This document shows, in pieces, positions 1 to 64,000 of a stretch of 64,000 nt of DNA (positions are counted from its first letter, which is position 1; every line of letters starts with the position of its first letter). The stretch comes from Strobilurus pachycystidiatus (lineage: Eukaryota; Basidiomycota; Agaricomycetes; Agaricales; Physalacriaceae). The stretch spans positions 1 to 64,000 of the forward strand of contig JAHLMK010000020.1 in NCBI GenBank assembly GCA_019915135.1. Direction: 5' to 3'. A model generated the notes under the pieces. It was not told where the DNA came from and ran no database searches. It saw only the letters and a list, made by a program, of their open reading frames with translations. A program made the position numbers and the translations under genes.

Positions 1-1148
1 GGACGACATTTGCGACAACGACTCGATATCCCGCACCGCCGATGGATGGGAAACGGGCGGGGTCCATCGGCACTCCCAACTTGCGCCCGTTGCAGGTGTG
101 GCTCCGTTTCTCAATCGTTGGATACGCCAGTCTGATCTGGCGTGTCTTTGCTATGCTGATCTCTCCGTAGATCTGTATTTACGCAACGGGTAACCTCTTC
201 AAAGAGGCGCCCATCCAATTTCGTTCTCATCGCCACCCTGAGGTGGTTCTGGCCATCATTACTCAAGAATTGTGTTGCTTGTACACTGATCACCTCTCAC
301 GCCGTCATCCCGACTCCCCGTCTAACAAAACTGCGTAGTTGATAAGGATACTCTATGCGGTTTTGAAGGGTGGGCCGCCCAACGGTGACGATGACCCTGG
401 GCATCACTCGCCGACGACATAGATGATAGGACGCTCGTCGACCATGGCGCCTCGTGCACGGGCTGGATCCATTTGATTTGTGCGCACTGTGGCGTCAACT
501 GCGCTGCCCGTTTGAGGTGCGTTAACTGACATGTCTGCTTTGCATACGCCAGCTCGTTCATGGCGCATTTCACGGTATGACTGGTTTCTTTGTGGACTGA
601 CGTCCCGCGCCGGGTAAGCCTCTCGTGACATCGGGTTGCCGTTGTGCCTTCTGTCGCTGGTGAGCAATATGTACCGGGATGCACCATCTCTCCCGGAGAC
701 GAGAAGTGGAGGAGTCAGTACCTTGGTGCTTTGGATGTTAAACACACCATATCTCATGCAAGACCCAGCAAGCATGTTGGGTAAGGTCTTGGCAGACTTT
801 TACCACTCTGATGTATTTTTCTTCCACGTAATCGTGAGAAATAACATAGTTAATCTCGCTCTTGGTAGTTCTGAGCACCACAACACATTTGGCACTGTTT
901 GTGTGGTATATTGCATTGACTGAGTTCTTTGGCAACCATAGCAAGGGGCTGGAGACTGTTTGCTGAGTGTGTATAGTAAAAAAATGGCTAAGGATTCACA
1001 TGAGAATACACGCCAAGATGTGAGAATGGCTGTGACAGACTATCCGCTTGATGTCAGAAGTTTTTTCAGGTTGATTCTGTTCTCAATGAGATTAAGACCA
1101 AATGACTTGGTCGAAAGTGCCATAAGAAGCAGTTTGTCATTCTGAACC
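1..1148. repeat. Diverged partial copy of block D (matches about 9552-10697)
   Basis: The sequence follows 9552-10697 base by base with scattered substitutions and small indels. Both contain the cassette GGATACGCCAG...CTGGCG followed by CTCCGTAGATCTG, and both lead into a tandem satellite. I see no convincing gene. This is an older, third copy of the arrangement 'block D tail plus satellite', clearly more diverged than the copies at 5067 and 38350. Confidence 0.8.
120..190 (+). other. Intron-like cassette with hairpin (diverged copy)
   Basis: GGATACGCCAG (120-130) and CTGGCGTGTC (137-146) form a hairpin and are followed by a pyrimidine-rich stretch, CCGTAG and ATCTGTATTTACG. The arrangement resembles the 3' half of a small intron. 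Related cassettes occur near 8083, 8540, 9280 and 9669. Confidence 0.5.
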
Positions 1149-4087
1149 TTGGAAATGAACACAAAGTGCGGTTGACGGGCAACAACTTGTGTTGCGGGCT
1201 CTAAGTTGAACGCGGACGAGTCAGTCAATGCGTTCGATGCTATGTCTGCCATCTACAAGGCGAGAACTTGGACTGAACGGTCTGAATGACTGTTTCTGGA
1301 CGGGATCACATTTACTTTGACTCAGATGCGCGTTCGACTTGTATACGGAAAATTAGAGGGTCTGTGTGTTCGACGTGTCTTGTGGTTAGGGTTAGCAAGG
1401 TCAGGGGAGGGGTTCGGGGAGTGTCTCGGTGATGCAGAGATGCCTTCTCCGTCTCGGGAAGGGTGAGCGGTGTGTGTGTGTGTGTTGGTGGTTGCGAGGG
1501 ATGGTCTCTGAGTCGTGGCGAGGGTGCGGTGGGATTTACGATTGAGAGAGAACGCTGCGCTTGTCGTAAACTGGTCTTGGACCGGTGTTTCCCTTGTCGC
1601 AATGGTTGAATACCGCTCAATCGGAGCAATGAATCAGACTGCCGAGGGAAAACACACTGTTGAAACGGACACAATCCTTTTGTTTTCATCGCTCAAACCA
1701 CTTTTGCGTAGCGTGCGGAGGTCGGGGAGCGGCGTCGGAGGTGCGGTGAGTCAACGGCACGGCGGTGAACGTAGGACGGTGGGAGATGTGCGATACGACT
1801 GCGAAGACATTGGAAATGAACACAAAGTGCGGTTGACGGGCAACAACTTGTGTTGCGGGCTCTAAGTTGAACGCGGACGAGTCAGTCAATGCGTTCGATG
1901 CTATGTCTGCCATCTACAAGGCGAGAACTTGGACTGAACGGTCTGAATGACTGTTTCTGGACGGGATCACATTTACTTTGACTCAGATGCGCGTTCGACT
2001 TGTATACGGAAAATTAGAGGGTCTGTGTGTTCGACGTGTCTTGTGGTTAGGGTTAGCAAGGTCAGGGGAGGGGTTCGGGGAGTGTCTCGGTGATGCAGAG
2101 ATGCCTTCTCCGTCTCGGGAAGGGTGAGCGGTGTGTGTGTGTGTGTTGGTGGTTGCGAGGGATGGTCTCTGAGTCGTGGCGAGGGTGCGGTGGGATTTAC
2201 GATTGAGAGAGAACGCTGCGCTTGTCGTAAACTGGTCTTGGACCGGTGTTTCCCTTGTCGCAATGGTTGAATACCGCTCAATCGGAGCAATGAATCAGAC
2301 TGCCGAGGGAAAACACACTGTTGAAACGGACACAATCCTTTTGTTTTCATCGCTCAAACCACTTTTGCGTAGCGTGCGGAGGTCGGGGAGCGGCGTCGGA
2401 GGTGCGGTGAGTCAACGGCACGGCGGTGAACGTAGGACGGTGGGAGATGTGCGATACGACTGCGAAGACATTGGAAATGAACACAAAGTGCGGTTGACGG
2501 GCAACAACTTGTGTTGCGGGCTCTAAGTTGAACGCGGACGAGTCAGTCAATGCGTTCAATGCTATGTCTGCCATCTACAAGGCGAGAACTTGGACTGAAC
2601 GGTCTGAATGACTGTTTCTGGACGGGATCACATTTACTTTGACTCAGATGCGCGTTCGACTTGTATACGGAAAATTAGAGGGTCTGTGTGTTCGACGTGT
2701 CTTGTGGTTAGGGTTAGCAAGGTCAGGGGAGGGGTTCGGGGAGTGTCTCGGTGATGCAGAGATGCCTTCTCCGTCTCGGGAAGGGTGAGCGGTGTGTGTG
2801 TGTGTGTTGGTGGTTGCGAGGGATGGTCTCTGAGTCGTGGCGAGGGTGCGGTGGGATTTACGATTGAGAGAGAACGCTGCGCTTGTCGTAAACTGGTCTT
2901 GGACCGGTGTTTCCCTTGTCGCAATGGTTGAATACCGCTCAATCGGAGCAATGAATCAGACTGCCGAGGGAAAACACACTGTTGAAACGGACACAATCCT
3001 TTTGTTTTCATCGCTCAAACCACTTTTGCGTAGCGTGCGGAGGTCGGGGAGCGGCGTCGGAGGTGCGGTGAGTCAACGGCACGGCGGTGAACGTAGGACG
3101 GTGGGAGATGTGCGATACGACTGCGAAGACATTGGAAATGAACACAAAGTGCGGTTGACGGGCAACAACTTGTGTTGCGGGCTCTAAGTTGAACGCGGAC
3201 GAGTCAGTCAATGCGTTCGATGCTATGTCTGCCATCTACAAGGCGAGAACTTGGACTGAACGGTCTGAATGACTGTTTCTGGACGGGATCACATTTACTT
3301 TGACTCAGATGCGCGTTCGACTTGTATACGGAAAATTAGAGGGTCTGTGTGTTCGACGTGTCTTGTGGTTAGGGTTAGCAAGGTCAGGGGAGGGGTTCGG
3401 GGAGTGTCTCGGTGATGCAGAGATGCCTTCTCCGTCTCGGGAAGGGTGAGCGGTGTGTGTGTGTGTGTTGGTGGTTGCGAGGGATGGTCTCTGAGTCGTG
3501 GCGAGGGTGCGGTGGGATTTACGATTGAGAGAGAACGCTGCGCTTGTCGTAAACTGGTCTTGGACCGGTGTTTCCCTTGTCGCAATGGTTGAATACCGCT
3601 CAATCGGAGCAATGAATCAGACTGCCGAGGGAAAACACACTGTTGAAACGGACACAATCCTTTTGTTTTCATCGCTCAAACCACTTTTGCGTAGCGTGCG
3701 GAGGTCGGGGAGCGGCGTCGGAGGTGCGGTGAGTCAACGGCACGGCGGTGAACGTAGGACGGTGGGAGATGTGCGATACGACTGCGAAGACATTGGAAAT
3801 GAACACAAAGTGCGGTTGACGGGCAACAACTTGTGTTGCGGGCTCTAAGTTGAACGCGGACGAGTCAGTCAATGCGTTCAATGCTATGTCTGCCATCTAC
3901 AAGGCGAGAACTTGGACTGAACGGTCTGAATGACTGTTTCTGGACGGGATCACATTTACTTTGACTCAGATGCGCGTTCGACTTGTATACGGAAAATTAG
4001 AGGGTCTGTGTGTTCGACGTGTCTTGTGGTTAGGGTTAGCAAGGTCAGGGGAGGGGTTCGGGGAGTGTCTCGGTGATGCAGAGATGC
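1149..4087. repeat. 661-bp satellite array, about 4.4 units
   Basis: Unit starts at 1149, 1810, 2471, 3132 and 3793 are exactly 661 bp apart and the units are nearly identical. The last unit stops at about 4087. Each unit has a GT microsatellite and a GTTAGGGTTAG telomere-like motif. It is distantly related to the 802-bp satellite at 10705: both share the 'gtcaatgcgttc...gctatgtctg' stretch and a following 'tttgactc' region. The 75-125 residue open frames repeat with the unit and are not taken as genes. Confidence 0.95.
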
Positions 4088-4149
4088 CTATCTAGCTACG
4101 CTCCGCACCATGGGGCATGATGTTACATGGCGTACGAGCATTTATTTTG

Positions 4150-4349
4150 CTATTTTCGGCAAAAGTTCCGCCCAACTTTCTACGCTGAGGCATTTTCGGC
4201 ACTTTGTCCTGCCCAAATTTCTACGCTGAGTCATTTTCGGCAATCTCTGTCGCCCAATTTTCTACGCTGAGGCATTTTCGGCAATCTCTGTCGCCCAATT
4301 TTCTACGCTGAGGCATTTTCGGCAATCTCTGTTGCCCGATTTTCTATAC
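4150..4349. repeat. 41-bp minisatellite, five copies
   Basis: Copies start near 4150, 4191, 4232, 4273 and 4314. The consensus has TTTTCGGCA at its start and TTTCTACGCTGAGG at its end. The middle copies are nearly identical and the outer two are diverged, as expected for slippage growing from the centre. No gene lies between 4088 and 4557. Confidence 0.9.
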
Positions 4350-4557
4350 CTATAAGCGGGCGTAATCTGCAGCACATTACGCTTTGCGTCACCGATTTCC
4401 TCCGTGCCGCTTAGGCGGGAGGGTATTAGGGTCAGGATTCATGTCCCGAAAAAGCTAAGCCGCCCGAGGCCCGTGCGGCCCGCCCGAGCGCCATCTTTAC
4501 CGCGCCCAGATCGGGCCGCCAGATCCAGCTCCTCAGCCAGGTGGCCCCGGGGCCTGA

Positions 4558-5066
4558 AACTTTTTAGGCGCATCCCCCTAGGGTGGGGAAGACTGTAGGG
4601 GAAAGTTTCGTGATCATCGGGTCACCGGTCGCCGTACACGAGCGCCATCTGTGATTACGCTCAGACCGCGGTCGCTCGGGCGGGAGCAGTGCACGTCCTC
4701 GGGACTCGACCTGTATGGGAAAGATGTTTCTAATAGCCATATGAAGGTTCTCAGGTGGCACGAGCCCGGCCCCAACACCGTACGGCTTGCGGCCGCTGTG
4801 CGACGAGGAGCACATGGGCCAACTCGGCACCTAGACACACTCGGGACCTGATTTTTGTTAGGCGCATCCTAGTATGATAGGAAAGAGTAGGGAAAAAGGT
4901 TTCGTGGTCATTGGGTCCCCGGTCGCCGTACACGAGCGCCATCTGTGATTACGCTCAGACCGCGGTCGCTCGGGCGGGAGCAGTGCACATCCTCGGGACT
5001 CGACCTGTATGGGAAAGATGTTTCTAATGGCCATATGAAGATCCTCAGGTGGCACGGGCCCGGCCC
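4558..5066. repeat. 294-bp offset direct duplication of about 215 bp
   Basis: 4558-4773 and 4852-5067 match closely, including 'ccggtcgccgtacacgagcg' and 'gggaaagatgtttctaat', separated by about 78 bp of other sequence. The second copy ends exactly where block D begins. No coding capacity is evident. Confidence 0.85.
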
Positions 5067-7640
5067 CTTATATTCTCTCGAGAAGCCAATGCATCATTGG
5101 CTTCATAGGAGGGAAGAAGCGTTCTGGCACGAGCAAGCAATGGGCGGGGTCACGTGACCGTTTGGATTCCGGAGGTCCGAGGTCGGATTGACCTTTCGGA
5201 ACAACCCGATCATCTATATATGAGTTGGGTCTATGGCTATTGTACCACCAAGTCGTGAGGTCCGAGCGGGGGATAGGGTGGGGTGAGGTGGGCGGACGGG
5301 CGCCAAATTGTTCGGAAAATGTGCGCACCGGTCGGGATGACATCTTTCATCAGCGGACCGGACCCTTTCCGGGCTTGCACGGCCCTCTGGAACGCTCCCG
5401 GATGCGCCGATAAATGCGCCACACTGTAAATACCAACTGCCACACACGACGAGGGCGCAGAGCGTCAAGCGGGCTGTGTTCCAACGTCGAGCGGACCTTG
5501 TGGGACATTGATCCATCGCCGGATCAGTCCCCGAGGCCGTCCCTGACCGTGCCAGTCCCCATCAGTGCCTAAAATGACCCTGAATCCGGTGCCGGCGCCT
5601 CCCATTAGAAAGTGGCGATGGCTAGTGTTCAAATGGCGATGTCCAAACCTCTATGTATATTGTCCCGTCAATTTCCGTCCCTTATGGTGTCTTCCCGGTC
5701 GCTGGTTGTGAGTGCCAATAGCCCGCATCATGGTTGTCAGTGTACCATCACCGTCTACCCGAGCTGGCAGTGCACCCAGGCCGTCGACTGCATCGCGTAC
5801 GGTATTTACTGCTCACTCATAGGTCTGGGCACCTTGCCCTGCCAACGCAAACACTACACTTACCGGCTGTAGTTGGCGATAATTGCGCCACACTTCAGTA
5901 TCTAATCGATGGCTCCATGCTGACACCCGACAGTGCCCAGAGAGAATAAATTCACATTTGAGCTACATAAAACATAAAACTCGTGTCCCCTCCCCGTGTT
6001 GAGTCCGCGCTCGATGGGTACAGGATGGGTGGAGGCATGATCTCGGGTGTGGGTGGGGCACTCAATGCGTTGTAAACGGCCAAAGGCGTCTGCGGACCAA
6101 CGCGTCCCGGCTCCAGTACCATCCACACCGTGTTGCTTCAAGCCGTACGAGCCTCCCCGTGCTCAGAAGCACAGGGCGCATTCGCATTGCATGTCCACGG
6201 GTGTGGGGATGATCCTGGGCGGGACTGGCGGTGCGACAGGCGTGTGACGCGATGGGTGAGCGCACGGACGACGGGCGGACGGTGAAGCTGGCTCGGCGCT
6301 CGCGGATAAGCGGTTGTCGTGCCGATGCGGTGGAGAGGCGGGAGAACGAGGTTATTTGAACCGCACACCAAGACCGGCTTCCGTGAAGCAGGTTGATTGA
6401 GGAGCCGTGAGATCTGAATCTTCGTACAGATATCAGCAAATAGAAAAATGACACTGGCGCATTCACGCACCTGGCAGATATGCTGCCTCCGGACACGCAT
6501 ATCATTCATCCACGGCGGAGTGCCGCCATCCAACCTTCACCCAGACCATGCACAAGGTAGCCCTACTGCCTACCGGCGTCGTTGAGCGGGATGGGAGTGT
6601 CTGCCGGTCCTGTTTGCCGTCCCGTTGCAGACGTCGTCAAGGAGACGCGCTGCTGCATGTTGCGGTGCGAGCAGCGTGTGGAAAGGGCGCAAGACGAGGC
6701 AAGGGAGGTCGTCCGGAGGTCGTTGAGTGGTCGTCCTAGTGCACCGTGGTTGGATGGCGCAGGGGTGGTGGGCGTTGGTGGGAGATGTTGCTCGATCGCC
6801 GACCTGCCTCCGGCCTTCGGCATTGCCCGGACATTTCCCAAGAAACGGAACGTCCGGCATTCGCCGAGCGTCACCGATCGCGAGGCAGGCACAACGTCGG
6901 CGGGATGTGCGTGCGCCCTCGAGATATGGCGCCCGGCGGCTCAAGCTCATGCATGGCGTGCAAAGTTAATAGAATATATTTATAATGCGTATCTAATATC
7001 TATTGGTAAATATGGGGAGCAAAGAAGAGTATGGTGCAAATGTGAGTGATGTTGTGGTGGTGGTAGGAGGGATGGTGGCGACATGGCAGCTATCAGACGT
7101 CGTTGATGTTCGTAGAGGGCGCTGCTGAAGAAAAGGCGGGAATTTTAGGATCAGTGGCATTCAGCCAACATGCAACAACGACGCACCAAAAGTGTGGGAG
7201 CGTGCTACGCGCTGTGCGCCTTCAGACACCCCCAGCTCCTCACACCAGCCTCTCTCAACACCCTGTATGCAATCCCGTCGATGTCCGAGGTGAAACTCGA
7301 CGAGGCGCCGCACCGTCCGTCATCGTTGGGTGGGATCCGGCTGCCGGTGCAAGCGATGCCGCCGCGGTGCTCATACCAGCGCCTCGTGCTCCTCGTCGTA
7401 CCTTCGCTAACCCTCTCACTCCACATCCCGACGAGATCCGGCGTCTAATTCTGCCGTCGTCCGCGCTCGCCGTCGTCGTTGGGCGGGAGCTGGTGACCAG
7501 CACGCACAGCATGGGCGCGGTCTTGCAGCGAGCAAAGCGTCGGGCTTGGGTACGGCTGGGACTGGGGTTGCGATCCGGCTGCGGTTGAGTGTGCTGTCGT
7601 CCGTGGGTGCGTTGGGTGCGTTGGGCATGGAGCTGGTAGC

Positions 7641-7689
7641 GGATCAAGAGCGTAAGCACTGCCACCTAGCCGTGCTTGGCTCTTGATCC
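7641..7689. repeat. Inverted repeat, 11-bp arms
   Basis: GGATCAAGAGC (7641-7651) and GCTCTTGATCC (7679-7689) are perfect inverted arms with a 27-bp spacer. An identical copy lies 33283 bp downstream in block D copy 2. Confidence 0.85.
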
Positions 7690-7730
7690 CGATCAGGGTT
7701 AGGGCTGTGCCTCGGCACTTGAGCTCTTAC

Positions 7731-7754
7731 CACGACTTGCTTGTGCAAGTCGTG
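7731..7754. repeat. Hairpin, 10-bp arms
   Basis: CACGACTTGC and GCAAGTCGTG flank a TTGT loop with no mismatch. It is one of several perfect inverted repeats within about 500 bp. Confidence 0.85.
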
Positions 7755-7828
7755 CGTCTATCCACCGGATACTCGCCGCCGCCGCCCGCGCTGCTGCTCG
7801 AACCATGCGCATCCGCCTGCGCGGGACT

Positions 7829-7844
7829 CGTTTCCATGGAAACG
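7829..7844. promoter_or_regulatory. Perfect 16-bp palindrome resembling an RFX X-box
   Basis: CGTTTCCATGGAAACG is a perfect palindrome. GTTnCCATGGnAAC is the known X-box type bound by RFX-family factors, which fungi have. A degraded version (TATCCATGGCAACATA) lies near 9477. That it is a real factor site is inference. Confidence 0.35.
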
Positions 7845-8059
7845 AATCCCAACACGGACGCGTAAGCCCCACCAACGTGGGCAGCTCGCAACCCAAGCCG
7901 GTCTTGGGACCGCAGGACGACGACGACGCCCTCTACGGGCTAATGGACCACTGCGCCGACGCTGGAGCCATGCCCCGCCGCACTGGTTGAAGGGAGCGTG
8001 CGGGGCCGTCGGTTTGAGCTGGGCGAGCCGCCTGGAGGCGGGCGTCCATGGCAAAGTAC

Positions 8060-8150
8060 GTGTTTTTTTTTTCTTTCTGCTTGGATACGCCAGTCTAGCA
8101 CTGGCGTATCCGTTTTCTATCATTAATTCATCCGTAGATCCAGATCTACG
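8060..8150 (+). other. Intron-like cassette with perfect hairpin
   Basis: A donor-like GTACGTG at about 8056, a T-rich tract, the perfect hairpin GGATACGCCAG (8083-8093) / CTGGCGTATCC (8101-8111), an ATTAAT branch-like box and an acceptor-like CCGTAG are followed by ATCCAGATCTACG. Related cassettes lie near 8540-8625, 9270-9420 and 9650-9730, each with a donor-like GT upstream and a GTAG or ATAG before an AGATCTG-type exon start. They may be relics of a repeatedly duplicated exon-intron unit. Confidence 0.5.
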
Positions 8151-9882
8151 TGTCGAATAAGCCCTCCAATGAGGCACCCGTTTCGTACCAGATTCACGCG
8201 GGCGTCTCTGCGCCGCCACCCACGCCAACACGGCTGCATGGCACGACCACCCACCATCTCCCTCCCTCCTTTCGTCACCACCACCGCCCTTTTGCCATCA
8301 CCACCACCGCCCTTCTGAACCCCGCCACCGTTTTCAATCGCCCCCACGCCATCTCTATCTCACCACTAAAGTCCCCGATCCGCACTGTTCGTTGAAGGGT
8401 ATGTGGTTCGCTCAATCGAGCGTTCCGCGCCCTCAACGAAAGCAAAAGGTCTCTTTCCCCGCCACCCGCATATCTCTTCAATGATGCCGCCCGCCCCGTC
8501 GAAGCTCATTCGGGATCGGCGGCTAGGATTATGGCAAGGTACGTGTTTCCAGTCATTTTCAGCTCGGTTAAGCCAGCCTTGTGCCAGCGTATCGATTTGC
8601 TATATTGACACCTGCGTAGATCTAGATCTGGTAAGGTTTTGAAGAGCGCGGCAACGGTGCGATCTTGGGACCCTCGCGCTCCACCCGACCTTCATTGTGG
8701 GCTGGATGCGCACCAAGACACGTCAGATTCTACTCGACGGATTTCCTCGCGGCGCGACGGACTACATGACACGACGCCGTCTCATTGGCTTAGTTCGGTC
8801 AATGCTTCCCCGGCCGGCCACCCAGGACTTATTTACACAGCCGCAGGGCTCAATTACACAGCCGCAGCCCCCGGCACTGTCCGTCCCGCCCACGATCGTT
8901 GATTAGGTGCGCTTGTATCTCATTTCCACTTACAATATCCAACCAGCAGCATTTACAGGATTTTGATACCTGCTCCTCATCAACAGTTTGCCGCTGTCTC
9001 AGAATACACCGCCCTCGCCGACTTGTTTCATTTCTCGGATTTTTTGGCGCCATGTATAGCCTACAAATTTCTCATTCCGCTGACACTCTCATTGGCACTA
9101 TCTGCAGCGGTATTGAACGCTGCCTACGCGTCATGCCCGCACGCACGCACTAGCGCAGCAGTCATCTTCGCACAGTTGGCACTCTTCGGCGACGCGTAAG
9201 CCTCAACATCATGAGCGGTGTGAGCCAGTTCTGCCGGTCTTGGATCTGCAGGGCGGATTGATGACTCGACATGGAGGTAAGAATGTTTCGTTGACATTGC
9301 CGGGCTCGAGACGGCGCCCCTCCACGGTGTGTTTCTCTTCCTTTTTATTGGGTTACTGGGTGTGCGTTGGCGCGTCCTTTCACAATGCTACTATTTTCTA
9401 TAGACCCAGATCTGCACGAGATCTAAGGCCTTGCCGCTGTCTCCCGCCTTCTCGCTGGCTTCTGCTCAGGACACGTATCCATGGCAACATATACCGCTCT
9501 TAGGGCTGCAGCAGGATGACAAGGCCATGAACGTTCGGCGACCTGGCCTGGACAACATTTGCGACAACGATTCAACACCCCGCACCGCCGATGGATGGGA
9601 AATGGGCGGGGTCCATCGGCACTCCCAACTTGCGCCCGTTGCAGGTGTGGCTCTGTTTCTTGATCGTTGGATACGCCAGTCTCATCTGGCGTGTCTTTGC
9701 TATGCTGATCTCTCCGTAGATCTGTATTTACGCGACGGGTAACCTCTTCAACAAGGCGCCCATCCAATTTCGCTCACATCGCCACCCTGACGCGATTCTC
9801 GCCATCATTACTCGAGAGTCGTGTCGCTTCAACACTGATCACCTCCTCACGCCGTCATCCCGACTCCCCGTCTAACAGAACT

Positions 9883-9914
9883 GCATAGTTGATAAGGATG
9901 CTTATCGACTATGC
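9883..9914. repeat. Hairpin, 14-bp arms
   Basis: GCATAGTTGATAAG and CTTATCGACTATGC flank a GATG loop, with one G-T pair. In the older copy near 332-355 the downstream arm is partly deleted. Confidence 0.8.
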
Positions 9915-10704
9915 GGGATTGAAGGGTGGGCCACCCAACGGTTACGATGACCCTGGGCATCACTCGCCGGCGACGTAGGACGCTCCTCGGTCATGGCGCC
10001 TCGTGCACGGGCTGGATCCATTCAATTTGTGCACACTGTGGCGTCAACCGCGCTGCCCGTTTGAGGTGCGTTAACTGGCCTGTTTCCTTCGCATATGCCA
10101 GCTGTTTCACGGCACATTTGACGGTATGACTGGTTTCTTTGTGGACTGATGTCCCGCACCGGGTAAGCCTTCTCGTGACATCGGGTTGCCGGTGTGCTTT
10201 CTGTCGCTTCTTAGCAAAATGTACCGGGACGGACCACCTCTCCCGGACATGTGAAGTGGAGGAGTCAGTACCTTGGTAAGTCTCTTGACTGCTTCGGATG
10301 TGAAACCCAGTATATCTCATGCAAGACCCATCAAGCACGTTGGATAAGGTCTCGGGAGATTTCTACCACTCTGATGTATTTTTTCGCTATGTAATCAACT
10401 GAAATAACATGGTTAGTCTCACTCTTGGTAGTTCTAAGCACCACAACACATTTGGCACTGTTTGTGTAGTATATTGCATTGACTGAGTTCTTTGGCAATC
10501 ATAGCAAGGAAACAGAGACGGTTTGATGGGTGTGTATGGTAAAAAATGGCTAAGGATGCACATGAGACCACATGCCAAGATGTGGATACAGCTGTGACAT
10601 ACTGTTGGCTTGATGTAAAGACCTTTGTAGGTTGTTTCTGTTCTCAATGAGATTAGGACGAAATGATATGGTCAAAAGTGCCATAAGCAGCAGTTTGGCA
10701 TTTC

Positions 10705-12382
10705 AAACATCTTTTGCGTAGCGTGCGGAGGTTGAGGAGTGGCGTCGGAGGTGCGTGACTTGTGTTCTGACTGCGGCGGGTCAATGATGGTGAACATCGG
10801 ACAGTGCGCGGTATTGGGAATGACACGGCGAGGCGTGCGCTTTGACTGCGAAGACGTGAGAAGTGAAAACACAAAGCGCGCAGTTGAAGAGCGAAGACTC
10901 GGTCGGGTTGCGAATTCTCAGCTATGCGGACAAGTTGGTCAATGCGTTCAAGGCTATGTCTGTCGAGCGTTCGTTTACGAGGCAAGGACTTGAATCAAAC
11001 AGTGCGAACAACTGCTTCTTGACTGAATCTTACTCGCTTTGACTCGGATGTGTGTTTGACTTGTATATGGAGGGTCAGTGGTATGTATGTTCAACGTGTG
11101 TTTAGGTCAGGCTAAGAAGGTTCGGAAGGCGTTGGGAGACTGTCTCAGAGAGGGAAAGGCGTTCTATCTTATCTTGAGAGGGTGACGGAACTTTCTTAGT
11201 GGGCGAAAAGACGTTCTCTCTGCATCGTAGCAAGAATGCGTTGAACTCAAGTCGGTTATACGGACAGACTCACTCGGTTAGAAGGTTAGGTTCGGGTTAG
11301 AAGGTTAGGGTTCTCGGTGTTCTCGCTCGCGCAGCGAAGAGAACGTTTAAGAAAGGGCCCGCGCGCGGGGCCTCTGTCTCAGTGCGTATCGGAGACGCAA
11401 CAAGATATGTGACATTATTCTAAACTGGTCAATCGGTGCAATGAACGAGATCATTAAGGGAAGATATACTGTTCCGATGCACGCAAAACTTGCATTGTCA
11501 TCTTTCAAACATCTTTTGCGTAGCGTGCGGAGGTTGAGGAGTGGCGTCGGAGGTGCGTGACTTGTGTTCTGACTGCGGCGGGTCAATGATGGTGAACATC
11601 GGACAGTGCGCGGTATTGGGAATGACACGGCGAGGCGTGCGCTTTGACTGCGAAGACGTGAGAAGTGAAAACACAAAGCGCGCAGTTGAAGAGCGAAGAC
11701 TCGGTCGGGTTGCGAATTCTCAGCTATGCGGACAAGTTGGTCAATGCGTTCAAGGCTATGTCTGTCGAGCGTTCGTTTACGAGGCAAGGACTTGAATCAA
11801 ACAGTGCGAACAACTGCTTCTTGACTGAATCTTACTCGCTTTGACTCGGATGTGTGTTTGACTTGTATATGGAGGGTCAGTGGTATGTATGTTCAACGTG
11901 TGTTTAGGTCAGGCTAAGAAGGTTCGGAAGGCGTTGGGAGACTGTCTCAGAGAGGGAAAGGCGTTCTATCTTATCTTGAGAGGGTGACGGAACTTTCTTA
12001 GTGGGCGAAAAGACGTTCTCTCTGCATCGTAGCAAGAATGCGTTGAACTCAAGTCGGTTATACGGACAGACTCACTCGGTTAGAAGGTTAGGTTCGGGTT
12101 AGAAGGTTAGGGTTCTCGGTGTTCTCGCTCGCGCAGCGAAGAGAACGTTTAAGAAAGGGCCCGCGCGCGGGGCCTCTGTCTCGGTGCGTATCGGAGACGC
12201 AACAAGATATGTGACATTATTCTAAACTGGTCAATCGGTGCAATGAACGAGATCATTAAGGGAAGATATACTGTTCCGATGCACGCAAAACTTGCATTGT
12301 CATCTTTCAAACATCTTTTGCGTAGCGTGCGGAGGTTGAGGAGTGGCGTCGGAGGTGCGTGACTTGTGTTCTGACTGCGGCG
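10705..12382. repeat. 802-bp satellite array (units 1, 2 and start of 3)
   Basis: Units recur every 802 bp from about 10705 and are almost identical. The third unit is cut by the KDZ insertion at 12382 and resumes at 27251. Each unit contains GGTTAG-rich telomere-like sequence ('gttagaaggttagg', 'gttagaaggttagggtt') and a GC-rich core, GGGCCCGCGCGCGGGGCC, followed by 'tctgtctcggtgcgtat'. The 84-residue and 146-residue frames repeat with the unit and have no domain; I do not call them genes. Confidence 0.95.
12375..12382. other. Left 8-bp target-site duplication of the KDZ element
   Basis: CTGCGGCG at 12375-12382 recurs at 27243-27250. The undisturbed 802-bp unit in block D copy 2 (around 45658-45665) has it once. 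Eight base pairs is the duplication length known for Zisupton-type elements. Confidence 0.95.
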
Positions 12383-12416
12383 AGCCATAGTGGTACTAAT
12401 TACACTAATAGCCCAT

Positions 12417-12446
12417 GATAGTTATCATGAAAACCTACATGCAAAT
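12417..12446 (+). repeat. Left subterminal inverted repeat of the KDZ element
   Basis: It matches the reverse complement of 27181-27210 at 28 of 30 positions, beginning GATAGTTATCA and ending TACATGCAAAT. TGATAGTTATCA at its start is itself a palindrome, and a further CGATAGTTAAC follows at 12449. These may be transposase-binding sites (inference). Confidence 0.9.
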
Positions 12447-13167
12447 CGTCGATAGTTAACAAAAGCGGCGGGACCGGGGTACCCTCCTCGCTATTCGCCG
12501 GGATGCTTAGCTAATGTCCACGCCGCCCTCATCGGTCCCCGCGGGCGCTTTGCGCGCGCCTCCCCGTCCTTTCGGGGATACTACCTAGCATCGGGAAATG
12601 AAATGCGGCTCGCTCTCCCGGCACCGCTCTCCCTTTCGGCAGCCTGGGCGTAGCGGTACGCATTGGGATACGCTCAGGGTCCGCCTATTCCCGCACCCTC
12701 GGTGCGGTAATCCGGTAATCCCGGTGGGTTGGCCCAGGAAATGCGCCACACCATATATATTGGGGCCCGGGGGGTCAGCTCACTATTCACCAATCACAAC
12801 ATTATTTTCTTCAATTCTGGGTACGCAGCGAGCCGCAAGGACCCGTATTTCTTGCCACTAGCTTCCCAAATACAGATTTTTTTTTCACCCAGAAAAAGGT
12901 ACAGACTTATCAAGACTACAAAAGATGCACTTGCCATCCCTCTTTAAATCTGATTCCATGGAGCGAGCGAGCGGGGAATGGGTGCGGCGGCGGTGCTCGC
13001 GCTGTACGCGTCAGCTACCACGTGGCGGCCAAGTCCAACAGCACGTGCATGAAAAGGGACTTGTGCTGTTTCGCCATTCATCACCACGCCACACTATGAT
13101 AAGCATTCAATAATCAGCCACACACTCCTTTCTAATACACATCCACCCGACGATAATTCTCTATTAC
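12447..13167. other. Left non-coding end of the KDZ element
   Basis: About 720 bp between the left subterminal repeat and the end of the first minus-strand gene. It is GC-rich to about 12760 and then more AT-rich. I see no gene and no clear repeat. Confidence 0.6.
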
Positions 13168-16093
13168 TTAATCTACCTGCGAGGTCTTCTCAAGCCCGTG
13201 CCGCCTCTGCAAATCCTCAAGCAACCCCGTCATCGCCCATTCCACATCCAGCCTCGCCTCCTCCAACTGCACTTTAACGGATCCTTCGCCCGACTCGATT
13301 GCATGCGATTGCCACCACGACAACACCGCCACGATAGACAGCAAGCCATTTTGTCCGGGTACAGTCAGATTTTCCCACTTACCGCCATACGCATCTCTCT
13401 TCCAACGTCCCTCAGCGTCCCGGGAGCGCCAGGAACTCTGAAGCGCACCCCACCACACCGTCCAGGCCGCCATAAAAATCTTCGCGTCGTCGTGCATCAA
13501 GACCGCCCGCTTGTTGGCACGCGCCCGACCGTTCCTGATCCAAGTCGCGAGCAATGCGGGGCGGAAACGCGTCGCACCTAGGTTGAATTTCTTTCCTTCA
13601 TCAACCGACATCCAACCATGCTCACGCTCTATCTCTAGCAGCAACCGCACTACTTTCATCAGCTCCTCTCCCCCCTCGGCGTCAAGAAATTCGCCTGTTG
13701 GTTCTGCCAGCCAGGAAGGAGCCTCCGATACCAAAATGGCAATCCTCTTACGCTCCTCGTCCATCTCTCTCCGTTTCTTTGACCCTGGATCACCCTCCAA
13801 CCCCGGCGGCGCAGGATCCGTAGCATTTGGAGATGGTGTATTCGGAGCTCCAGGCGCAGGCGGCGGTGTTGCGACGCGTGTAGGACCACGTACTGGTGAC
13901 TGTGGAGGAGCCGAGGTGCGCATAGGGCCAACAGGAGATATCGGCTGTCTGAGAGGAGACCCTGCACCCGCCGGCGGCGCTGACATCCGCCCCATCGAGC
14001 GTCCTCGCCGCCTCGTCATCCGCATCACCTTTGAGGGAGGCTCCTCGCCATCCTCTCCTATTCCTGCACCACCTGATGTTGTTCTCCTGCTCTTTCTCTT
14101 TGGTCTTTTCCGCCCCGAGTCGTCCGGACCATTTTCCCTAGATACATTTCCTCTCTCGGCGTCACCCGCGCCCTGCGCCTTGTCGTTCCCTGATTTCTTC
14201 GTCGTAGTCTTGCTCCGCAGCCTCTTAAGCTTCCTTTCTCCGCCCTTCATAATCCCACTGCCCGAATCCAACCCTTCTTCGTCAGATTTATCTGCCTCGT
14301 CCGACGATCCTTCGTCGGAGGAAGAGCTCTCATTTGAAAACTCATCCGAAGAGGACTCGTTTGAAGAATCTGTGTCGGATTCCTCATCGGAGAGGTTGCT
14401 GAGCAGACTCGACTGCAGCCGATCAGTCCTCGCTGAAGCTTGGTGACGGGTAGATACGCGCCGGGTTGATGTCGATTCCCGATCGGTCCTCTGCACGCTT
14501 GCTTGTGTAGGTGTCGCGACATCATCAGCCTCATTCGGACCAATCTCGCGCTGGTGCGGTCCGACTTCGTCAGAGTGTTGGGAATTTGATGCGGGGGAAC
14601 AGTGGATTTCGGGGGGTAGGTCATTCTGGGCGGTTTGCGCAGCCTGAAGACTCGCGTGATGGGGTTGGGACATAGCCGTGGGAGGAATGTTGGTCTCGGA
14701 GCGTAGGTTGTTCTGGGCGGTCTGCACATTGACACCGGCGTTATCGATGGCGATGGGTTGCTCGGAGAGGGGAGGAAGTGCCTGGAGACCCACATCTTCG
14801 CCTGTACTTGGGGGAAGTGGCGCAGGGTTCGGGGCAGCAGCCGCTGACAAGGTGTTCGATCCAATCCCTGCGGGAACAGAGGGCGCCCCAATCCCGCTCC
14901 GTTGGCACACGACCGAAGCTTTATCCGCTCTGGAGTAGCAGAGCTCGAGCCACTCTTGATACGAGTCGGTGAGCGCTTTCATTCGCTCCACCCCCATCCA
15001 TTCCGGAAAACTTAGAGGTACGTCGCCGCCATGCTTTGATGTCGTCACACTGAGACACCCAACCTCAGTACCTGTCTCCGTCGAATATATTGAAGACTTA
15101 CTTTACCGTCCCAATGCCTCCGTTATGCACGTCCATAGGCCCGCCCATCAAAGTGAAAATGCGACAGAATGTGCGCTCCTCTATTCCTCGGTTAATATCC
15201 CCAATGAAAGCCTCAGCCCTCGAACACGCCCTGCAAACAGTTAGCTCAAGAATTCAGTTGTCGCCCGTCTACACTTACAGTGCACGCGCCTCCGCTTCTC
15301 TCGATGGAGGCGCCTTCAGTAACTCCCTGTACTTCGCCTTCGCCTCGTCCCCTCGCTTCTTCGCGTCGCCCGCCCACTTCGCCCTATCCTCAGCACTCAG
15401 CGCTGCGAAGCCTTTCCGCATCATATCCGCGGTGAAGTTCACACCGCGCCTCGCAACCTCCTTGTCCGTGCGGTCATTCCACGACGTGGCGACCTTCCCA
15501 GCAATATTCTCGCCGTCCTTCCAGTTTGCGTGCGCCCACATGTGTGCAGCTTGCGGTTGACGAGGAGGCTTATCACATCCCGCCAGCTTAGCCATCAGAA
15601 TCTGGAATGGGTCGTCGGCGTCGCGCTTGGTCAGCCGAGAGAGTCGCTTCCTCAATTTGCGTGCCCGATAATGGAACCACCGCCGCAGACGCTGCAGAAG
15701 CAGAAGTGAGTAAACCTTAGGCAAATCCGCGTTGTTACTCACGTTATTGTAGGCTTCCGTATGTGCTCGCTTGGCTGCCAACTGCCCGTCGTTCAAGGAC
15801 GACTCCGTCATCAAGGGCGGGCGTAGAGGATCATACTGAAGCAATTCGACTGGTTCGTCCGTGTCGGTCATCGGCCAAGGAAAATGGAAGTGGTAGAGGC
15901 TCTGGAGCTCTTTAAGCCTAGTCTCCAATGCCTGCCATCCCTTGTCAGCCGCCTCTGCGAAAGACGGGACCAACGGAAGGAACACTTCCTGTCGCTTCCC
16001 CTCCATCCAACCCTTCGCGTTCTTCCGGTCGCTTTTACTTTTTTTGTTATACTTGCGCTTTCGCGCCTGCGGCTTGGTCTGTGTACGCGCCAT
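13168..16093 (-). CDS. Large conserved agaricomycete protein of unknown function, KDZ cargo
   Basis: Four exons on the minus strand: 16093-15743, 15691-15279, 15230-15102 and 15049-13168, with introns of 51, 48 and 52 bp. They join into 924 residues. The basic N-terminus opens MARTQTKPQARKRK. A helical part follows, with RRWFHYRARKLRKR and a segment ending near FAALSAEDRAKW that resembles HMG-box-like 'FxxLSxExRxxW' patterns. A GGPMD...FPEW region comes next, then a long acidic and Ser-rich linker with Arg/Lys patches, and a C-terminus rich in Trp (WTVWWGALQSSWR, GQNGLLSIVAVLSWW). I recognise the pattern from mushroom genomes but know no named domain or function. The first intron is 51 bp and in frame, so unspliced RNA would also be open. 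The start is the MART methionine; an in-frame ATG lies 48 bp upstream. Confidence 0.8.
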
Positions 16094-16488
16094 TTCCACC
16101 GGATGGTATGACTGAAGGATTTGACAGAAGTCTGAGAACAACTCCGCCGAACGTACGGACCCTTTCCTGTACGGTCACCATATTTGAAATCGATACATGG
16201 CCATGGTCATCTAGGGAAATTGCCGCCGCTAACTCTAGGGAAAATGCCGCCCCAATAGGTCTCGGGGTCCTAGCCACCTAACGATCGATTCGTTCAGGAA
16301 ATACCCTTTCGGCCATCCTCGTGTAAGTCTAGGTGACCATCAGTAAAATGTCAAACTGATCTAGGGATTATTGGACCCCAGAACGTTTCCATATTCGTCG
16401 AATTGATCTAGGGGAATTATCATCGCCGTTAGATTAAAAGGTGCGCGATGAGCGGCAATTCTTTTCCCATTCGCTCGCAGTGACTTAG
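16094..16488. promoter_or_regulatory. Divergent promoter region inside the KDZ element
   Basis: About 395 bp separate the start of the large minus-strand gene from the start of the plus-strand hybrid-binding-domain gene, so both promoters must lie here. CTAGGGAAA-type motifs recur several times (near 16210, 16236 and 16409). No obvious TATA box was identified. Confidence 0.5.
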
Positions 16489-17140
16489 ATGTCGACGTTG
16501 CCCATTGAGAAGCAATTCGCACCGGTCCAGGATGTTGGTGCTGGCTCATCGCCAGCGCCAGCATCCGCAGCCGTTGATGGTATGGCTCGTAAGTCAATCA
16601 ATTTGGTCTTAGTGGGTGAGACTGACAATCTTTACTCCCAGAACCAGGTGATGGAATCACCGACTCGTCGCCACCACCCTACCGCACCGCCTCCATCGCC
16701 ACTCCGCCAAGCTGGTTCCCCGCCGACTGTGTTTACGATCCGCACCTGACGGAAGGTGACTACGCCACCAACGGCGTAGACGAGTCTGTGCCGCGGGTCG
16801 GTGTCCTCTACGACCGCATCCCTGCCATTCCGCTTCGCGCCGCCTTCCTGCCCAAGAACATCGATGACTCGAAGACGTACTTCTACTGCGTCACCGTGGG
16901 TCAGAAAGTTGGCATTGTGACTGATGCGTAAGTGATAAATAAATCCTCTTCGCCAACTTTCTGCTGAATGCTGACTATGTTACCCCTAGGGCGGTGGCTG
17001 CGTCCTTCACCAACGGCGTGTCCGGCGGCTTTGCGAAGAAGCGGCACAGTCAGAGCGCCGCCCTCAAGTTTTTCAACGACGCCCTCGCTGGCGGCGAGGT
17101 TGTCATTCGCGGTCTGCGCGCCTCGCGCCGCGATAAGTGA
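16489..17140 (+). CDS. Protein with one RNase H1 N-terminal (hybrid-binding/viroplasmin-like) domain
   Basis: Three exons, 16489-16588, 16642-16927 and 16990-17140, give 178 residues. The N-terminal half is Pro/Ser-rich. The C-terminal part contains FYCVTVGQKVGI, then TNGVSGGFAKKRHSQSAALKFF. This is the signature of the small domain found at the N-terminus of RNase H1 and in caulimovirus viroplasmin: an aromatic 'yyVVxxGxxxGI' strand, a central 'xxNGVSGxxxKKxxxxxxA' and a helix. In known proteins the domain binds RNA-DNA hybrids or double-stranded RNA. No RNase H catalytic domain follows. A role in transposition intermediates, silencing or RNA binding is inference. The introns are 53 and 62 bp with standard GT-AG borders. 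Confidence 0.82.
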
Positions 17141-17340
17141 GCATTCAATCTAAAACATGCGCTCCTTTCTCACTCGAATCAAAACAGATTGTGTGGTGTT
17201 TTCTGTGGGGCGTGCGTTATCATTTGAATCTGGGGTATCGGGCTTTAGGCCGTCGTATCAACTTCCATGTACCGCGTTCCTGGCACACTTGTATAAATAC
17301 GGTCGTCTGCCCATTCCGCAATCTGCCTTCTTTCTGCAGT

Positions 17341-18379
17341 ATGACTCCCACCACCCCCAAACCAAAGGCGTCCCGGATCCTCATCACCCTTCATTCGGAT
17401 TCGGAGGATGATGAGCACTGCACTCTGCCTGCCTCACCCGCCTCCTCCAGCGGTTCCACACGCGTCTCTGATTCTATCTCGACAGTATCCTCGCTTACCG
17501 CAAGTACTGGGTCGTCTCGCTCCGCCAACCTCGATCAAGATCTTGACGATCTGTCCTCCACGCTATCCAGCATCACTCTCTCCTCCACAGCACCTGCGGC
17601 GCCTCCCGTTACACCAGCCAATCGCACTTTTTACTCCATTAGCACCGCGGGAGGCACGCGTTACACTGATCGTTGGCAAGTTTTAGCTTTTCGACCTTCA
17701 CCTCTTACCTGATTGACATTTTGTTGGCAGGTCAGAGGCGGGCACTGCACAGATTCGCCACGGAGCTCATGTCCAACGTCTCACGCCCAAACCACCCCGC
17801 CAACAAACCAAGCTACGTGCGTATGTAGCTTTCGTCGCCGCGAACCCGGGAATCTATGACACTTGGTAAGTCTCGGCAGAAGGTCTGATAGCGTTTTATT
17901 GATGAAGAAACACAGGGACGAATGCCAAGCCCAGACTTCTGGCCAAAGCGGCGCCCTCCATCAAGGGTATCGAACCCACGCGCTGGCGAGGGCAGCCTAC
18001 TATTACGCTCTCTCGCAGGGGTTCGTGCGTACGGTTCACGCTGCCCAGAATGAGGCCTACTGTGCAGTCCGGATCACCAAATGGCGCCTTTTGGTGTGGG
18101 CTGCCGACAGCCCGCTCAGTGCCGGTGCTCGGAGGGGAAGCTCTTGGCATGTGGTTTTCGTAGGCACGGAGACGGGCCTCTTCAGCAATTCGTAAGTACC
18201 ATCACACCTGCGTTTGTACCGCCTCTTGCTGACTGGCTTTCAGCATCGAGGCGGCAGTTCACCACATCAGCGTTCCAGGTTCTTTGCACCAAGGATTTCC
18301 CACCTACAACGAAGCACAGCAGGCTTATCGAGATGCGTTTCTAGCGGGTGAGCTCGTAAAGATGATTAGATTGTCGTAG
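17341..18379 (+). CDS. Protein with two RNase H1 N-terminal-like domains
   Basis: Exons 17341-17675, 17731-17865, 17916-18191 and 18244-18379 give 293 residues. The first about 110 residues are low-complexity, rich in Ser, Thr and Pro. Two divergent hybrid-binding-like repeats follow: AYVAFVAANPGIYDTW...GALHQGYRTHALARAAY, and WHVVFVGTETGLFSNS...GSLHQGFPTYNEAQQAY. Both show the aromatic strand, the 'PGxYdTW' or 'TGLFsnS' turn and the Gly-Ala/Ser...aromatic motif of the family. The first intron begins with GC (GCAAGT), a rare GC-AG intron; the others are GT-AG. The gene lies 200 bp downstream of the single-domain gene on the same strand, suggesting an old duplication with later doubling of the domain. 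Confidence 0.75.
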
Positions 18380-18399
18380 TGTACAACGAATGCTACGAC

Positions 18400-19125
18400 T
18401 TAAAAGTACTCGGCATCCTGCGCGTGAACGACGCAATATAACGTACCCTCGACATGACTCGCACGAAGGGTGTCCTGCAGAGATTGCAAACTGAGGTCGC
18501 ACAAGGACTGCACGGCAAAATTGAGCGCTCGGAGGAGATCGCGGGCGGCACGCGTGCGATCATGATCCTCGCCCAAGACGGTCGACGCTGCTTGCTCCAA
18601 TCTCTCCGCCTCGGAATAGAACTTAGTTGCGGGCGCGCATTGTTCAACCAATTTGTCGGCGACAGTGTCCTTGTCGTTGGCCTTGTCCAAGGCAAACCAC
18701 CGCCATTGCTGAACCCAAACATAAACGTCCCCGCCACACCATTGCTCTACCCGCTGCTCCAATGAGTGCACCTTGCGCGTGTACTTCCGGCGATCCGTCT
18801 TGGTAGAAGTGGGTTCCCTGAGAGCGTATCAGAGATTAGTGTGTGACGCCGGAGCCATGGAGATCAGAGCGTACACGTCTCCCCGTTCTCCGCGTCTCAT
18901 CGCCCTCCCAGCCCTCGTCCTTCCGTCCACAGCTCCTGTTTCCTTCTTCTCATGATATCGCATTCGAGCGCGCGCATTGAGGCGGTTTTTATTTCTATGT
19001 AGCTCCGTCAGTTGTCAGATTGATAGAAGTAACATCAAACAATACCGCTGCCAGTAATTATTCTTGGATTTATTCTGCGCGGCCTGCCGGTCTGCATCAG
19101 TGAGGTAGAGAGGTCTTCCGGTCAT
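18400..19125 (-). CDS. Basic-region (bZIP-like) protein, KDZ cargo
   Basis: Three exons on the minus strand: 19125-19046, 18994-18875 and 18817-18400 (introns 51 and 57 bp), 205 residues. The first exon encodes GRPLYLTDADRQAAQNKS. The splice then joins WQR to NKNRLNARARMRYHEKKE, which resembles the N-x-x-R-x-x-A-R basic region of DNA-binding leucine-zipper proteins. The C-terminal part is helical (SLEQRVEQWCGGDVYVWVQQW, then Leu-rich) without a clean heptad zipper. Similar 'GRPRxYxTxExxxAANRxKxxxxY' motifs occur in other mushroom proteins as I recall them. The 3' end faces the upstream plus-strand gene with only 20 bp between the stops. DNA binding is inferred. Confidence 0.65.
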
Positions 19126-20060
19126 GCCGTAGGGTGTTGAAGGAGTGAGTTCGGGTGCGAAGTCAAAAAGACGCACAAAAATGCCCAGATGACAATGATG
19201 GTCGCAGTGAAACAGTGTGATCGCAACATGCAAAGCCCATTACTCGATCTGGCATGACATGTTCACTAGACAAACATGCTCACCGGACACTTAGGCGGGC
19301 TCGGCTCCCTCCAAATTTCTCATGGATTGACTTAGACATTGGTCAATCCCAACTTCACATTTTTTATTGCACGCGAAAATGTGTGCTTTGTAGAGTAAAG
19401 GCCATTTTGACCCCCCATTTTCACTAGAATGGAATAGCTTGTGCCCGACATTGCCATATTTCGTAAGAAAAACTGATTATTTCCTTCCCATCTCGACCGC
19501 GGTGGTGTAGTGGCTGAGCATACCCGACTGTTGTGGAGACCTGGGTTCGAATCCCAGTCTGTGGTCATTTTTTAACAATATTTTGATTCCAACGTCGCAG
19601 GGCGAGTACACAGCCACTCCCAAACTTGGCTCTTGCAACGATCGCGTCCCTTTGCTCGCCCGAATTCCAAAAGGGATGACTGTTCCCTTGGCCTTAGACC
19701 ACACCGGCTCTCTGACATCTGCTGATGACGACCAGGCTTGATCCTCCCAGCGACGTCGAAGAAGACACATTCGCAGCTACCTTCTCTAGCCTTCGCGTCG
19801 CACTGGCCGCCCCAAGACGCCTCTCTAGGTGCGTCTCTGCATTGGCCCCGCGTGCGTTCTCGCTCACCTTTTGTGGGTAGAGCCTCTGAGGCGCTCCTGC
19901 ACCCTGTCGTTCCGCCGCGGCGCTTGCGTATGCTAGCCTCGCCCTCAAAGTAGGTCATTCAATTGGTCTGGATGAGTAACAAGGTCTCACTTCTTCCAGT
20001 GGGCGCGTTATCCTGCATCTCAACGCCGCATTGTCTGAGATACGGGCTCATCACAGCAAC
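19126..20060. other. Intergenic segment of the KDZ element
   Basis: About 930 bp without a convincing gene. It contains a small hairpin (GGATTGAC...GTCAATCC near 19322-19349) and a tRNA-like sequence at 19495. Open frames between 19570 and 19960 occur on overlapping strands and lack any domain. Confidence 0.6.
19495..19567 (+). ncRNA. tRNA-like Pol III unit (pseudo-tRNA or SINE head)
   Basis: The 73-nt segment has an A-box-like TGGTGTAGTGGC, a perfect B box GGTTCGAATCC, ends that pair over seven positions (GACCGCG with TGTGGTC, two G-U) and a run of six T at 19568-19573 as terminator. The anticodon arm is too short for a normal stem, so I do not assign an anticodon or call it a working tRNA. 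A transcribed tRNA-derived element is possible. Confidence 0.5.
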
Positions 20061-20450
20061 ATGACTACCCAGCTCCAGCTCCACACCGCAGAGCAATACG
20101 CCGCCTTGATGGTTAAAAAGGCATTGAAGACTCCGGGCTTCACCAAGGCCATTCTGCACGCTGCCTTCGAGCTCCTCGCGCATCACGCGCGTAACTGCGC
20201 CCCTTCCATTCGTGAGATTAGGCGGTGGGGACCTGAGCATGCGGATTATCAGGCATTGATGTCTGAGGCGGAGGCTCTCTACGCCGAGATCATCAAGGCG
20301 TATAGGCTGATTACGGATATTGTTCATCAGGTCGACGAGCTGGCGTATGCTACAATGGGCCAGCGCGGCGTTGCAACGCGCGCCGCACATTATCATCGTC
20401 AGCTGCACATCTTGTATCGCGGCGGGTCGTTCTTGTACCAGGGACCGTAA
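20061..20450 (+). CDS. Small helical protein of unknown function, KDZ cargo
   Basis: A single open frame of 129 residues, intronless. It begins MTTQLQLHTAEQYAALM and is predicted by eye to be almost wholly helical, with no Cys. An upstream in-frame ATG at 20031 would add ten residues. I chose the ATG at 20061 because MTTQLQLHT starts the amphipathic pattern; the choice is weak. No domain recognised. It lies in the plus-strand run that leads to the transposase, 66 bp before the next gene. Confidence 0.55.
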   Translation: MTTQLQLHTAEQYAALMVKKALKTPGFTKAILHAAFELLAHHARNCAPSIREIRRWGPEHADYQALMSEAEALYAEIIKAYRLITDIVHQVDELAYATMGQRGVATRAAHYHRQLHILYRGGSFLYQGP

Positions 20451-20515
20451 CTACCGGCCTTCGAAATTAACATTTGCTTTATTGGCACCCTGACCTAACC
20501 TGCCTTTGCTCCACC

Positions 20516-21144
20516 ATGCCAGCTTCTTCACCTAAGAAGAAAACACCTGCCAGACGCGGTAACGAGAAGAAAGCCGCCCAGCAGACGATTGCTTTCCCGC
20601 TCTCCCAAGCGGCTTGTCGTCGGTACGATCCTTTCCTTATCTGTTCGTATTGCGCGCTGAATGGCACCAGCCATGTCAGGGAACACCTGCGCACCGCGCG
20701 CCCTATTCGCAGTGACGTTCAGCTCGGCACTGGAGCTCAAGTCTCTAGTGAGTACAGCCTTCGACATCATTAGATTCAGTGCTCAAGCGGGGCCAAGGGA
20801 ACCGAGGCGCGGAAGCGTTCATTGTGGTTGCAGAGCCGACGTTTACGGCTCCGTCGGACTCGTCCTTCATGCACGTTGAAGTTGTACAATTTCTCCAGGC
20901 GTACGATCTCGGCGGTTGTGAAAACCGCATGGCAGACATGGGCATCTACACCCATGAGGACCTGGTAAACATTGCCGTTGACATTCGGGATCAGAAACTC
21001 CGGCAGAAGTTCAAATCCGGACTTGGGGTCTCTGAGGGGGTGTGGCGCACGGTCAAGACGGCCCTCTATCGTTACGCCAGGCCCGTGCCAGGGCGTATCC
21101 GAGCTGTCGCAGGGGTTCAAGGAGCTAGGGAGGAAACGCTCTGA
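20516..21144 (+). CDS. Small CxxC...HxxxH protein, KDZ cargo
   Basis: Two exons, with 187 or 198 residues depending on the splice. The N-terminus is Lys/Arg-rich (KKKTPARRG). Residues around 43-60 read ICSYCALNGTSHVREH, a CxxC-x6-HxxxH arrangement that could bind zinc but is shorter than a classical C2H2 finger. The second exon (from 20780 to TGA at 21144) holds a helical segment, FLQAYDLGGCENRM...GIYTHEDLVNIAVD, loosely like a sterile alpha motif. The intron could be 20748-20779 (32 bp, very short) or 20712-20779 (68 bp); both keep the frame. Function unknown; protein or DNA interaction is a guess. Confidence 0.6.
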
Positions 21145-21279
21145 GGGTAGCTGGGGTCCCCAATTAACGCGGCGGCTGTATAGGTATTTCATATTATCCC
21201 TAGAAGTACATGACAACGCCGTCCTCGGCTTTATCCTTTTACTCCGCAAGTCTGGACCATCAAGACTTGTCCTCTTACG

Positions 21280-22143
21280 ATGAGCAGCGACAGCCTTTCC
21301 ATGCCAGATCTCATGGATGTGAGCGACAGCGAAGATGACGGGTATGCACCCACCGTCTTGAAACCCGCCCCCGCTTCCCCTCCTGAGTCCTTCGACGAGG
21401 ACGACGCAGTTCCGGTCTCAGACAGGTCGCAACGGTAAGTCATCGTGCTCTGTGTGCAGGGGTATTTGGCCTGACCGACTCTGAATCCCCAGCATCATCA
21501 TGCGCCACATGGCGTTAATCGAGGACGGCCCTCCCGCACTAGGAGACGCCGCCCTCAAGGAGAGGCTCAGTGGCGTCGCAGGCGAATTCTTGCTCTCACG
21601 CCTTGCCCAGTGCGGAGTCACCTCCTTGGATCGTCTTGACAAGGCCCTTGACTGGTGCGAATATACAGTCTACCAGTCTTTTCTTCGAACGGCCGTGGGC
21701 TTCAGGCCGCGTAGCGGAAACTGGATGCTCTTGGCAACGTTAGCTGGTACGCTTAACAAGGTCGACATCTTTGATTCGGGGAACGGTTCGTCCTGCCGTC
21801 GTCTTTGCGTGACGTACTGACACCAACTTACTTCGCAGGGCATAATCTTCGTCGCCAGAGACGTCTTCGAGCGCAGAACGATGCTCAAGCATTCTTGAAG
21901 ACATGCGAGGACATTATGTACGAGGAACTTGCCACGCACCCGGAACCTCGCGTGCGCTGGATCCCCCGACGAGTCAGTGCGTCAATGGTCAGCTATGACA
22001 GGTGTTGTAGCTGGGCTGAAGACAATCGTAGGGCGTGGTTACTTAGTCAAGGAATCTCAGGTGATGAAGGACCTGCCCAAGGAGAGGCTGTTGAAGCGTC
22101 ATGGATGAAGAGGGGGGCGGACGGCGGAATAGGCGGGATGTGA
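21280..22143 (+). CDS. Protein of unknown function with acidic N-terminus, KDZ cargo
   Basis: Three exons, 21280-21434, 21493-21785 and 21839-22143, give 250 residues; introns are 58 and 53 bp. The N-terminus is acidic (SDSEDDG, FDEDDA). The middle is helical (LSRLAQCGVTSLDRLDKALDWCEY), and the third exon begins with a basic patch (LRRQRRLRAQN). No domain recognised. The clean splice sites and absence of stops suggest a functional gene. It sits between the CxxC protein and the stand-alone CxC2 protein on the same strand. Confidence 0.6.
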
Positions 22144-22310
22144 AGTAGTAAGCGGCGCCCATTATGTAAACCTTTCATACTTTGTCGTCCGCCCTGAGTT
22201 GCCTATCACTCGCTTCTTCCCAGCTTCTTCCCACTATCGGTTGTGAATACATAACTTCATGTAAACTCTCCTTGTTTCCTCATGAATTCTTCTCATCCAT
22301 GTTAGCAAAG

Positions 22311-22800
22311 ATGTCTGGCCGTTGTACTGTGTGTGGAGTCGGCAACGCGGCGCTCTTCCGCTGTCTGGACTGTTGGCCGACGGGCAGTTCAAGTTGTGGT
22401 CCATGCTGTGTCGCGCAGCATCGAACCAACCCTCTCCACGTGATTCAGGTGAGGACAAGCCCAGCACAGAAAGTATCACTGTCAGAACTGACCTGAAGAT
22501 TAGTTCCAAAGGGAGCCTGACAACTACGAGTACACCTCCTTGCGGCGTTTGGGCTTGGTTTTTCAACTCGGGCACGGTGGAGACGCTTGTCCTAATGCGG
22601 AGAAGGAGATCGGCCTAACCATCATTGATGTCACTGGCTATCACCCGATATTAGTGCGTTATTGTGGTTGTGCAGGGGCGCGGCCCAAGAATCAGCAAGT
22701 TATGGAGCGAGGTTGGATGCCCGTAGTCAACGGTGAGGGAGAGATGGAGAGATGTTTCACCAAACGTAGTTTGGAAGTGTTGGAATTGTTGGCCTGCTAA
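22311..22800 (+). CDS. Stand-alone CxC2 zinc-cluster protein (truncated KDZ N-terminus)
   Basis: Two exons, 22311-22448 and 22504-22800, with a 55-bp intron, give 144 residues. It begins CTVCGVGNAALFRCLDCW, continues with CGPCCVAQHRTNPLHVIQ, then LRRLGLVFQLGHGGDACPN and VRYCGCAG. These are the same ordered Cys/His blocks found in the N-terminal CxC2 module of the neighbouring KDZ transposase, with the intron at the same place after the 'PLHVI' motif. The frame then ends in a natural stop before any catalytic region. It may be a DNA-binding regulator or competitor of the transposase, or a relic of a second transposase copy. The intact frame and splice sites favour a working gene. Confidence 0.75.
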
Positions 22801-22952
22801 TTTTTTGTGAAATCGTAATTTTTTGTTGGACGACGAGAGACCATCGGGTACATTCGGATGTTTCCGCCCGGGAGCCGATGCGATCAATTTCGCCATTCTC
22901 GTTTTGCTATCTACCATTGCCGCTGTGACCGCCCATCGCGCCCGGAGCCTCC

Positions 22953-25900
22953 ATGTCTAACTTCGTACCGAGCACAAACCGTGGGGGTCGCCCTCGGAAA
23001 AACGCTCCTTTCGTGGCCCGAGTTGGTCCCGAAGCCGAATCTCCCGTCGACTTCAATGTGCACATCCTGCCGACAGGAGAAGTCAGCACACAGGCGTTGC
23101 CACCGACGAGGAAGCGCAAATTTGGACCGACTGATTTATCTGCGGAGTACGGCACGTTTGCCTTTGGATTGGAGGAACCGGGCGCTGATTGGGGAGGACA
23201 CGATGCGGCCTTGCACGAGCTTGGTCCTGCAGAAACACTGGTGGACGGTGATGGGGAGGAGTTTGGAGAGGAAGAGGACGCGTACGCGGAGACAGTGGAG
23301 GGGGACACGGCAAAGCGAAAGCGCTACACCAGCTCCGTACGTCCACTGTCCATGTGCATCTAGGGAAAATGCGCAAATATTAATCTTCGACAGGACGACC
23401 CGATGCAAGAGTGGAAGCCTTGGACTACCGCGTTTCTGGAAGAGACGATTCGATCCCACGCCCTTGGAATCGACTGCTTCGAACCGCAGTGCAGTTCTTG
23501 TGGAGTTCACTTGGCTAGTGAGAAAGTTTGGTTACCTGCCGACACTCCGGTCGTATCTATGCCCGAGGCGGCCCCTCCTCATGCTATCACCCCCACTCTC
23601 TGCGATGAACTGTACCGCTGTCGCAACTGCGGTGACTTTCTGGAGTGCGCAGCGTGTTGTGTGACCCGACATCAACGCTCTCCCTTGCATGTTATCGAGG
23701 TGAGTCCCAAATGTGCTTGACCTTGAGTCGAGTAATGTTCTGACAGTGTATTCAAGGTCTGGAGGGACGGATGCTTTCGGCGTACAACGCTGCGCGATTT
23801 AGGACTCATCTTCCAACTTGGCCATAAGGGAGGTCCCTGCCGCTATCCCGACGCGACGCCTCGTCTCATGACGGTCATTCACGTTAACGGTATCCACATT
23901 GTCGCCTTCCGCTATTGTTCTTGCGAGGTATCCGATCGGGCGCACCAGTGGCAGCAAATCATGCGAAGTGGCTGGTACCCGGCAACGACGCACATTCCTC
24001 AAACCTGTGCGAGTATGGAATGTTTGGACTTCTTCCGCCGACTGAAGGTCATCGCTACCGTTAACGTCCGCGACTACATCACGACTCTGGAGGACACGAC
24101 CAATCCCTACGGCACGGAGTGGACGCCTGATCGCTACAAGGCGTTCTTGCGCATGTCGCGGCAATGGGCATTCCTGAAGCGTGTCCGTCGATCCGGAGTG
24201 TCACACGAGGTCGGTGGTATGGGCAATGCCCCGGACGGTGCCGTGGCCGTCGAATGTTGGGCTTGTCCACGAGTAGGGGTCAATTTGCCTGACGGGTGGG
24301 AGGACGTGGATGCCGAGTTTCGGTAGGTTTTTGGGCATGATTGGCGATGGAATTTTCTCATGTCTCGACGACAGATATCTTTATCGACGCATACTTTCGA
24401 TGGATGCAAACTTTCGGATGCGTTGTAGATTCCGCGCGTCCCCTCGCGTGGACGAACCGTTGTATTCTGGTCTCGGGGTGCAAGTTCCTGTGGAAATGTA
24501 CCACAGCTGGCTCAAGACGTATATCACCGAGGAGGACGTAAGTCATTTCGACTGCTCCGAATGGGTAACGCAAGCTGACATCGAGAAGGTCTCGTCTTGT
24601 ATATCATTTGCGGCGTTGATGCAGAAGGACACGCGATTCTCTGTGGGGTTGAGGTGGGCAGGCGTAATAGGAGTGATTTGCGCACGGCATGAGATCATGT
24701 TGGGCCTAGGAGACTTGGAGAAGGGTGAACGGTAAGTAAGCATGGTATTTTTGGAATGGGTGTCATTAACAGGAGGTTCACAGGTACAAGAACTCGGACT
24801 TTGTACTTTATTGGCTCTTATCACGCATGGGCCTCAAGGAAGTTACGGTGACCTACGATATTGCCTGCCAATATAAGAAGCATTTCTACGAACGGATCGA
24901 AGCTTTGCCGGAGGAGTTGAAAGGGCTTGATCTCCCGATCTTAACGTGGGGTCTGCCCGTCTGGCACGGAAACGTTCACGACATCGTTTGCGAGACTAAG
25001 GAGTCGCTCAAGTACAAACCCGGTGTAGGGAAGACAGATGGTGAAGGAATCGAACGGGTTTGGGCAGTGTTCAACGCTATATCGTACATGACGCGCGAGG
25101 AACAACCGGGAGCCCGGCACGACGACATTGAAGACAAAGCGGATAAGCATAACTTTGGGAAAAATATTGCATTGGGTAAGTGTACATGCAGTACGTCGAG
25201 ATTGATACTGACACAGAGTTATGATGTTCTAGGAAATACTTTGCTCCGCCGCCTGCGGATTGCTCTCGAGGAGCGTATGGTACAGGTGGAAGCTTTCGAA
25301 GAGGCGAACGAGGCACTCGAGGACTCATTGCGTGAGGAATGGATGGCTATGGTGGATGCGTGGCTGCAGGATGAATCGAAACCGAGCCCATATGCACCGT
25401 CCGGGACAGGTGAGCCTTGAACTGTCTGGACAGATTCATATCGAATCCTGATATCTGTCCTAGTTGACCTCACCGAGGCTATGGTCCGTTTGTCGTTACA
25501 TCAGGAGGAACTTGCAGAAACGGCTGCTGGCGAGGAGGAGGAGGCAGCGGCTAGGTTAAGAGCCGACGCAGAGGAAGCGGACGACGCCGATGAAAGCGAC
25601 GACGCGGGTGGCGGTGGGCGAGGAAAAAGGAAGAAGAAATCTCAGAAGCGCAAAAGCAAAAAGAGACGGACGGGCTTGGGCCGCGTCAGTATGGCCGGGT
25701 TTGTGATTATGGGATTGCGGGTTGAGGAAGGACAGTAAGTGGTGTTCACCTTGTTTGCGTTGCACGATTGATTGAGCACTATCAGGCGACGTTTGCTGGC
25801 CGAGAAGTCAATCAAGTCGTTGACACCAGATCGCCAAGCAAAAATATTGGAACGGCGCCGCACTCTCGAGGCCCGCGTCAAGGAATTTCGGCGCTGGCAA

Positions 25901-26988
25901 GCCGTTTATATGCCACGGATTTCTATCGTACTCGAACGCGAGGAAAATGAGAGGCGAGTATCGCGTTCTGCTCCTCCGGCGGCAGAGGATGTTCGACTGT
26001 ACCTCCCATCGGAATGCGCGGCCTCCAAAAGACTTCAGGCGGAAGTTGGATGTCCGCAGAGATTGATCAGACAGGAGGCGGCATTGCGAAAAGGGCAGTG
26101 TGCTGATGCTCTCACTAGAATAAGATCCCGCCTCTGCGCCAAGCGATATCTTGTCATGTATCGGAACGCACACTCAACAGGGCAGCGGGCTACCACACGC
26201 TCAGCGACTCTGATCGAGTCCATTAGCACGAAGATCGCAGACGCTGTCGACAAATATCGCCGGTCGAGAATGAGCCTCGCAGGATTGGTGGGTGGAGATT
26301 CTTGTGGGGAGTTTAGGGTTCTAGAGGATGACGATGTGAAGGTCTACATCACAGCGGAGTCTGACGCAGAGGCGGTGAAGAGACTTGGCCGCTTGCACGA
26401 ACGGGATAGTAGGGTGACGGGGACGGGCCGCGTAGGAGCTAAGCAGCACAGACGGCGCGATGTTCCGGGCGAGGGTAGGGCGACTATCTCATGGATATGG
26501 ACGGCGAATGGCGGACCAGACGCCGAGGAGGATAGCTATCTCCATGAATGTAAGTTCGCAGTTTGTGGCGTACATAAAATGTCATTAACAATTGTGCAGG
26601 TGTTCGTATCGAATGGGCCAAGGCACTCGCGCGCAAGACTCGATGGTGTGAGGAGGTCGAGAAATTGAAGGAAGAAATGCGCTGTGTTTTACGCAGCTTG
26701 CGCTGGGAGGAGCACGAATGGGATCGGCGCAGGGACTTGGACGGGGTAGGCTTGGGCGTGGAGGAGCGGTGTGGAAGAAGGGCTTATGCCATCAAGCAGG
26801 CAGCGGATCGTCGAAGGGTTCGTGAGTCGTTTGAGGAGCTGTGGAAACGGGCGACCCCACCGCGCGGGAGGAAGGCGGGGGCGATGGATGGTACGGCCCG
26901 GAGTGCTTTGGTGTCCATCATTGCCGAGGAGGATTTGAACGCTGCCGGAAGTCTTGCCGGGCAGGAAGTACATGCCGATCCGCTTTAG
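22953..26988 (+). CDS. KDZ-family transposase with CxC2 module
   Basis: Ten exons (22953-23336, 23394-23699, 23757-24322, 24375-24537, 24589-24731, 24784-25175, 25233-25409, 25464-25734, 25786-26549, 26600-26988) join into 1184 residues. The CxC2 cluster spans about 161-286: CSSC, CRNC, CAACC, RHQRSPLH, LGHKGGPC and YCSCE. The RNase H-fold core has SMDANF (Asp429), CARHE and GDLEKGERY, TYDIACQY (Asp546) and TDGEGIERVW (Glu608), all hallmark KDZ motifs; the three acidic residues are my candidates for the catalytic triad. A Lys/Arg nuclear-localisation stretch lies near 763-780. The C-terminal helical region contains 'QCADALTRIRSRL' and 'GQRATTRSATLIESI', also typical. Exon 5 follows a 51-bp in-frame intron whose removal restores the usual 'EDVSSCISF' spacing. 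No disruption seen; likely able to mobilise the element. Confidence 0.93.
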
Positions 26989-27180
26989 GGAACAGCCCGC
27001 CTGTGACGTGTAGCCAGTAACAAGAATAATATATGAAATTTGCACTACTTGGCTCGTTTGGGAATGGACGGCGGGGGAGGAACACAGCCTCATCCGCGTT
27101 GGGAGGCCACCTTCCTAATCGGGCAGTCCGTGCGCTGCTATCATTGATCGATAGTTATCGGTCACGATAACTATCGGGCT
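26989..27180. other. Right non-coding end of the KDZ element
   Basis: The 3' flank of the transposase gene. It includes CGATAGTTATCG (near 27149) and CGATAACTATCG (near 27164), subterminal palindromes related to the inverted repeats. Confidence 0.7.
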
Positions 27181-27210
27181 ATTTGCATGTATGTTTTCCT
27201 GATAACTATC
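27181..27210 (-). repeat. Right subterminal inverted repeat of the KDZ element
   Basis: Reverse-complement partner of 12417-12446, with 28 of 30 positions the same. With the two palindromes just upstream, the right end carries three GATAACTATC-type boxes, against two on the left. Confidence 0.9.
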
Positions 27211-27242
27211 GGATAAAAGTCTTTTACATACATCCACAGGTG

Positions 27243-27250
27243 CTGCGGCG
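27243..27250. other. Right 8-bp target-site duplication of the KDZ element
   Basis: CTGCGGCG, identical to 12375-12382. The interrupted 802-bp unit resumes immediately after it with 'ggtcaatgatgg'. Confidence 0.95.
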
Positions 27251-28548
27251 GGTCAATGATGGTGAACATCGGACAGTGCGCGGTATTGGGAATGACACGG
27301 CGAGGCGTGCGCTTTGACTGCGAAGACGTGAGAAGTGAAAACACAAAGCGCGCAGTTGAAGAGCGAAGACTCGGTCGGGTTGCGAATTCTCAGCTATGCG
27401 GACAAGTTGGTCAATGCGTTCAAGGCTATGTCTGTCGAGCGTTCGTTTACGAGGCAAGGACTTGAATCAAACAGTGCGAACAACTGCTTCTTGACTGAAT
27501 CTTACTCGCTTTGACTCGGATGTGTGTTTGACTTGTATATGGAGGGTCAGTGGTATGTATGTTCAACGTGTGTTTAGGTCAGGCTAAGAAGGTTCGGAAG
27601 GCGTTGGGAGACTGTCTCAGAGAGGGAAAGGCGTTCTATCTTATCTTGAGAGGGTGACGGAACTTTCTTAGTGGGCGAAAAGACGTTCTCTCTGCATCGT
27701 AGCAAGAATGCGTTGAACTCAAGTCGGTTATACGGACAGACTCACTCGGTTAGAAGGTTAGGTTCGGGTTAGAAGGTTAGGGTTCTCGGTGTTCTCGCTC
27801 GCGCAGCGAAGAGAACGTTTAAGAAAGGGCCCGCGCGCGGGGCCTCTGTCTCGGTGCGTATCGGAGACGCAACAAGATATGTGACATTATTCTAAACTGG
27901 TCAATCGGTGCAATGAACGAGATCATTAAGGGAAGATATACTGTTCCGATGCACGCAAAACTTGCATTGTCATCTTTCAAACATCTTTTGCGTAGCGTGC
28001 GGAGGTTGAGGAGTGGCGTCGGAGGTGCGTGACTTGTGTTCTGACTGCGGCGGGTCAATGATGGTGAACATCGGACAGTGCGCGGTATTGGGAATGACAC
28101 GGCGAGGCGTGCGCTTTGACTGCGAAGACGTGAGAAGTGAAAACACAAAGCGCGCAGTTGAAGAGCGAAGACTCGGTCGGGTTGCGAATTCTCAGCTATG
28201 CGGACAAGTTGGTCAATGCGTTCAAGGCTATGTCTGTCGAGCGTTCGTTTACGAGGCAAGGACTTGAATCAAACAGTGCGAACAACTGCTTCTTGACTGA
28301 ATCTTACTCGCTTTGACTCGGATGTGTGTTTGACTTGTATATGGAGGGTCAGTGGTATGTATGTTCAACGTGTGTTTAGGTCAGGCTAAGAAGGTTCGGA
28401 AGGCGTTGGGAGACTGTCTCAGAGAGGGAAAGGCGTTCTATCTTATCTTGAGAGGGTGACGGAACTTTCTTAGTGGGCGAAAAGACGTTCTCTCTGCATC
28501 GTAGCAAGAATGCGTTGAACTCAAGTCGGTTATACGGACAGACTCACT
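27251..28548. repeat. 802-bp satellite array (rest of unit 3, partial unit 4)
   Basis: Continues the array cut by the KDZ element. Unit 4 starts near 27981 and stops at about 28548, where 'gactcact' turns into unrelated sequence. Counting the interrupted unit, this copy of block D has four starts; copy 2 has three. Confidence 0.93.
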
Positions 28549-28718
28549 ATCCCTCTTGAAACGGAAGTGGAGGGCTCCAATTCAAACCAAAATTTTGTTT
28601 TGGAAGGATTTTGGAAACCGCCATTTCATCTACAACACAGAGAATGGTGCTTTTCCTCTCAGCCTCACACAACCGCCATTCCACTCGCAACACAGCGGAT
28701 GGCGGTTTTCCTCTCAGC
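28549..28718. other. Spacer between satellite families
   Basis: 170 bp with two related stretches, 'ccgccattt...ttttcctctcagcct' and 'ccgccattcc...ttttcctctcagcct', about 60 bp apart. Present again at 46162-46331. No gene. Confidence 0.7.
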
Positions 28719-29955
28719 CTATCTATCTAATAGACTTTTTTGCTAGCAAGAAAAATTTCCTTTTATGGATGCAAAACAGCTAGAAACGTGACGGGAAACA
28801 GCTAGAAACGTGACAGAAAACAGTCAGAAACGTGACCATATTAGCTAGAAATGTGACACAATCACCCACCAACTATCCATCAGATAATACAGTCAGTTAC
28901 GTTTACGCTTCCTTCTACGCTCAGGTCGCAGTTCAAAGTCATCTTACTATGACTTTGAACGCATTGTTCATTCATGTTTGAATCAAGATCAATGAAGACC
29001 TATACTTACACCTCTCATGTTCAATTCCGAATATGATGATGGCCCACGCGGACTGGGGTACTTGTATTTTGGGTACAGTCTATTTTTTGTATGCGGAAGT
29101 AATGTATTGGGCCGTAACGAGGAAACGAGATTAGGTAGACAGTTGATACTTCTGAATCAGTGAAGAGCATGAGGATACGCATCCAATGATGCATAATATT
29201 CATTCGAAAACAGCTGTCTTGCGCTTGCGGACGGTTAGAGGTTGGTAACGCAGATTGAGGGATTCAGCCTAACGTAAAAAGCCCACCCGGCCTCGGATGT
29301 GTCTTTGGAAGGCCTATCCTTTCACTTTTAGTAGGTTAGGAGGTGAGGGCACATAGGCGACGTGCCACAAGAAGTTCAAACTCAGTTCAAGAAAGGGCGC
29401 GCGTACGAGGCCTCTGTCTCGGTGCGTATCGCAGTTCAAAGTAAGATGGACGAGTTCAAAGATGTCCTGAGTTGCTTTTGAACCGTTCACTTTTTTTTTA
29501 ACTTGTCAGATATGGCCTGTTAATGTGTCGTTTACTCGGAAGACTAGTTGGTCGAAGGAAGCAATCTATTCGCTCGTGCTCGGTTGTTCAAACTGTTATA
29601 GATCTGAGCACATGTGACATATGAAGGGCAGAGTCAAGTCAGGTCTGACGGCGAGTGCCGCAGGAGCCATAAACAACACACGTTCATGCTAAATACCGGG
29701 AATGGTCGCAGTCAAGTTCAGAAATGTCGTAGTCAGTCAAAGATGGGCAATTCGGAATCGTATTGACATTTCGAGTGTGATGATGGCCCACACGGGCTGT
29801 GCGTCTTGCATTTTGACTATGGCCTCTTGTTCACCTGTGGAAATAATGTCTTTGGCCGTAGTGCGGCAATGAGATTAGATGGGGAGTTGATACTGCCGTA
29901 TTCAAAAAGAGCACAAAGATACGGACAACACGTATAGTGTGAACAGATTGTGCAC
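28719..29955. repeat. Subtelomeric unit with type 1 head (H1a)
   Basis: Starts with CTATCTATCTAATAG. The head has the palindrome TTGCTAGCAA (28740-28749), TTTCCTTTTATGG, and four iterons of the form GCTAGAAACGTGAC at 28779, 28801, 28823 and 28844. A perfect hairpin with 12-bp arms follows (GTTCAAAGTCAT, 28931-28942, against 28949-28960). The body contains the GGGCGCGCGTACGAGGCC core and 'tctgtctcggtgcgtat'. Short frames on the minus strand repeat with the unit and are not called genes. Confidence 0.85.
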
Positions 29956-31176
29956 CTAACTATCTAATAGCTTTGTTGTTGCGTCAACAAAATTTCCTTT
30001 TATGGACAAGAAACCATCAACAAAATGTCACAAAACTGTCAACAAAGTGTGACAGAACCATCAACAAAATGTGACAAGACAGCTAACAAACAGTACAAAG
30101 TCAACTCACAATGACTTTGAACCCAGTTTCTTCTTGTGTCTTTTAGTCTATAATGCGTATGCGGAGATAATGTATTGGGCCGTAATGAGGTACGAGATTA
30201 GGTAGACAGATGATACTTCTGAATCAGTGAAGAGCATGAGGATACGCATCCAATGATGCATAATATTCATTTGAAAACAGCTGTCTTGCGCTTGCGGACG
30301 GTTAGAGGTTGGTAACGCAGATCGAGGGATTCAGCCTAACGTAAAAAGCCCACCCGGCCTCGGATGTGTCTTTGGAAGGCCTATCCTTTCACTTTTAGTA
30401 GGTTAGGAGGTGAGGGCACATAGGTGACGTGCCACAAGAAGTTCAAACTCAGTTCAAGAAAGGGCGCGCGTACGAGGCCTCTGTCTCGGTGCGTATTGCA
30501 GTTCAAAGTAAGATGTGTATCACTAGACGAGTTCAAAGATGTCCTGAGTTGCTTTTGAACCGTTCACTTTTTTTCTAACTTGTCAGATATGGCCTGTTAA
30601 TGTGTCGTTTATTCGGAAGACTAGTCGGTCAAAGGAAGCAATCTATTCGCTCGTGCTCGGGTGTTCAAACTGTCATAGATCTGAGCACATGTGACATATG
30701 AAGGGTAGAGTCAAGTCAGGTCTGACGGCGAGTGCCGCAGGAGCCGTAAACAACCCACGTTCATGCTAAATACCGGGAATGGTCGCAGTCAAGTTCAAAA
30801 ATGTCGTAGTCAGTCAAAGTTGGTCAATTCGGAATCATATTGACATTCCGAGTGTGATGATGGCCTACACGGGCTGTGCGACTTGCATTTTGACTATGGC
30901 CTCTTGTTCACCTGTGGAAATAATGTCTTTGGCCGTAGTGCGGCAATGAGATTAGATGGGGAGTTGATACTGCCGTATTTGAGAAGAGCACAAAGATACG
31001 GACAACATGTATAGTGTGAACAGATTGCGAACCTTATACGGGCTCACTCGGTTAGAAGGTTAGGTTCGGGTTAGAAGGTTTGGGGTTCTCGGTGTTCTCG
31101 CCCGCGCAGCGGAAGAGAACGTTTAAGAAAGGGCCCGCGTGCGGGGCCTCTGTCTCGGTGTGTATTGGAGACGCAC
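29956..31176. repeat. Subtelomeric unit with type 2 head (H2a)
   Basis: Starts with CTAACTATCTAATAG. The palindrome is TTGTTG-cgt-CAACAA (29976-29990). Iterons of the form TCAACAAAATGTGAC stand at 30017, 30039 and 30061, with a weaker one near 30084. The hairpin arms are CAAAGTCA and TGACTTTG (30096-30103, 30112-30119). The body resembles H1a and ends with the GGTTAG-rich segment and GC-rich core. An identical unit lies at 35183-36403. Confidence 0.85.
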
Positions 31177-34100
31177 CTATCTATCTAATAGACTTTTTTG
31201 CTAGCAAGAAAAATTTCCTTTTATGGATGCAAAACAGCTAGAAACGTGACGGGAAACAGCTAGAAACGTGACAGAAAACAGTCAGAAACGTGACCATATT
31301 AGCTAGAAATGTGACACAATCACCCACCAACTATCCATCAGATAATACAGTCAGTTACGTTTACGCTTCCTTCTACGCTCAGGTCGCAGTTCAAAGTCAT
31401 CTTACTATGACTTTGAACGCATTGTTCATTCATGTTTGAATCAAGATCAATGAAGACCTATACTTACACCTCTCATGTTCAATTCCGAATATGATGATGG
31501 CCCACGCGGACTGGGGTACTTGTATTTTGGGTACAGTCTATTTTTTGTATGCGGAAGTAATGTATTGGGCCGTAACGAGGAAACGAGATTAGGTAGACAG
31601 TTGATACTTCTGAATCAGTGAAGAGCATGAGGATACGCATCCAATGATGCATAATATTCATTCGAAAACAGCTGTCTTGCGCTTGCGGACGGTTAGAGGT
31701 TGGTAACGCAGATCGAGGGATTCAGCCTAACGTAAAAAGCCCACCCGGCCTCGGATGTGTCTTTGGAAGGCCTATCCTTTCACTTTTAGTAGGTTAGGAG
31801 GTGAGGGCACATAGGCGACGTGCCACAAGAAGTTCAAACTCAGTTCAAGAAAGGGCGCGCGTACGAGGCCTCTGTCTCGGTGCGTATCGCAGTTCAAAGT
31901 AAGATGTGTATCACTAGACGAGTTCAAAGATGTCCTGAGTTGCTTTTGAACCGTTTACATTTTTTCTAACTTGTCAGATATGGCCTGTTAATGCGTCGTT
32001 TATTCGGAAGACTAGTCGGTCAAAGGAAGCAATCTATTCGCTCGTGCTCGGTTGTTCAAACTGTTATAGATCTGAGCACATGTGACATATGAAGGGCAGA
32101 GTCAAGTCAGGTCTGACGGCGAGTGCCGCAGGAGCCGTAAACAACACACATTCATGCTAAATACCGGGAATGGTCGCAGTCAAGTTCAGAAATGTCGTAG
32201 TCAGTCAAAGATGGGCAATTCGGAATCGTATTGACATTTCGAGTGTGATGATGGCCCACACGGGCTGTGCGACTTGCATTTTGACTATGGCCTCTTGTTT
32301 GCCTGTGGAAATAATGTCTTTGGCCGTAGTGCGGCAATGAGATTAGATGGGGAGTTGATACTGCCGTATTCGAGAAGAGCACAAAGATACGGACAACACG
32401 TATAGTGTGAACAGATTGTGCACCTTATACGGGCTCACTCGGTTAGAAGGTTAGGTTCGGGTTAGAAGGTTTGGGGTTCTCGGTGTTCTCGCCCGCGCAG
32501 CGGAAGAGAACGTTTAAGAAAGGGCCCGCGTGCGGGGCCTCTGTCTCGGTGTGTATTGGAGACGCACCAAGATATGTGATATTATGCTAAACGTGCGTTC
32601 CGGCCGCGTTGTGATTTGATTCGGATAGTAAGTATCAGACGTGCGTTCAAGTGATGGGTTCAAAGATGTCTTGGATTATCTTTGAACTAACGCAGATGTT
32701 CAATTTATTTCGTTAGGGTGTCAACAATGACTTCACGTTACGCTTCTTAATCGGAAACCTACTCGGTTGAAGAAAGCGAGCAATACGCTTGTTTTCGGAT
32801 GTTCGGCATGACATGAACTTGAGTATATGTAAAATATGAAGAGAAAACTCCAAGTGACGCGTGGCGGCATGTGCCGTGAGAGTCACAAATAACAGTTTGT
32901 TGGAACGGTGTATTGCGGGTGTTGCATTCAGTCAAGTTTGGTGTATCTGGGTTCGTAATCAAATTCCGAGTATGATGATGGCCCACGCGGACTGGGGTAC
33001 TTGTATTTTGGGTACAGTCTATTTTTCGTATGCGGAAGTAATGTATTGGGCCGTAACGAGGAAACGAGATTAGGTAGACAGTTGATACTTCTGAATCAGT
33101 GAAGAGCATGAGGATACGCATCCAATGATGCATAATATTCATTTGAAAACAGCTGTCTTGCGCTTGCGGACGGTTAGAGGTTGGTAACGCAGATCGAGGG
33201 ATTCAGCCTAACGTAAAAAGCCCACCCGGCCTCGGATGTGTCTTTGGAAGGCCTATCCTTTCACTTTTAGTAGGTTAGGAGGTGAGGGCACATAGGCGAC
33301 GTGCCACAAGAAGTTCAAACTCAGTTCAAGAAAGGGCGCGCGTACGAGGCCTCTGTCTCGGTGCGTATCGCAGTTCAAAGTAAGATGTGTATCACTAGAC
33401 GAGTTCAAAGATGTCCTGAGTTGCTTTTGAACCGTTTACATTTTTTCTAACTTGTCAGATATGGCCTGTTAATGCGTCGTTTATTCGGAAGACTAGTCGG
33501 TCAAAGGAAGCAATCTATTCGCTCGTGCTCGGTTGTTCAAACTGTTATAGATCTGAGCACATGTGACATATGAAGGGCAGAGTCAAGTCAGGTCTGACGG
33601 CGAGTGCCGCAGGAGCCGTAAACAACACACGTTCATGCTAAATACCGGGAATGGTCGCAGTCAAGTTCAGAAATGTCGTAGTCAGTCAAAGATGGGCAAT
33701 TCAGAATCGTATTGACATTTCGAGCGTGATGATGGCCCACACGGGCTGTGCGACTTGCATTTTGACTATGGCCTCTTGTTTGCCTGTGGAAATAATGTCT
33801 TTGGCCGTAGTGCGGCAATGAGATTAGATGGGGAGTTGATACTGCCGTATTCGAGAAGAGCACAAAGATACGGACAACACGTATAGTGTGAACAGATTGT
33901 GCACCTTATACGGGCTCACTCGGTTAGAAGGTTAGGTTCGGGTTAGAAGGTTTGGGGTTCTCGGTGTTCTCGCCCGCGCAGCGGAAGAGAACGTTTAAGA
34001 AAGGGCCCGCGTGCGGGGCCTCTGTCTCGGTGTGTATTGGAGACGCACCAAGATATGTGATATTATGCTAAACGTGCGTTCCGGCCGCGTTGTGATTTGA

Positions 34101-35182
34101 TTCGGATAGTAAGTATCAGACGTGCGTTCAAGTGATGGGTTCAAAGATGTCTTGGATTATCTTTGAACTAACGCAGATGTTCAATTTATTTCGTTAGGGT
34201 GTCAACAATGACTTCACGTTACGCTTCTTAATCGGAAACCTACTCGGTTGAAGAAAGCGAGCAATACGCTTGTTTTCGGATGTTCGGCATGACATGAACT
34301 TGAGTATATGTAAAATATGAAGAGAAAACTCCAAGTGACGCGTGGCGGCATGTGCCGTGAGAGTCACAAATAACAGTTTGTTGGAACGGTGTATTGCGGG
34401 TGTTGCATTCAGTCAAGTTTGGTGTATCTGGGTTCGTAATCAAATTCCGAGTATGATGATGGCCCACGCGGACTGGGGTACTTGTATTTTGGGTACAGTC
34501 TATTTTTCGTATGCGGAAGTAATGTATTGGGCCGTAACGAGGAAACGAGATTAGGTAGACAGTTGATACTTCTGAATCAGTGAAGAGCATGAGGATACGC
34601 ATCCAATGATGCATAATATTCATTCGAAAACAGCTGTCTTGCGCTTGCGGACGGTTAGAGGTTGGTAACGCAGATCGAGGGATTCAGCCTAACGTAAAAA
34701 GCCCACCCGGCCTCGGATGTGTCTTTGGAAGGCCTATCCTTTCACTTTTAGTAGGTTAGGAGGTGAGGGCACATAGGCGACGTGCCACAAGAAGTTCAAA
34801 CTCAGTTCAAGAAAGGGCGCGCGTACGAGGCCTCTGTCTCGGTGCGTATCGCAGTTCAAAGTAAGATGTGTATCACTAGACGAGTTCAAAGATGTCCTGA
34901 GTTGCTTTTGAACCGTTTACATTTTTTCTAACTTGTCAGATATGGCCTGTTAATGCGTCGTTTATTCGGAAGACTAGTCGGTCAAAGGAAGCAATCTATT
35001 CGCTCGTGCTCGGTTGTTCAAACTGTTATAGATCTGAGCACATGTGACATATGAAGGGCAGAGTCAAGTCAGGTCTGACGGCGAGTGCCGCAGGAGCCGT
35101 AAACAACACACGTTCATGCTAAATACCGGGAATGGTCGCAGTCAAGTTCAGAAATGTCGTAGTCAGTCAAAGATGGGCAATT
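31177..35182. repeat. Long subtelomeric unit with type 1 head (H1b) and an internal 1481-bp tandem repeat
   Basis: The head is the same as at 28719. Within the body a 1481-bp segment is tandemly repeated (for example 32152 with 33633, and 32759 with 34240). It includes GGTTAG-rich stretches and perfect hairpins such as GTTCAAAGAT...ATCTTTGAAC near 32669. The 127-residue minus-strand and 70-residue plus-strand frames repeat unchanged with the unit and have no domain, so I leave them uncalled. No gene is evident in these 4 kb. Confidence 0.85.
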
Positions 35183-36403
35183 CTAACTATCTAATAGCTT
35201 TGTTGTTGCGTCAACAAAATTTCCTTTTATGGACAAGAAACCATCAACAAAATGTCACAAAACTGTCAACAAAGTGTGACAGAACCATCAACAAAATGTG
35301 ACAAGACAGCTAACAAACAGTACAAAGTCAACTCACAATGACTTTGAACCCAGTTTCTTCTTGTGTCTTTTAGTCTATAATGCGTATGCGGAGATAATGT
35401 ATTGGGCCGTAATGAGGTACGAGATTAGGTAGACAGATGATACTTCTGAATCAGTGAAGAGCATGAGGATACGCATCCAATGATGCATAATATTCATTTG
35501 AAAACAGCTGTCTTGCGCTTGCGGACGGTTAGAGGTTGGTAACGCAGATCGAGGGATTCAGCCTAACGTAAAAAGCCCACCCGGCCTCGGATGTGTCTTT
35601 GGAAGGCCTATCCTTTCACTTTTAGTAGGTTAGGAGGTGAGGGCACATAGGTGACGTGCCACAAGAAGTTCAAACTCAGTTCAAGAAAGGGCGCGCGTAC
35701 GAGGCCTCTGTCTCGGTGCGTATTGCAGTTCAAAGTAAGATGTGTATCACTAGACGAGTTCAAAGATGTCCTGAGTTGCTTTTGAACCGTTCACTTTTTT
35801 TCTAACTTGTCAGATATGGCCTGTTAATGTGTCGTTTATTCGGAAGACTAGTCGGTCAAAGGAAGCAATCTATTCGCTCGTGCTCGGGTGTTCAAACTGT
35901 CATAGATCTGAGCACATGTGACATATGAAGGGTAGAGTCAAGTCAGGTCTGACGGCGAGTGCCGCAGGAGCCGTAAACAACCCACGTTCATGCTAAATAC
36001 CGGGAATGGTCGCAGTCAAGTTCAAAAATGTCGTAGTCAGTCAAAGTTGGTCAATTCGGAATCATATTGACATTCCGAGTGTGATGATGGCCTACACGGG
36101 CTGTGCGACTTGCATTTTGACTATGGCCTCTTGTTCACCTGTGGAAATAATGTCTTTGGCCGTAGTGCGGCAATGAGATTAGATGGGGAGTTGATACTGC
36201 CGTATTTGAGAAGAGCACAAAGATACGGACAACATGTATAGTGTGAACAGATTGCGAACCTTATACGGGCTCACTCGGTTAGAAGGTTAGGTTCGGGTTA
36301 GAAGGTTTGGGGTTCTCGGTGTTCTCGCCCGCGCAGCGGAAGAGAACGTTTAAGAAAGGGCCCGCGTGCGGGGCCTCTGTCTCGGTGTGTATTGGAGACG
36401 CAC
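35183..36403. repeat. Subtelomeric unit with type 2 head (H2b)
   Basis: It appears identical to 29956-31176 with an offset of 5227 bp. Its left flank (ending 'gatgggcaatt') differs from that of H2a (ending 'gattgtgcac'), so the head marks a sharp boundary. Confidence 0.85.
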
Positions 36404-38349
36404 CTATCTATCTAATAGACTTTTTTGCTAGCAAGAAAAATTTCCTTTTATGGATGCAAAACAGCTAGAAACGTGACGGGAAACAGCTAGAAACGTGACA
36501 GAAAACAGTCAGAAACGTGACCATATTAGCTAGAAATGTGACACAATCACCCACCAACTATCCATCAGATAATACAGTCAGTTACGTTTACGCTTCCTTC
36601 TACGCTCAGGTCGCAGTTCAAAGTCATCTTACTATGACTTTGAACGCATTGTTCATTCATGTTTGAATCAAGATCAATGAAGACCTATACTTACACCTCT
36701 CATGTTCAATTCCGAATATGATGATGGCCCACGCGGACTGGGGTACTTGTATTTTGGGTACAGTCTATTTTTTGTATGCGGAAGTAATGTATTGGGCCGT
36801 AACGAGGAAACGAGATTAGGTAGACAGTTGATACTTCTGAATCAGTGAAGAGCATGAGGATACGCATCCAATGATGCATAATATTCATTCGAAAACAGCT
36901 GTCTTGCGCTTGCGGACGGTTAGAGGTTGGTAACGCAGATCGAGGGATTCAGCCTAACGTAAAAAGCCCACCCGGCCTCGGATGTGTCTTTGGAAGGCCT
37001 ATCCTTTCACTTTTAGTAGGTTAGGAGGTGAGGGCACATAGGCGACGTGCCACAAGAAGTTCAAACTCAGTTCAAGAAAGGGCGCGCGTACGAGGCCTCT
37101 GTCTCGGTGCGTATCGCAGTTCAAAGTAAGATGTGTATCACTAGACGAGTTCAAAGATGTCCTGAGTTGCTTTTGAACCGTTTACATTTTTTCTAACTTG
37201 TCAGATATGGCCTGTTAATGCGTCGTTTATTCGGAAGACTAGTCGGTCAAAGGAAGCAATCTATTCGCTCGTGCTCGGTTGTTCAAACTGTTATAGATCT
37301 GAGCACATGTGACATATGAAGGGCAGAGTCAAGTCAGGTCTGACGGCGAGTGCCGCAGGAGCCGTAAACAACACACATTCATGCTAAATACCGGGAATGG
37401 TCGCAGTCAAGTTCAGAAATGTCGTAGTCAGTCAAAGATGGGCAATTCGGAATCGTATTGACATTTCGAGTGTGATGATGGCCCACACGGGCTGTGCGAC
37501 TTGCATTTTGACTATGGCCTCTTGTTTGCCTGTGGAAATAATGTCTTTGGCCGTAGTGCGGCAATGAGATTAGATGGGGAGTTGATACTGCCGTATTCGA
37601 GAAGAGCACAAAGATACGGACAACACGTATAGTGTGAACAGATTGTGCACCTTATACGGGCTCACTCGGTTAGAAGGTTAGGTTCGGGTTAGAAGGTTTG
37701 GGGTTCTCGGTGTTCTCGCCCGCGCAGCGGAAGAGAACGTTTAAGAAAGGGCCCGCGTGCGGGGCCTCTGTCTCGGTGTGTATTGGAGACGCACCAAGAT
37801 ATGTGATATTATGCTAAACGTGCGTTCCGGCCGCGTTGTGATTTGATTCGGATAGTAAGTATCAGACGTGCGTTCAAGTGATGGGTTCAAAGATGTCTTG
37901 GATTATCTTTGAACTAACGCAGATGTTCAATTTATTTCGTTAGGGTGTCAACAATGACTTCACGTTACGCTTCTTAATCGGAAACCTACTCGGTTGAAGA
38001 AAGCGAGCAATACGCTTGTTTTCGGATGTTCGGCATGACATGAACTTGAGTATATGTAAAATATGAAGAGAAAACTCCAAGTGACGCGTGGCGGCATGTG
38101 CCGTGAGAGTCACAAATAACAGTTTGTTGGAACGGTGTATTGCGGGTGTTGCATTCAGTCAAGTTTGGTGTATCTGGGTTCGTAATCAAATTCCGAGTAT
38201 GATGATGGCCCACGCGGACTGGGGTACTTGTATTTTGGGTACAGTCTATTTTTCGTATGCGGAAGTAATGTATTGGGCCGTAACGAGGAAACGAGATTAG
38301 GTAGACAGTTGATACTTCTGAATCAGTGAAGAGCATGAGGATACGCATC
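36404..38349. repeat. Subtelomeric unit with type 1 head (H1c), cut by block D copy 2
   Basis: Copies 31177-33122 with the 5227-bp offset, then stops after 'gatacgcatc', where block D copy 2 begins. Together with H2b it is the second, incomplete copy of a 5227-bp tandem unit. No gene. Confidence 0.85.
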
Positions 38350-41300
38350 CTTATATTCTCTCGAGAAGCCAATGCATCATTGGCTTCATAGGAGGGAAGA
38401 AGCGTTCTGGCACGAGCAAGCAATGGGCGGGGTCACGTGACCGTTTGGATTCCGGAGGTCCGAGGTCGGATTGACCTTTCGGAACAACCCGATCATCTAT
38501 ATATGAGTTGGGTCTATGGCTATTGTACCACCAAGTCGTGAGGTCCGAGCGGGGGATAGGGTGGGGTGAGGTGGGCGGGCGGGCGCCAAATTGTTCGGAA
38601 AATGTGCGCACCGGTCGGGATGACATCTTTCATCAGCGGACCGGACCCTTTCCGGGCTTGCACGGCCCTCTGGAACGCTCCCGGATGCGCCGATAAATGC
38701 GCCACACTGTAAATACCAACTGCCACACACGACGAGGGCGCAGAGCGTCAAGCGGGCTGTGTTCCAACGTCGAGCGGACCTTGTGGGACATTGATCCATC
38801 GCCGGATCAGTCCCCGAGGCCGTCCCTGACCGTGCCAGTCCCCATCAGTGCCTAAAATGACCCTGAATCCGGTGCCGGCGCCTCCCATTAGAAAGTGGCG
38901 ATGGCTAGTGTTCAAATGGCGATGTCCAAACCTCTATGTATATTGTCCCGTCAATTTCCGTCCCTTATGGTGTCTTCCCGGTCGCTGGTTGTGAGTGCCA
39001 ATAGCCCGCATCATGGTTGTCAGTGTACCATCACCGTCTACCCGAGCTGGCAGTGCACCCAGGCCGTCGACTGCATCGCGTACGGTATTTACTGCTCACT
39101 CATAGGTCTGGGCACCTTGCCCTGCCAACGCAAACACTACACTTACCGGCTGTAGTTGGCGATAATTGCGCCACACTTCAGTATCTAATCGATGGCTCCA
39201 TGCTGACACCCGACAGTGCCCAGAGAGAATAAATTCACATTTGAGCTACATAAAACATAAAACTCGTGTCCCCTCCCCGTGTTGAGTCCGCGCTCGATGG
39301 GTACAGGATGGGTGGAGGCATGATCTCGGGTGTGGGTGGGGCACTCAATGCGTTGTAAACGGCCAAAGGCGTCTGCGGACCAACGCGTCCCGGCTCCAGT
39401 ACCATCCACACCGTGTTGCTTCAAGCCGTACGAGCCTCCCCGTGCTCAGAAGCACAGGGCGCATTCGCATTGCATGTCCACGGGTGTGGGGATGATCCTG
39501 GGCGGGACTGGCGGTGCGACAGGCGTGTGACGCGATGGGTGAGCGCACGGACGACGGGCGGACGGTGAAGCTGGCTCGGCGCTCGCGGATAAGCGGTTGT
39601 CGTGCCGATGCGGTGGAGAGGCGGGAGAACGAGGTTATTTGAACCGCACACCAAGACCGGCTTCCGTGAAGCAGGTTGATTGAGGAGCCGTGAGATCTGA
39701 ATCTTCGTACAGATATCAGCAAATAGAAAAATGACACTGGCGCATTCACGCACCTGGCAGATATGCTGCCTCCGGACACGCATATCATTCATCCACGGCG
39801 GAGTGCCGCCATCCAACCTTCACCCAGACCATGCACAAGGTAGCCCTACTGCCTACCGGCGTCGTTGAGCGGGATGGGAGTGTCTGCCGGTCCTGTTTGC
39901 CGTCCCGTTGCAGACGTCGTCAAGGAGACGCGCTGCTGCATGTTGCGGTGCGAGCAGCGTGTGGAAAGGGCGCAAGACGAGGCAAGGGAGGTCGTCCGGA
40001 GGTCGTTGAGTGGTCGTCCTAGTGCACCGTGGTTGGATGGCGCAGGGGTGGTGGGCGTTGGTGGGAGATGTTGCTCGATCGCCGACCTGCCTCCGGCCTT
40101 CGGCATTGCCCGGACATTTCCCAAGAAACGGAACGTCCGGCATTCGCCGAGCGTCACCGATCGCGAGGCAGGCACAACGTCGGCGGGATGTGCGTGCGCC
40201 CTCGAGATATGGCGCCCGGCGGCTCAAGCTCATGCATGGCGTGCAAAGTTAATAGAATATATTTATAATGCGTATCTAATATCTATTGGTAAATATGGGG
40301 AGCAAAGAAGAGTATGGTGCAAATGTGAGTGATGTTGTGGTGGTGGTAGGAGGGATGGTGGCGACATGGCAGCTATCAGACGTCGTTGATGTTCGTAGAG
40401 GGCGCTGCTGAAGAAAAGGCGGGAATTTTAGGATCAGTGGCATTCAGCCAACATGCAACAACGACGCACCAAAAGTGTGGGAGCGTGCTACGCGCTGTGC
40501 GCCTTCAGACACCCCCAGCTCCTCACACCAGCCTCTCTCAACACCCTGTATGCAATCCCGTCGATGTCCGAGGTGAAACTCGACGAGGCGCCGCACCGTC
40601 CGTCATCGTTGGGTGGGATCCGGCTGCCGGTGCAAGCGATGCCGCCGCGGTGCTCATACCAGCGCCTCGTGCTCCTCGTCGTACCTTCGCTAACCCTCTC
40701 ACTCCACATCCCGACGAGATCCGGCGTCTAATTCTGCCGTCGTCCGCGCTCGCCGTCGTCGTTGGGCGGGAGCTGGTGACCAGCACGCACAGCATGGGCG
40801 CGGTCTTGCAGCGAGCAAAGCGTCGGGCTTGGGTACGGCTGGGACTGGGGTTGCGATCCGGCTGCGGTTGAGTGTGCTGTCGTCCGTGGGTGCGTTGGGT
40901 GCGTTGGGCATGGAGCTGGTAGCGGATCAAGAGCGTAAGCACTGCCACCTAGCCGTGCTTGGCTCTTGATCCCGATCAGGGTTAGGGCTGTGCCTCGGCA
41001 CTTGAGCTCTTACCACGACTTGCTTGTGCAAGTCGTGCGTCTATCCACCGGATACTCGCCGCCGCCGCCCGCGCTGCTGCTCGAACCATGCGCATCCGCC
41101 TGCGCGGGACTCGTTTCCATGGAAACGAATCCCAACACGGACGCGTAAGCCCCACCAACGTGGGCAGCTCGCAACCCAAGCCGGTCTTGGGACCGCAGGA
41201 CGACGACGACGCCCTCTACGGGCTAATGGACCACTGCGCCGACGCTGGAGCCATGCCCCGCCGCACTGGTTGAAGGGAGCGTGCGGGGCCGTCGGTTTGA

Positions 41301-44300
41301 GCTGGGCGAGCCGCCTGGAGGCGGGCGTCCATGGCAAAGTACGTGTTTTTTTTTTCTTTCTGCTTGGATACGCCAGTCTAGCACTGGCGTATCCGTTTTC
41401 TATCATTAATTCATCCGTAGATCCAGATCTACGTGTCGAATAAGCCCTCCAATGAGGCACCCGTTTCGTACCAGATTCACGCGGGCGTCTCTGCGCCGCC
41501 ACCCACGCCAACACGGCTGCATGGCACGACCACCCACCATCTCCCTCCCTCCTTTCGTCACCACCACCGCCCTTTTGCCATCACCACCACCGCCCTTCTG
41601 AACCCCGCCACCGTTTTCAATCGCCCCCACGCCATCTCTATCTCACCACTAAAGTCCCCGATCCGCACTGTTCGTTGAAGGGTATGTGGTTCGCTCAATC
41701 GAGCGTTCCGCGCCCTCAACGAAAGCAAAAGGTCTCTTTCCCCGCCACCCGCATATCTCTTCAATGATGCCGCCCGCCCCGTCGAAGCTCATTCGGGATC
41801 GGCGGCTAGGATTATGGCAAGGTACGTGTTTCCAGTCATTTTCAGCTCGGTTAAGCCAGCCTTGTGCCAGCGTATCGATTTGCTATATTGACACCTGCGT
41901 AGATCTAGATCTGGTAAGGTTTTGAAGAGCGCGGCAACGGTGCGATCTTGGGACCCTCGCGCTCCACCCGACCTTCATTGTGGGCTGGATGCGCACCAAG
42001 ACACGTCAGATTCTACTCGACGGATTTCCTCGCGGCGCGACGGACTACATGACACGACGCCGTCTCATTGGCTTAGTTCGGTCAATGCTTCCCCGGCCGG
42101 CCACCCAGGACTTATTTACACAGCCGCAGGGCTCAATTACACAGCCGCAGCCCCCGGCACTGTCCGTCCCGCCCACGATCGTTGATTAGGTGCGCTTGTA
42201 TCTCATTTCCACTTACAATATCCAACCAGCAGCATTTACAGGATTTTGATACCTGCTCCTCATCAACAGTTTGCCGCTGTCTCAGAATACACCGCCCTCG
42301 CCGACTTGTTTCATTTCTCGGATTTTTTGGCGCCATGTATAGCCTACAAATTTCTCATTCCGCTGACACTCTCATTGGCACTATCTGCAGCGGTATTGAA
42401 CGCTGCCTACGCGTCATGCCCGCACGCACGCACTAGCGCAGCAGTCATCTTCGCACAGTTGGCACTCTTCGGCGACGCGTAAGCCTCAACATCATGAGCG
42501 GTGTGAGCCAGTTCTGCCGGTCTTGGATCTGCAGGGCGGATTGATGACTCGACATGGAGGTAAGAATGTTTCGTTGACATTGCCGGGCTCGAGACGGCGC
42601 CCCTCCACGGTGTGTTTCTCTTCCTTTTTATTGGGTTACTGGGTGTGCGTTGGCGCGTCCTTTCACAATGCTACTATTTTCTATAGACCCAGATCTGCAC
42701 GAGATCTAAGGCCTTGCCGCTGTCTCCCGCCTTCTCGCTGGCTTCTGCTCAGGACACGTATCCATGGCAACATATACCGCTCTTAGGGCTGCAGCAGGAT
42801 GACAAGGCCATGAACGTTCGGCGACCTGGCCTGGACAACATTTGCGACAACGATTCAACACCCCGCACCGCCGATGGATGGGAAATGGGCGGGGTCCATC
42901 GGCACTCCCAACTTGCGCCCGTTGCAGGTGTGGCTCTGTTTCTTGATCGTTGGATACGCCAGTCTCATCTGGCGTGTCTTTGCTATGCTGATCTCTCCGT
43001 AGATCTGTATTTACGCGACGGGTAACCTCTTCAACAAGGCGCCCATCCAATTTCGCTCACATCGCCACCCTGACGCGATTCTCGCCATCATTACTCGAGA
43101 GTCGTGTCGCTTCAACACTGATCACCTCCTCACGCCGTCATCCCGACTCCCCGTCTAACAGAACTGCATAGTTGATAAGGATGCTTATCGACTATGCGGG
43201 ATTGAAGGGTGGGCCACCCAACGGTTACGATGACCCTGGGCATCACTCGCCGGCGACGTAGGACGCTCCTCGGTCATGGCGCCTCGTGCACGGGCTGGAT
43301 CCATTCAATTTGTGCACACTGTGGCGTCAACCGCGCTGCCCGTTTGAGGTGCGTTAACTGGCCTGTTTCCTTCGCATATGCCAGCTGTTTCACGGCACAT
43401 TTGACGGTATGACTGGTTTCTTTGTGGACTGATGTCCCGCACCGGGTAAGCCTTCTCGTGACATCGGGTTGCCGGTGTGCTTTCTGTCGCTTCTTAGCAA
43501 AATGTACCGGGACGGACCACCTCTCCCGGACATGTGAAGTGGAGGAGTCAGTACCTTGGTAAGTCTCTTGACTGCTTCGGATGTGAAACCCAGTATATCT
43601 CATGCAAGACCCATCAAGCACGTTGGATAAGGTCTCGGGAGATTTCTACCACTCTGATGTATTTTTTCGCTATGTAATCAACTGAAATAACATGGTTAGT
43701 CTCACTCTTGGTAGTTCTAAGCACCACAACACATTTGGCACTGTTTGTGTAGTATATTGCATTGACTGAGTTCTTTGGCAATCATAGCAAGGAAACAGAG
43801 ACGGTTTGATGGGTGTGTATGGTAAAAAATGGCTAAGGATGCACATGAGACCACATGCCAAGATGTGGATACAGCTGTGACATACTGTTGGCTTGATGTA
43901 AAGACCTTTGTAGGTTGTTTCTGTTCTCAATGAGATTAGGACGAAATGATATGGTCAAAAGTGCCATAAGCAGCAGTTTGGCATTTCAAACATCTTTTGC
44001 GTAGCGTGCGGAGGTTGAGGAGTGGCGTCGGAGGTGCGTGACTTGTGTTCTGACTGCGGCGGGTCAATGATGGTGAACATCGGACAGTGCGCGGTATTGG
44101 GAATGACACGGCGAGGCGTGCGCTTTGACTGCGAAGACGTGAGAAGTGAAAACACAAAGCGCGCAGTTGAAGAGCGAAGACTCGGTCGGGTTGCGAATTC
44201 TCAGCTATGCGGACAAGTTGGTCAATGCGTTCAAGGCTATGTCTGTCGAGCGTTCGTTTACGAGGCAAGGACTTGAATCAAACAGTGCGAACAACTGCTT

Positions 44301-47300
44301 CTTGACTGAATCTTACTCGCTTTGACTCGGATGTGTGTTTGACTTGTATATGGAGGGTCAGTGGTATGTATGTTCAACGTGTGTTTAGGTCAGGCTAAGA
44401 AGGTTCGGAAGGCGTTGGGAGACTGTCTCAGAGAGGGAAAGGCGTTCTATCTTATCTTGAGAGGGTGACGGAACTTTCTTAGTGGGCGAAAAGACGTTCT
44501 CTCTGCATCGTAGCAAGAATGCGTTGAACTCAAGTCGGTTATACGGACAGACTCACTCGGTTAGAAGGTTAGGTTCGGGTTAGAAGGTTAGGGTTCTCGG
44601 TGTTCTCGCTCGCGCAGCGAAGAGAACGTTTAAGAAAGGGCCCGCGCGCGGGGCCTCTGTCTCAGTGCGTATCGGAGACGCAACAAGATATGTGACATTA
44701 TTCTAAACTGGTCAATCGGTGCAATGAACGAGATCATTAAGGGAAGATATACTGTTCCGATGCACGCAAAACTTGCATTGTCATCTTTCAAACATCTTTT
44801 GCGTAGCGTGCGGAGGTTGAGGAGTGGCGTCGGAGGTGCGTGACTTGTGTTCTGACTGCGGCGGGTCAATGATGGTGAACATCGGACAGTGCGCGGTATT
44901 GGGAATGACACGGCGAGGCGTGCGCTTTGACTGCGAAGACGTGAGAAGTGAAAACACAAAGCGCGCAGTTGAAGAGCGAAGACTCGGTCGGGTTGCGAAT
45001 TCTCAGCTATGCGGACAAGTTGGTCAATGCGTTCAAGGCTATGTCTGTCGAGCGTTCGTTTACGAGGCAAGGACTTGAATCAAACAGTGCGAACAACTGC
45101 TTCTTGACTGAATCTTACTCGCTTTGACTCGGATGTGTGTTTGACTTGTATATGGAGGGTCAGTGGTATGTATGTTCAACGTGTGTTTAGGTCAGGCTAA
45201 GAAGGTTCGGAAGGCGTTGGGAGACTGTCTCAGAGAGGGAAAGGCGTTCTATCTTATCTTGAGAGGGTGACGGAACTTTCTTAGTGGGCGAAAAGACGTT
45301 CTCTCTGCATCGTAGCAAGAATGCGTTGAACTCAAGTCGGTTATACGGACAGACTCACTCGGTTAGAAGGTTAGGTTCGGGTTAGAAGGTTAGGGTTCTC
45401 GGTGTTCTCGCTCGCGCAGCGAAGAGAACGTTTAAGAAAGGGCCCGCGCGCGGGGCCTCTGTCTCGGTGCGTATCGGAGACGCAACAAGATATGTGACAT
45501 TATTCTAAACTGGTCAATCGGTGCAATGAACGAGATCATTAAGGGAAGATATACTGTTCCGATGCACGCAAAACTTGCATTGTCATCTTTCAAACATCTT
45601 TTGCGTAGCGTGCGGAGGTTGAGGAGTGGCGTCGGAGGTGCGTGACTTGTGTTCTGACTGCGGCGGGTCAATGATGGTGAACATCGGACAGTGCGCGGTA
45701 TTGGGAATGACACGGCGAGGCGTGCGCTTTGACTGCGAAGACGTGAGAAGTGAAAACACAAAGCGCGCAGTTGAAGAGCGAAGACTCGGTCGGGTTGCGA
45801 ATTCTCAGCTATGCGGACAAGTTGGTCAATGCGTTCAAGGCTATGTCTGTCGAGCGTTCGTTTACGAGGCAAGGACTTGAATCAAACAGTGCGAACAACT
45901 GCTTCTTGACTGAATCTTACTCGCTTTGACTCGGATGTGTGTTTGACTTGTATATGGAGGGTCAGTGGTATGTATGTTCAACGTGTGTTTAGGTCAGGCT
46001 AAGAAGGTTCGGAAGGCGTTGGGAGACTGTCTCAGAGAGGGAAAGGCGTTCTATCTTATCTTGAGAGGGTGACGGAACTTTCTTAGTGGGCGAAAAGACG
46101 TTCTCTCTGCATCGTAGCAAGAATGCGTTGAACTCAAGTCGGTTATACGGACAGACTCACTATCCCTCTTGAAACGGAAGTGGAGGGCTCCAATTCAAAC
46201 CAAAATTTTGTTTTGGAAGGATTTTGGAAACCGCCATTTCATCTACAACACAGAGAATGGTGCTTTTCCTCTCAGCCTCACACAACCGCCATTCCACTCG
46301 CAACACAGCGGATGGCGGTTTTCCTCTCAGCCTATCTATCTAATAGACTTTTTTGCTAGCAAGAAAAATTTCCTTTTATGGATGCAAAACAGCTAGAAAC
46401 GTGACGGGAAACAGCTAGAAACGTGACAGAAAACAGTCAGAAACGTGACCATATTAGCTAGAAATGTGACACAATCACCCACCAACTATCCATCAGATAA
46501 TACAGTCAGTTACGTTTACGCTTCCTTCTACGCTCAGGTCGCAGTTCAAAGTCATCTTACTATGACTTTGAACGCATTGTTCATTCATGTTTGAATCAAG
46601 ATCAATGAAGACCTATACTTACACCTCTCATGTTCAATTCCGAATATGATGATGGCCCACGCGGACTGGGGTACTTGTATTTTGGGTACAGTCTATTTTT
46701 TGTATGCGGAAGTAATGTATTGGGCCGTAACGAGGAAACGAGATTAGGTAGACAGTTGATACTTCTGAATCAGTGAAGAGCATGAGGATACGCATCCAAT
46801 GATGCATAATATTCATTCGAAAACAGCTGTCTTGCGCTTGCGGACGGTTAGAGGTTGGTAACGCAGATTGAGGGATTCAGCCTAACGTAAAAAGCCCACC
46901 CGGCCTCGGATGTGTCTTTGGAAGGCCTATCCTTTCACTTTTAGTAGGTTAGGAGGTGAGGGCACATAGGCGACGTGCCACAAGAAGTTCAAACTCAGTT
47001 CAAGAAAGGGCGCGCGTACGAGGCCTCTGTCTCGGTGCGTATCGCAGTTCAAAGTAAGATGGACGAGTTCAAAGATGTCCTGAGTTGCTTTTGAACCGTT
47101 CACTTTTTTTTTAACTTGTCAGATATGGCCTGTTAATGTGTCGTTTACTCGGAAGACTAGTTGGTCGAAGGAAGCAATCTATTCGCTCGTGCTCGGTTGT
47201 TCAAACTGTTATAGATCTGAGCACATGTGACATATGAAGGGCAGAGTCAAGTCAGGTCTGACGGCGAGTGCCGCAGGAGCCATAAACAACACACGTTCAT

Positions 47301-48806
47301 GCTAAATACCGGGAATGGTCGCAGTCAAGTTCAGAAATGTCGTAGTCAGTCAAAGATGGGCAATTCGGAATCGTATTGACATTTCGAGTGTGATGATGGC
47401 CCACACGGGCTGTGCGTCTTGCATTTTGACTATGGCCTCTTGTTCACCTGTGGAAATAATGTCTTTGGCCGTAGTGCGGCAATGAGATTAGATGGGGAGT
47501 TGATACTGCCGTATTCAAAAAGAGCACAAAGATACGGACAACACGTATAGTGTGAACAGATTGTGCACCTAACTATCTAATAGCTTTGTTGTTGCGTCAA
47601 CAAAATTTCCTTTTATGGACAAGAAACCATCAACAAAATGTCACAAAACTGTCAACAAAGTGTGACAGAACCATCAACAAAATGTGACAAGACAGCTAAC
47701 AAACAGTACAAAGTCAACTCACAATGACTTTGAACCCAGTTTCTTCTTGTGTCTTTTAGTCTATAATGCGTATGCGGAGATAATGTATTGGGCCGTAATG
47801 AGGTACGAGATTAGGTAGACAGATGATACTTCTGAATCAGTGAAGAGCATGAGGATACGCATCCAATGATGCATAATATTCATTTGAAAACAGCTGTCTT
47901 GCGCTTGCGGACGGTTAGAGGTTGGTAACGCAGATCGAGGGATTCAGCCTAACGTAAAAAGCCCACCCGGCCTCGGATGTGTCTTTGGAAGGCCTATCCT
48001 TTCACTTTTAGTAGGTTAGGAGGTGAGGGCACATAGGTGACGTGCCACAAGAAGTTCAAACTCAGTTCAAGAAAGGGCGCGCGTACGAGGCCTCTGTCTC
48101 GGTGCGTATTGCAGTTCAAAGTAAGATGTGTATCACTAGACGAGTTCAAAGATGTCCTGAGTTGCTTTTGAACCGTTCACTTTTTTTCTAACTTGTCAGA
48201 TATGGCCTGTTAATGTGTCGTTTATTCGGAAGACTAGTCGGTCAAAGGAAGCAATCTATTCGCTCGTGCTCGGGTGTTCAAACTGTCATAGATCTGAGCA
48301 CATGTGACATATGAAGGGTAGAGTCAAGTCAGGTCTGACGGCGAGTGCCGCAGGAGCCGTAAACAACCCACGTTCATGCTAAATACCGGGAATGGTCGCA
48401 GTCAAGTTCAAAAATGTCGTAGTCAGTCAAAGTTGGTCAATTCGGAATCATATTGACATTCCGAGTGTGATGATGGCCTACACGGGCTGTGCGACTTGCA
48501 TTTTGACTATGGCCTCTTGTTCACCTGTGGAAATAATGTCTTTGGCCGTAGTGCGGCAATGAGATTAGATGGGGAGTTGATACTGCCGTATTTGAGAAGA
48601 GCACAAAGATACGGACAACATGTATAGTGTGAACAGATTGCGAACCTTATACGGGCTCACTCGGTTAGAAGGTTAGGTTCGGGTTAGAAGGTTTGGGGTT
48701 CTCGGTGTTCTCGCCCGCGCAGCGGAAGAGAACGTTTAAGAAAGGGCCCGCGTGCGGGGCCTCTGTCTCGGTGTGTATTGGAGACGCACCTATCTATCTA
48801 ATAGAC
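38350..48806. repeat. Block D copy 2 (empty KDZ site)
   Basis: 10.46 kb matching 5067-12382 plus 27251-31192, but without the KDZ element and with one 802-bp unit fewer (units from about 43988, 44790 and 45592). All the hairpins and intron-like cassettes of copy 1 recur 33283 bp downstream of their first positions. Units H1 (46332) and H2 (47569) follow. A third head, starting at 48790, is cut within 'aatagactt' and continues as telomeric repeat. No gene recognised. Confidence 0.95.
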
Positions 48807-48830
48807 TTAGGGGTTAGGGGTTAGGGGGGG
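48807..48830 (+). repeat. Interstitial telomere-like repeat, G-strand on plus
   Basis: Three TTAGGGG units follow directly on the broken satellite head, with no filler. The orientation is that of a right-hand chromosome end, as if block D copy 2 had once been capped here. Confidence 0.85.
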
Positions 48831-49503
48831 ACGAGCACTGAATACACGGGGAGAAGGGCACAGCAGGATAAGGTGGGAGTTGGGGGGCAACTCACCGGGA
48901 TCCTTTCGCTTTTAAGCTCTTCAGATCCTGCTTAGCATCGACATGTGATACTATACATCAGTCAGCGTATTTACCTGAGTCCTGGAGGGACTAATGCTAT
49001 TGGACGGCTGCCGCCTTGTGATTACACCTATAGCATGTGATTTAACATGTGAAAAATCGTTTACTCATCGTGTCATGTGATAGCACATGACGTTCTTAAT
49101 CACATGTGGTCACGTGACTAGGTCCTGACCGGTTAGAGGGTCCGGTTAGGTCCGGAGCGGTTAGGCGGTCCGGTTAGGGGTTAGCGGGTTAGCTAACGTG
49201 AGCGATGAGTACAGGTAAACGCCTCCGATTAAGGAGGGTACTTACGGTTAGGGTTTGGGTTAGGGGGATTTAGTTCCTGGTTCGAAACGGTTAGTATGTC
49301 TGGGACAGGGACTTAACCATAAATACTTACCGACTGGGTATGTTAACTAGTACGCTTTAAGGGACTTGACGGATGAACGTTTATGGACGGATATGCCACT
49401 AATTGGCCAGTGCGGGGAAACTCCCACATTGGTTTAGCTATCGTTATGACATTAAGGCCTGGTCCGAATTAAAAGACTAGCCGAAGCAGCATGTCTCCTG
49501 CGT
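48831..49503. other. Non-coding sequence with degenerate telomeric motifs
   Basis: Contains several CATGTGAT/ATCACATG-type inverted motifs (48940-49110) and GGTTAG-rich clusters at about 49131-49191 and 49245-49270. Probably the 3' non-coding part of the reverse-transcriptase relic that follows on the minus strand. No gene. Confidence 0.5.
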
Positions 49504-50247
49504 TTACATCTGTCGCCCAGCAAGGACGTCTCGATAAATGTATTCGAGATCACCGGGTTGCGGTCCGGTGGGAGAACGAGGCCGATCTTCCGGCTCGTTC
49601 ATCTCGACGTCATTAGTGATCGAGTTGACTATGTCGCCCTCGAGCGTTGAGATCACCGTCTTTTTCCAAAGACTGGTTAGGTCAAATAGATTCTTAGTGC
49701 GTTTGCGACTAACAATAACTCGACTGCTTAGGATATTTATTTTTCTGATATCGGGGACGAACGCCGGTCCGTCGTGCCCCACCAACTTCGTCCGGAGACT
49801 TTTCGGTGTGGCCCGGAGGTCGACGTCATCACTCGACGTTAAGGGGAATCCGGCTCGGCCGAGCGTGCCGGATTCGGCGTGCGACAGATAGTCGCGCCAA
49901 TATCCTAGGACGGTGTCTCCTAGTTCTTTTGCGGAAAAGTAATTCCAAGCGGTATTATACTCAGACTTGAGGACAAGTACGGCATCGTGCTCGGCGTCAG
50001 AGGGTTTATGAGACTCCTCAAGCCGTTTCTGCCATCGTACTGCGAAATTCTCTCGAGTCCATTTCTGTACCAGTTCATACGGGTAGCCGCGCTTACAGTA
50101 TAGGGCTGCTAGGCTCTTAACTGCGTCCGAGTAGTGGTCGATCTTGCTACTCAGCGTGGCCAGCCGGGAGAGCTCACCGATGTATGTCCCGCGCTTAGGC
50201 CGCTTCACACCGCTGGGTGGCCCTCGGAACCCGCGGCGAAAAAATAA
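49504..50247 (-). pseudogene. 5'-truncated reverse-transcriptase relic, probably a telomere-attached Penelope-like (Coprina-type) element
   Basis: A minus-strand frame of about 240 residues without a natural ATG. It opens GFRGPPSGVKRPKRGTYIGE and contains SLAALYCKRGYPYELVQKW. The pattern 'S-H-P...K..I.GE..R.......A...L..RGYP..L' is typical of the thumb region after the reverse-transcriptase core in Penelope-like elements. No palm motifs remain, so the element is cut at its 5' end near 50247. Its 3' end faces the TTAGGGG repeats, the orientation expected if the RNA was copied from a telomeric 3' end, as described for the endonuclease-deficient Coprina and Athena elements. The family call is inference from motifs and position. 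Confidence 0.5.
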
Positions 50248-51212
50248 ATAAAAATTTTAATATTTGTTAAATTGAAACGTAGGTTGATGGTGGGTGCTGT
50301 ATTCACCAACTCAAACAAGCAGAATGGATTCAGGTCGGCTCCCCAAAAGAATAAAGGCCCAACTGTGATGGACTTCACTTCACTTCCTCTCCTTCAGCTT
50401 GCCATTCTAATTTCCCCCCCCCCTTCGCCAAACAAATTCTATCTGCTTCCTTTACCCGCTTTCTCAGCGAAACCGCACCTACAACATGATCGGATACAAC
50501 ATGATCGGACGGCATTTTGCGTTTCAAGCCAAGGCGGCCTTCTTGCTTTTGCGACCCACCACTAGCACAGTAGCACAGATATATGCTGTGGGGTTATGAT
50601 CTTAGTCCGGAATTAGGGTTAGGGATTTCAACGGACAGACACTTATCATGATGTAAAAATATCGTTTGGAACGCCCTTAGGCACTCGAAAGGAAAGGCGC
50701 GTTCCTGGGACGGACTCGTATTTGGCTCTGCCACTGGCTCTACTCACGGGCGACTAACCCAAACGACCCGTTCTTTGTAGTCGGGATCTCGAATAGCCGG
50801 GATCTCGAAGAAGGGTCTCAATAGACTGTATTCTTCGCAGACGGTATCGATACCAAGAATTTTGACCCAGGGTCCACTTGTTTTGACCGAGTTTTGACCT
50901 GTCTATTTTGTTTTGTCACGCTGACTCATGTCCGAACGCCGGTTGCTGGTTGCCATCTTCTGCAACTTGTCCTCTAACCACGCTCTACCGAATATAACTC
51001 GATGTCTTGATGTGCTCCAGACTGTTATTGCTGCCAGTGACCGCTAGCCGCCACCAGCACTTTCATCTCAATGATGCGGATGCGGACATGTGCAGATAGC
51101 AGTGGAGGCTCAACAGCTCCACTCCACGACACGGCAACATGACTGCTTCCTTGTGGGTCGCAGTTGGGGTCCAGAGGGCGCTAACGTCATAGTGGCGCGA
51201 TGGCTGGTATAA
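50248..51212. other. Intergenic, no gene recognised
   Basis: The segment starts AT-rich. TTAGGGTTAGGG occurs at 50613-50624. The remainder has scattered short frames without domains. It probably includes the flank or terminus of the decayed Harbinger-type element to the right, but no terminal repeat could be identified. Confidence 0.5.
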
Positions 51213-52788
51213 GTGGCCGCAGGTGCGCAATCATGTATCATCTACCCATCTTTGCACTTACTCTCAACTAGTTATCACGATGTTCCTCTTCGTTCCAAGT
51301 CCAAGTCAACCAAGCCCCCTGGGTACGTGACCTTGAATAATCACCTCTCAACCTCTGACATTTGCCTTAGGTATCGCAAATCGGGTTCGCCTGGTCTATC
51401 CCCTCAATCCCGTAAAGTGTATCGCGACCTGAACGAGCCTGACCGTGAACTCCCCTACACCGTTCTTCCTGCCTCCCCACCCCTACCGCATATCGAGGCT
51501 GAGGATCGCATTACACTCCCACCAGTCTCCGATCTCTTAAAGGAGCACTATCTGCCTCGCGAGCGTGATCCACTCTCTCATGATATCTCCAATGCCATGC
51601 CTTCTCCTCCACCACCACCCTCCTTTGTCGCCACCACGGCCGCCTCTCAATGCTAGAGCTAAGCGCGACATCTTGGCCCAGAGTGCGGCACCCAAGTCGC
51701 CTCGAAAAGGGAAAGGTAGTCGCGCAAAGCCCAAGCTGCCTCAGCCCTCGTCTGATAGAGCCGCTCGGACCTACGGTGTCGGTACCTCTCTCTTTACAGC
51801 CCTGGATCTTGTTGAGGGTACGCGCATTGCTAATGACTTCAAGCCCTTCCTTGCGGCACACGGGACAAAGGGTGCGACATGGACAAAGATGACGGATGAG
51901 CTCGTTGCAACTCAGGGATGGCGCCTCGCCGGACTCAATCCCACCGTCATGCAACATAAGATCGAGGGACTTCAAGCCCTTCCTTGCGGCACACGGGACA
52001 AAGGGTGCGACATGGACAAAGATGACGGATGAGCTCGTTGCAACTCAGGGATGGCGCCTCGCCGGACTCAATCCCACCGTCATGCAACATAAGATCGAGG
52101 GACTAGTAAAGTTCAAGAAGGTCTGTGTATCGTTATCTCATATGCGCCGTACTCATGTATCTACTCACAGAATCCACAGAGCAACGATAAGGAGGTGAAG
52201 GCAATTGCGGCTCTCATGCTCAATAGCCCACATAACATCACGCTTGCTGGCCTTACGGAGGATCTAGAGAAGCAATTTGACGACGCCAAGGATAAGAGCG
52301 AGTCAGCTAAGGCCAAGCTCCGCGAGGTAAGCATTTGAATGTTGTCGCCAATCGCCAAGTAGTTCCCTGACTTTTTTTTATCACAGAAAGCTGAAAACGA
52401 CCATGTCGGCGGGGATCTTATCCGTGATGCATCCATGAAAACCCAGGTCTCGAAGAACAAGAAGAAGCTGGAGCGCACCGAGACGGACTCTGATGAAAGC
52501 GGCCCATCAGACAAAGACAGTGATAAACCGCCAGCTAAGCGCAAACGTACTAGTCTCCGTCGTGGGGAGTCTAACAGTATAGAGCTGTTGGATGTTGTAA
52601 AGCAACAGAACGAGGATTCTCGTGCGCATCAGCAGAGGCATATGGAGTTCATGGAGCGTGCTGACAAGCGTGCCGATAATATGTTGGGTGTCTTGGCAGG
52701 GGTTCCTTCAGATCGAGAAGCAGCGTGTAGCATCAGAGTAGATTTGAGTCGACAAATTGTGACCTGTACTTGCAGTAATTACGTGTAG
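51213..52788 (+). pseudogene. Myb/SANT-like partner protein of a PIF/Harbinger element, disrupted
   Basis: Pieces in two frames make a Pro-rich N-terminus (SPGLSPQSRKVYRDLNEPD) and a DNA-binding-like segment FKPFLAAHGTKGATWTKMTD...NPTVMQHKIEGLVKFKK. A helical part (KEVKAIAALMLNSPHNITL...) and a C-terminal coiled region with a KRKR-type nuclear signal (PPAKRKRTSLRR) follow. Introns near 52121 and 52326 look normal. The break is a 133-bp tandem duplication (51835-51967 and 51968-52100), which shifts the frame. A further frame change lies near 51600-51650, and no in-frame ATG was found at the start. Such Myb-like proteins accompany Harbinger transposases in basidiomycetes. Confidence 0.7.
51835..52100. 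repeat. 133-bp tandem duplication breaking the Myb-like gene
   Basis: 51835-51967 and 51968-52100 appear identical. As 133 is not a multiple of three, the second copy is read in another frame and soon stops. The copies look unmutated, so the lesion is recent compared with the decay of the neighbouring transposase. Confidence 0.92.
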
Positions 52789-52809
52789 GTACATTGTCAA
52801 AGATTTTGA

Positions 52810-54010
52810 CTATGATACAAAGTACTCCTCTAATGTCGGTGGCATACAGTGTAACTTCTGAGCAGTCTGGTTTGGCTCAAGACAGTTAAGAGCGTTGGTC
52901 AAGAGTACGGCGACGCAATAATAGTGGCCCACCGGCGAGTCAAAAACCTTCAACTTCCACCAAGCGTTGAGAAACGGCCAGAGAGAGACGTTGGATATCA
53001 CCAAATCCGTGCTCAACCTCAATGCGAACACCTGCCATCGCTTCATTCCAATCCTTCTGAACCTGTGTGCGCTCTCCTTGACCGGCGTATGGGCTCATTA
53101 TGAGGCTTACCCCATATGCGGGATCATCGAGGATTTGGAAGTACCAGAGATGGAGGGGAGTATCTGCAGAGGCGCCAGGACGGAACGCATGTGCTTGACA
53201 CCATTCCATGACCTTGGAGTCGGCGAGCAGGTGGTTATCGTTACTTCGTCCTTCAACAGGTCCATAGAGCATGCCTGGAAGCTTGAAAGCCTGATACTTG
53301 AGTGCGTGCTCAGCATAGTAGCCATTATAGCATACTTGTTGAACCTGCGAGGGACGGCATATCTGTCGAATGGTACAGTCGATGAAGGCCCACACTGTTG
53401 CAAGCGGTGCTCCAGCATTGTAGATGGCCTGTGCATATTCGGCAAGTTTGGATTGGTGTAGGAGTGGATTGGTATCGTCGGGGTGACAGTAGATGGGTCC
53501 AGGTGTTGTCGATAAACTCGCACAACTTGTCGCACAACTTGTCGCACAACTTGTTGATAATGTAGGAGATGGCAGATTGAGCACGATCATACTGAACAGT
53601 AAGATCGTACATGTCACCGGATGATCGTAGGCGTGCTAGAAGTTGAGTAATGAAAGGGTCCGGGATCTTCAGGATGCAAGCAAGATCACATATCTCCTCC
53701 GCGCGAAAGCTATTGACGGATCAGCAGTGATGGCATATCAGTGCTGTAAACATACCGGAAACATACCGGAAACGATGAATGCACTCGCGAGGAGGTATGG
53801 CATGCAACCACTCCTCACTGATTCTGCAGCCGGATTGATCTGGTCGTGCATGCCCTGGGCGGAGGGTGAGGTTATCCTCCACTGCCGTGATGGCACCCAA
53901 GCCAGATGCTGTCTGGGGTAATTCATCTAAAGCACCATTAAGTGGGGCGCCGATGTTCATGAAGAGGCAGAGCAATCGCCAGATTGGAGGCGGCATGATG
54001 AGAAGACGGG
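52810..54010 (-). pseudogene. PIF/Harbinger (DDE_Tnp_4-type) transposase, frameshifted
   Basis: Read on the minus strand, three frames must be joined. The first (near 53500-53612) gives YDLTVQYDRAQSAISYIINK...FIDNTWTHLL. The second gives NPLLHQSKLAEYAQAIYNAG, WAFIDCTIRQICRPSQVQQ, YGPVEGRSNDNHLLADSK, DDPAYGVSL and VRIEVEHGFG. The third gives SLWPFLNAWWK...SPVGHYYCVAVLLTNALNCLEP. These are the ordered Harbinger motifs, with the three acidic catalytic positions (FID, DDPAY, VEHGFG) still present. At least two frameshifts and a triplicated short repeat (TTGTGCGACAAG, near 53525-53560) separate the frames, so it is inactive. The 5' part to 54010 is a weak first-exon candidate (MPPPIWRLLCLF). It is convergent with the Myb-like gene. 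Confidence 0.85.
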
Positions 54011-54337
54011 AGGCGCAAGAGAGGCGCACGTACGCACACTATGCCGCTGCCGCCTCGCGCGCATGACATCACTCAGAACGGGACTCGGTCTATACGGGGC
54101 AAAGTGGGGCTGGTCTGATTCGACCCAAAAAATGACATTTTGATACCAATGTGGTATCAATACTATCTGCGGATACACTCTAATATTGGGAAGGGGGAAC
54201 AAGTCAGAAATGCCTATAACTTTGCCTATAACTTGACTTGCTTGTATACGGGACACTTGGCAAGGAATGCAAGACAATATATTCAAGACATCAAGTGCTA
54301 TCCTTTAACAAAATTGGGTTGACACAGATTGAGCGGT

Positions 54338-54412
54338 GGGGTTAGGGGTTAGGGTTATGGAGGGGTTGAGGGGTTGAGGGGTTAGGGGTTAGGGTTAGGG
54401 TTAGGGGTTAGT
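54338..54412 (+). repeat. Interstitial telomere-like tract, G-strand on plus
   Basis: About 75 bp of GGGGTTAG, GGGTTAGG and GGGGTTGA variants. Same orientation as the tract at 48807. Confidence 0.85.
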
Positions 54413-54851
54413 TTCTTGATCCGGGGGTTAGGTCTGTCTGTGCTGTGGCAAGAGTGAATGCTTATACGTGACTGGGCTTTTTGATGCTTGACACACTGGT
54501 TGATCAGAGTCGGCAAATGCACCCAAGAACATTGGTATGTGTTGTGATTGTCTTGATTAATGATATTTGCACTGTTTAAACTGATATTCCGTCCTCAGCT
54601 GCAACAAAATGAGAGCGCTTTGGTCTAAGTTTACATTCATTGCATTATGCCTGAAATATGGTGAAAAAATGTAAAATTTCTTTCTTTAGCATATTTTCAC
54701 CTCAAAAATAATGAAAATAGTGTGAAAATACATGAAAATATGGTAAATATATGCTGTACCTTGCTATAATCCGGTGCATTCATGATATTTTCACTCAATT
54801 TCATAATATCTTTATCATTCTCAATGTGAAAAAATGCTAAATAAACTTTTT
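54413..54851. other. AT-rich segment with repeated TGAAAATA motifs
   Basis: Between 54650 and 54840 the motifs GTGAAAATA and TATTTTCAC occur on both strands many times, so the segment can fold on itself. It may be a small non-autonomous element, but no clear terminal repeat or duplication was found. No gene. Confidence 0.45.
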
Positions 54852-55683
54852 TTACGACCTGATCCCGCCGTGACATGGACTCGCTCATGGGAGACTACCC
54901 CTGTAGTCAACCCATAGCTTTCCTGCAGCGTACCACATACATCCTCGTATTGTGCTCGACTGGTCGTACTGTACCAGTCGTAGGGACCCTCGATGGTCGC
55001 ACGTCCGTCTCGCCAGAGACCATAGTACCGTAGGAACCTAATCTCAAGGTACAAGGCTCGCCACCGGACCTGGTCCCAGGTGTAGCGTCAGAGAGCCTTC
55101 CCCTCGTCGGAGTCAACAATGTTGGCAGAGGTATCGAAGGGAGACAGTAGGGTGAGTCCTACCACGGCACGGGGAGCTCAGAGTGCCCAATGGAGTTGTA
55201 TGGGGGAAAACTGGTTAAGGACAAAGTCTGGATAGCTAGTACAGCGCTGTCTCTGTATTTATACTAATTCCATGCATGTTTGCTCATTGTTCCTCTTCTC
55301 GAAGCTTCTACTACATACTCCCGATGCGTCGGGAGTGGTCTGACGCTGCGGATGACAGAGATCCCGTATGACGGCCCATTGGTCGGGAGGGCGGGATTGG
55401 TCGGGTACTGACTCCCGCATGACTCACACGGCCTAAACATATTCCCAGGGTGTCAATGCACCATGTGTGCTTGCTCCAAAGTGTCTCCGGGAGGGCGGGA
55501 GGCCCAACAAGGGGGGGACTTCATGATCCCAGTTCTGTCGCCATAAGGGATCGAACCCTCAACTCCCCGATATGCCTCTCGGCACCTTCCGGTGTGGGGC
55601 TGGTTCACGTAGTCGTGACATCAGGACGCCAAAGTGTGATCCAGGTGGAGGGCCTTTGGTTACGGCAAGGCCACATTATAACA
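54852..55683 (-). repeat. LTR relic B, minus orientation
   Basis: Read on the minus strand it begins TGTTATAATGTGG after a purine-rich tract and ends GGATCAGGTCGTAA, as the LTR of the element at 58810 does. In between it shares 'CTTCGAGAAGAGGA', 'TATAAATACAGA', 'AGACTT(T/C)GTCCTTA' and the CTCCCGACG-CGTCGGGAG-like palindrome. It is a related but diverged family. The other LTR is not in the window. Confidence 0.75.
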
Positions 55684-56100
55684 ATATTCCCTTTTTAAGT
55701 TTCTCGTCCCGAGAAACGAGAGAGTGACCTTCTCTATGAGCTCTATGGTCGCGTCGATGCTCCGCGAGAGAAGGCGTGATGGCTCGGAACCTGCTACGGG
55801 AGGGCCAAGACGCGTTTTGAAAGAATTCTGAGTTGACAGAAGTCTTTGTACCGCAAAGACAATGTTTTATTGTCCGGGTCACGTGATCGATTTTGTTTGG
55901 CGCGTATTTTCGATACTCGTCCTGAGATGTCCTCCAGAATGCGCCTCTGATCGTACAGAAATCGATTTTTTCATTGCTGCCGGCATCGGTCATGATTTTG
56001 ACGTTTGGGCTCCCCGAGCTCTGAATAGTACCCGCGCCACGCGCTCGGTACCGCAGTCATGTCCTCTCCGGGCAATCAGGATAACCCCCATCTGAGTGAC
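55684..56100 (-). mobile_element. 3' internal fragment of LTR element B
   Basis: The minus strand ends with a purine tract (AAAAAGGGAATAT) directly before LTR B. Just upstream a frame reads HSLVSRDEKLKKG, matched by SRDEKLKRG before the 3' LTR of element A. The frame extends about 105 residues with no recognised domain. This is probably the end of the coding region of a decayed Ty3-like element. Confidence 0.55.
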
Positions 56101-56239
56101 CAAGACCCCATATCCGCACCCCCAGATATCCATCTGAGGTACAGATCCCTGAGTCTCCCGGAATGATCTGCAGAATCATTCAAGTGAGTCTATTCTCTGG
56201 ACCCAGGTGCGCTTCTTGATAGACATGAGCACGAATGTC

Positions 56240-56680
56240 GGATATTTTCGGATATTTCAATTATATTCGTATCCGACATCCGAATATCTTCGGATGTCGG
56301 ATGTCGGATACCTCTCGGATGTCGGATGTCCACTTTCTGAGCAGACATCCAAGACATGATAGTGTGGGCTGTTATATATGAGTGTTCTGTGTTAGCTATG
56401 TGACTCTAATTAACATTTACACACAGTGTAATATCATAACTTCATAGTAGGTATGGTTTCAGGCTGCTCTTGATGCAATATTATGCCAATACTCATGGAT
56501 ATTCAGATATATTCGAATATATTCGCATGAATATTCACAAATATTCGGATATTGGACAATTATCTCGGATGCAATGTCAGGTATCCATCCGAATACCAAT
56601 ATCTGGGTTTGAGGTGCACATATTCGTGGTTCGGATGTCGGATACATCCGAATAGACACTCGTGATCATGTCTACTTCTT
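56240..56680. repeat. Self-complementary CGGATATCCG/GAATATTC low-complexity tract
   Basis: Two clusters (56240-56345 and 56500-56660) of overlapping CGGATGTCGG, CGAATATTCG and TATCCGA motifs on both strands. The sequence can fold into many alternative hairpins. No coding capacity. Confidence 0.7.
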
Positions 56681-56806
56681 GAAAGCCTATTGCTGATATC
56701 TCAGAAGTCCCAAAGGTTGGGTGCAGGAACGGGCACTTGCGCGCGCAGTTATAATGGCGCCACCCCGGAAAAGGGACCCAGACCCGTTCTCCTACGCCCC
56801 ACGACA

Positions 56807-57049
56807 ATGCCAATGTCTCTGCTTGCCCTGATCTCGCGTCATTTGACAACCGCGCCGTCTGACGCCCTTCTGGCAGTCAATCATTGCGGCTTTCGCATCC
56901 ATGCACGCCCTGCGCGAATTCCGAGCATCGTTCTGGAGGAATGGATTCGATGCATCGTTGCCGTCGATGATAGTCTGTCAAATGATAATGTGTTCAAGTC
57001 TGGGACTCTGTCGTCATCAGAGTGGTTGGCTCCTGGTAGTTCCCATTGA
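56807..57049 (+). pseudogene. Fragment of an unknown protein family also present inside the LTR element
   Basis: Eighty residues from an ATG, containing CGFRIHARPARIPSIVLEEW and IRCIVAVDDSL. These line up with DGFLVWVRGDIARPSPAIVEAW and SRCVGCITEAL encoded on the minus strand at about 61400-61560. The frame stops soon after, so it is probably truncated. No known domain. Confidence 0.4.
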
Positions 57050-57089
57050 CCGGGCGCCTTCGATTGGGTGGATGAGTGTATTCTAGTTA

Positions 57090-57300
57090 GGGTTTGAAAG
57101 TTCAGTTCAGTTCAGTTTTTTACCCAGACATTTTCAGAACCACAACTGAACTATAAACTGATCTTACAGTTTTTTCAGAAACCTACAACTGAACTGCAGT
57201 TGCTATAAGAACCCGTTTCAGCAGAGTTTCAGCAACCAGTTGAACCGGTTTAACTGCCCCAACGGTTTAACCGGTTCCAACCAGTTTAAGATCGGTTCTG
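57090..57300. repeat. Self-complementary AGTTCAGTT/AACCGGTT tract
   Basis: AGTTCAGTTCAGTTCAG at about 57098-57115 faces AACTGAACT copies at 57143-57200. GGTTTAACTG and CGGTTTAACCGG motifs follow to 57300. Similar in style to the 56240 tract but with a different motif. Confidence 0.7.
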
Positions 57301-57319
57301 CCACTCCCTACCTGCAAAA

Positions 57320-57405
57320 TGAACCACCCAGGAATTGAACCCGGGTCATTCATTATACCATGTTTGTGCAAGCACAACTAAGGCGTTTACCACTCCGCCA
57401 AATGG
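57320..57405 (-). ncRNA. tRNA-like sequence, minus strand
   Basis: The minus strand shows an A-box-like TGGCGGAGTGGTAAACG and a B-box-like GGGTTCAATTCC about 45 nt further on, followed by a short T run. The spacing suggests an intron or a long variable arm, but I could not fold a clean cloverleaf. Pseudo-tRNA or SINE head is as likely as a gene. Confidence 0.35.
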
Positions 57406-57513
57406 ACGTGGTCCTTATAGGTTTTGGAGCCCCAGATAGGCTTTCGGGCTCAAAGACAAAAAAAAAAATACAAGTTTACATTAAAACAGTGAGTTAACAA
57501 AATACAACAATCA

Positions 57514-58605
57514 CTAATCTACATCAATAATCTTGGGGAAGAACCAAAGTCCCCTCTTCCAGCGGCTCTCCCGCTCCTCCCAATACTGCTCAAGCTGTTC
57601 ATCAGTCGCCTTACGCAGGCGGGCTTCCTCCGTCAAATCAAAAGAGACCCCCTGCGGTGTACTGAGTGATGGAGTAACGCCGCTCACCAGGTTGAATTGG
57701 ACAGTTGGAATGCACCACAATGGCGGAGGGAATGAAGGCGGTACAACCGGGGGGAAATTCAATAATCAGTTTCAGATCCCAGCATACTAACTGACCACCG
57801 CGCTTGGGATTGTAAGGTCCAAAGGGAGTGATACCGCACCACCCGTCGGGTTTGTTGGCACTGTCCGCATGGGGAAGGGTGACACTAACGAGGCCACTGT
57901 TGACGGTCATGCAAGAAAAGACACTGTTGTCGAAATTGCTCCTTCTTTGAGAAGCGCACGCCTTGCTTACCCTCCTCTATGGCCGCCACAATCTCCACCT
58001 CAACTTCATCGTGCCAGCGTTCACCGTCCTTGGGGCGCCCTCCTACGCCCTCCTACGACAATCATAAGAGGGCCGCGGCGGTCGATGACCAGGATGGTCC
58101 AATTGCCGTTGTGCCCCAAGTAGCGGAAACCTGCGTCGTGCTGCATCGCATCCGCGTCGTGTTTGTCCATGGGCGGCTTCCGTCGGTCACCCCCAAACCC
58201 CGATGAGTTGACGGGAAGATTCCCCATGTCAACGTCTACCATGGTGACATTCTCCATGGTGGCGGCGCGGTGCTTCTTGCACACATTCTTGACATCGTCA
58301 CCGGTGGCATCTTGCAGGAGACGATGCTTGATGGCGCGGCGCTGCTTGGAACTGCGCGCTTTATGGTTGCGCAGGGAAGGGATGGTTTCGGGCAGGGGGG
58401 GTGAGGATGAGCGTGGGTGGGATGGGGAGGGCGTGGGGGCAGGGAAGATGACGCGGAGGATGAGGGCAGAGGCGGGGCCTGATGGGGGACCAGGGAAGCT
58501 GTGAGGCGGCGGACGGTCGCAGGGGTGCGTGGCGGGGGTGGGAGGATGTCTGGCATGAGGAGGAGGGAGGTGTTCGGGAACGAGGGGGAGTAGGACGCGG
58601 CGCAT
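57514..58605 (-). pseudogene. TET/JBP-like 2-oxoglutarate/Fe(II) dioxygenase, deleted and frameshifted
   Basis: On the minus strand a Pro-rich N-terminus leads to FRYLGHNGNWTILVIDRRG and RWHDEVEVEIVAAIEEG. In another frame follow SVTLPHADSANKPDGWCGIT, GGQLVCWDLKLIIEFPPG, PSAIVVHSNCPIQ, RRYSITQYTAGGLF and, after a stop, LTEEARLRKATDEQLEQYW. HAD (H-x-D), the later His of HSN and the Arg of RRYS are the iron and 2-oxoglutarate ligands expected in the family, which oxidises 5-methylcytosine. The segment usually found between the N-terminal part and the double-stranded beta-helix is missing, and the tail after GGLF is shortened and shifted, so I call it a pseudogene. Mushroom genomes carry many such genes, often near KDZ elements. 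Confidence 0.72.
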
Positions 58606-58804
58606 TGCGGCGCAATGATGGCGGGACGGGCTGCACCGTCGTCTGATGATCAGCCAACAGCCTCAAGAGGAAAGAAAAGACGCACCTCGAGCCATAGCTG
58701 TAGTATTTTGCCTTTTCTTCCTGGCTGTAGCCAGAAGCATTTAATTTATCGAATGTGGCACTAGCCAGGAAGGCTTGTAAAGTGTCGTATTACATGTCGG
58801 CTGA
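58606..58804. other. Short intergenic region before the LTR element
   Basis: Contains 'cttcctggctgtagccagaag' and 'ctagccaggaag', short inverted matches. No gene. Confidence 0.4.
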
Positions 58805-58809
58805 CTCAG
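58805..58809. other. 5-bp target duplication, left (CTCAG)
   Basis: CTCAG precedes the 5' LTR and recurs at 63595-63599 after the 3' LTR, the size expected for an LTR-retrotransposon integrase. Confidence 0.9.
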
Positions 58810-59674
58810 TGTCATGACTCGGTCGTGGACCTGTCACGAGATCGCGCACGAACTATAGATTGGGTGCGCCACATAGGAGAGAACTTATCCCGAAGAACAG
58901 GTCGCGCGATCACGGGAGTTGCCGATGGAACGCGATCAGATCCCTACGCGCCTCGCCGCGCCTCGCTAGCCGAACCAACGTCACATCCGTCGGCCGCCTC
59001 CCCTCGATTCCCGCCACTCCGTACGAGCGACGCCCCATTGGGTCGAGGAATGACTCAATGATCGCTATCTTCTGATCAGTCCCGCATGGCATGAGCGGCG
59101 GCCCGCCCTATCCCGCTTCATCCCGCCTTATCCCGCCCATCGTCCAATCAGCGGTGCTCGATCTAGCGCGCCTTCCTCGCTCGATCAAAGGTACCATGCG
59201 CTACCGCAGCACATCGCTCCCGACGGAACCTTCGAGAAGAGGAGTTATTCATCAAGAGGCCGACGTATAAATACAGACGCTCTTTGTAGTAGATAGTCAG
59301 ACTTCGTCCTTATCAAGTTTCCTTCCGCATTCTCTTGCCGGATACTCTGACTCCCTCTGAGCAAGGGCTCCCCCCCATGCCCTCCCTCGGTGACTCCGGT
59401 ATCGCCCCCCACTCCTCGAACGAAGGATCTCAATGCGCCACATCTCGGACCGGGTCCGATGAAGCGCGCGACACCAGGAGACGGGGTCTCCTGGGTGTTC
59501 ACTCTCTGGGCGATACGGAGGAGCATCCGTCGAGGTCCTCCGCGATCCCTCCCAAGCGACTGGACGGACGCGTCCCGGAGATATGCGTGTTGTGCCCGCA
59601 GGAAAGCCACGGTTGGAGCGTAGAGGCGCGCCATCGTGAGCGAGTCCTTGTCACGGCGGGATCAGGTCGTAACA
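58810..59674 (+). repeat. 5' LTR of element A (865 bp)
   Basis: Begins TGTCATGACTCGG and ends GGTCGTAACA (TG...CA borders). It matches the 3' LTR, apart from that copy's internal duplication and two or more substitutions near the end. A TATA box lies in 'cgtataaatacagac' at about 59264-59278, followed by a plausible transcription start region. Confidence 0.92.
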
Positions 59675-60333
59675 ATAGGACGAAGTCTCCCTACTGCCCG
59701 TACAACACCATATCAATAACTCAAGGCCCGTTCACAACAACTACTCTGGTACTCAGCACCACCTCGCACGAAGCTCCATCCCTCGATCCACTCGACCAAA
59801 CCGACATACGGTTATTCTCCCAACTCCGATATGTCTCCTCTCAGGTCACGATCTTACGCGACGAAGAGGAGGGGACACCACCCCACCTAGAAGTAACACG
59901 AAGGGTACTACGGATAATGGACGTGGTCCACCAAATATCTCGAACAGTGGAGGACTGGCCCCTCCTCCGTTCCTTTGTAAAAGGGTATACACTCGCCCTG
60001 GCAACATTCTCACAGATATCCGGGGAACACCTCCCCGCCTCGCAACGACGAACCCGACGACACCTGCACCATTTCTCCCAGTACTACCTGGAGAAACCCC
60101 TTCGACGAATACGGTCCCCTGGGTTCATCAGAGAACTTCACATCGAACCGATATACTCAATCGAATCACCATTGACTAGTAATGGAGTGGTTCGTTATAA
60201 TCCTCTCTCAGAGGAACTCCAACGTCGTTCCCGTTTACAAAGACGCAATGCTCGAAACCCTTCCAACAGCGTCTGGCGCAAAATTCACTACGTCGACGAC
60301 GTTGTATTCTTCCTCGACGAAAAAGAGGACTGA
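59377..60333 (+). CDS. Frame of unknown function starting in the 5' LTR and running into the interior
   Basis: From the ATG at 59377 an open frame of 318 residues runs across the LTR border (59674) to a stop at 60333. The LTR-encoded part is low-complexity and has CVLCPQESHGW. The interior part is helical (LEVTRRVLRIMDVVHQISRT, LRSFVKGYTLALATFSQI) and ends with a Lys/Arg-rich stretch (RRSRLQRRNARNPS). It could be a Gag-like protein by position, but no zinc knuckle or major homology region is visible. The same LTR reading frame at the 3' end stops soon after the element. Confidence 0.4.
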   Translation: MPSLGDSGIAPHSSNEGSQCATSRTGSDEARDTRRRGLLGVHSLGDTEEHPSRSSAIPPKRLDGRVPEICVLCPQESHGWSVEARHRERVLVTAGSGRNNRTKSPYCPYNTISITQGPFTTTTLVLSTTSHEAPSLDPLDQTDIRLFSQLRYVSSQVTILRDEEEGTPPHLEVTRRVLRIMDVVHQISRTVEDWPLLRSFVKGYTLALATFSQISGEHLPASQRRTRRHLHHFSQYYLEKPLRRIRSPGFIRELHIEPIYSIESPLTSNGVVRYNPLSEELQRRSRLQRRNARNPSNSVWRKIHYVDDVVFFLDEKED

Positions 60334-60817
60334 TGGGTTTCGCGCAACGCGCCCCCCCCCCCCATTTTCGGAAACAACATTTATTCGGCACGGACAACCC
60401 AGGACTCAGATAATTAGGCAATTCGACAGGGCCCCGCGTAACGAAAGACGGTCCTCAGAACCTCGGGGAGGTCGAACTGGAAAACGCGAAGAGAAATAGA
60501 GGGCTCCCACTCAGCGGAAGCGGTAACCCAACCACTCGGCGATCAGGGCCGAGGGCCCGATCCCACGAACCGCGTTGCAATCAGTCGATCGCGACGCGCG
60601 AACGCGACAAGTTCCGACGCCTCACCAAAGGTCCTCGACCTAGGAGAATTGTCTCCTCGCTCGACCAACACCAGACGACATCAAGACAGGTGCATAGATT
60701 TATAAAAAGTACAAAAGGCGCGGATCGAGAACTACTATCGAAGACGTATTGGGTTCATGCCCGTACCTATGCATTCAAAAAAATCCCCACGACATCCCCT
60801 CGAAGCGACCACATCCC
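60334..60817. other. Interior of element A, no gene recognised
   Basis: Starts with a C-run and continues as GC-rich sequence with short frames only. Confidence 0.4.
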
Positions 60818-61799
60818 TCACCAACCCTGCGCCGAGTCCATCGACCGGGACCACTCCTCCAAAGTCATGTTCCAACGGGTCGCCGATCCTGGGGTCTCCT
60901 CCGCAGTCATGAACTCATGAAAACAGGCGGCAATGGCCGGATCCCGCTCCGACGCCCAAAGGATGGCGATGAGGCGGCGGATGGAGAGGTGATCCCAAAG
61001 ATAGTGAAGGATGAGGTCGAAGGCGTCGACACAGTACATCGTCGTGTCCGGCGCCGACCCAGGAAAGGCATTGACTAAAAAGTCCAAGGAAAACATCCCG
61101 GTTAGTAAAGTATCGCGAGGCGATAGACGAAAACCACACCGTGAGGGGCGAACAGGAGCCAAGCACAGGTCGAGAACGCCCGCAGGGTAGCCGAAGGAGA
61201 CGGGCGCGTCAAAGCCCACCACGACAAGGGCGGACGAAAGAACACCCTCCCCAAATGTGCGATCGATGAGCGAAACAGGACGAACTAGGAAAACGACTCC
61301 GTTAAAACCAACCTCGGGGCCAAAAGGAAAAGAGGCTTACTAGTGAAGCCCATACCAAGGGATCAGTAATCTCTTTCGACGATGTCGAGGCCATTCGGAG
61401 GGCCTCGGTTATGCAACCGACGCAGCGCGACCAGGCCTCCACGATCGCGGGTGAAGGGCGAGCAATATCACCTCGCACCCAAACCAGGAAACCGTCCCGG
61501 GACAGCAAACGAATTCCGTTGACCACCAGCGGGGCCGACACGAAGAGAGTGCTCAAACGACGAGGGGTAGACACCCGCGGAGGAGTGGGCGAGCGAGTGG
61601 GCGAGCGCAACAACGAAGACACGGACGACATGGCAGGAAAGGAATGAGGAAGGAATTGGACGCAGAAAGAGTTTTTGTACTCCAATCCCTTCCTGGAGGC
61701 CCTGCCGGGAATTACCTTCCCATCCCCCAGAATCAGGACGATTCCCGAATCAGAAAACTTTAAGCTTTGGACAGTTGGGACGAACCGGATTCTCGACAT
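60818..61799 (-). CDS. Antisense gene inside element A, unknown family (two exon candidates)
   Basis: Two minus-strand frames are adjacent. The upstream one (starting at 61799, or the ATG at 61634) reads to about 61302 and contains RLSTLFVSAPLVVNGIRLLS and PSPAIVEAWSRCVGCITEAL. The downstream one ends at 60818 and contains VVGFDAPVSFGYPAGVLD, LTGMFSLDFLVNAFPG and LILHYLWDHLSIRRLIAILW. An intron between them is likely (a donor GTAAGC follows the TCACTA codons and a CCTAG acceptor is present), but no choice gave a clean frame join, so this may be a broken gene. The first part matches the fragment at 56807. No known domain; captured host gene is the working idea. Confidence 0.4.
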
Positions 61800-62418
61800 A
61801 TATTCGACGGAGGCGCGCTAAGAACTTCCGCTGGATTAGGAAATTACCGTCCTCGAAAAGGACGATCCAGTATGAGAAAATGCCATCGACAGAAGTTAAC
61901 GACATTGGGGTCTGAGCGCGCGGCGTTCCAAACAGATCTCTAGGGAACGGCGATCATTGATAAGGCGCCTTGACGAAATCAGGCGTCGGGAAATCGCTGG
62001 AGTACGACGGATGCCTACGCCACCACTCTATTCGGACTGTCCTATACCAAGCGGAGAGGCCTCCCGGCGTGAAGAGGCGTGCACGGCCATGTGACGAACG
62101 CGCCTGCAACCCACTCGAATCCAGGGACCCGCATTGTACCCGAAAGAAGTCACAGCTAAAAGAAGCGCACAGCCTTGGGCTCGTATCAAGAAACCAACGA
62201 ACGTGCGGGCCCTTGTCCATTAAACTTTCGGTCTCTACCAAAATCAGCACTGGACGAGGGATTCCCCAGAGAATCCCCAGGAGTATGACGCCCGTCACGT
62301 TGAAAATGACTCGACTGAATGTCCGACTCGGACTTGGTCCTTTCCCAAAATCGAAAAGGCGCTGCCTACGGAAGCTCCTCTTACGTTTCTCGGGACGAGA
62401 AACTTAAAGAGGGGATAT
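61800..62418 (+). other. 3' interior of element A with purine tract
   Basis: No intact gene. The last 60 bp include GTTTCTCG-GGA-CGAGAAAC, a perfect short hairpin that also encodes SRDEKLK, followed by the purine tract that would prime plus-strand synthesis. The same arrangement stands before relic LTR B. Confidence 0.6.
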
Positions 62419-63594
62419 TGTCATGACTCGGTCGTGGACCTGTCACGAGATCGCGCACGAACTATAGATTGGGTGCGCCACATAGGAGAGAACTTATCCC
62501 GAAGAACAGGTCGCGCGATCACGGGAGTTGCCGATGGAACGCGATCAGATCCCTACGCGCCTCGCCGCGCCTCGCTAGCCGAACCAACGTCACATCCGTC
62601 GGCCGCCTCCCCTCGATTCCCGCCACTCCGTACGAGCGACGCCCCATTGGGTCGAGGAATGACTCAATGATCGCTATCTTCTGATCAGTCCCGCATGGCA
62701 TGAGCGGCGGCCCGCCCTATCCCGCTTCATCCCGCCTTATCCCGCCCATCGTCCAATCAGCGGTGCTCGATCTAGCGCGCCTTCCTCGCTCGATCAAAGG
62801 TACCATGCGCTACCGCAGCACATCGCTCCCGACGCGTCGGGAGCGCTCCCGACGGAACCTTCGAGAAGAGGAGTTATTCATCAAGAGGCCGACGTATAAA
62901 TACAGACGCTCTTTGTAGTAGATAGTCAGACTTCGTCCTTATCAAGTTTCCTTCCGCATTCTCTTGCCGGATACTCTGACTCCCTCTGAGCAAGGGCTCC
63001 CCCCCATGCCCTCCCTCGGTGACTCCGGTATCGCCCCCCACTCCTCGAACGAAGGATCTCAATGCGCCACATCTCGGACCGGGTCCGATGAAGCGCGCGA
63101 CACCAGGAGACGGGGTCTCCTGGGTGTTCACTCTCGCTCCCGACGGAACCTTCGAGAAGAGGAGTTATTCATCAAGAGGCCGACGTATAAATACAGACGC
63201 TCTTTGTAGTAGATAGTCAGACTTCGTCCTTATCAAGTTTCCTTCCGCATTCTCTTGCCGGATACTCTGACTCCCTCTGAGCAAGGGCTCCCCCCCATGC
63301 CCTCCCTCGGTGACTCCGGTATCGCCCCCCACTCCTCGAACGAAGGATCTCAATGCGCCACATCTCGGACCGGGTCCGATGAAGCGCGCGACACCAGGAG
63401 ACGGGGTCTCCTGGGTGTTCACTCTCTGGGCGATACGGAGGAGCATCCGTCGAGGTCCTCCGCGATCCCTCCCAAGCGACTGGACGGACGCTTCCCGGAG
63501 ATATGCGTGTTGTGCCCGCAGGAAAGCCACGGTTGGAGCGTAGAGGCGCGCCATTGTGAGCGAGTCCTTGTCACGGCGGGATCAGGTCGTAACA
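62419..63594 (+). repeat. 3' LTR of element A (1176 bp, with internal duplication)
   Basis: Carries all of the 5' LTR plus a 291-bp tandem duplication covering the TATA/start region (62853-63143 and 63144-63434 approximately) and a 20-bp insertion near 62836 that creates a perfect palindrome around GACGCGTC. The two LTRs therefore differ by 311 bp. Confidence 0.9.
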
Positions 63595-63599
63595 CTCAG
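63595..63599. other. 5-bp target duplication, right (CTCAG)
   Basis: Same five bases as 58805-58809. Confidence 0.9.
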
Positions 63600-63860
63600 C
63601 AATATAGAGCATTTGTACCAAAATAATACTTATAACATAATAACAACAAATATATAATTTACTATAATTAATAACATCATCATGTATTTACATATCATAT
63701 ATGAGACATTTGATGACATGATATGTAGTTCTGCATTTTGAAGCAGCCACAGAGTAGGCCAATTACCATAATAGGCAGCACTTAAAATTAATTAATTTGC
63801 TTCTTATTATTGCTTCATCATTCTTCCCCTCATAAAAAAACGTTTTCAACCCCCCGAGAC
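63600..63860. other. AT-rich sequence, no gene
   Basis: A strong drop in GC compared with the rest of the window. Contains ATATGAGACA and 'catgatatg'-type short inverted motifs only. Confidence 0.5.
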
Positions 63861-63892
63861 AACCCCAACCAACCCCAACCTAACCCTAACCG
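63861..63892 (-). repeat. Telomere-like tract, C-strand on plus
   Basis: CCCAACC, CCTAACCC and CCCTAACC variants. Orientation opposite to the tracts at 48807 and 54338. Confidence 0.75.
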
Positions 63893-63918
63893 GTCAACAT
63901 TAAACACTATCTTAAATC

Positions 63919-63949
63919 AGGCTTAGGTTGCTCATCGCAACCTAAGCCT
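63919..63949. repeat. Perfect hairpin, 13-bp arms
   Basis: AGGCTTAGGTTGC and GCAACCTAAGCCT flank a TCATC loop and are followed by TTTATATA. The arm contains a telomere-like TTAGG. It may be a terminus or transcription-stop structure; unknown. Confidence 0.8.
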
Positions 63950-64000
63950 TTATATACAATAACACAAGGTCAATTATGTAATTTAATATTTAAGTGTATT

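Follow-up and report, generated by a model that had tools for sequence, protein, structure and literature searches.

A KDZ-class DNA transposon of Strobilurus pachycystidiatus with eight further genes and a tRNA-like sequence as its probable constitutive parts

We found in the window (the whole 64,000-nucleotide stretch analyzed here) what is very probably a complete KDZ-class DNA transposon, carrying multiple genes and mobile in the recent past, in which genes A to H and a tRNA-like sequence are constitutive parts alongside the transposase gene, I. This reading is built on the element's ends, its target site duplications, an empty site, two near-identical full-length pairs, a shared gene order and purifying selection, all taken from sequence comparison. 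That near-identical copies sit at new sites points to recent activity, which makes the element testable. The features are as follows, in window coordinates.

12375..12381, 7-bp target site duplication CTGCGGC, left copy
12382..27242, + strand, whole element, 14,861 bp, 5'-GAGCC...GGTG-3'; identity with the C18 copy begins and stops at these bases
12382..12401, + strand, left terminus GAGCCATAGTGGTACTAATT, kept among copies
12417..12458, + strand, subterminal inverted repeat, left arm
13168..16093, - strand, gene A, 941 aa, without Pfam match; conserved N-terminal and C-terminal regions, variable middle
16489..17140, + strand, gene B, 178 aa, weakly RNase-H1-N-terminal-like
17341..18379, + strand, gene C, 293 aa, PF01693 RNase H1 N-terminal (hybrid-binding) domain, two stretches
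18400..19125, - strand, gene D, 198 aa, basic-region protein, no Pfam match over cut-off
19495..19566, + strand, tRNA-like sequence, 72 nt; A-box-like motif and perfect B-box motif, short variable anticodon region, T6 starting 1 nt downstream
20061..20450, + strand, gene E, 129 aa, one exon, helical
20516..21144, + strand, gene F, 176 aa (revised model), predicted SAM-like fold in the C-terminal part
21280..22143, + strand, gene G, 250 aa, without known domain
22311..22800, + strand, gene H, 144 aa, lone CxC2 cysteine cluster (PF18803), no transposase
22953..26988, + strand, gene I, 1201 aa, CxC2 and KDZ transposase (PF18758)
27168..27210, - strand, subterminal inverted repeat, right arm
27225..27242, + strand, right terminus TACATACATCCACAGGTG
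27243..27249, 7-bp target site duplication CTGCGGC, right copy

The preliminary description had recognized a 14.86-kb KDZ element at 12383..27242 with an 8-bp target site duplication. The element and its two visible ends hold, but the nine complete copies place its start at the G at 12382 and give a duplication of 7 bp. The string CTGCGGCG is found at both 12375-12382 and 27243-27250; in the copy comparison, however, the 7-bp duplication is exact in all nine complete copies and the eighth base matches in only three, which marks that base as a chance match in the window copy. All nine copies have GA..TG termini, and the subterminal inverted repeats noted earlier are borne out (38 of 43 positions identical between the arms). 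When joined, the element's flanks match an uninterrupted unit over 1399 of 1400 bases, at units 11573 and 44856; against units 28045 and 45658 the match is 1241 of 1400 bases, the array stopping inside the compared stretch. The 802-bp empty site reported previously is an uninterrupted unit as described; more than one unit may be the orthologous one, because the units are nearly identical and the two blocks apparently differ by one unit. The element is missing from the duplicated block in the window. The window as a whole holds a 99.99% segmental duplication and tandem arrays.

All nine gene models translate without internal stops, as first described apart from small corrections; the protein given earlier as 924 aa is the 941-aa product of gene A. 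Gene I scores 155 bits against PF18758 (cut-off 26.6), and its CxC2 match (PF18803, 107 bits, residues 242-347) lies ahead of the transposase domain; candidate D/D/E residues, assigned by eye, are in SMDANF (427), VTYDIACQ (560), and DGEGIERVW (623). Two hybrid-binding-domain proteins had been proposed. Gene C is one, scoring 61.1 bits against PF01693 (cut-off 21) in two stretches and matching structure 1qhk (E 0.00088); gene B is a weaker candidate, its window protein having no PF01693 match over cut-off in the Pfam search and two of six relatives having a match (best E 0.035). Gene F has two ordinary introns in the present model, which supersedes a 198-aa model with a 32-nt intron; the older model underlies the Pfam search, gene-order comparison, dN/dS, and genome match search.

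Across the nine proteins, the Pfam search returned nothing over cut-off except PF01693, CxC2, and KDZ. It gave no TET/JBP dioxygenase match (genome matches were all below cut-off) and no tyrosine recombinase captain domain of the Starship type; very distant PE-type TET relatives, of a kind found by structure-based comparison (PMC12730594), may be present inside the element. A search of a large protein database returned no homologue for protein G. In PDB profile searches the best E-values were 0.84 for A (137 positions) and 0.7 for G, and A, E, and G matched no known fold or family in the Pfam and PDB profile comparisons. The predicted structure of E has a mean pLDDT of 62. Matches of E to PDB chain sc-apCC-6-DPH-NR (E 0.0053) and of the C-terminal part of F to chain FD15 (E 3e-5) were set aside, no single stretch passing alone, and an HMG-box reading of the N-terminal region of A, made by eye, was dropped without Pfam support.

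Elsewhere in the genome, a copy on C18 is 99.86% identical across 14,581 bases, with a further 285 bases at 100%, and has different flanks. Copies C12a and C12b have 15.1 kb in common at 99.8%, again between different flanks, and in the stretches compared C9 and C1 are 99.6-100% identical, while their left flanks differ. Relatives at other sites have the same termini, each complete copy with its own exact 7-bp duplication. The nine genes occur in the same order and sense in five complete relatives (C12a, C12b, C5, C2, and C1); divergent copies retain gene order at 40-80% protein identity, and the most distant of the complete copies read still have A, B, C, D, F, G, and I in this order. Copies C6e and C5e have no detectable E, H, or tRNA-like sequence, and C5e has an antisense F-like gene at about the place of E. 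In C4, A-C are missing together with the left end. The whole gene set is missing from none of the nine complete elements read, although this sample is biased by the way copies were found, through resemblance to the element, to its genes, or to its ends. Since the whole-element DNA search overlooked the near-identical C18 copy, its list of copies is incomplete and a lower bound. The same gene order thus recurs between matching ends and duplications at non-allelic sites, and the near-identical full-length copies at different sites agree with the preliminary description's proposal that the extra genes travel as a unit with the transposase.

The tRNA-like sequence is present in nine close elements, and all nine exact genome matches to a 20-nt 3' pattern fall inside these. 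Its body is 89% identical across six lineages, compared with 40-47% in adjoining blocks; T5-T7 follows within 2 nt in all eight copies read (six lineages), and it lies 7.1-7.5 kb from the left end in the seven copies with a left end. Against the tRNA covariance model (RF00005, cut-off 29), the window copy scores 23.9 bits and the C6 copy 25.4, both short of the cut-off, and an antisense C7 copy reaches it at 34.9 bits. The diverged copy C6:345900 keeps the acceptor stem and has a paired change in the T stem. Folding energy is no better than that of shuffled sequence (z -0.84 to 0.10), and four distant gene E loci (C18:785786, C1:90149, C1:4067701, and C12:1491495) match neither tRNA-like pattern. 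A tRNA-His identity, read from GTG in the window copy, was dropped because other copies lack GTG. The RNAs mascRNA and menRNA have a tRNA-like body with a reduced anticodon arm; the C6 copy matches their family (RF01684) weakly, at 18.5 bits against a cut-off of 42.5, and is not a member.

The association of the accessory genes with KDZ extends across the genome. A same-sense KDZ transposase lies 6.8-11.6 kb downstream of gene A at 26 of 37 loci, where ~0.5 would be expected (0.014 per locus, with loci merged by hand from genome matches). Within 12 kb downstream, the corresponding counts are 22 of 27 loci for F, 15 of 16 for G, and 11 of 13 for E. At only three of the 37 A loci is there no same-sense cassette part nearby: A is rarely solitary, which speaks against the outcome that the preliminary description named as a refutation, the extra genes being host genes in conserved chromosomal positions. 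The genome has 120 merged KDZ loci, and because 91 of them have no gene A within 24 kb, the gene set is characteristic of some of the KDZ elements in this genome rather than of all. Three such loci (C7:2057357, C20:137526, and C7:2224479) have right-terminus-like sequence with 2-3 mismatches and no A within 24 kb, so KDZ copies with like ends but without the gene set may exist, although none of the nine complete copies is of this kind.

The element genes are under purifying selection, as read from low dN/dS: of 42 gene-by-element comparisons, 20 are saturated, and the 22 that give a finite dS have ratios of 0.06-0.34. These ratios are rough, since dS is at least 0.99 even where finite; C and D against C18 (where HSP edges at introns distort) and cells under 25 codons (A, B, and C in C4) were left out. 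For A-G, protein distances track the transposase distances (r 0.59-0.96, six to eight elements); for H, r is 0.19, a value as high being reached in 421 of 2000 permutations. The H rows for C6e and C5e probably matched the transposase's own CxC2.

The preliminary description had called this a large cargo transposon. Understood as in Starships, this would mean that a KDZ transposase had acquired host genes beneficial to the fungus and that the content could be swapped freely. Large size, many genes beside the transposase, partly variable content (the loss from view of E, H, and the tRNA-like sequence in C6e and C5e), the antisense F-like gene in C5e, and the 91 KDZ loci without A nearby would fit; the three loci with right-end-like sequence may even hold very different gene sets. 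We consider this very unlikely, because same-ended relatives, down to the most distant complete copies read, keep seven genes in order, dN/dS is low while synonymous sites are saturated, protein distances follow the transposase's, A, E, F, and G lie mostly beside KDZ, and the only Pfam domains over cut-off are PF01693, CxC2, and KDZ. We therefore read the extra genes as conserved, constitutive parts, not swappable cargo. Even less credible, to the point of being nearly negligible, is a small transposase element nested beside an older repeated gene cluster, the large unit being copied by segmental duplication. The window does contain such duplication and tandem arrays, but its duplicated block is without the element, the flanks of near-identical full-length copies are unrelated, and the common ends of every complete copy are bordered by an exact 7-bp duplication of its own; flanks and duplications refute this account for the window copy, C18, C12a, and C12b.

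For the tRNA-like sequence alone, a SINE or host tRNA pseudogene caught by chance would account for the tRNA resemblance below the Rfam cut-off, the unremarkable folding energy, and the four distant E loci that match neither pattern. It is nevertheless unlikely given the confinement of the 3' pattern to the nine close elements, a body so much better conserved than its surroundings, the downstream T-run in every copy read, and the kept acceptor stem and paired T-stem change of C6:345900.

Under the constitutive reading, the transposase would perform the movement: it most likely binds the subterminal inverted repeats, most likely cuts at GAGCC...GGTG, and would insert the whole 14.9-kb unit to give the 7-bp duplication, with A-H and the tRNA-like sequence moving and evolving together with it. 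The accessory parts probably serve the element, in roles suggested by domain likeness. H may act as a CxC2 regulator without catalysis or as a partner that binds DNA; D and A may bind DNA or take part in assembly, and F may be a SAM-like oligomerizer. C (and B) could bind hybrids or dsRNA and perhaps dampen silencing, and the tRNA-like sequence could be a Pol III unit or a boundary bound by TFIIIC. More speculatively, and we hold it as a tentative proposal, the element might run its own anti-silencing and assembly machinery, in which hybrid-binding proteins shield or sequester silencing RNAs or R-loops. Also part of it would be the lone CxC2 protein as regulator, a scaffold built on SAM, and a tRNA-like RNA of the transposon's own, made by Pol III and acting as boundary, processing signal, or protein scaffold. 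If so, this DNA transposon would have a conserved noncoding RNA gene and an organization close to that of a small virus genome.

The closest described systems include the TET-positive Kyakuja, Zisupton, and Dileera transposons of fungi, which likewise have a KDZ transposase in Agaricomycotina and an accessory gene inside defined ends (Kojima 2025, PMC12730594). Their accessory gene is a TET/JBP dioxygenase, whereas the present element carries a tRNA-like sequence and eight genes of other kinds; the main text of that paper does not contain the words tRNA, RNase, hybrid, or SAM domain. By duplication length and termini as described there, Kyakuja shares the 7-bp duplication and has no terminal inverted repeats but ends in 5'-CA..TG-3' rather than GA..TG, and Zisupton differs in its 8-bp duplications. 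Cryptococcus KDZ1-KDZ3, for which insertion into a reporter gene was demonstrated, likewise have a KDZ transposase with a cysteine cluster, but are about 9-11 kb long with TIRs of 139-241 bp, CxC1, and duplications of 8 bp (KDZ1) or 4-8 bp (KDZ2 and KDZ3), and the passages on them describe the transposase alone (PMC12810828). In intact KDZ transposons of Pleurotus ostreatus the CxC2-encoding region is always ahead, as here, and the passages on them mention no further gene set (PMC7641404). Dada elements resemble ours in their subterminal inverted repeats, 6-7-bp duplications, and tie to tRNA genes; they insert into tRNA or snRNA genes, whereas our tRNA-like sequence is internal (PMC3706591). 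Starships are also large, many-gene fungal elements, but as generally described they rely on a tyrosine recombinase and have accessory genes that vary, in contrast to a KDZ transposase with largely fixed content.

As far as the listings and passages covered by our literature search go, neither this gene set nor a tRNA-like sequence is described in KDZ elements, although part may be in print; those passages treat KDZ elements as a transposase with at most a TET/JBP gene. If selection has maintained as many as eight further genes, together with a tRNA-like sequence, through many jumps, then cut-and-paste elements of eukaryotes can be complex systems of several components, and the accessory set offers concrete candidates for element assembly, self-regulation, and escape from silencing. 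KDZ elements are abundant in mushrooms, making up, together with Plavaka, about half of the DNA elements reported for Marasmius oreades (PMC8290104). In Hymenopellis, two gene models join F, CxC2, (G), and KDZ in one frame, and in P0006 a lone CxC2 precedes G, whereas H follows G in the window element.

The element belongs to a KDZ lineage that has a largely fixed multi-gene constitution and is recently mobile, one branch of which possesses its own tRNA-like sequence. In the genome (51.8 Mb, 61 contigs; the window opens contig 20 and covers its first 64 kb), nine complete copies (the window element, WIN, and C18, C12a, C12b, C5, C2, C1, C6e, and C5e) share the ends GAGCC on the left and GGTG on the right. 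In all nine, the 7 bases flanking the element are duplicated exactly, and the eighth base agrees in three. The duplication reported in the preliminary description is thus present in the window, with a true length of 7 bp rather than 8 bp. Because of the same end comparison we assign the G ahead of AGCC to the element, which moves its left end from 12383 to 12382 and leaves the right end at 27242. The subterminal inverted repeats and the empty target site, also claimed previously, are both present in the window. Across the nine copies the subterminal motifs vary: in WIN, C18, C5, C2, and C1 both ends carry GATAGTTATC or GATAACTATC, as does the right end in C12a and C12b; a CAAGTGAC-type motif is found on each side of C5e and, in C6e, on the right. 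The element resembles Kyakuja in duplication length and differs from it in termini; its class is KDZ.

The nine gene models recur in the order and sense A(-), B, C, D(-), E, F, G, H, I in C12a, C12b, C5, C2, and C1, between the common ends and 7-bp duplications. The proposal that the other genes travel as a unit with the transposase (I) is supported, and the finding is real and broader than was stated. C4 retains E-I and part of D; its left end was looked for and not found. The more distant C6e and C5e retain A, B, C, D, F, G, and I, with no E or H detected by tblastn. C5e (L062) carries an F-related antisense gene (34%-35% identical) at about the place of E.

Merging search matches into loci by hand gave 37 loci genome-wide for A, 27 for F, 16 for G, 13 for E, and at least 120 for KDZ. 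Taking linkage as a same-sense KDZ gene, among the matches listed, no more than 12 kb downstream, we find it at ≥26 of the 37 A loci (spacing 6.8-11.6 kb; about 0.5 expected), ≥22 of 27 for F, ≥15 of 16 for G, and ≥11 of 13 for E. For PF01693, the family of C, the count is at least 10 of 19 including the window's own gene and at least nine of 18 without it. Among the matches listed, 91 of the 120 KDZ loci lie more than 24 kb from any A. Right-end-like sequence was seen at three such loci (C7:2057357, C20:137526, and C7:2224479, as contig:position). Weak, subthreshold Tet_JBP matches occur at 13 places in the genome, one of them (C26:273882) ∼6 kb from a same-strand KDZ gene.

Near-identical copies occupy different surroundings. 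C18 matches WIN at 99.86% identity across 14,581 bases and exactly in the final 285; its flanks are unrelated to those of WIN, and its duplication, TGGCCGA, is a separate one. A 463-bp insertion with ∼5 bases repeated at its edges separates the two matches, toward the end of the transposase gene (L058). C12a and C12b have 15.1 kb in common at 99.8%, with differing flanks and duplications; in C12a, 2 kb comprising the 3′ part of the transposase and the right end is tandemly duplicated (C12:1494552-1496681). C9 and C1, compared in pieces, are 99.6%-100% identical from the element's first base, with differing left flanks; C9 lacks ∼380 internal bases of C1, and the match ends inside the transposase gene. 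Within the window, a segmental duplication (5066-12382 versus 38349-45665) is 99.99% identical over 7.3 kb, and the element is in one copy only. From these copies and the element-free block, it appears that the whole unit moved recently, more than once.

The window also holds 802-bp tandem units, 99.9%-100% identical (10771-12374, 27243-28548, and 44054-46161); two of the 802-bp blocks apparently differ in length by a single unit. Further tandem arrays (spacing ∼0.9-1.5 kb) adjoin them at 28718-38350 and 46331-48808.

Comparing the window with five divergent elements (42 gene-by-element cells), dN/dS is finite in 22 cells, all 0.06-0.34, and dS is saturated in 20. For A-G, protein distances track the transposase's (r = 0.59-0.96), a level equaled in no more than 57 of 2000 label permutations. 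On these values, A-G have long belonged to the element and are under constraint. For H, distances are uncorrelated (r = 0.19; 421 of 2000 permutations as high), and dS is saturated in all five comparisons (dN 0.41-0.57); its open frame and constant place in the close elements suggest that it too is a part.

The element also contains:

19495-19566, transposase strand: tRNA-like sequence, 72 nt, between D and E

We read this sequence in eight elements (six lineages) and detected it in a ninth, C9, by pattern match; C6e and C5e lack it. Across the six lineages the body shows 89% identity, rising to 100% in the T arm and falling to 65% in the anticodon region; adjoining blocks are 40%-47% identical, others in the region 32%-64%, and one edge block 77%. 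All nine exact genome matches to a 20-nt 3′ pattern lie inside the nine elements, and two mismatches add one, on C23. A 21-nt 5′ pattern (up to three mismatches) has 15 matches, versus one for a control. Nine are the nine elements; one, in an element at C6:341190-351510, scores 61.6 bits, with a paired change in the T stem and T5 ∼20 nt downstream. Two lie antisense near other KDZ genes, on C7 (L067; 31.1 bits; this copy also passes the Rfam tRNA cut-off) and C3 (L068; cut short, 13.5 bits), and the remaining three lie elsewhere: C1:2995132 (partial, 16.5 bits), C6:293390, and C14:808991. Neither pattern matched at four distant E loci.

Against an RNA product, folding energy is no better than for shuffled sequence, the window copy scores under the Rfam tRNA cut-off, and double changes affect just two pairs in a structure-fitted alignment (reached by 18 of 500 shuffles) and one in a plain alignment (81 of 500). 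T5-T7 follows within 2 nt 3′ in eight of eight copies. The acceptor arms are conserved although they fall outside what we take, from the consensus, to be the A and B boxes, which fits an RNA product better than a TFIIIC site alone. Part of the conservation could also stem from gene conversion among the elements.

Among the accessory proteins, C has two hybrid-binding stretches of RNase-H1 type. The caulimovirus protein behind the name of PF01693 is a silencing suppressor, so by analogy an anti-silencing role for C is a lead. H has a CxC2 cluster like that of the transposase but no catalytic domain, and might act as a regulator. D begins with a basic region, and F has a predicted SAM-like fold at its C-terminal end; no family was found for A, E, or G.

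The nearest named proteins come from Hymenopellis, Mucidula, and Mycena, indicating a member of the Agaricales as the probable source. Among the other species found, only Hymenopellis has several genes of the set together; matches elsewhere are leads. Hymenopellis radicata P0001 is a homolog of A (43% and 53% identity in two conserved regions). Two gene models from Hymenopellis are apparently run-ons: P0006 (F, CxC2, G, then a second CxC2 with transposase), in which the first CxC2 stands before G, unlike H in the window, and P0011 (F, CxC2, transposase). P0011 and P0001 are perhaps on one contig, both being placed on contigs 120,953 long. In Hygrophoropsis aurantiaca, P0078 joins PF01693 (RNase-H1 N-terminal), CxC2, and KDZ in one gene model, either a fusion or a run-on.
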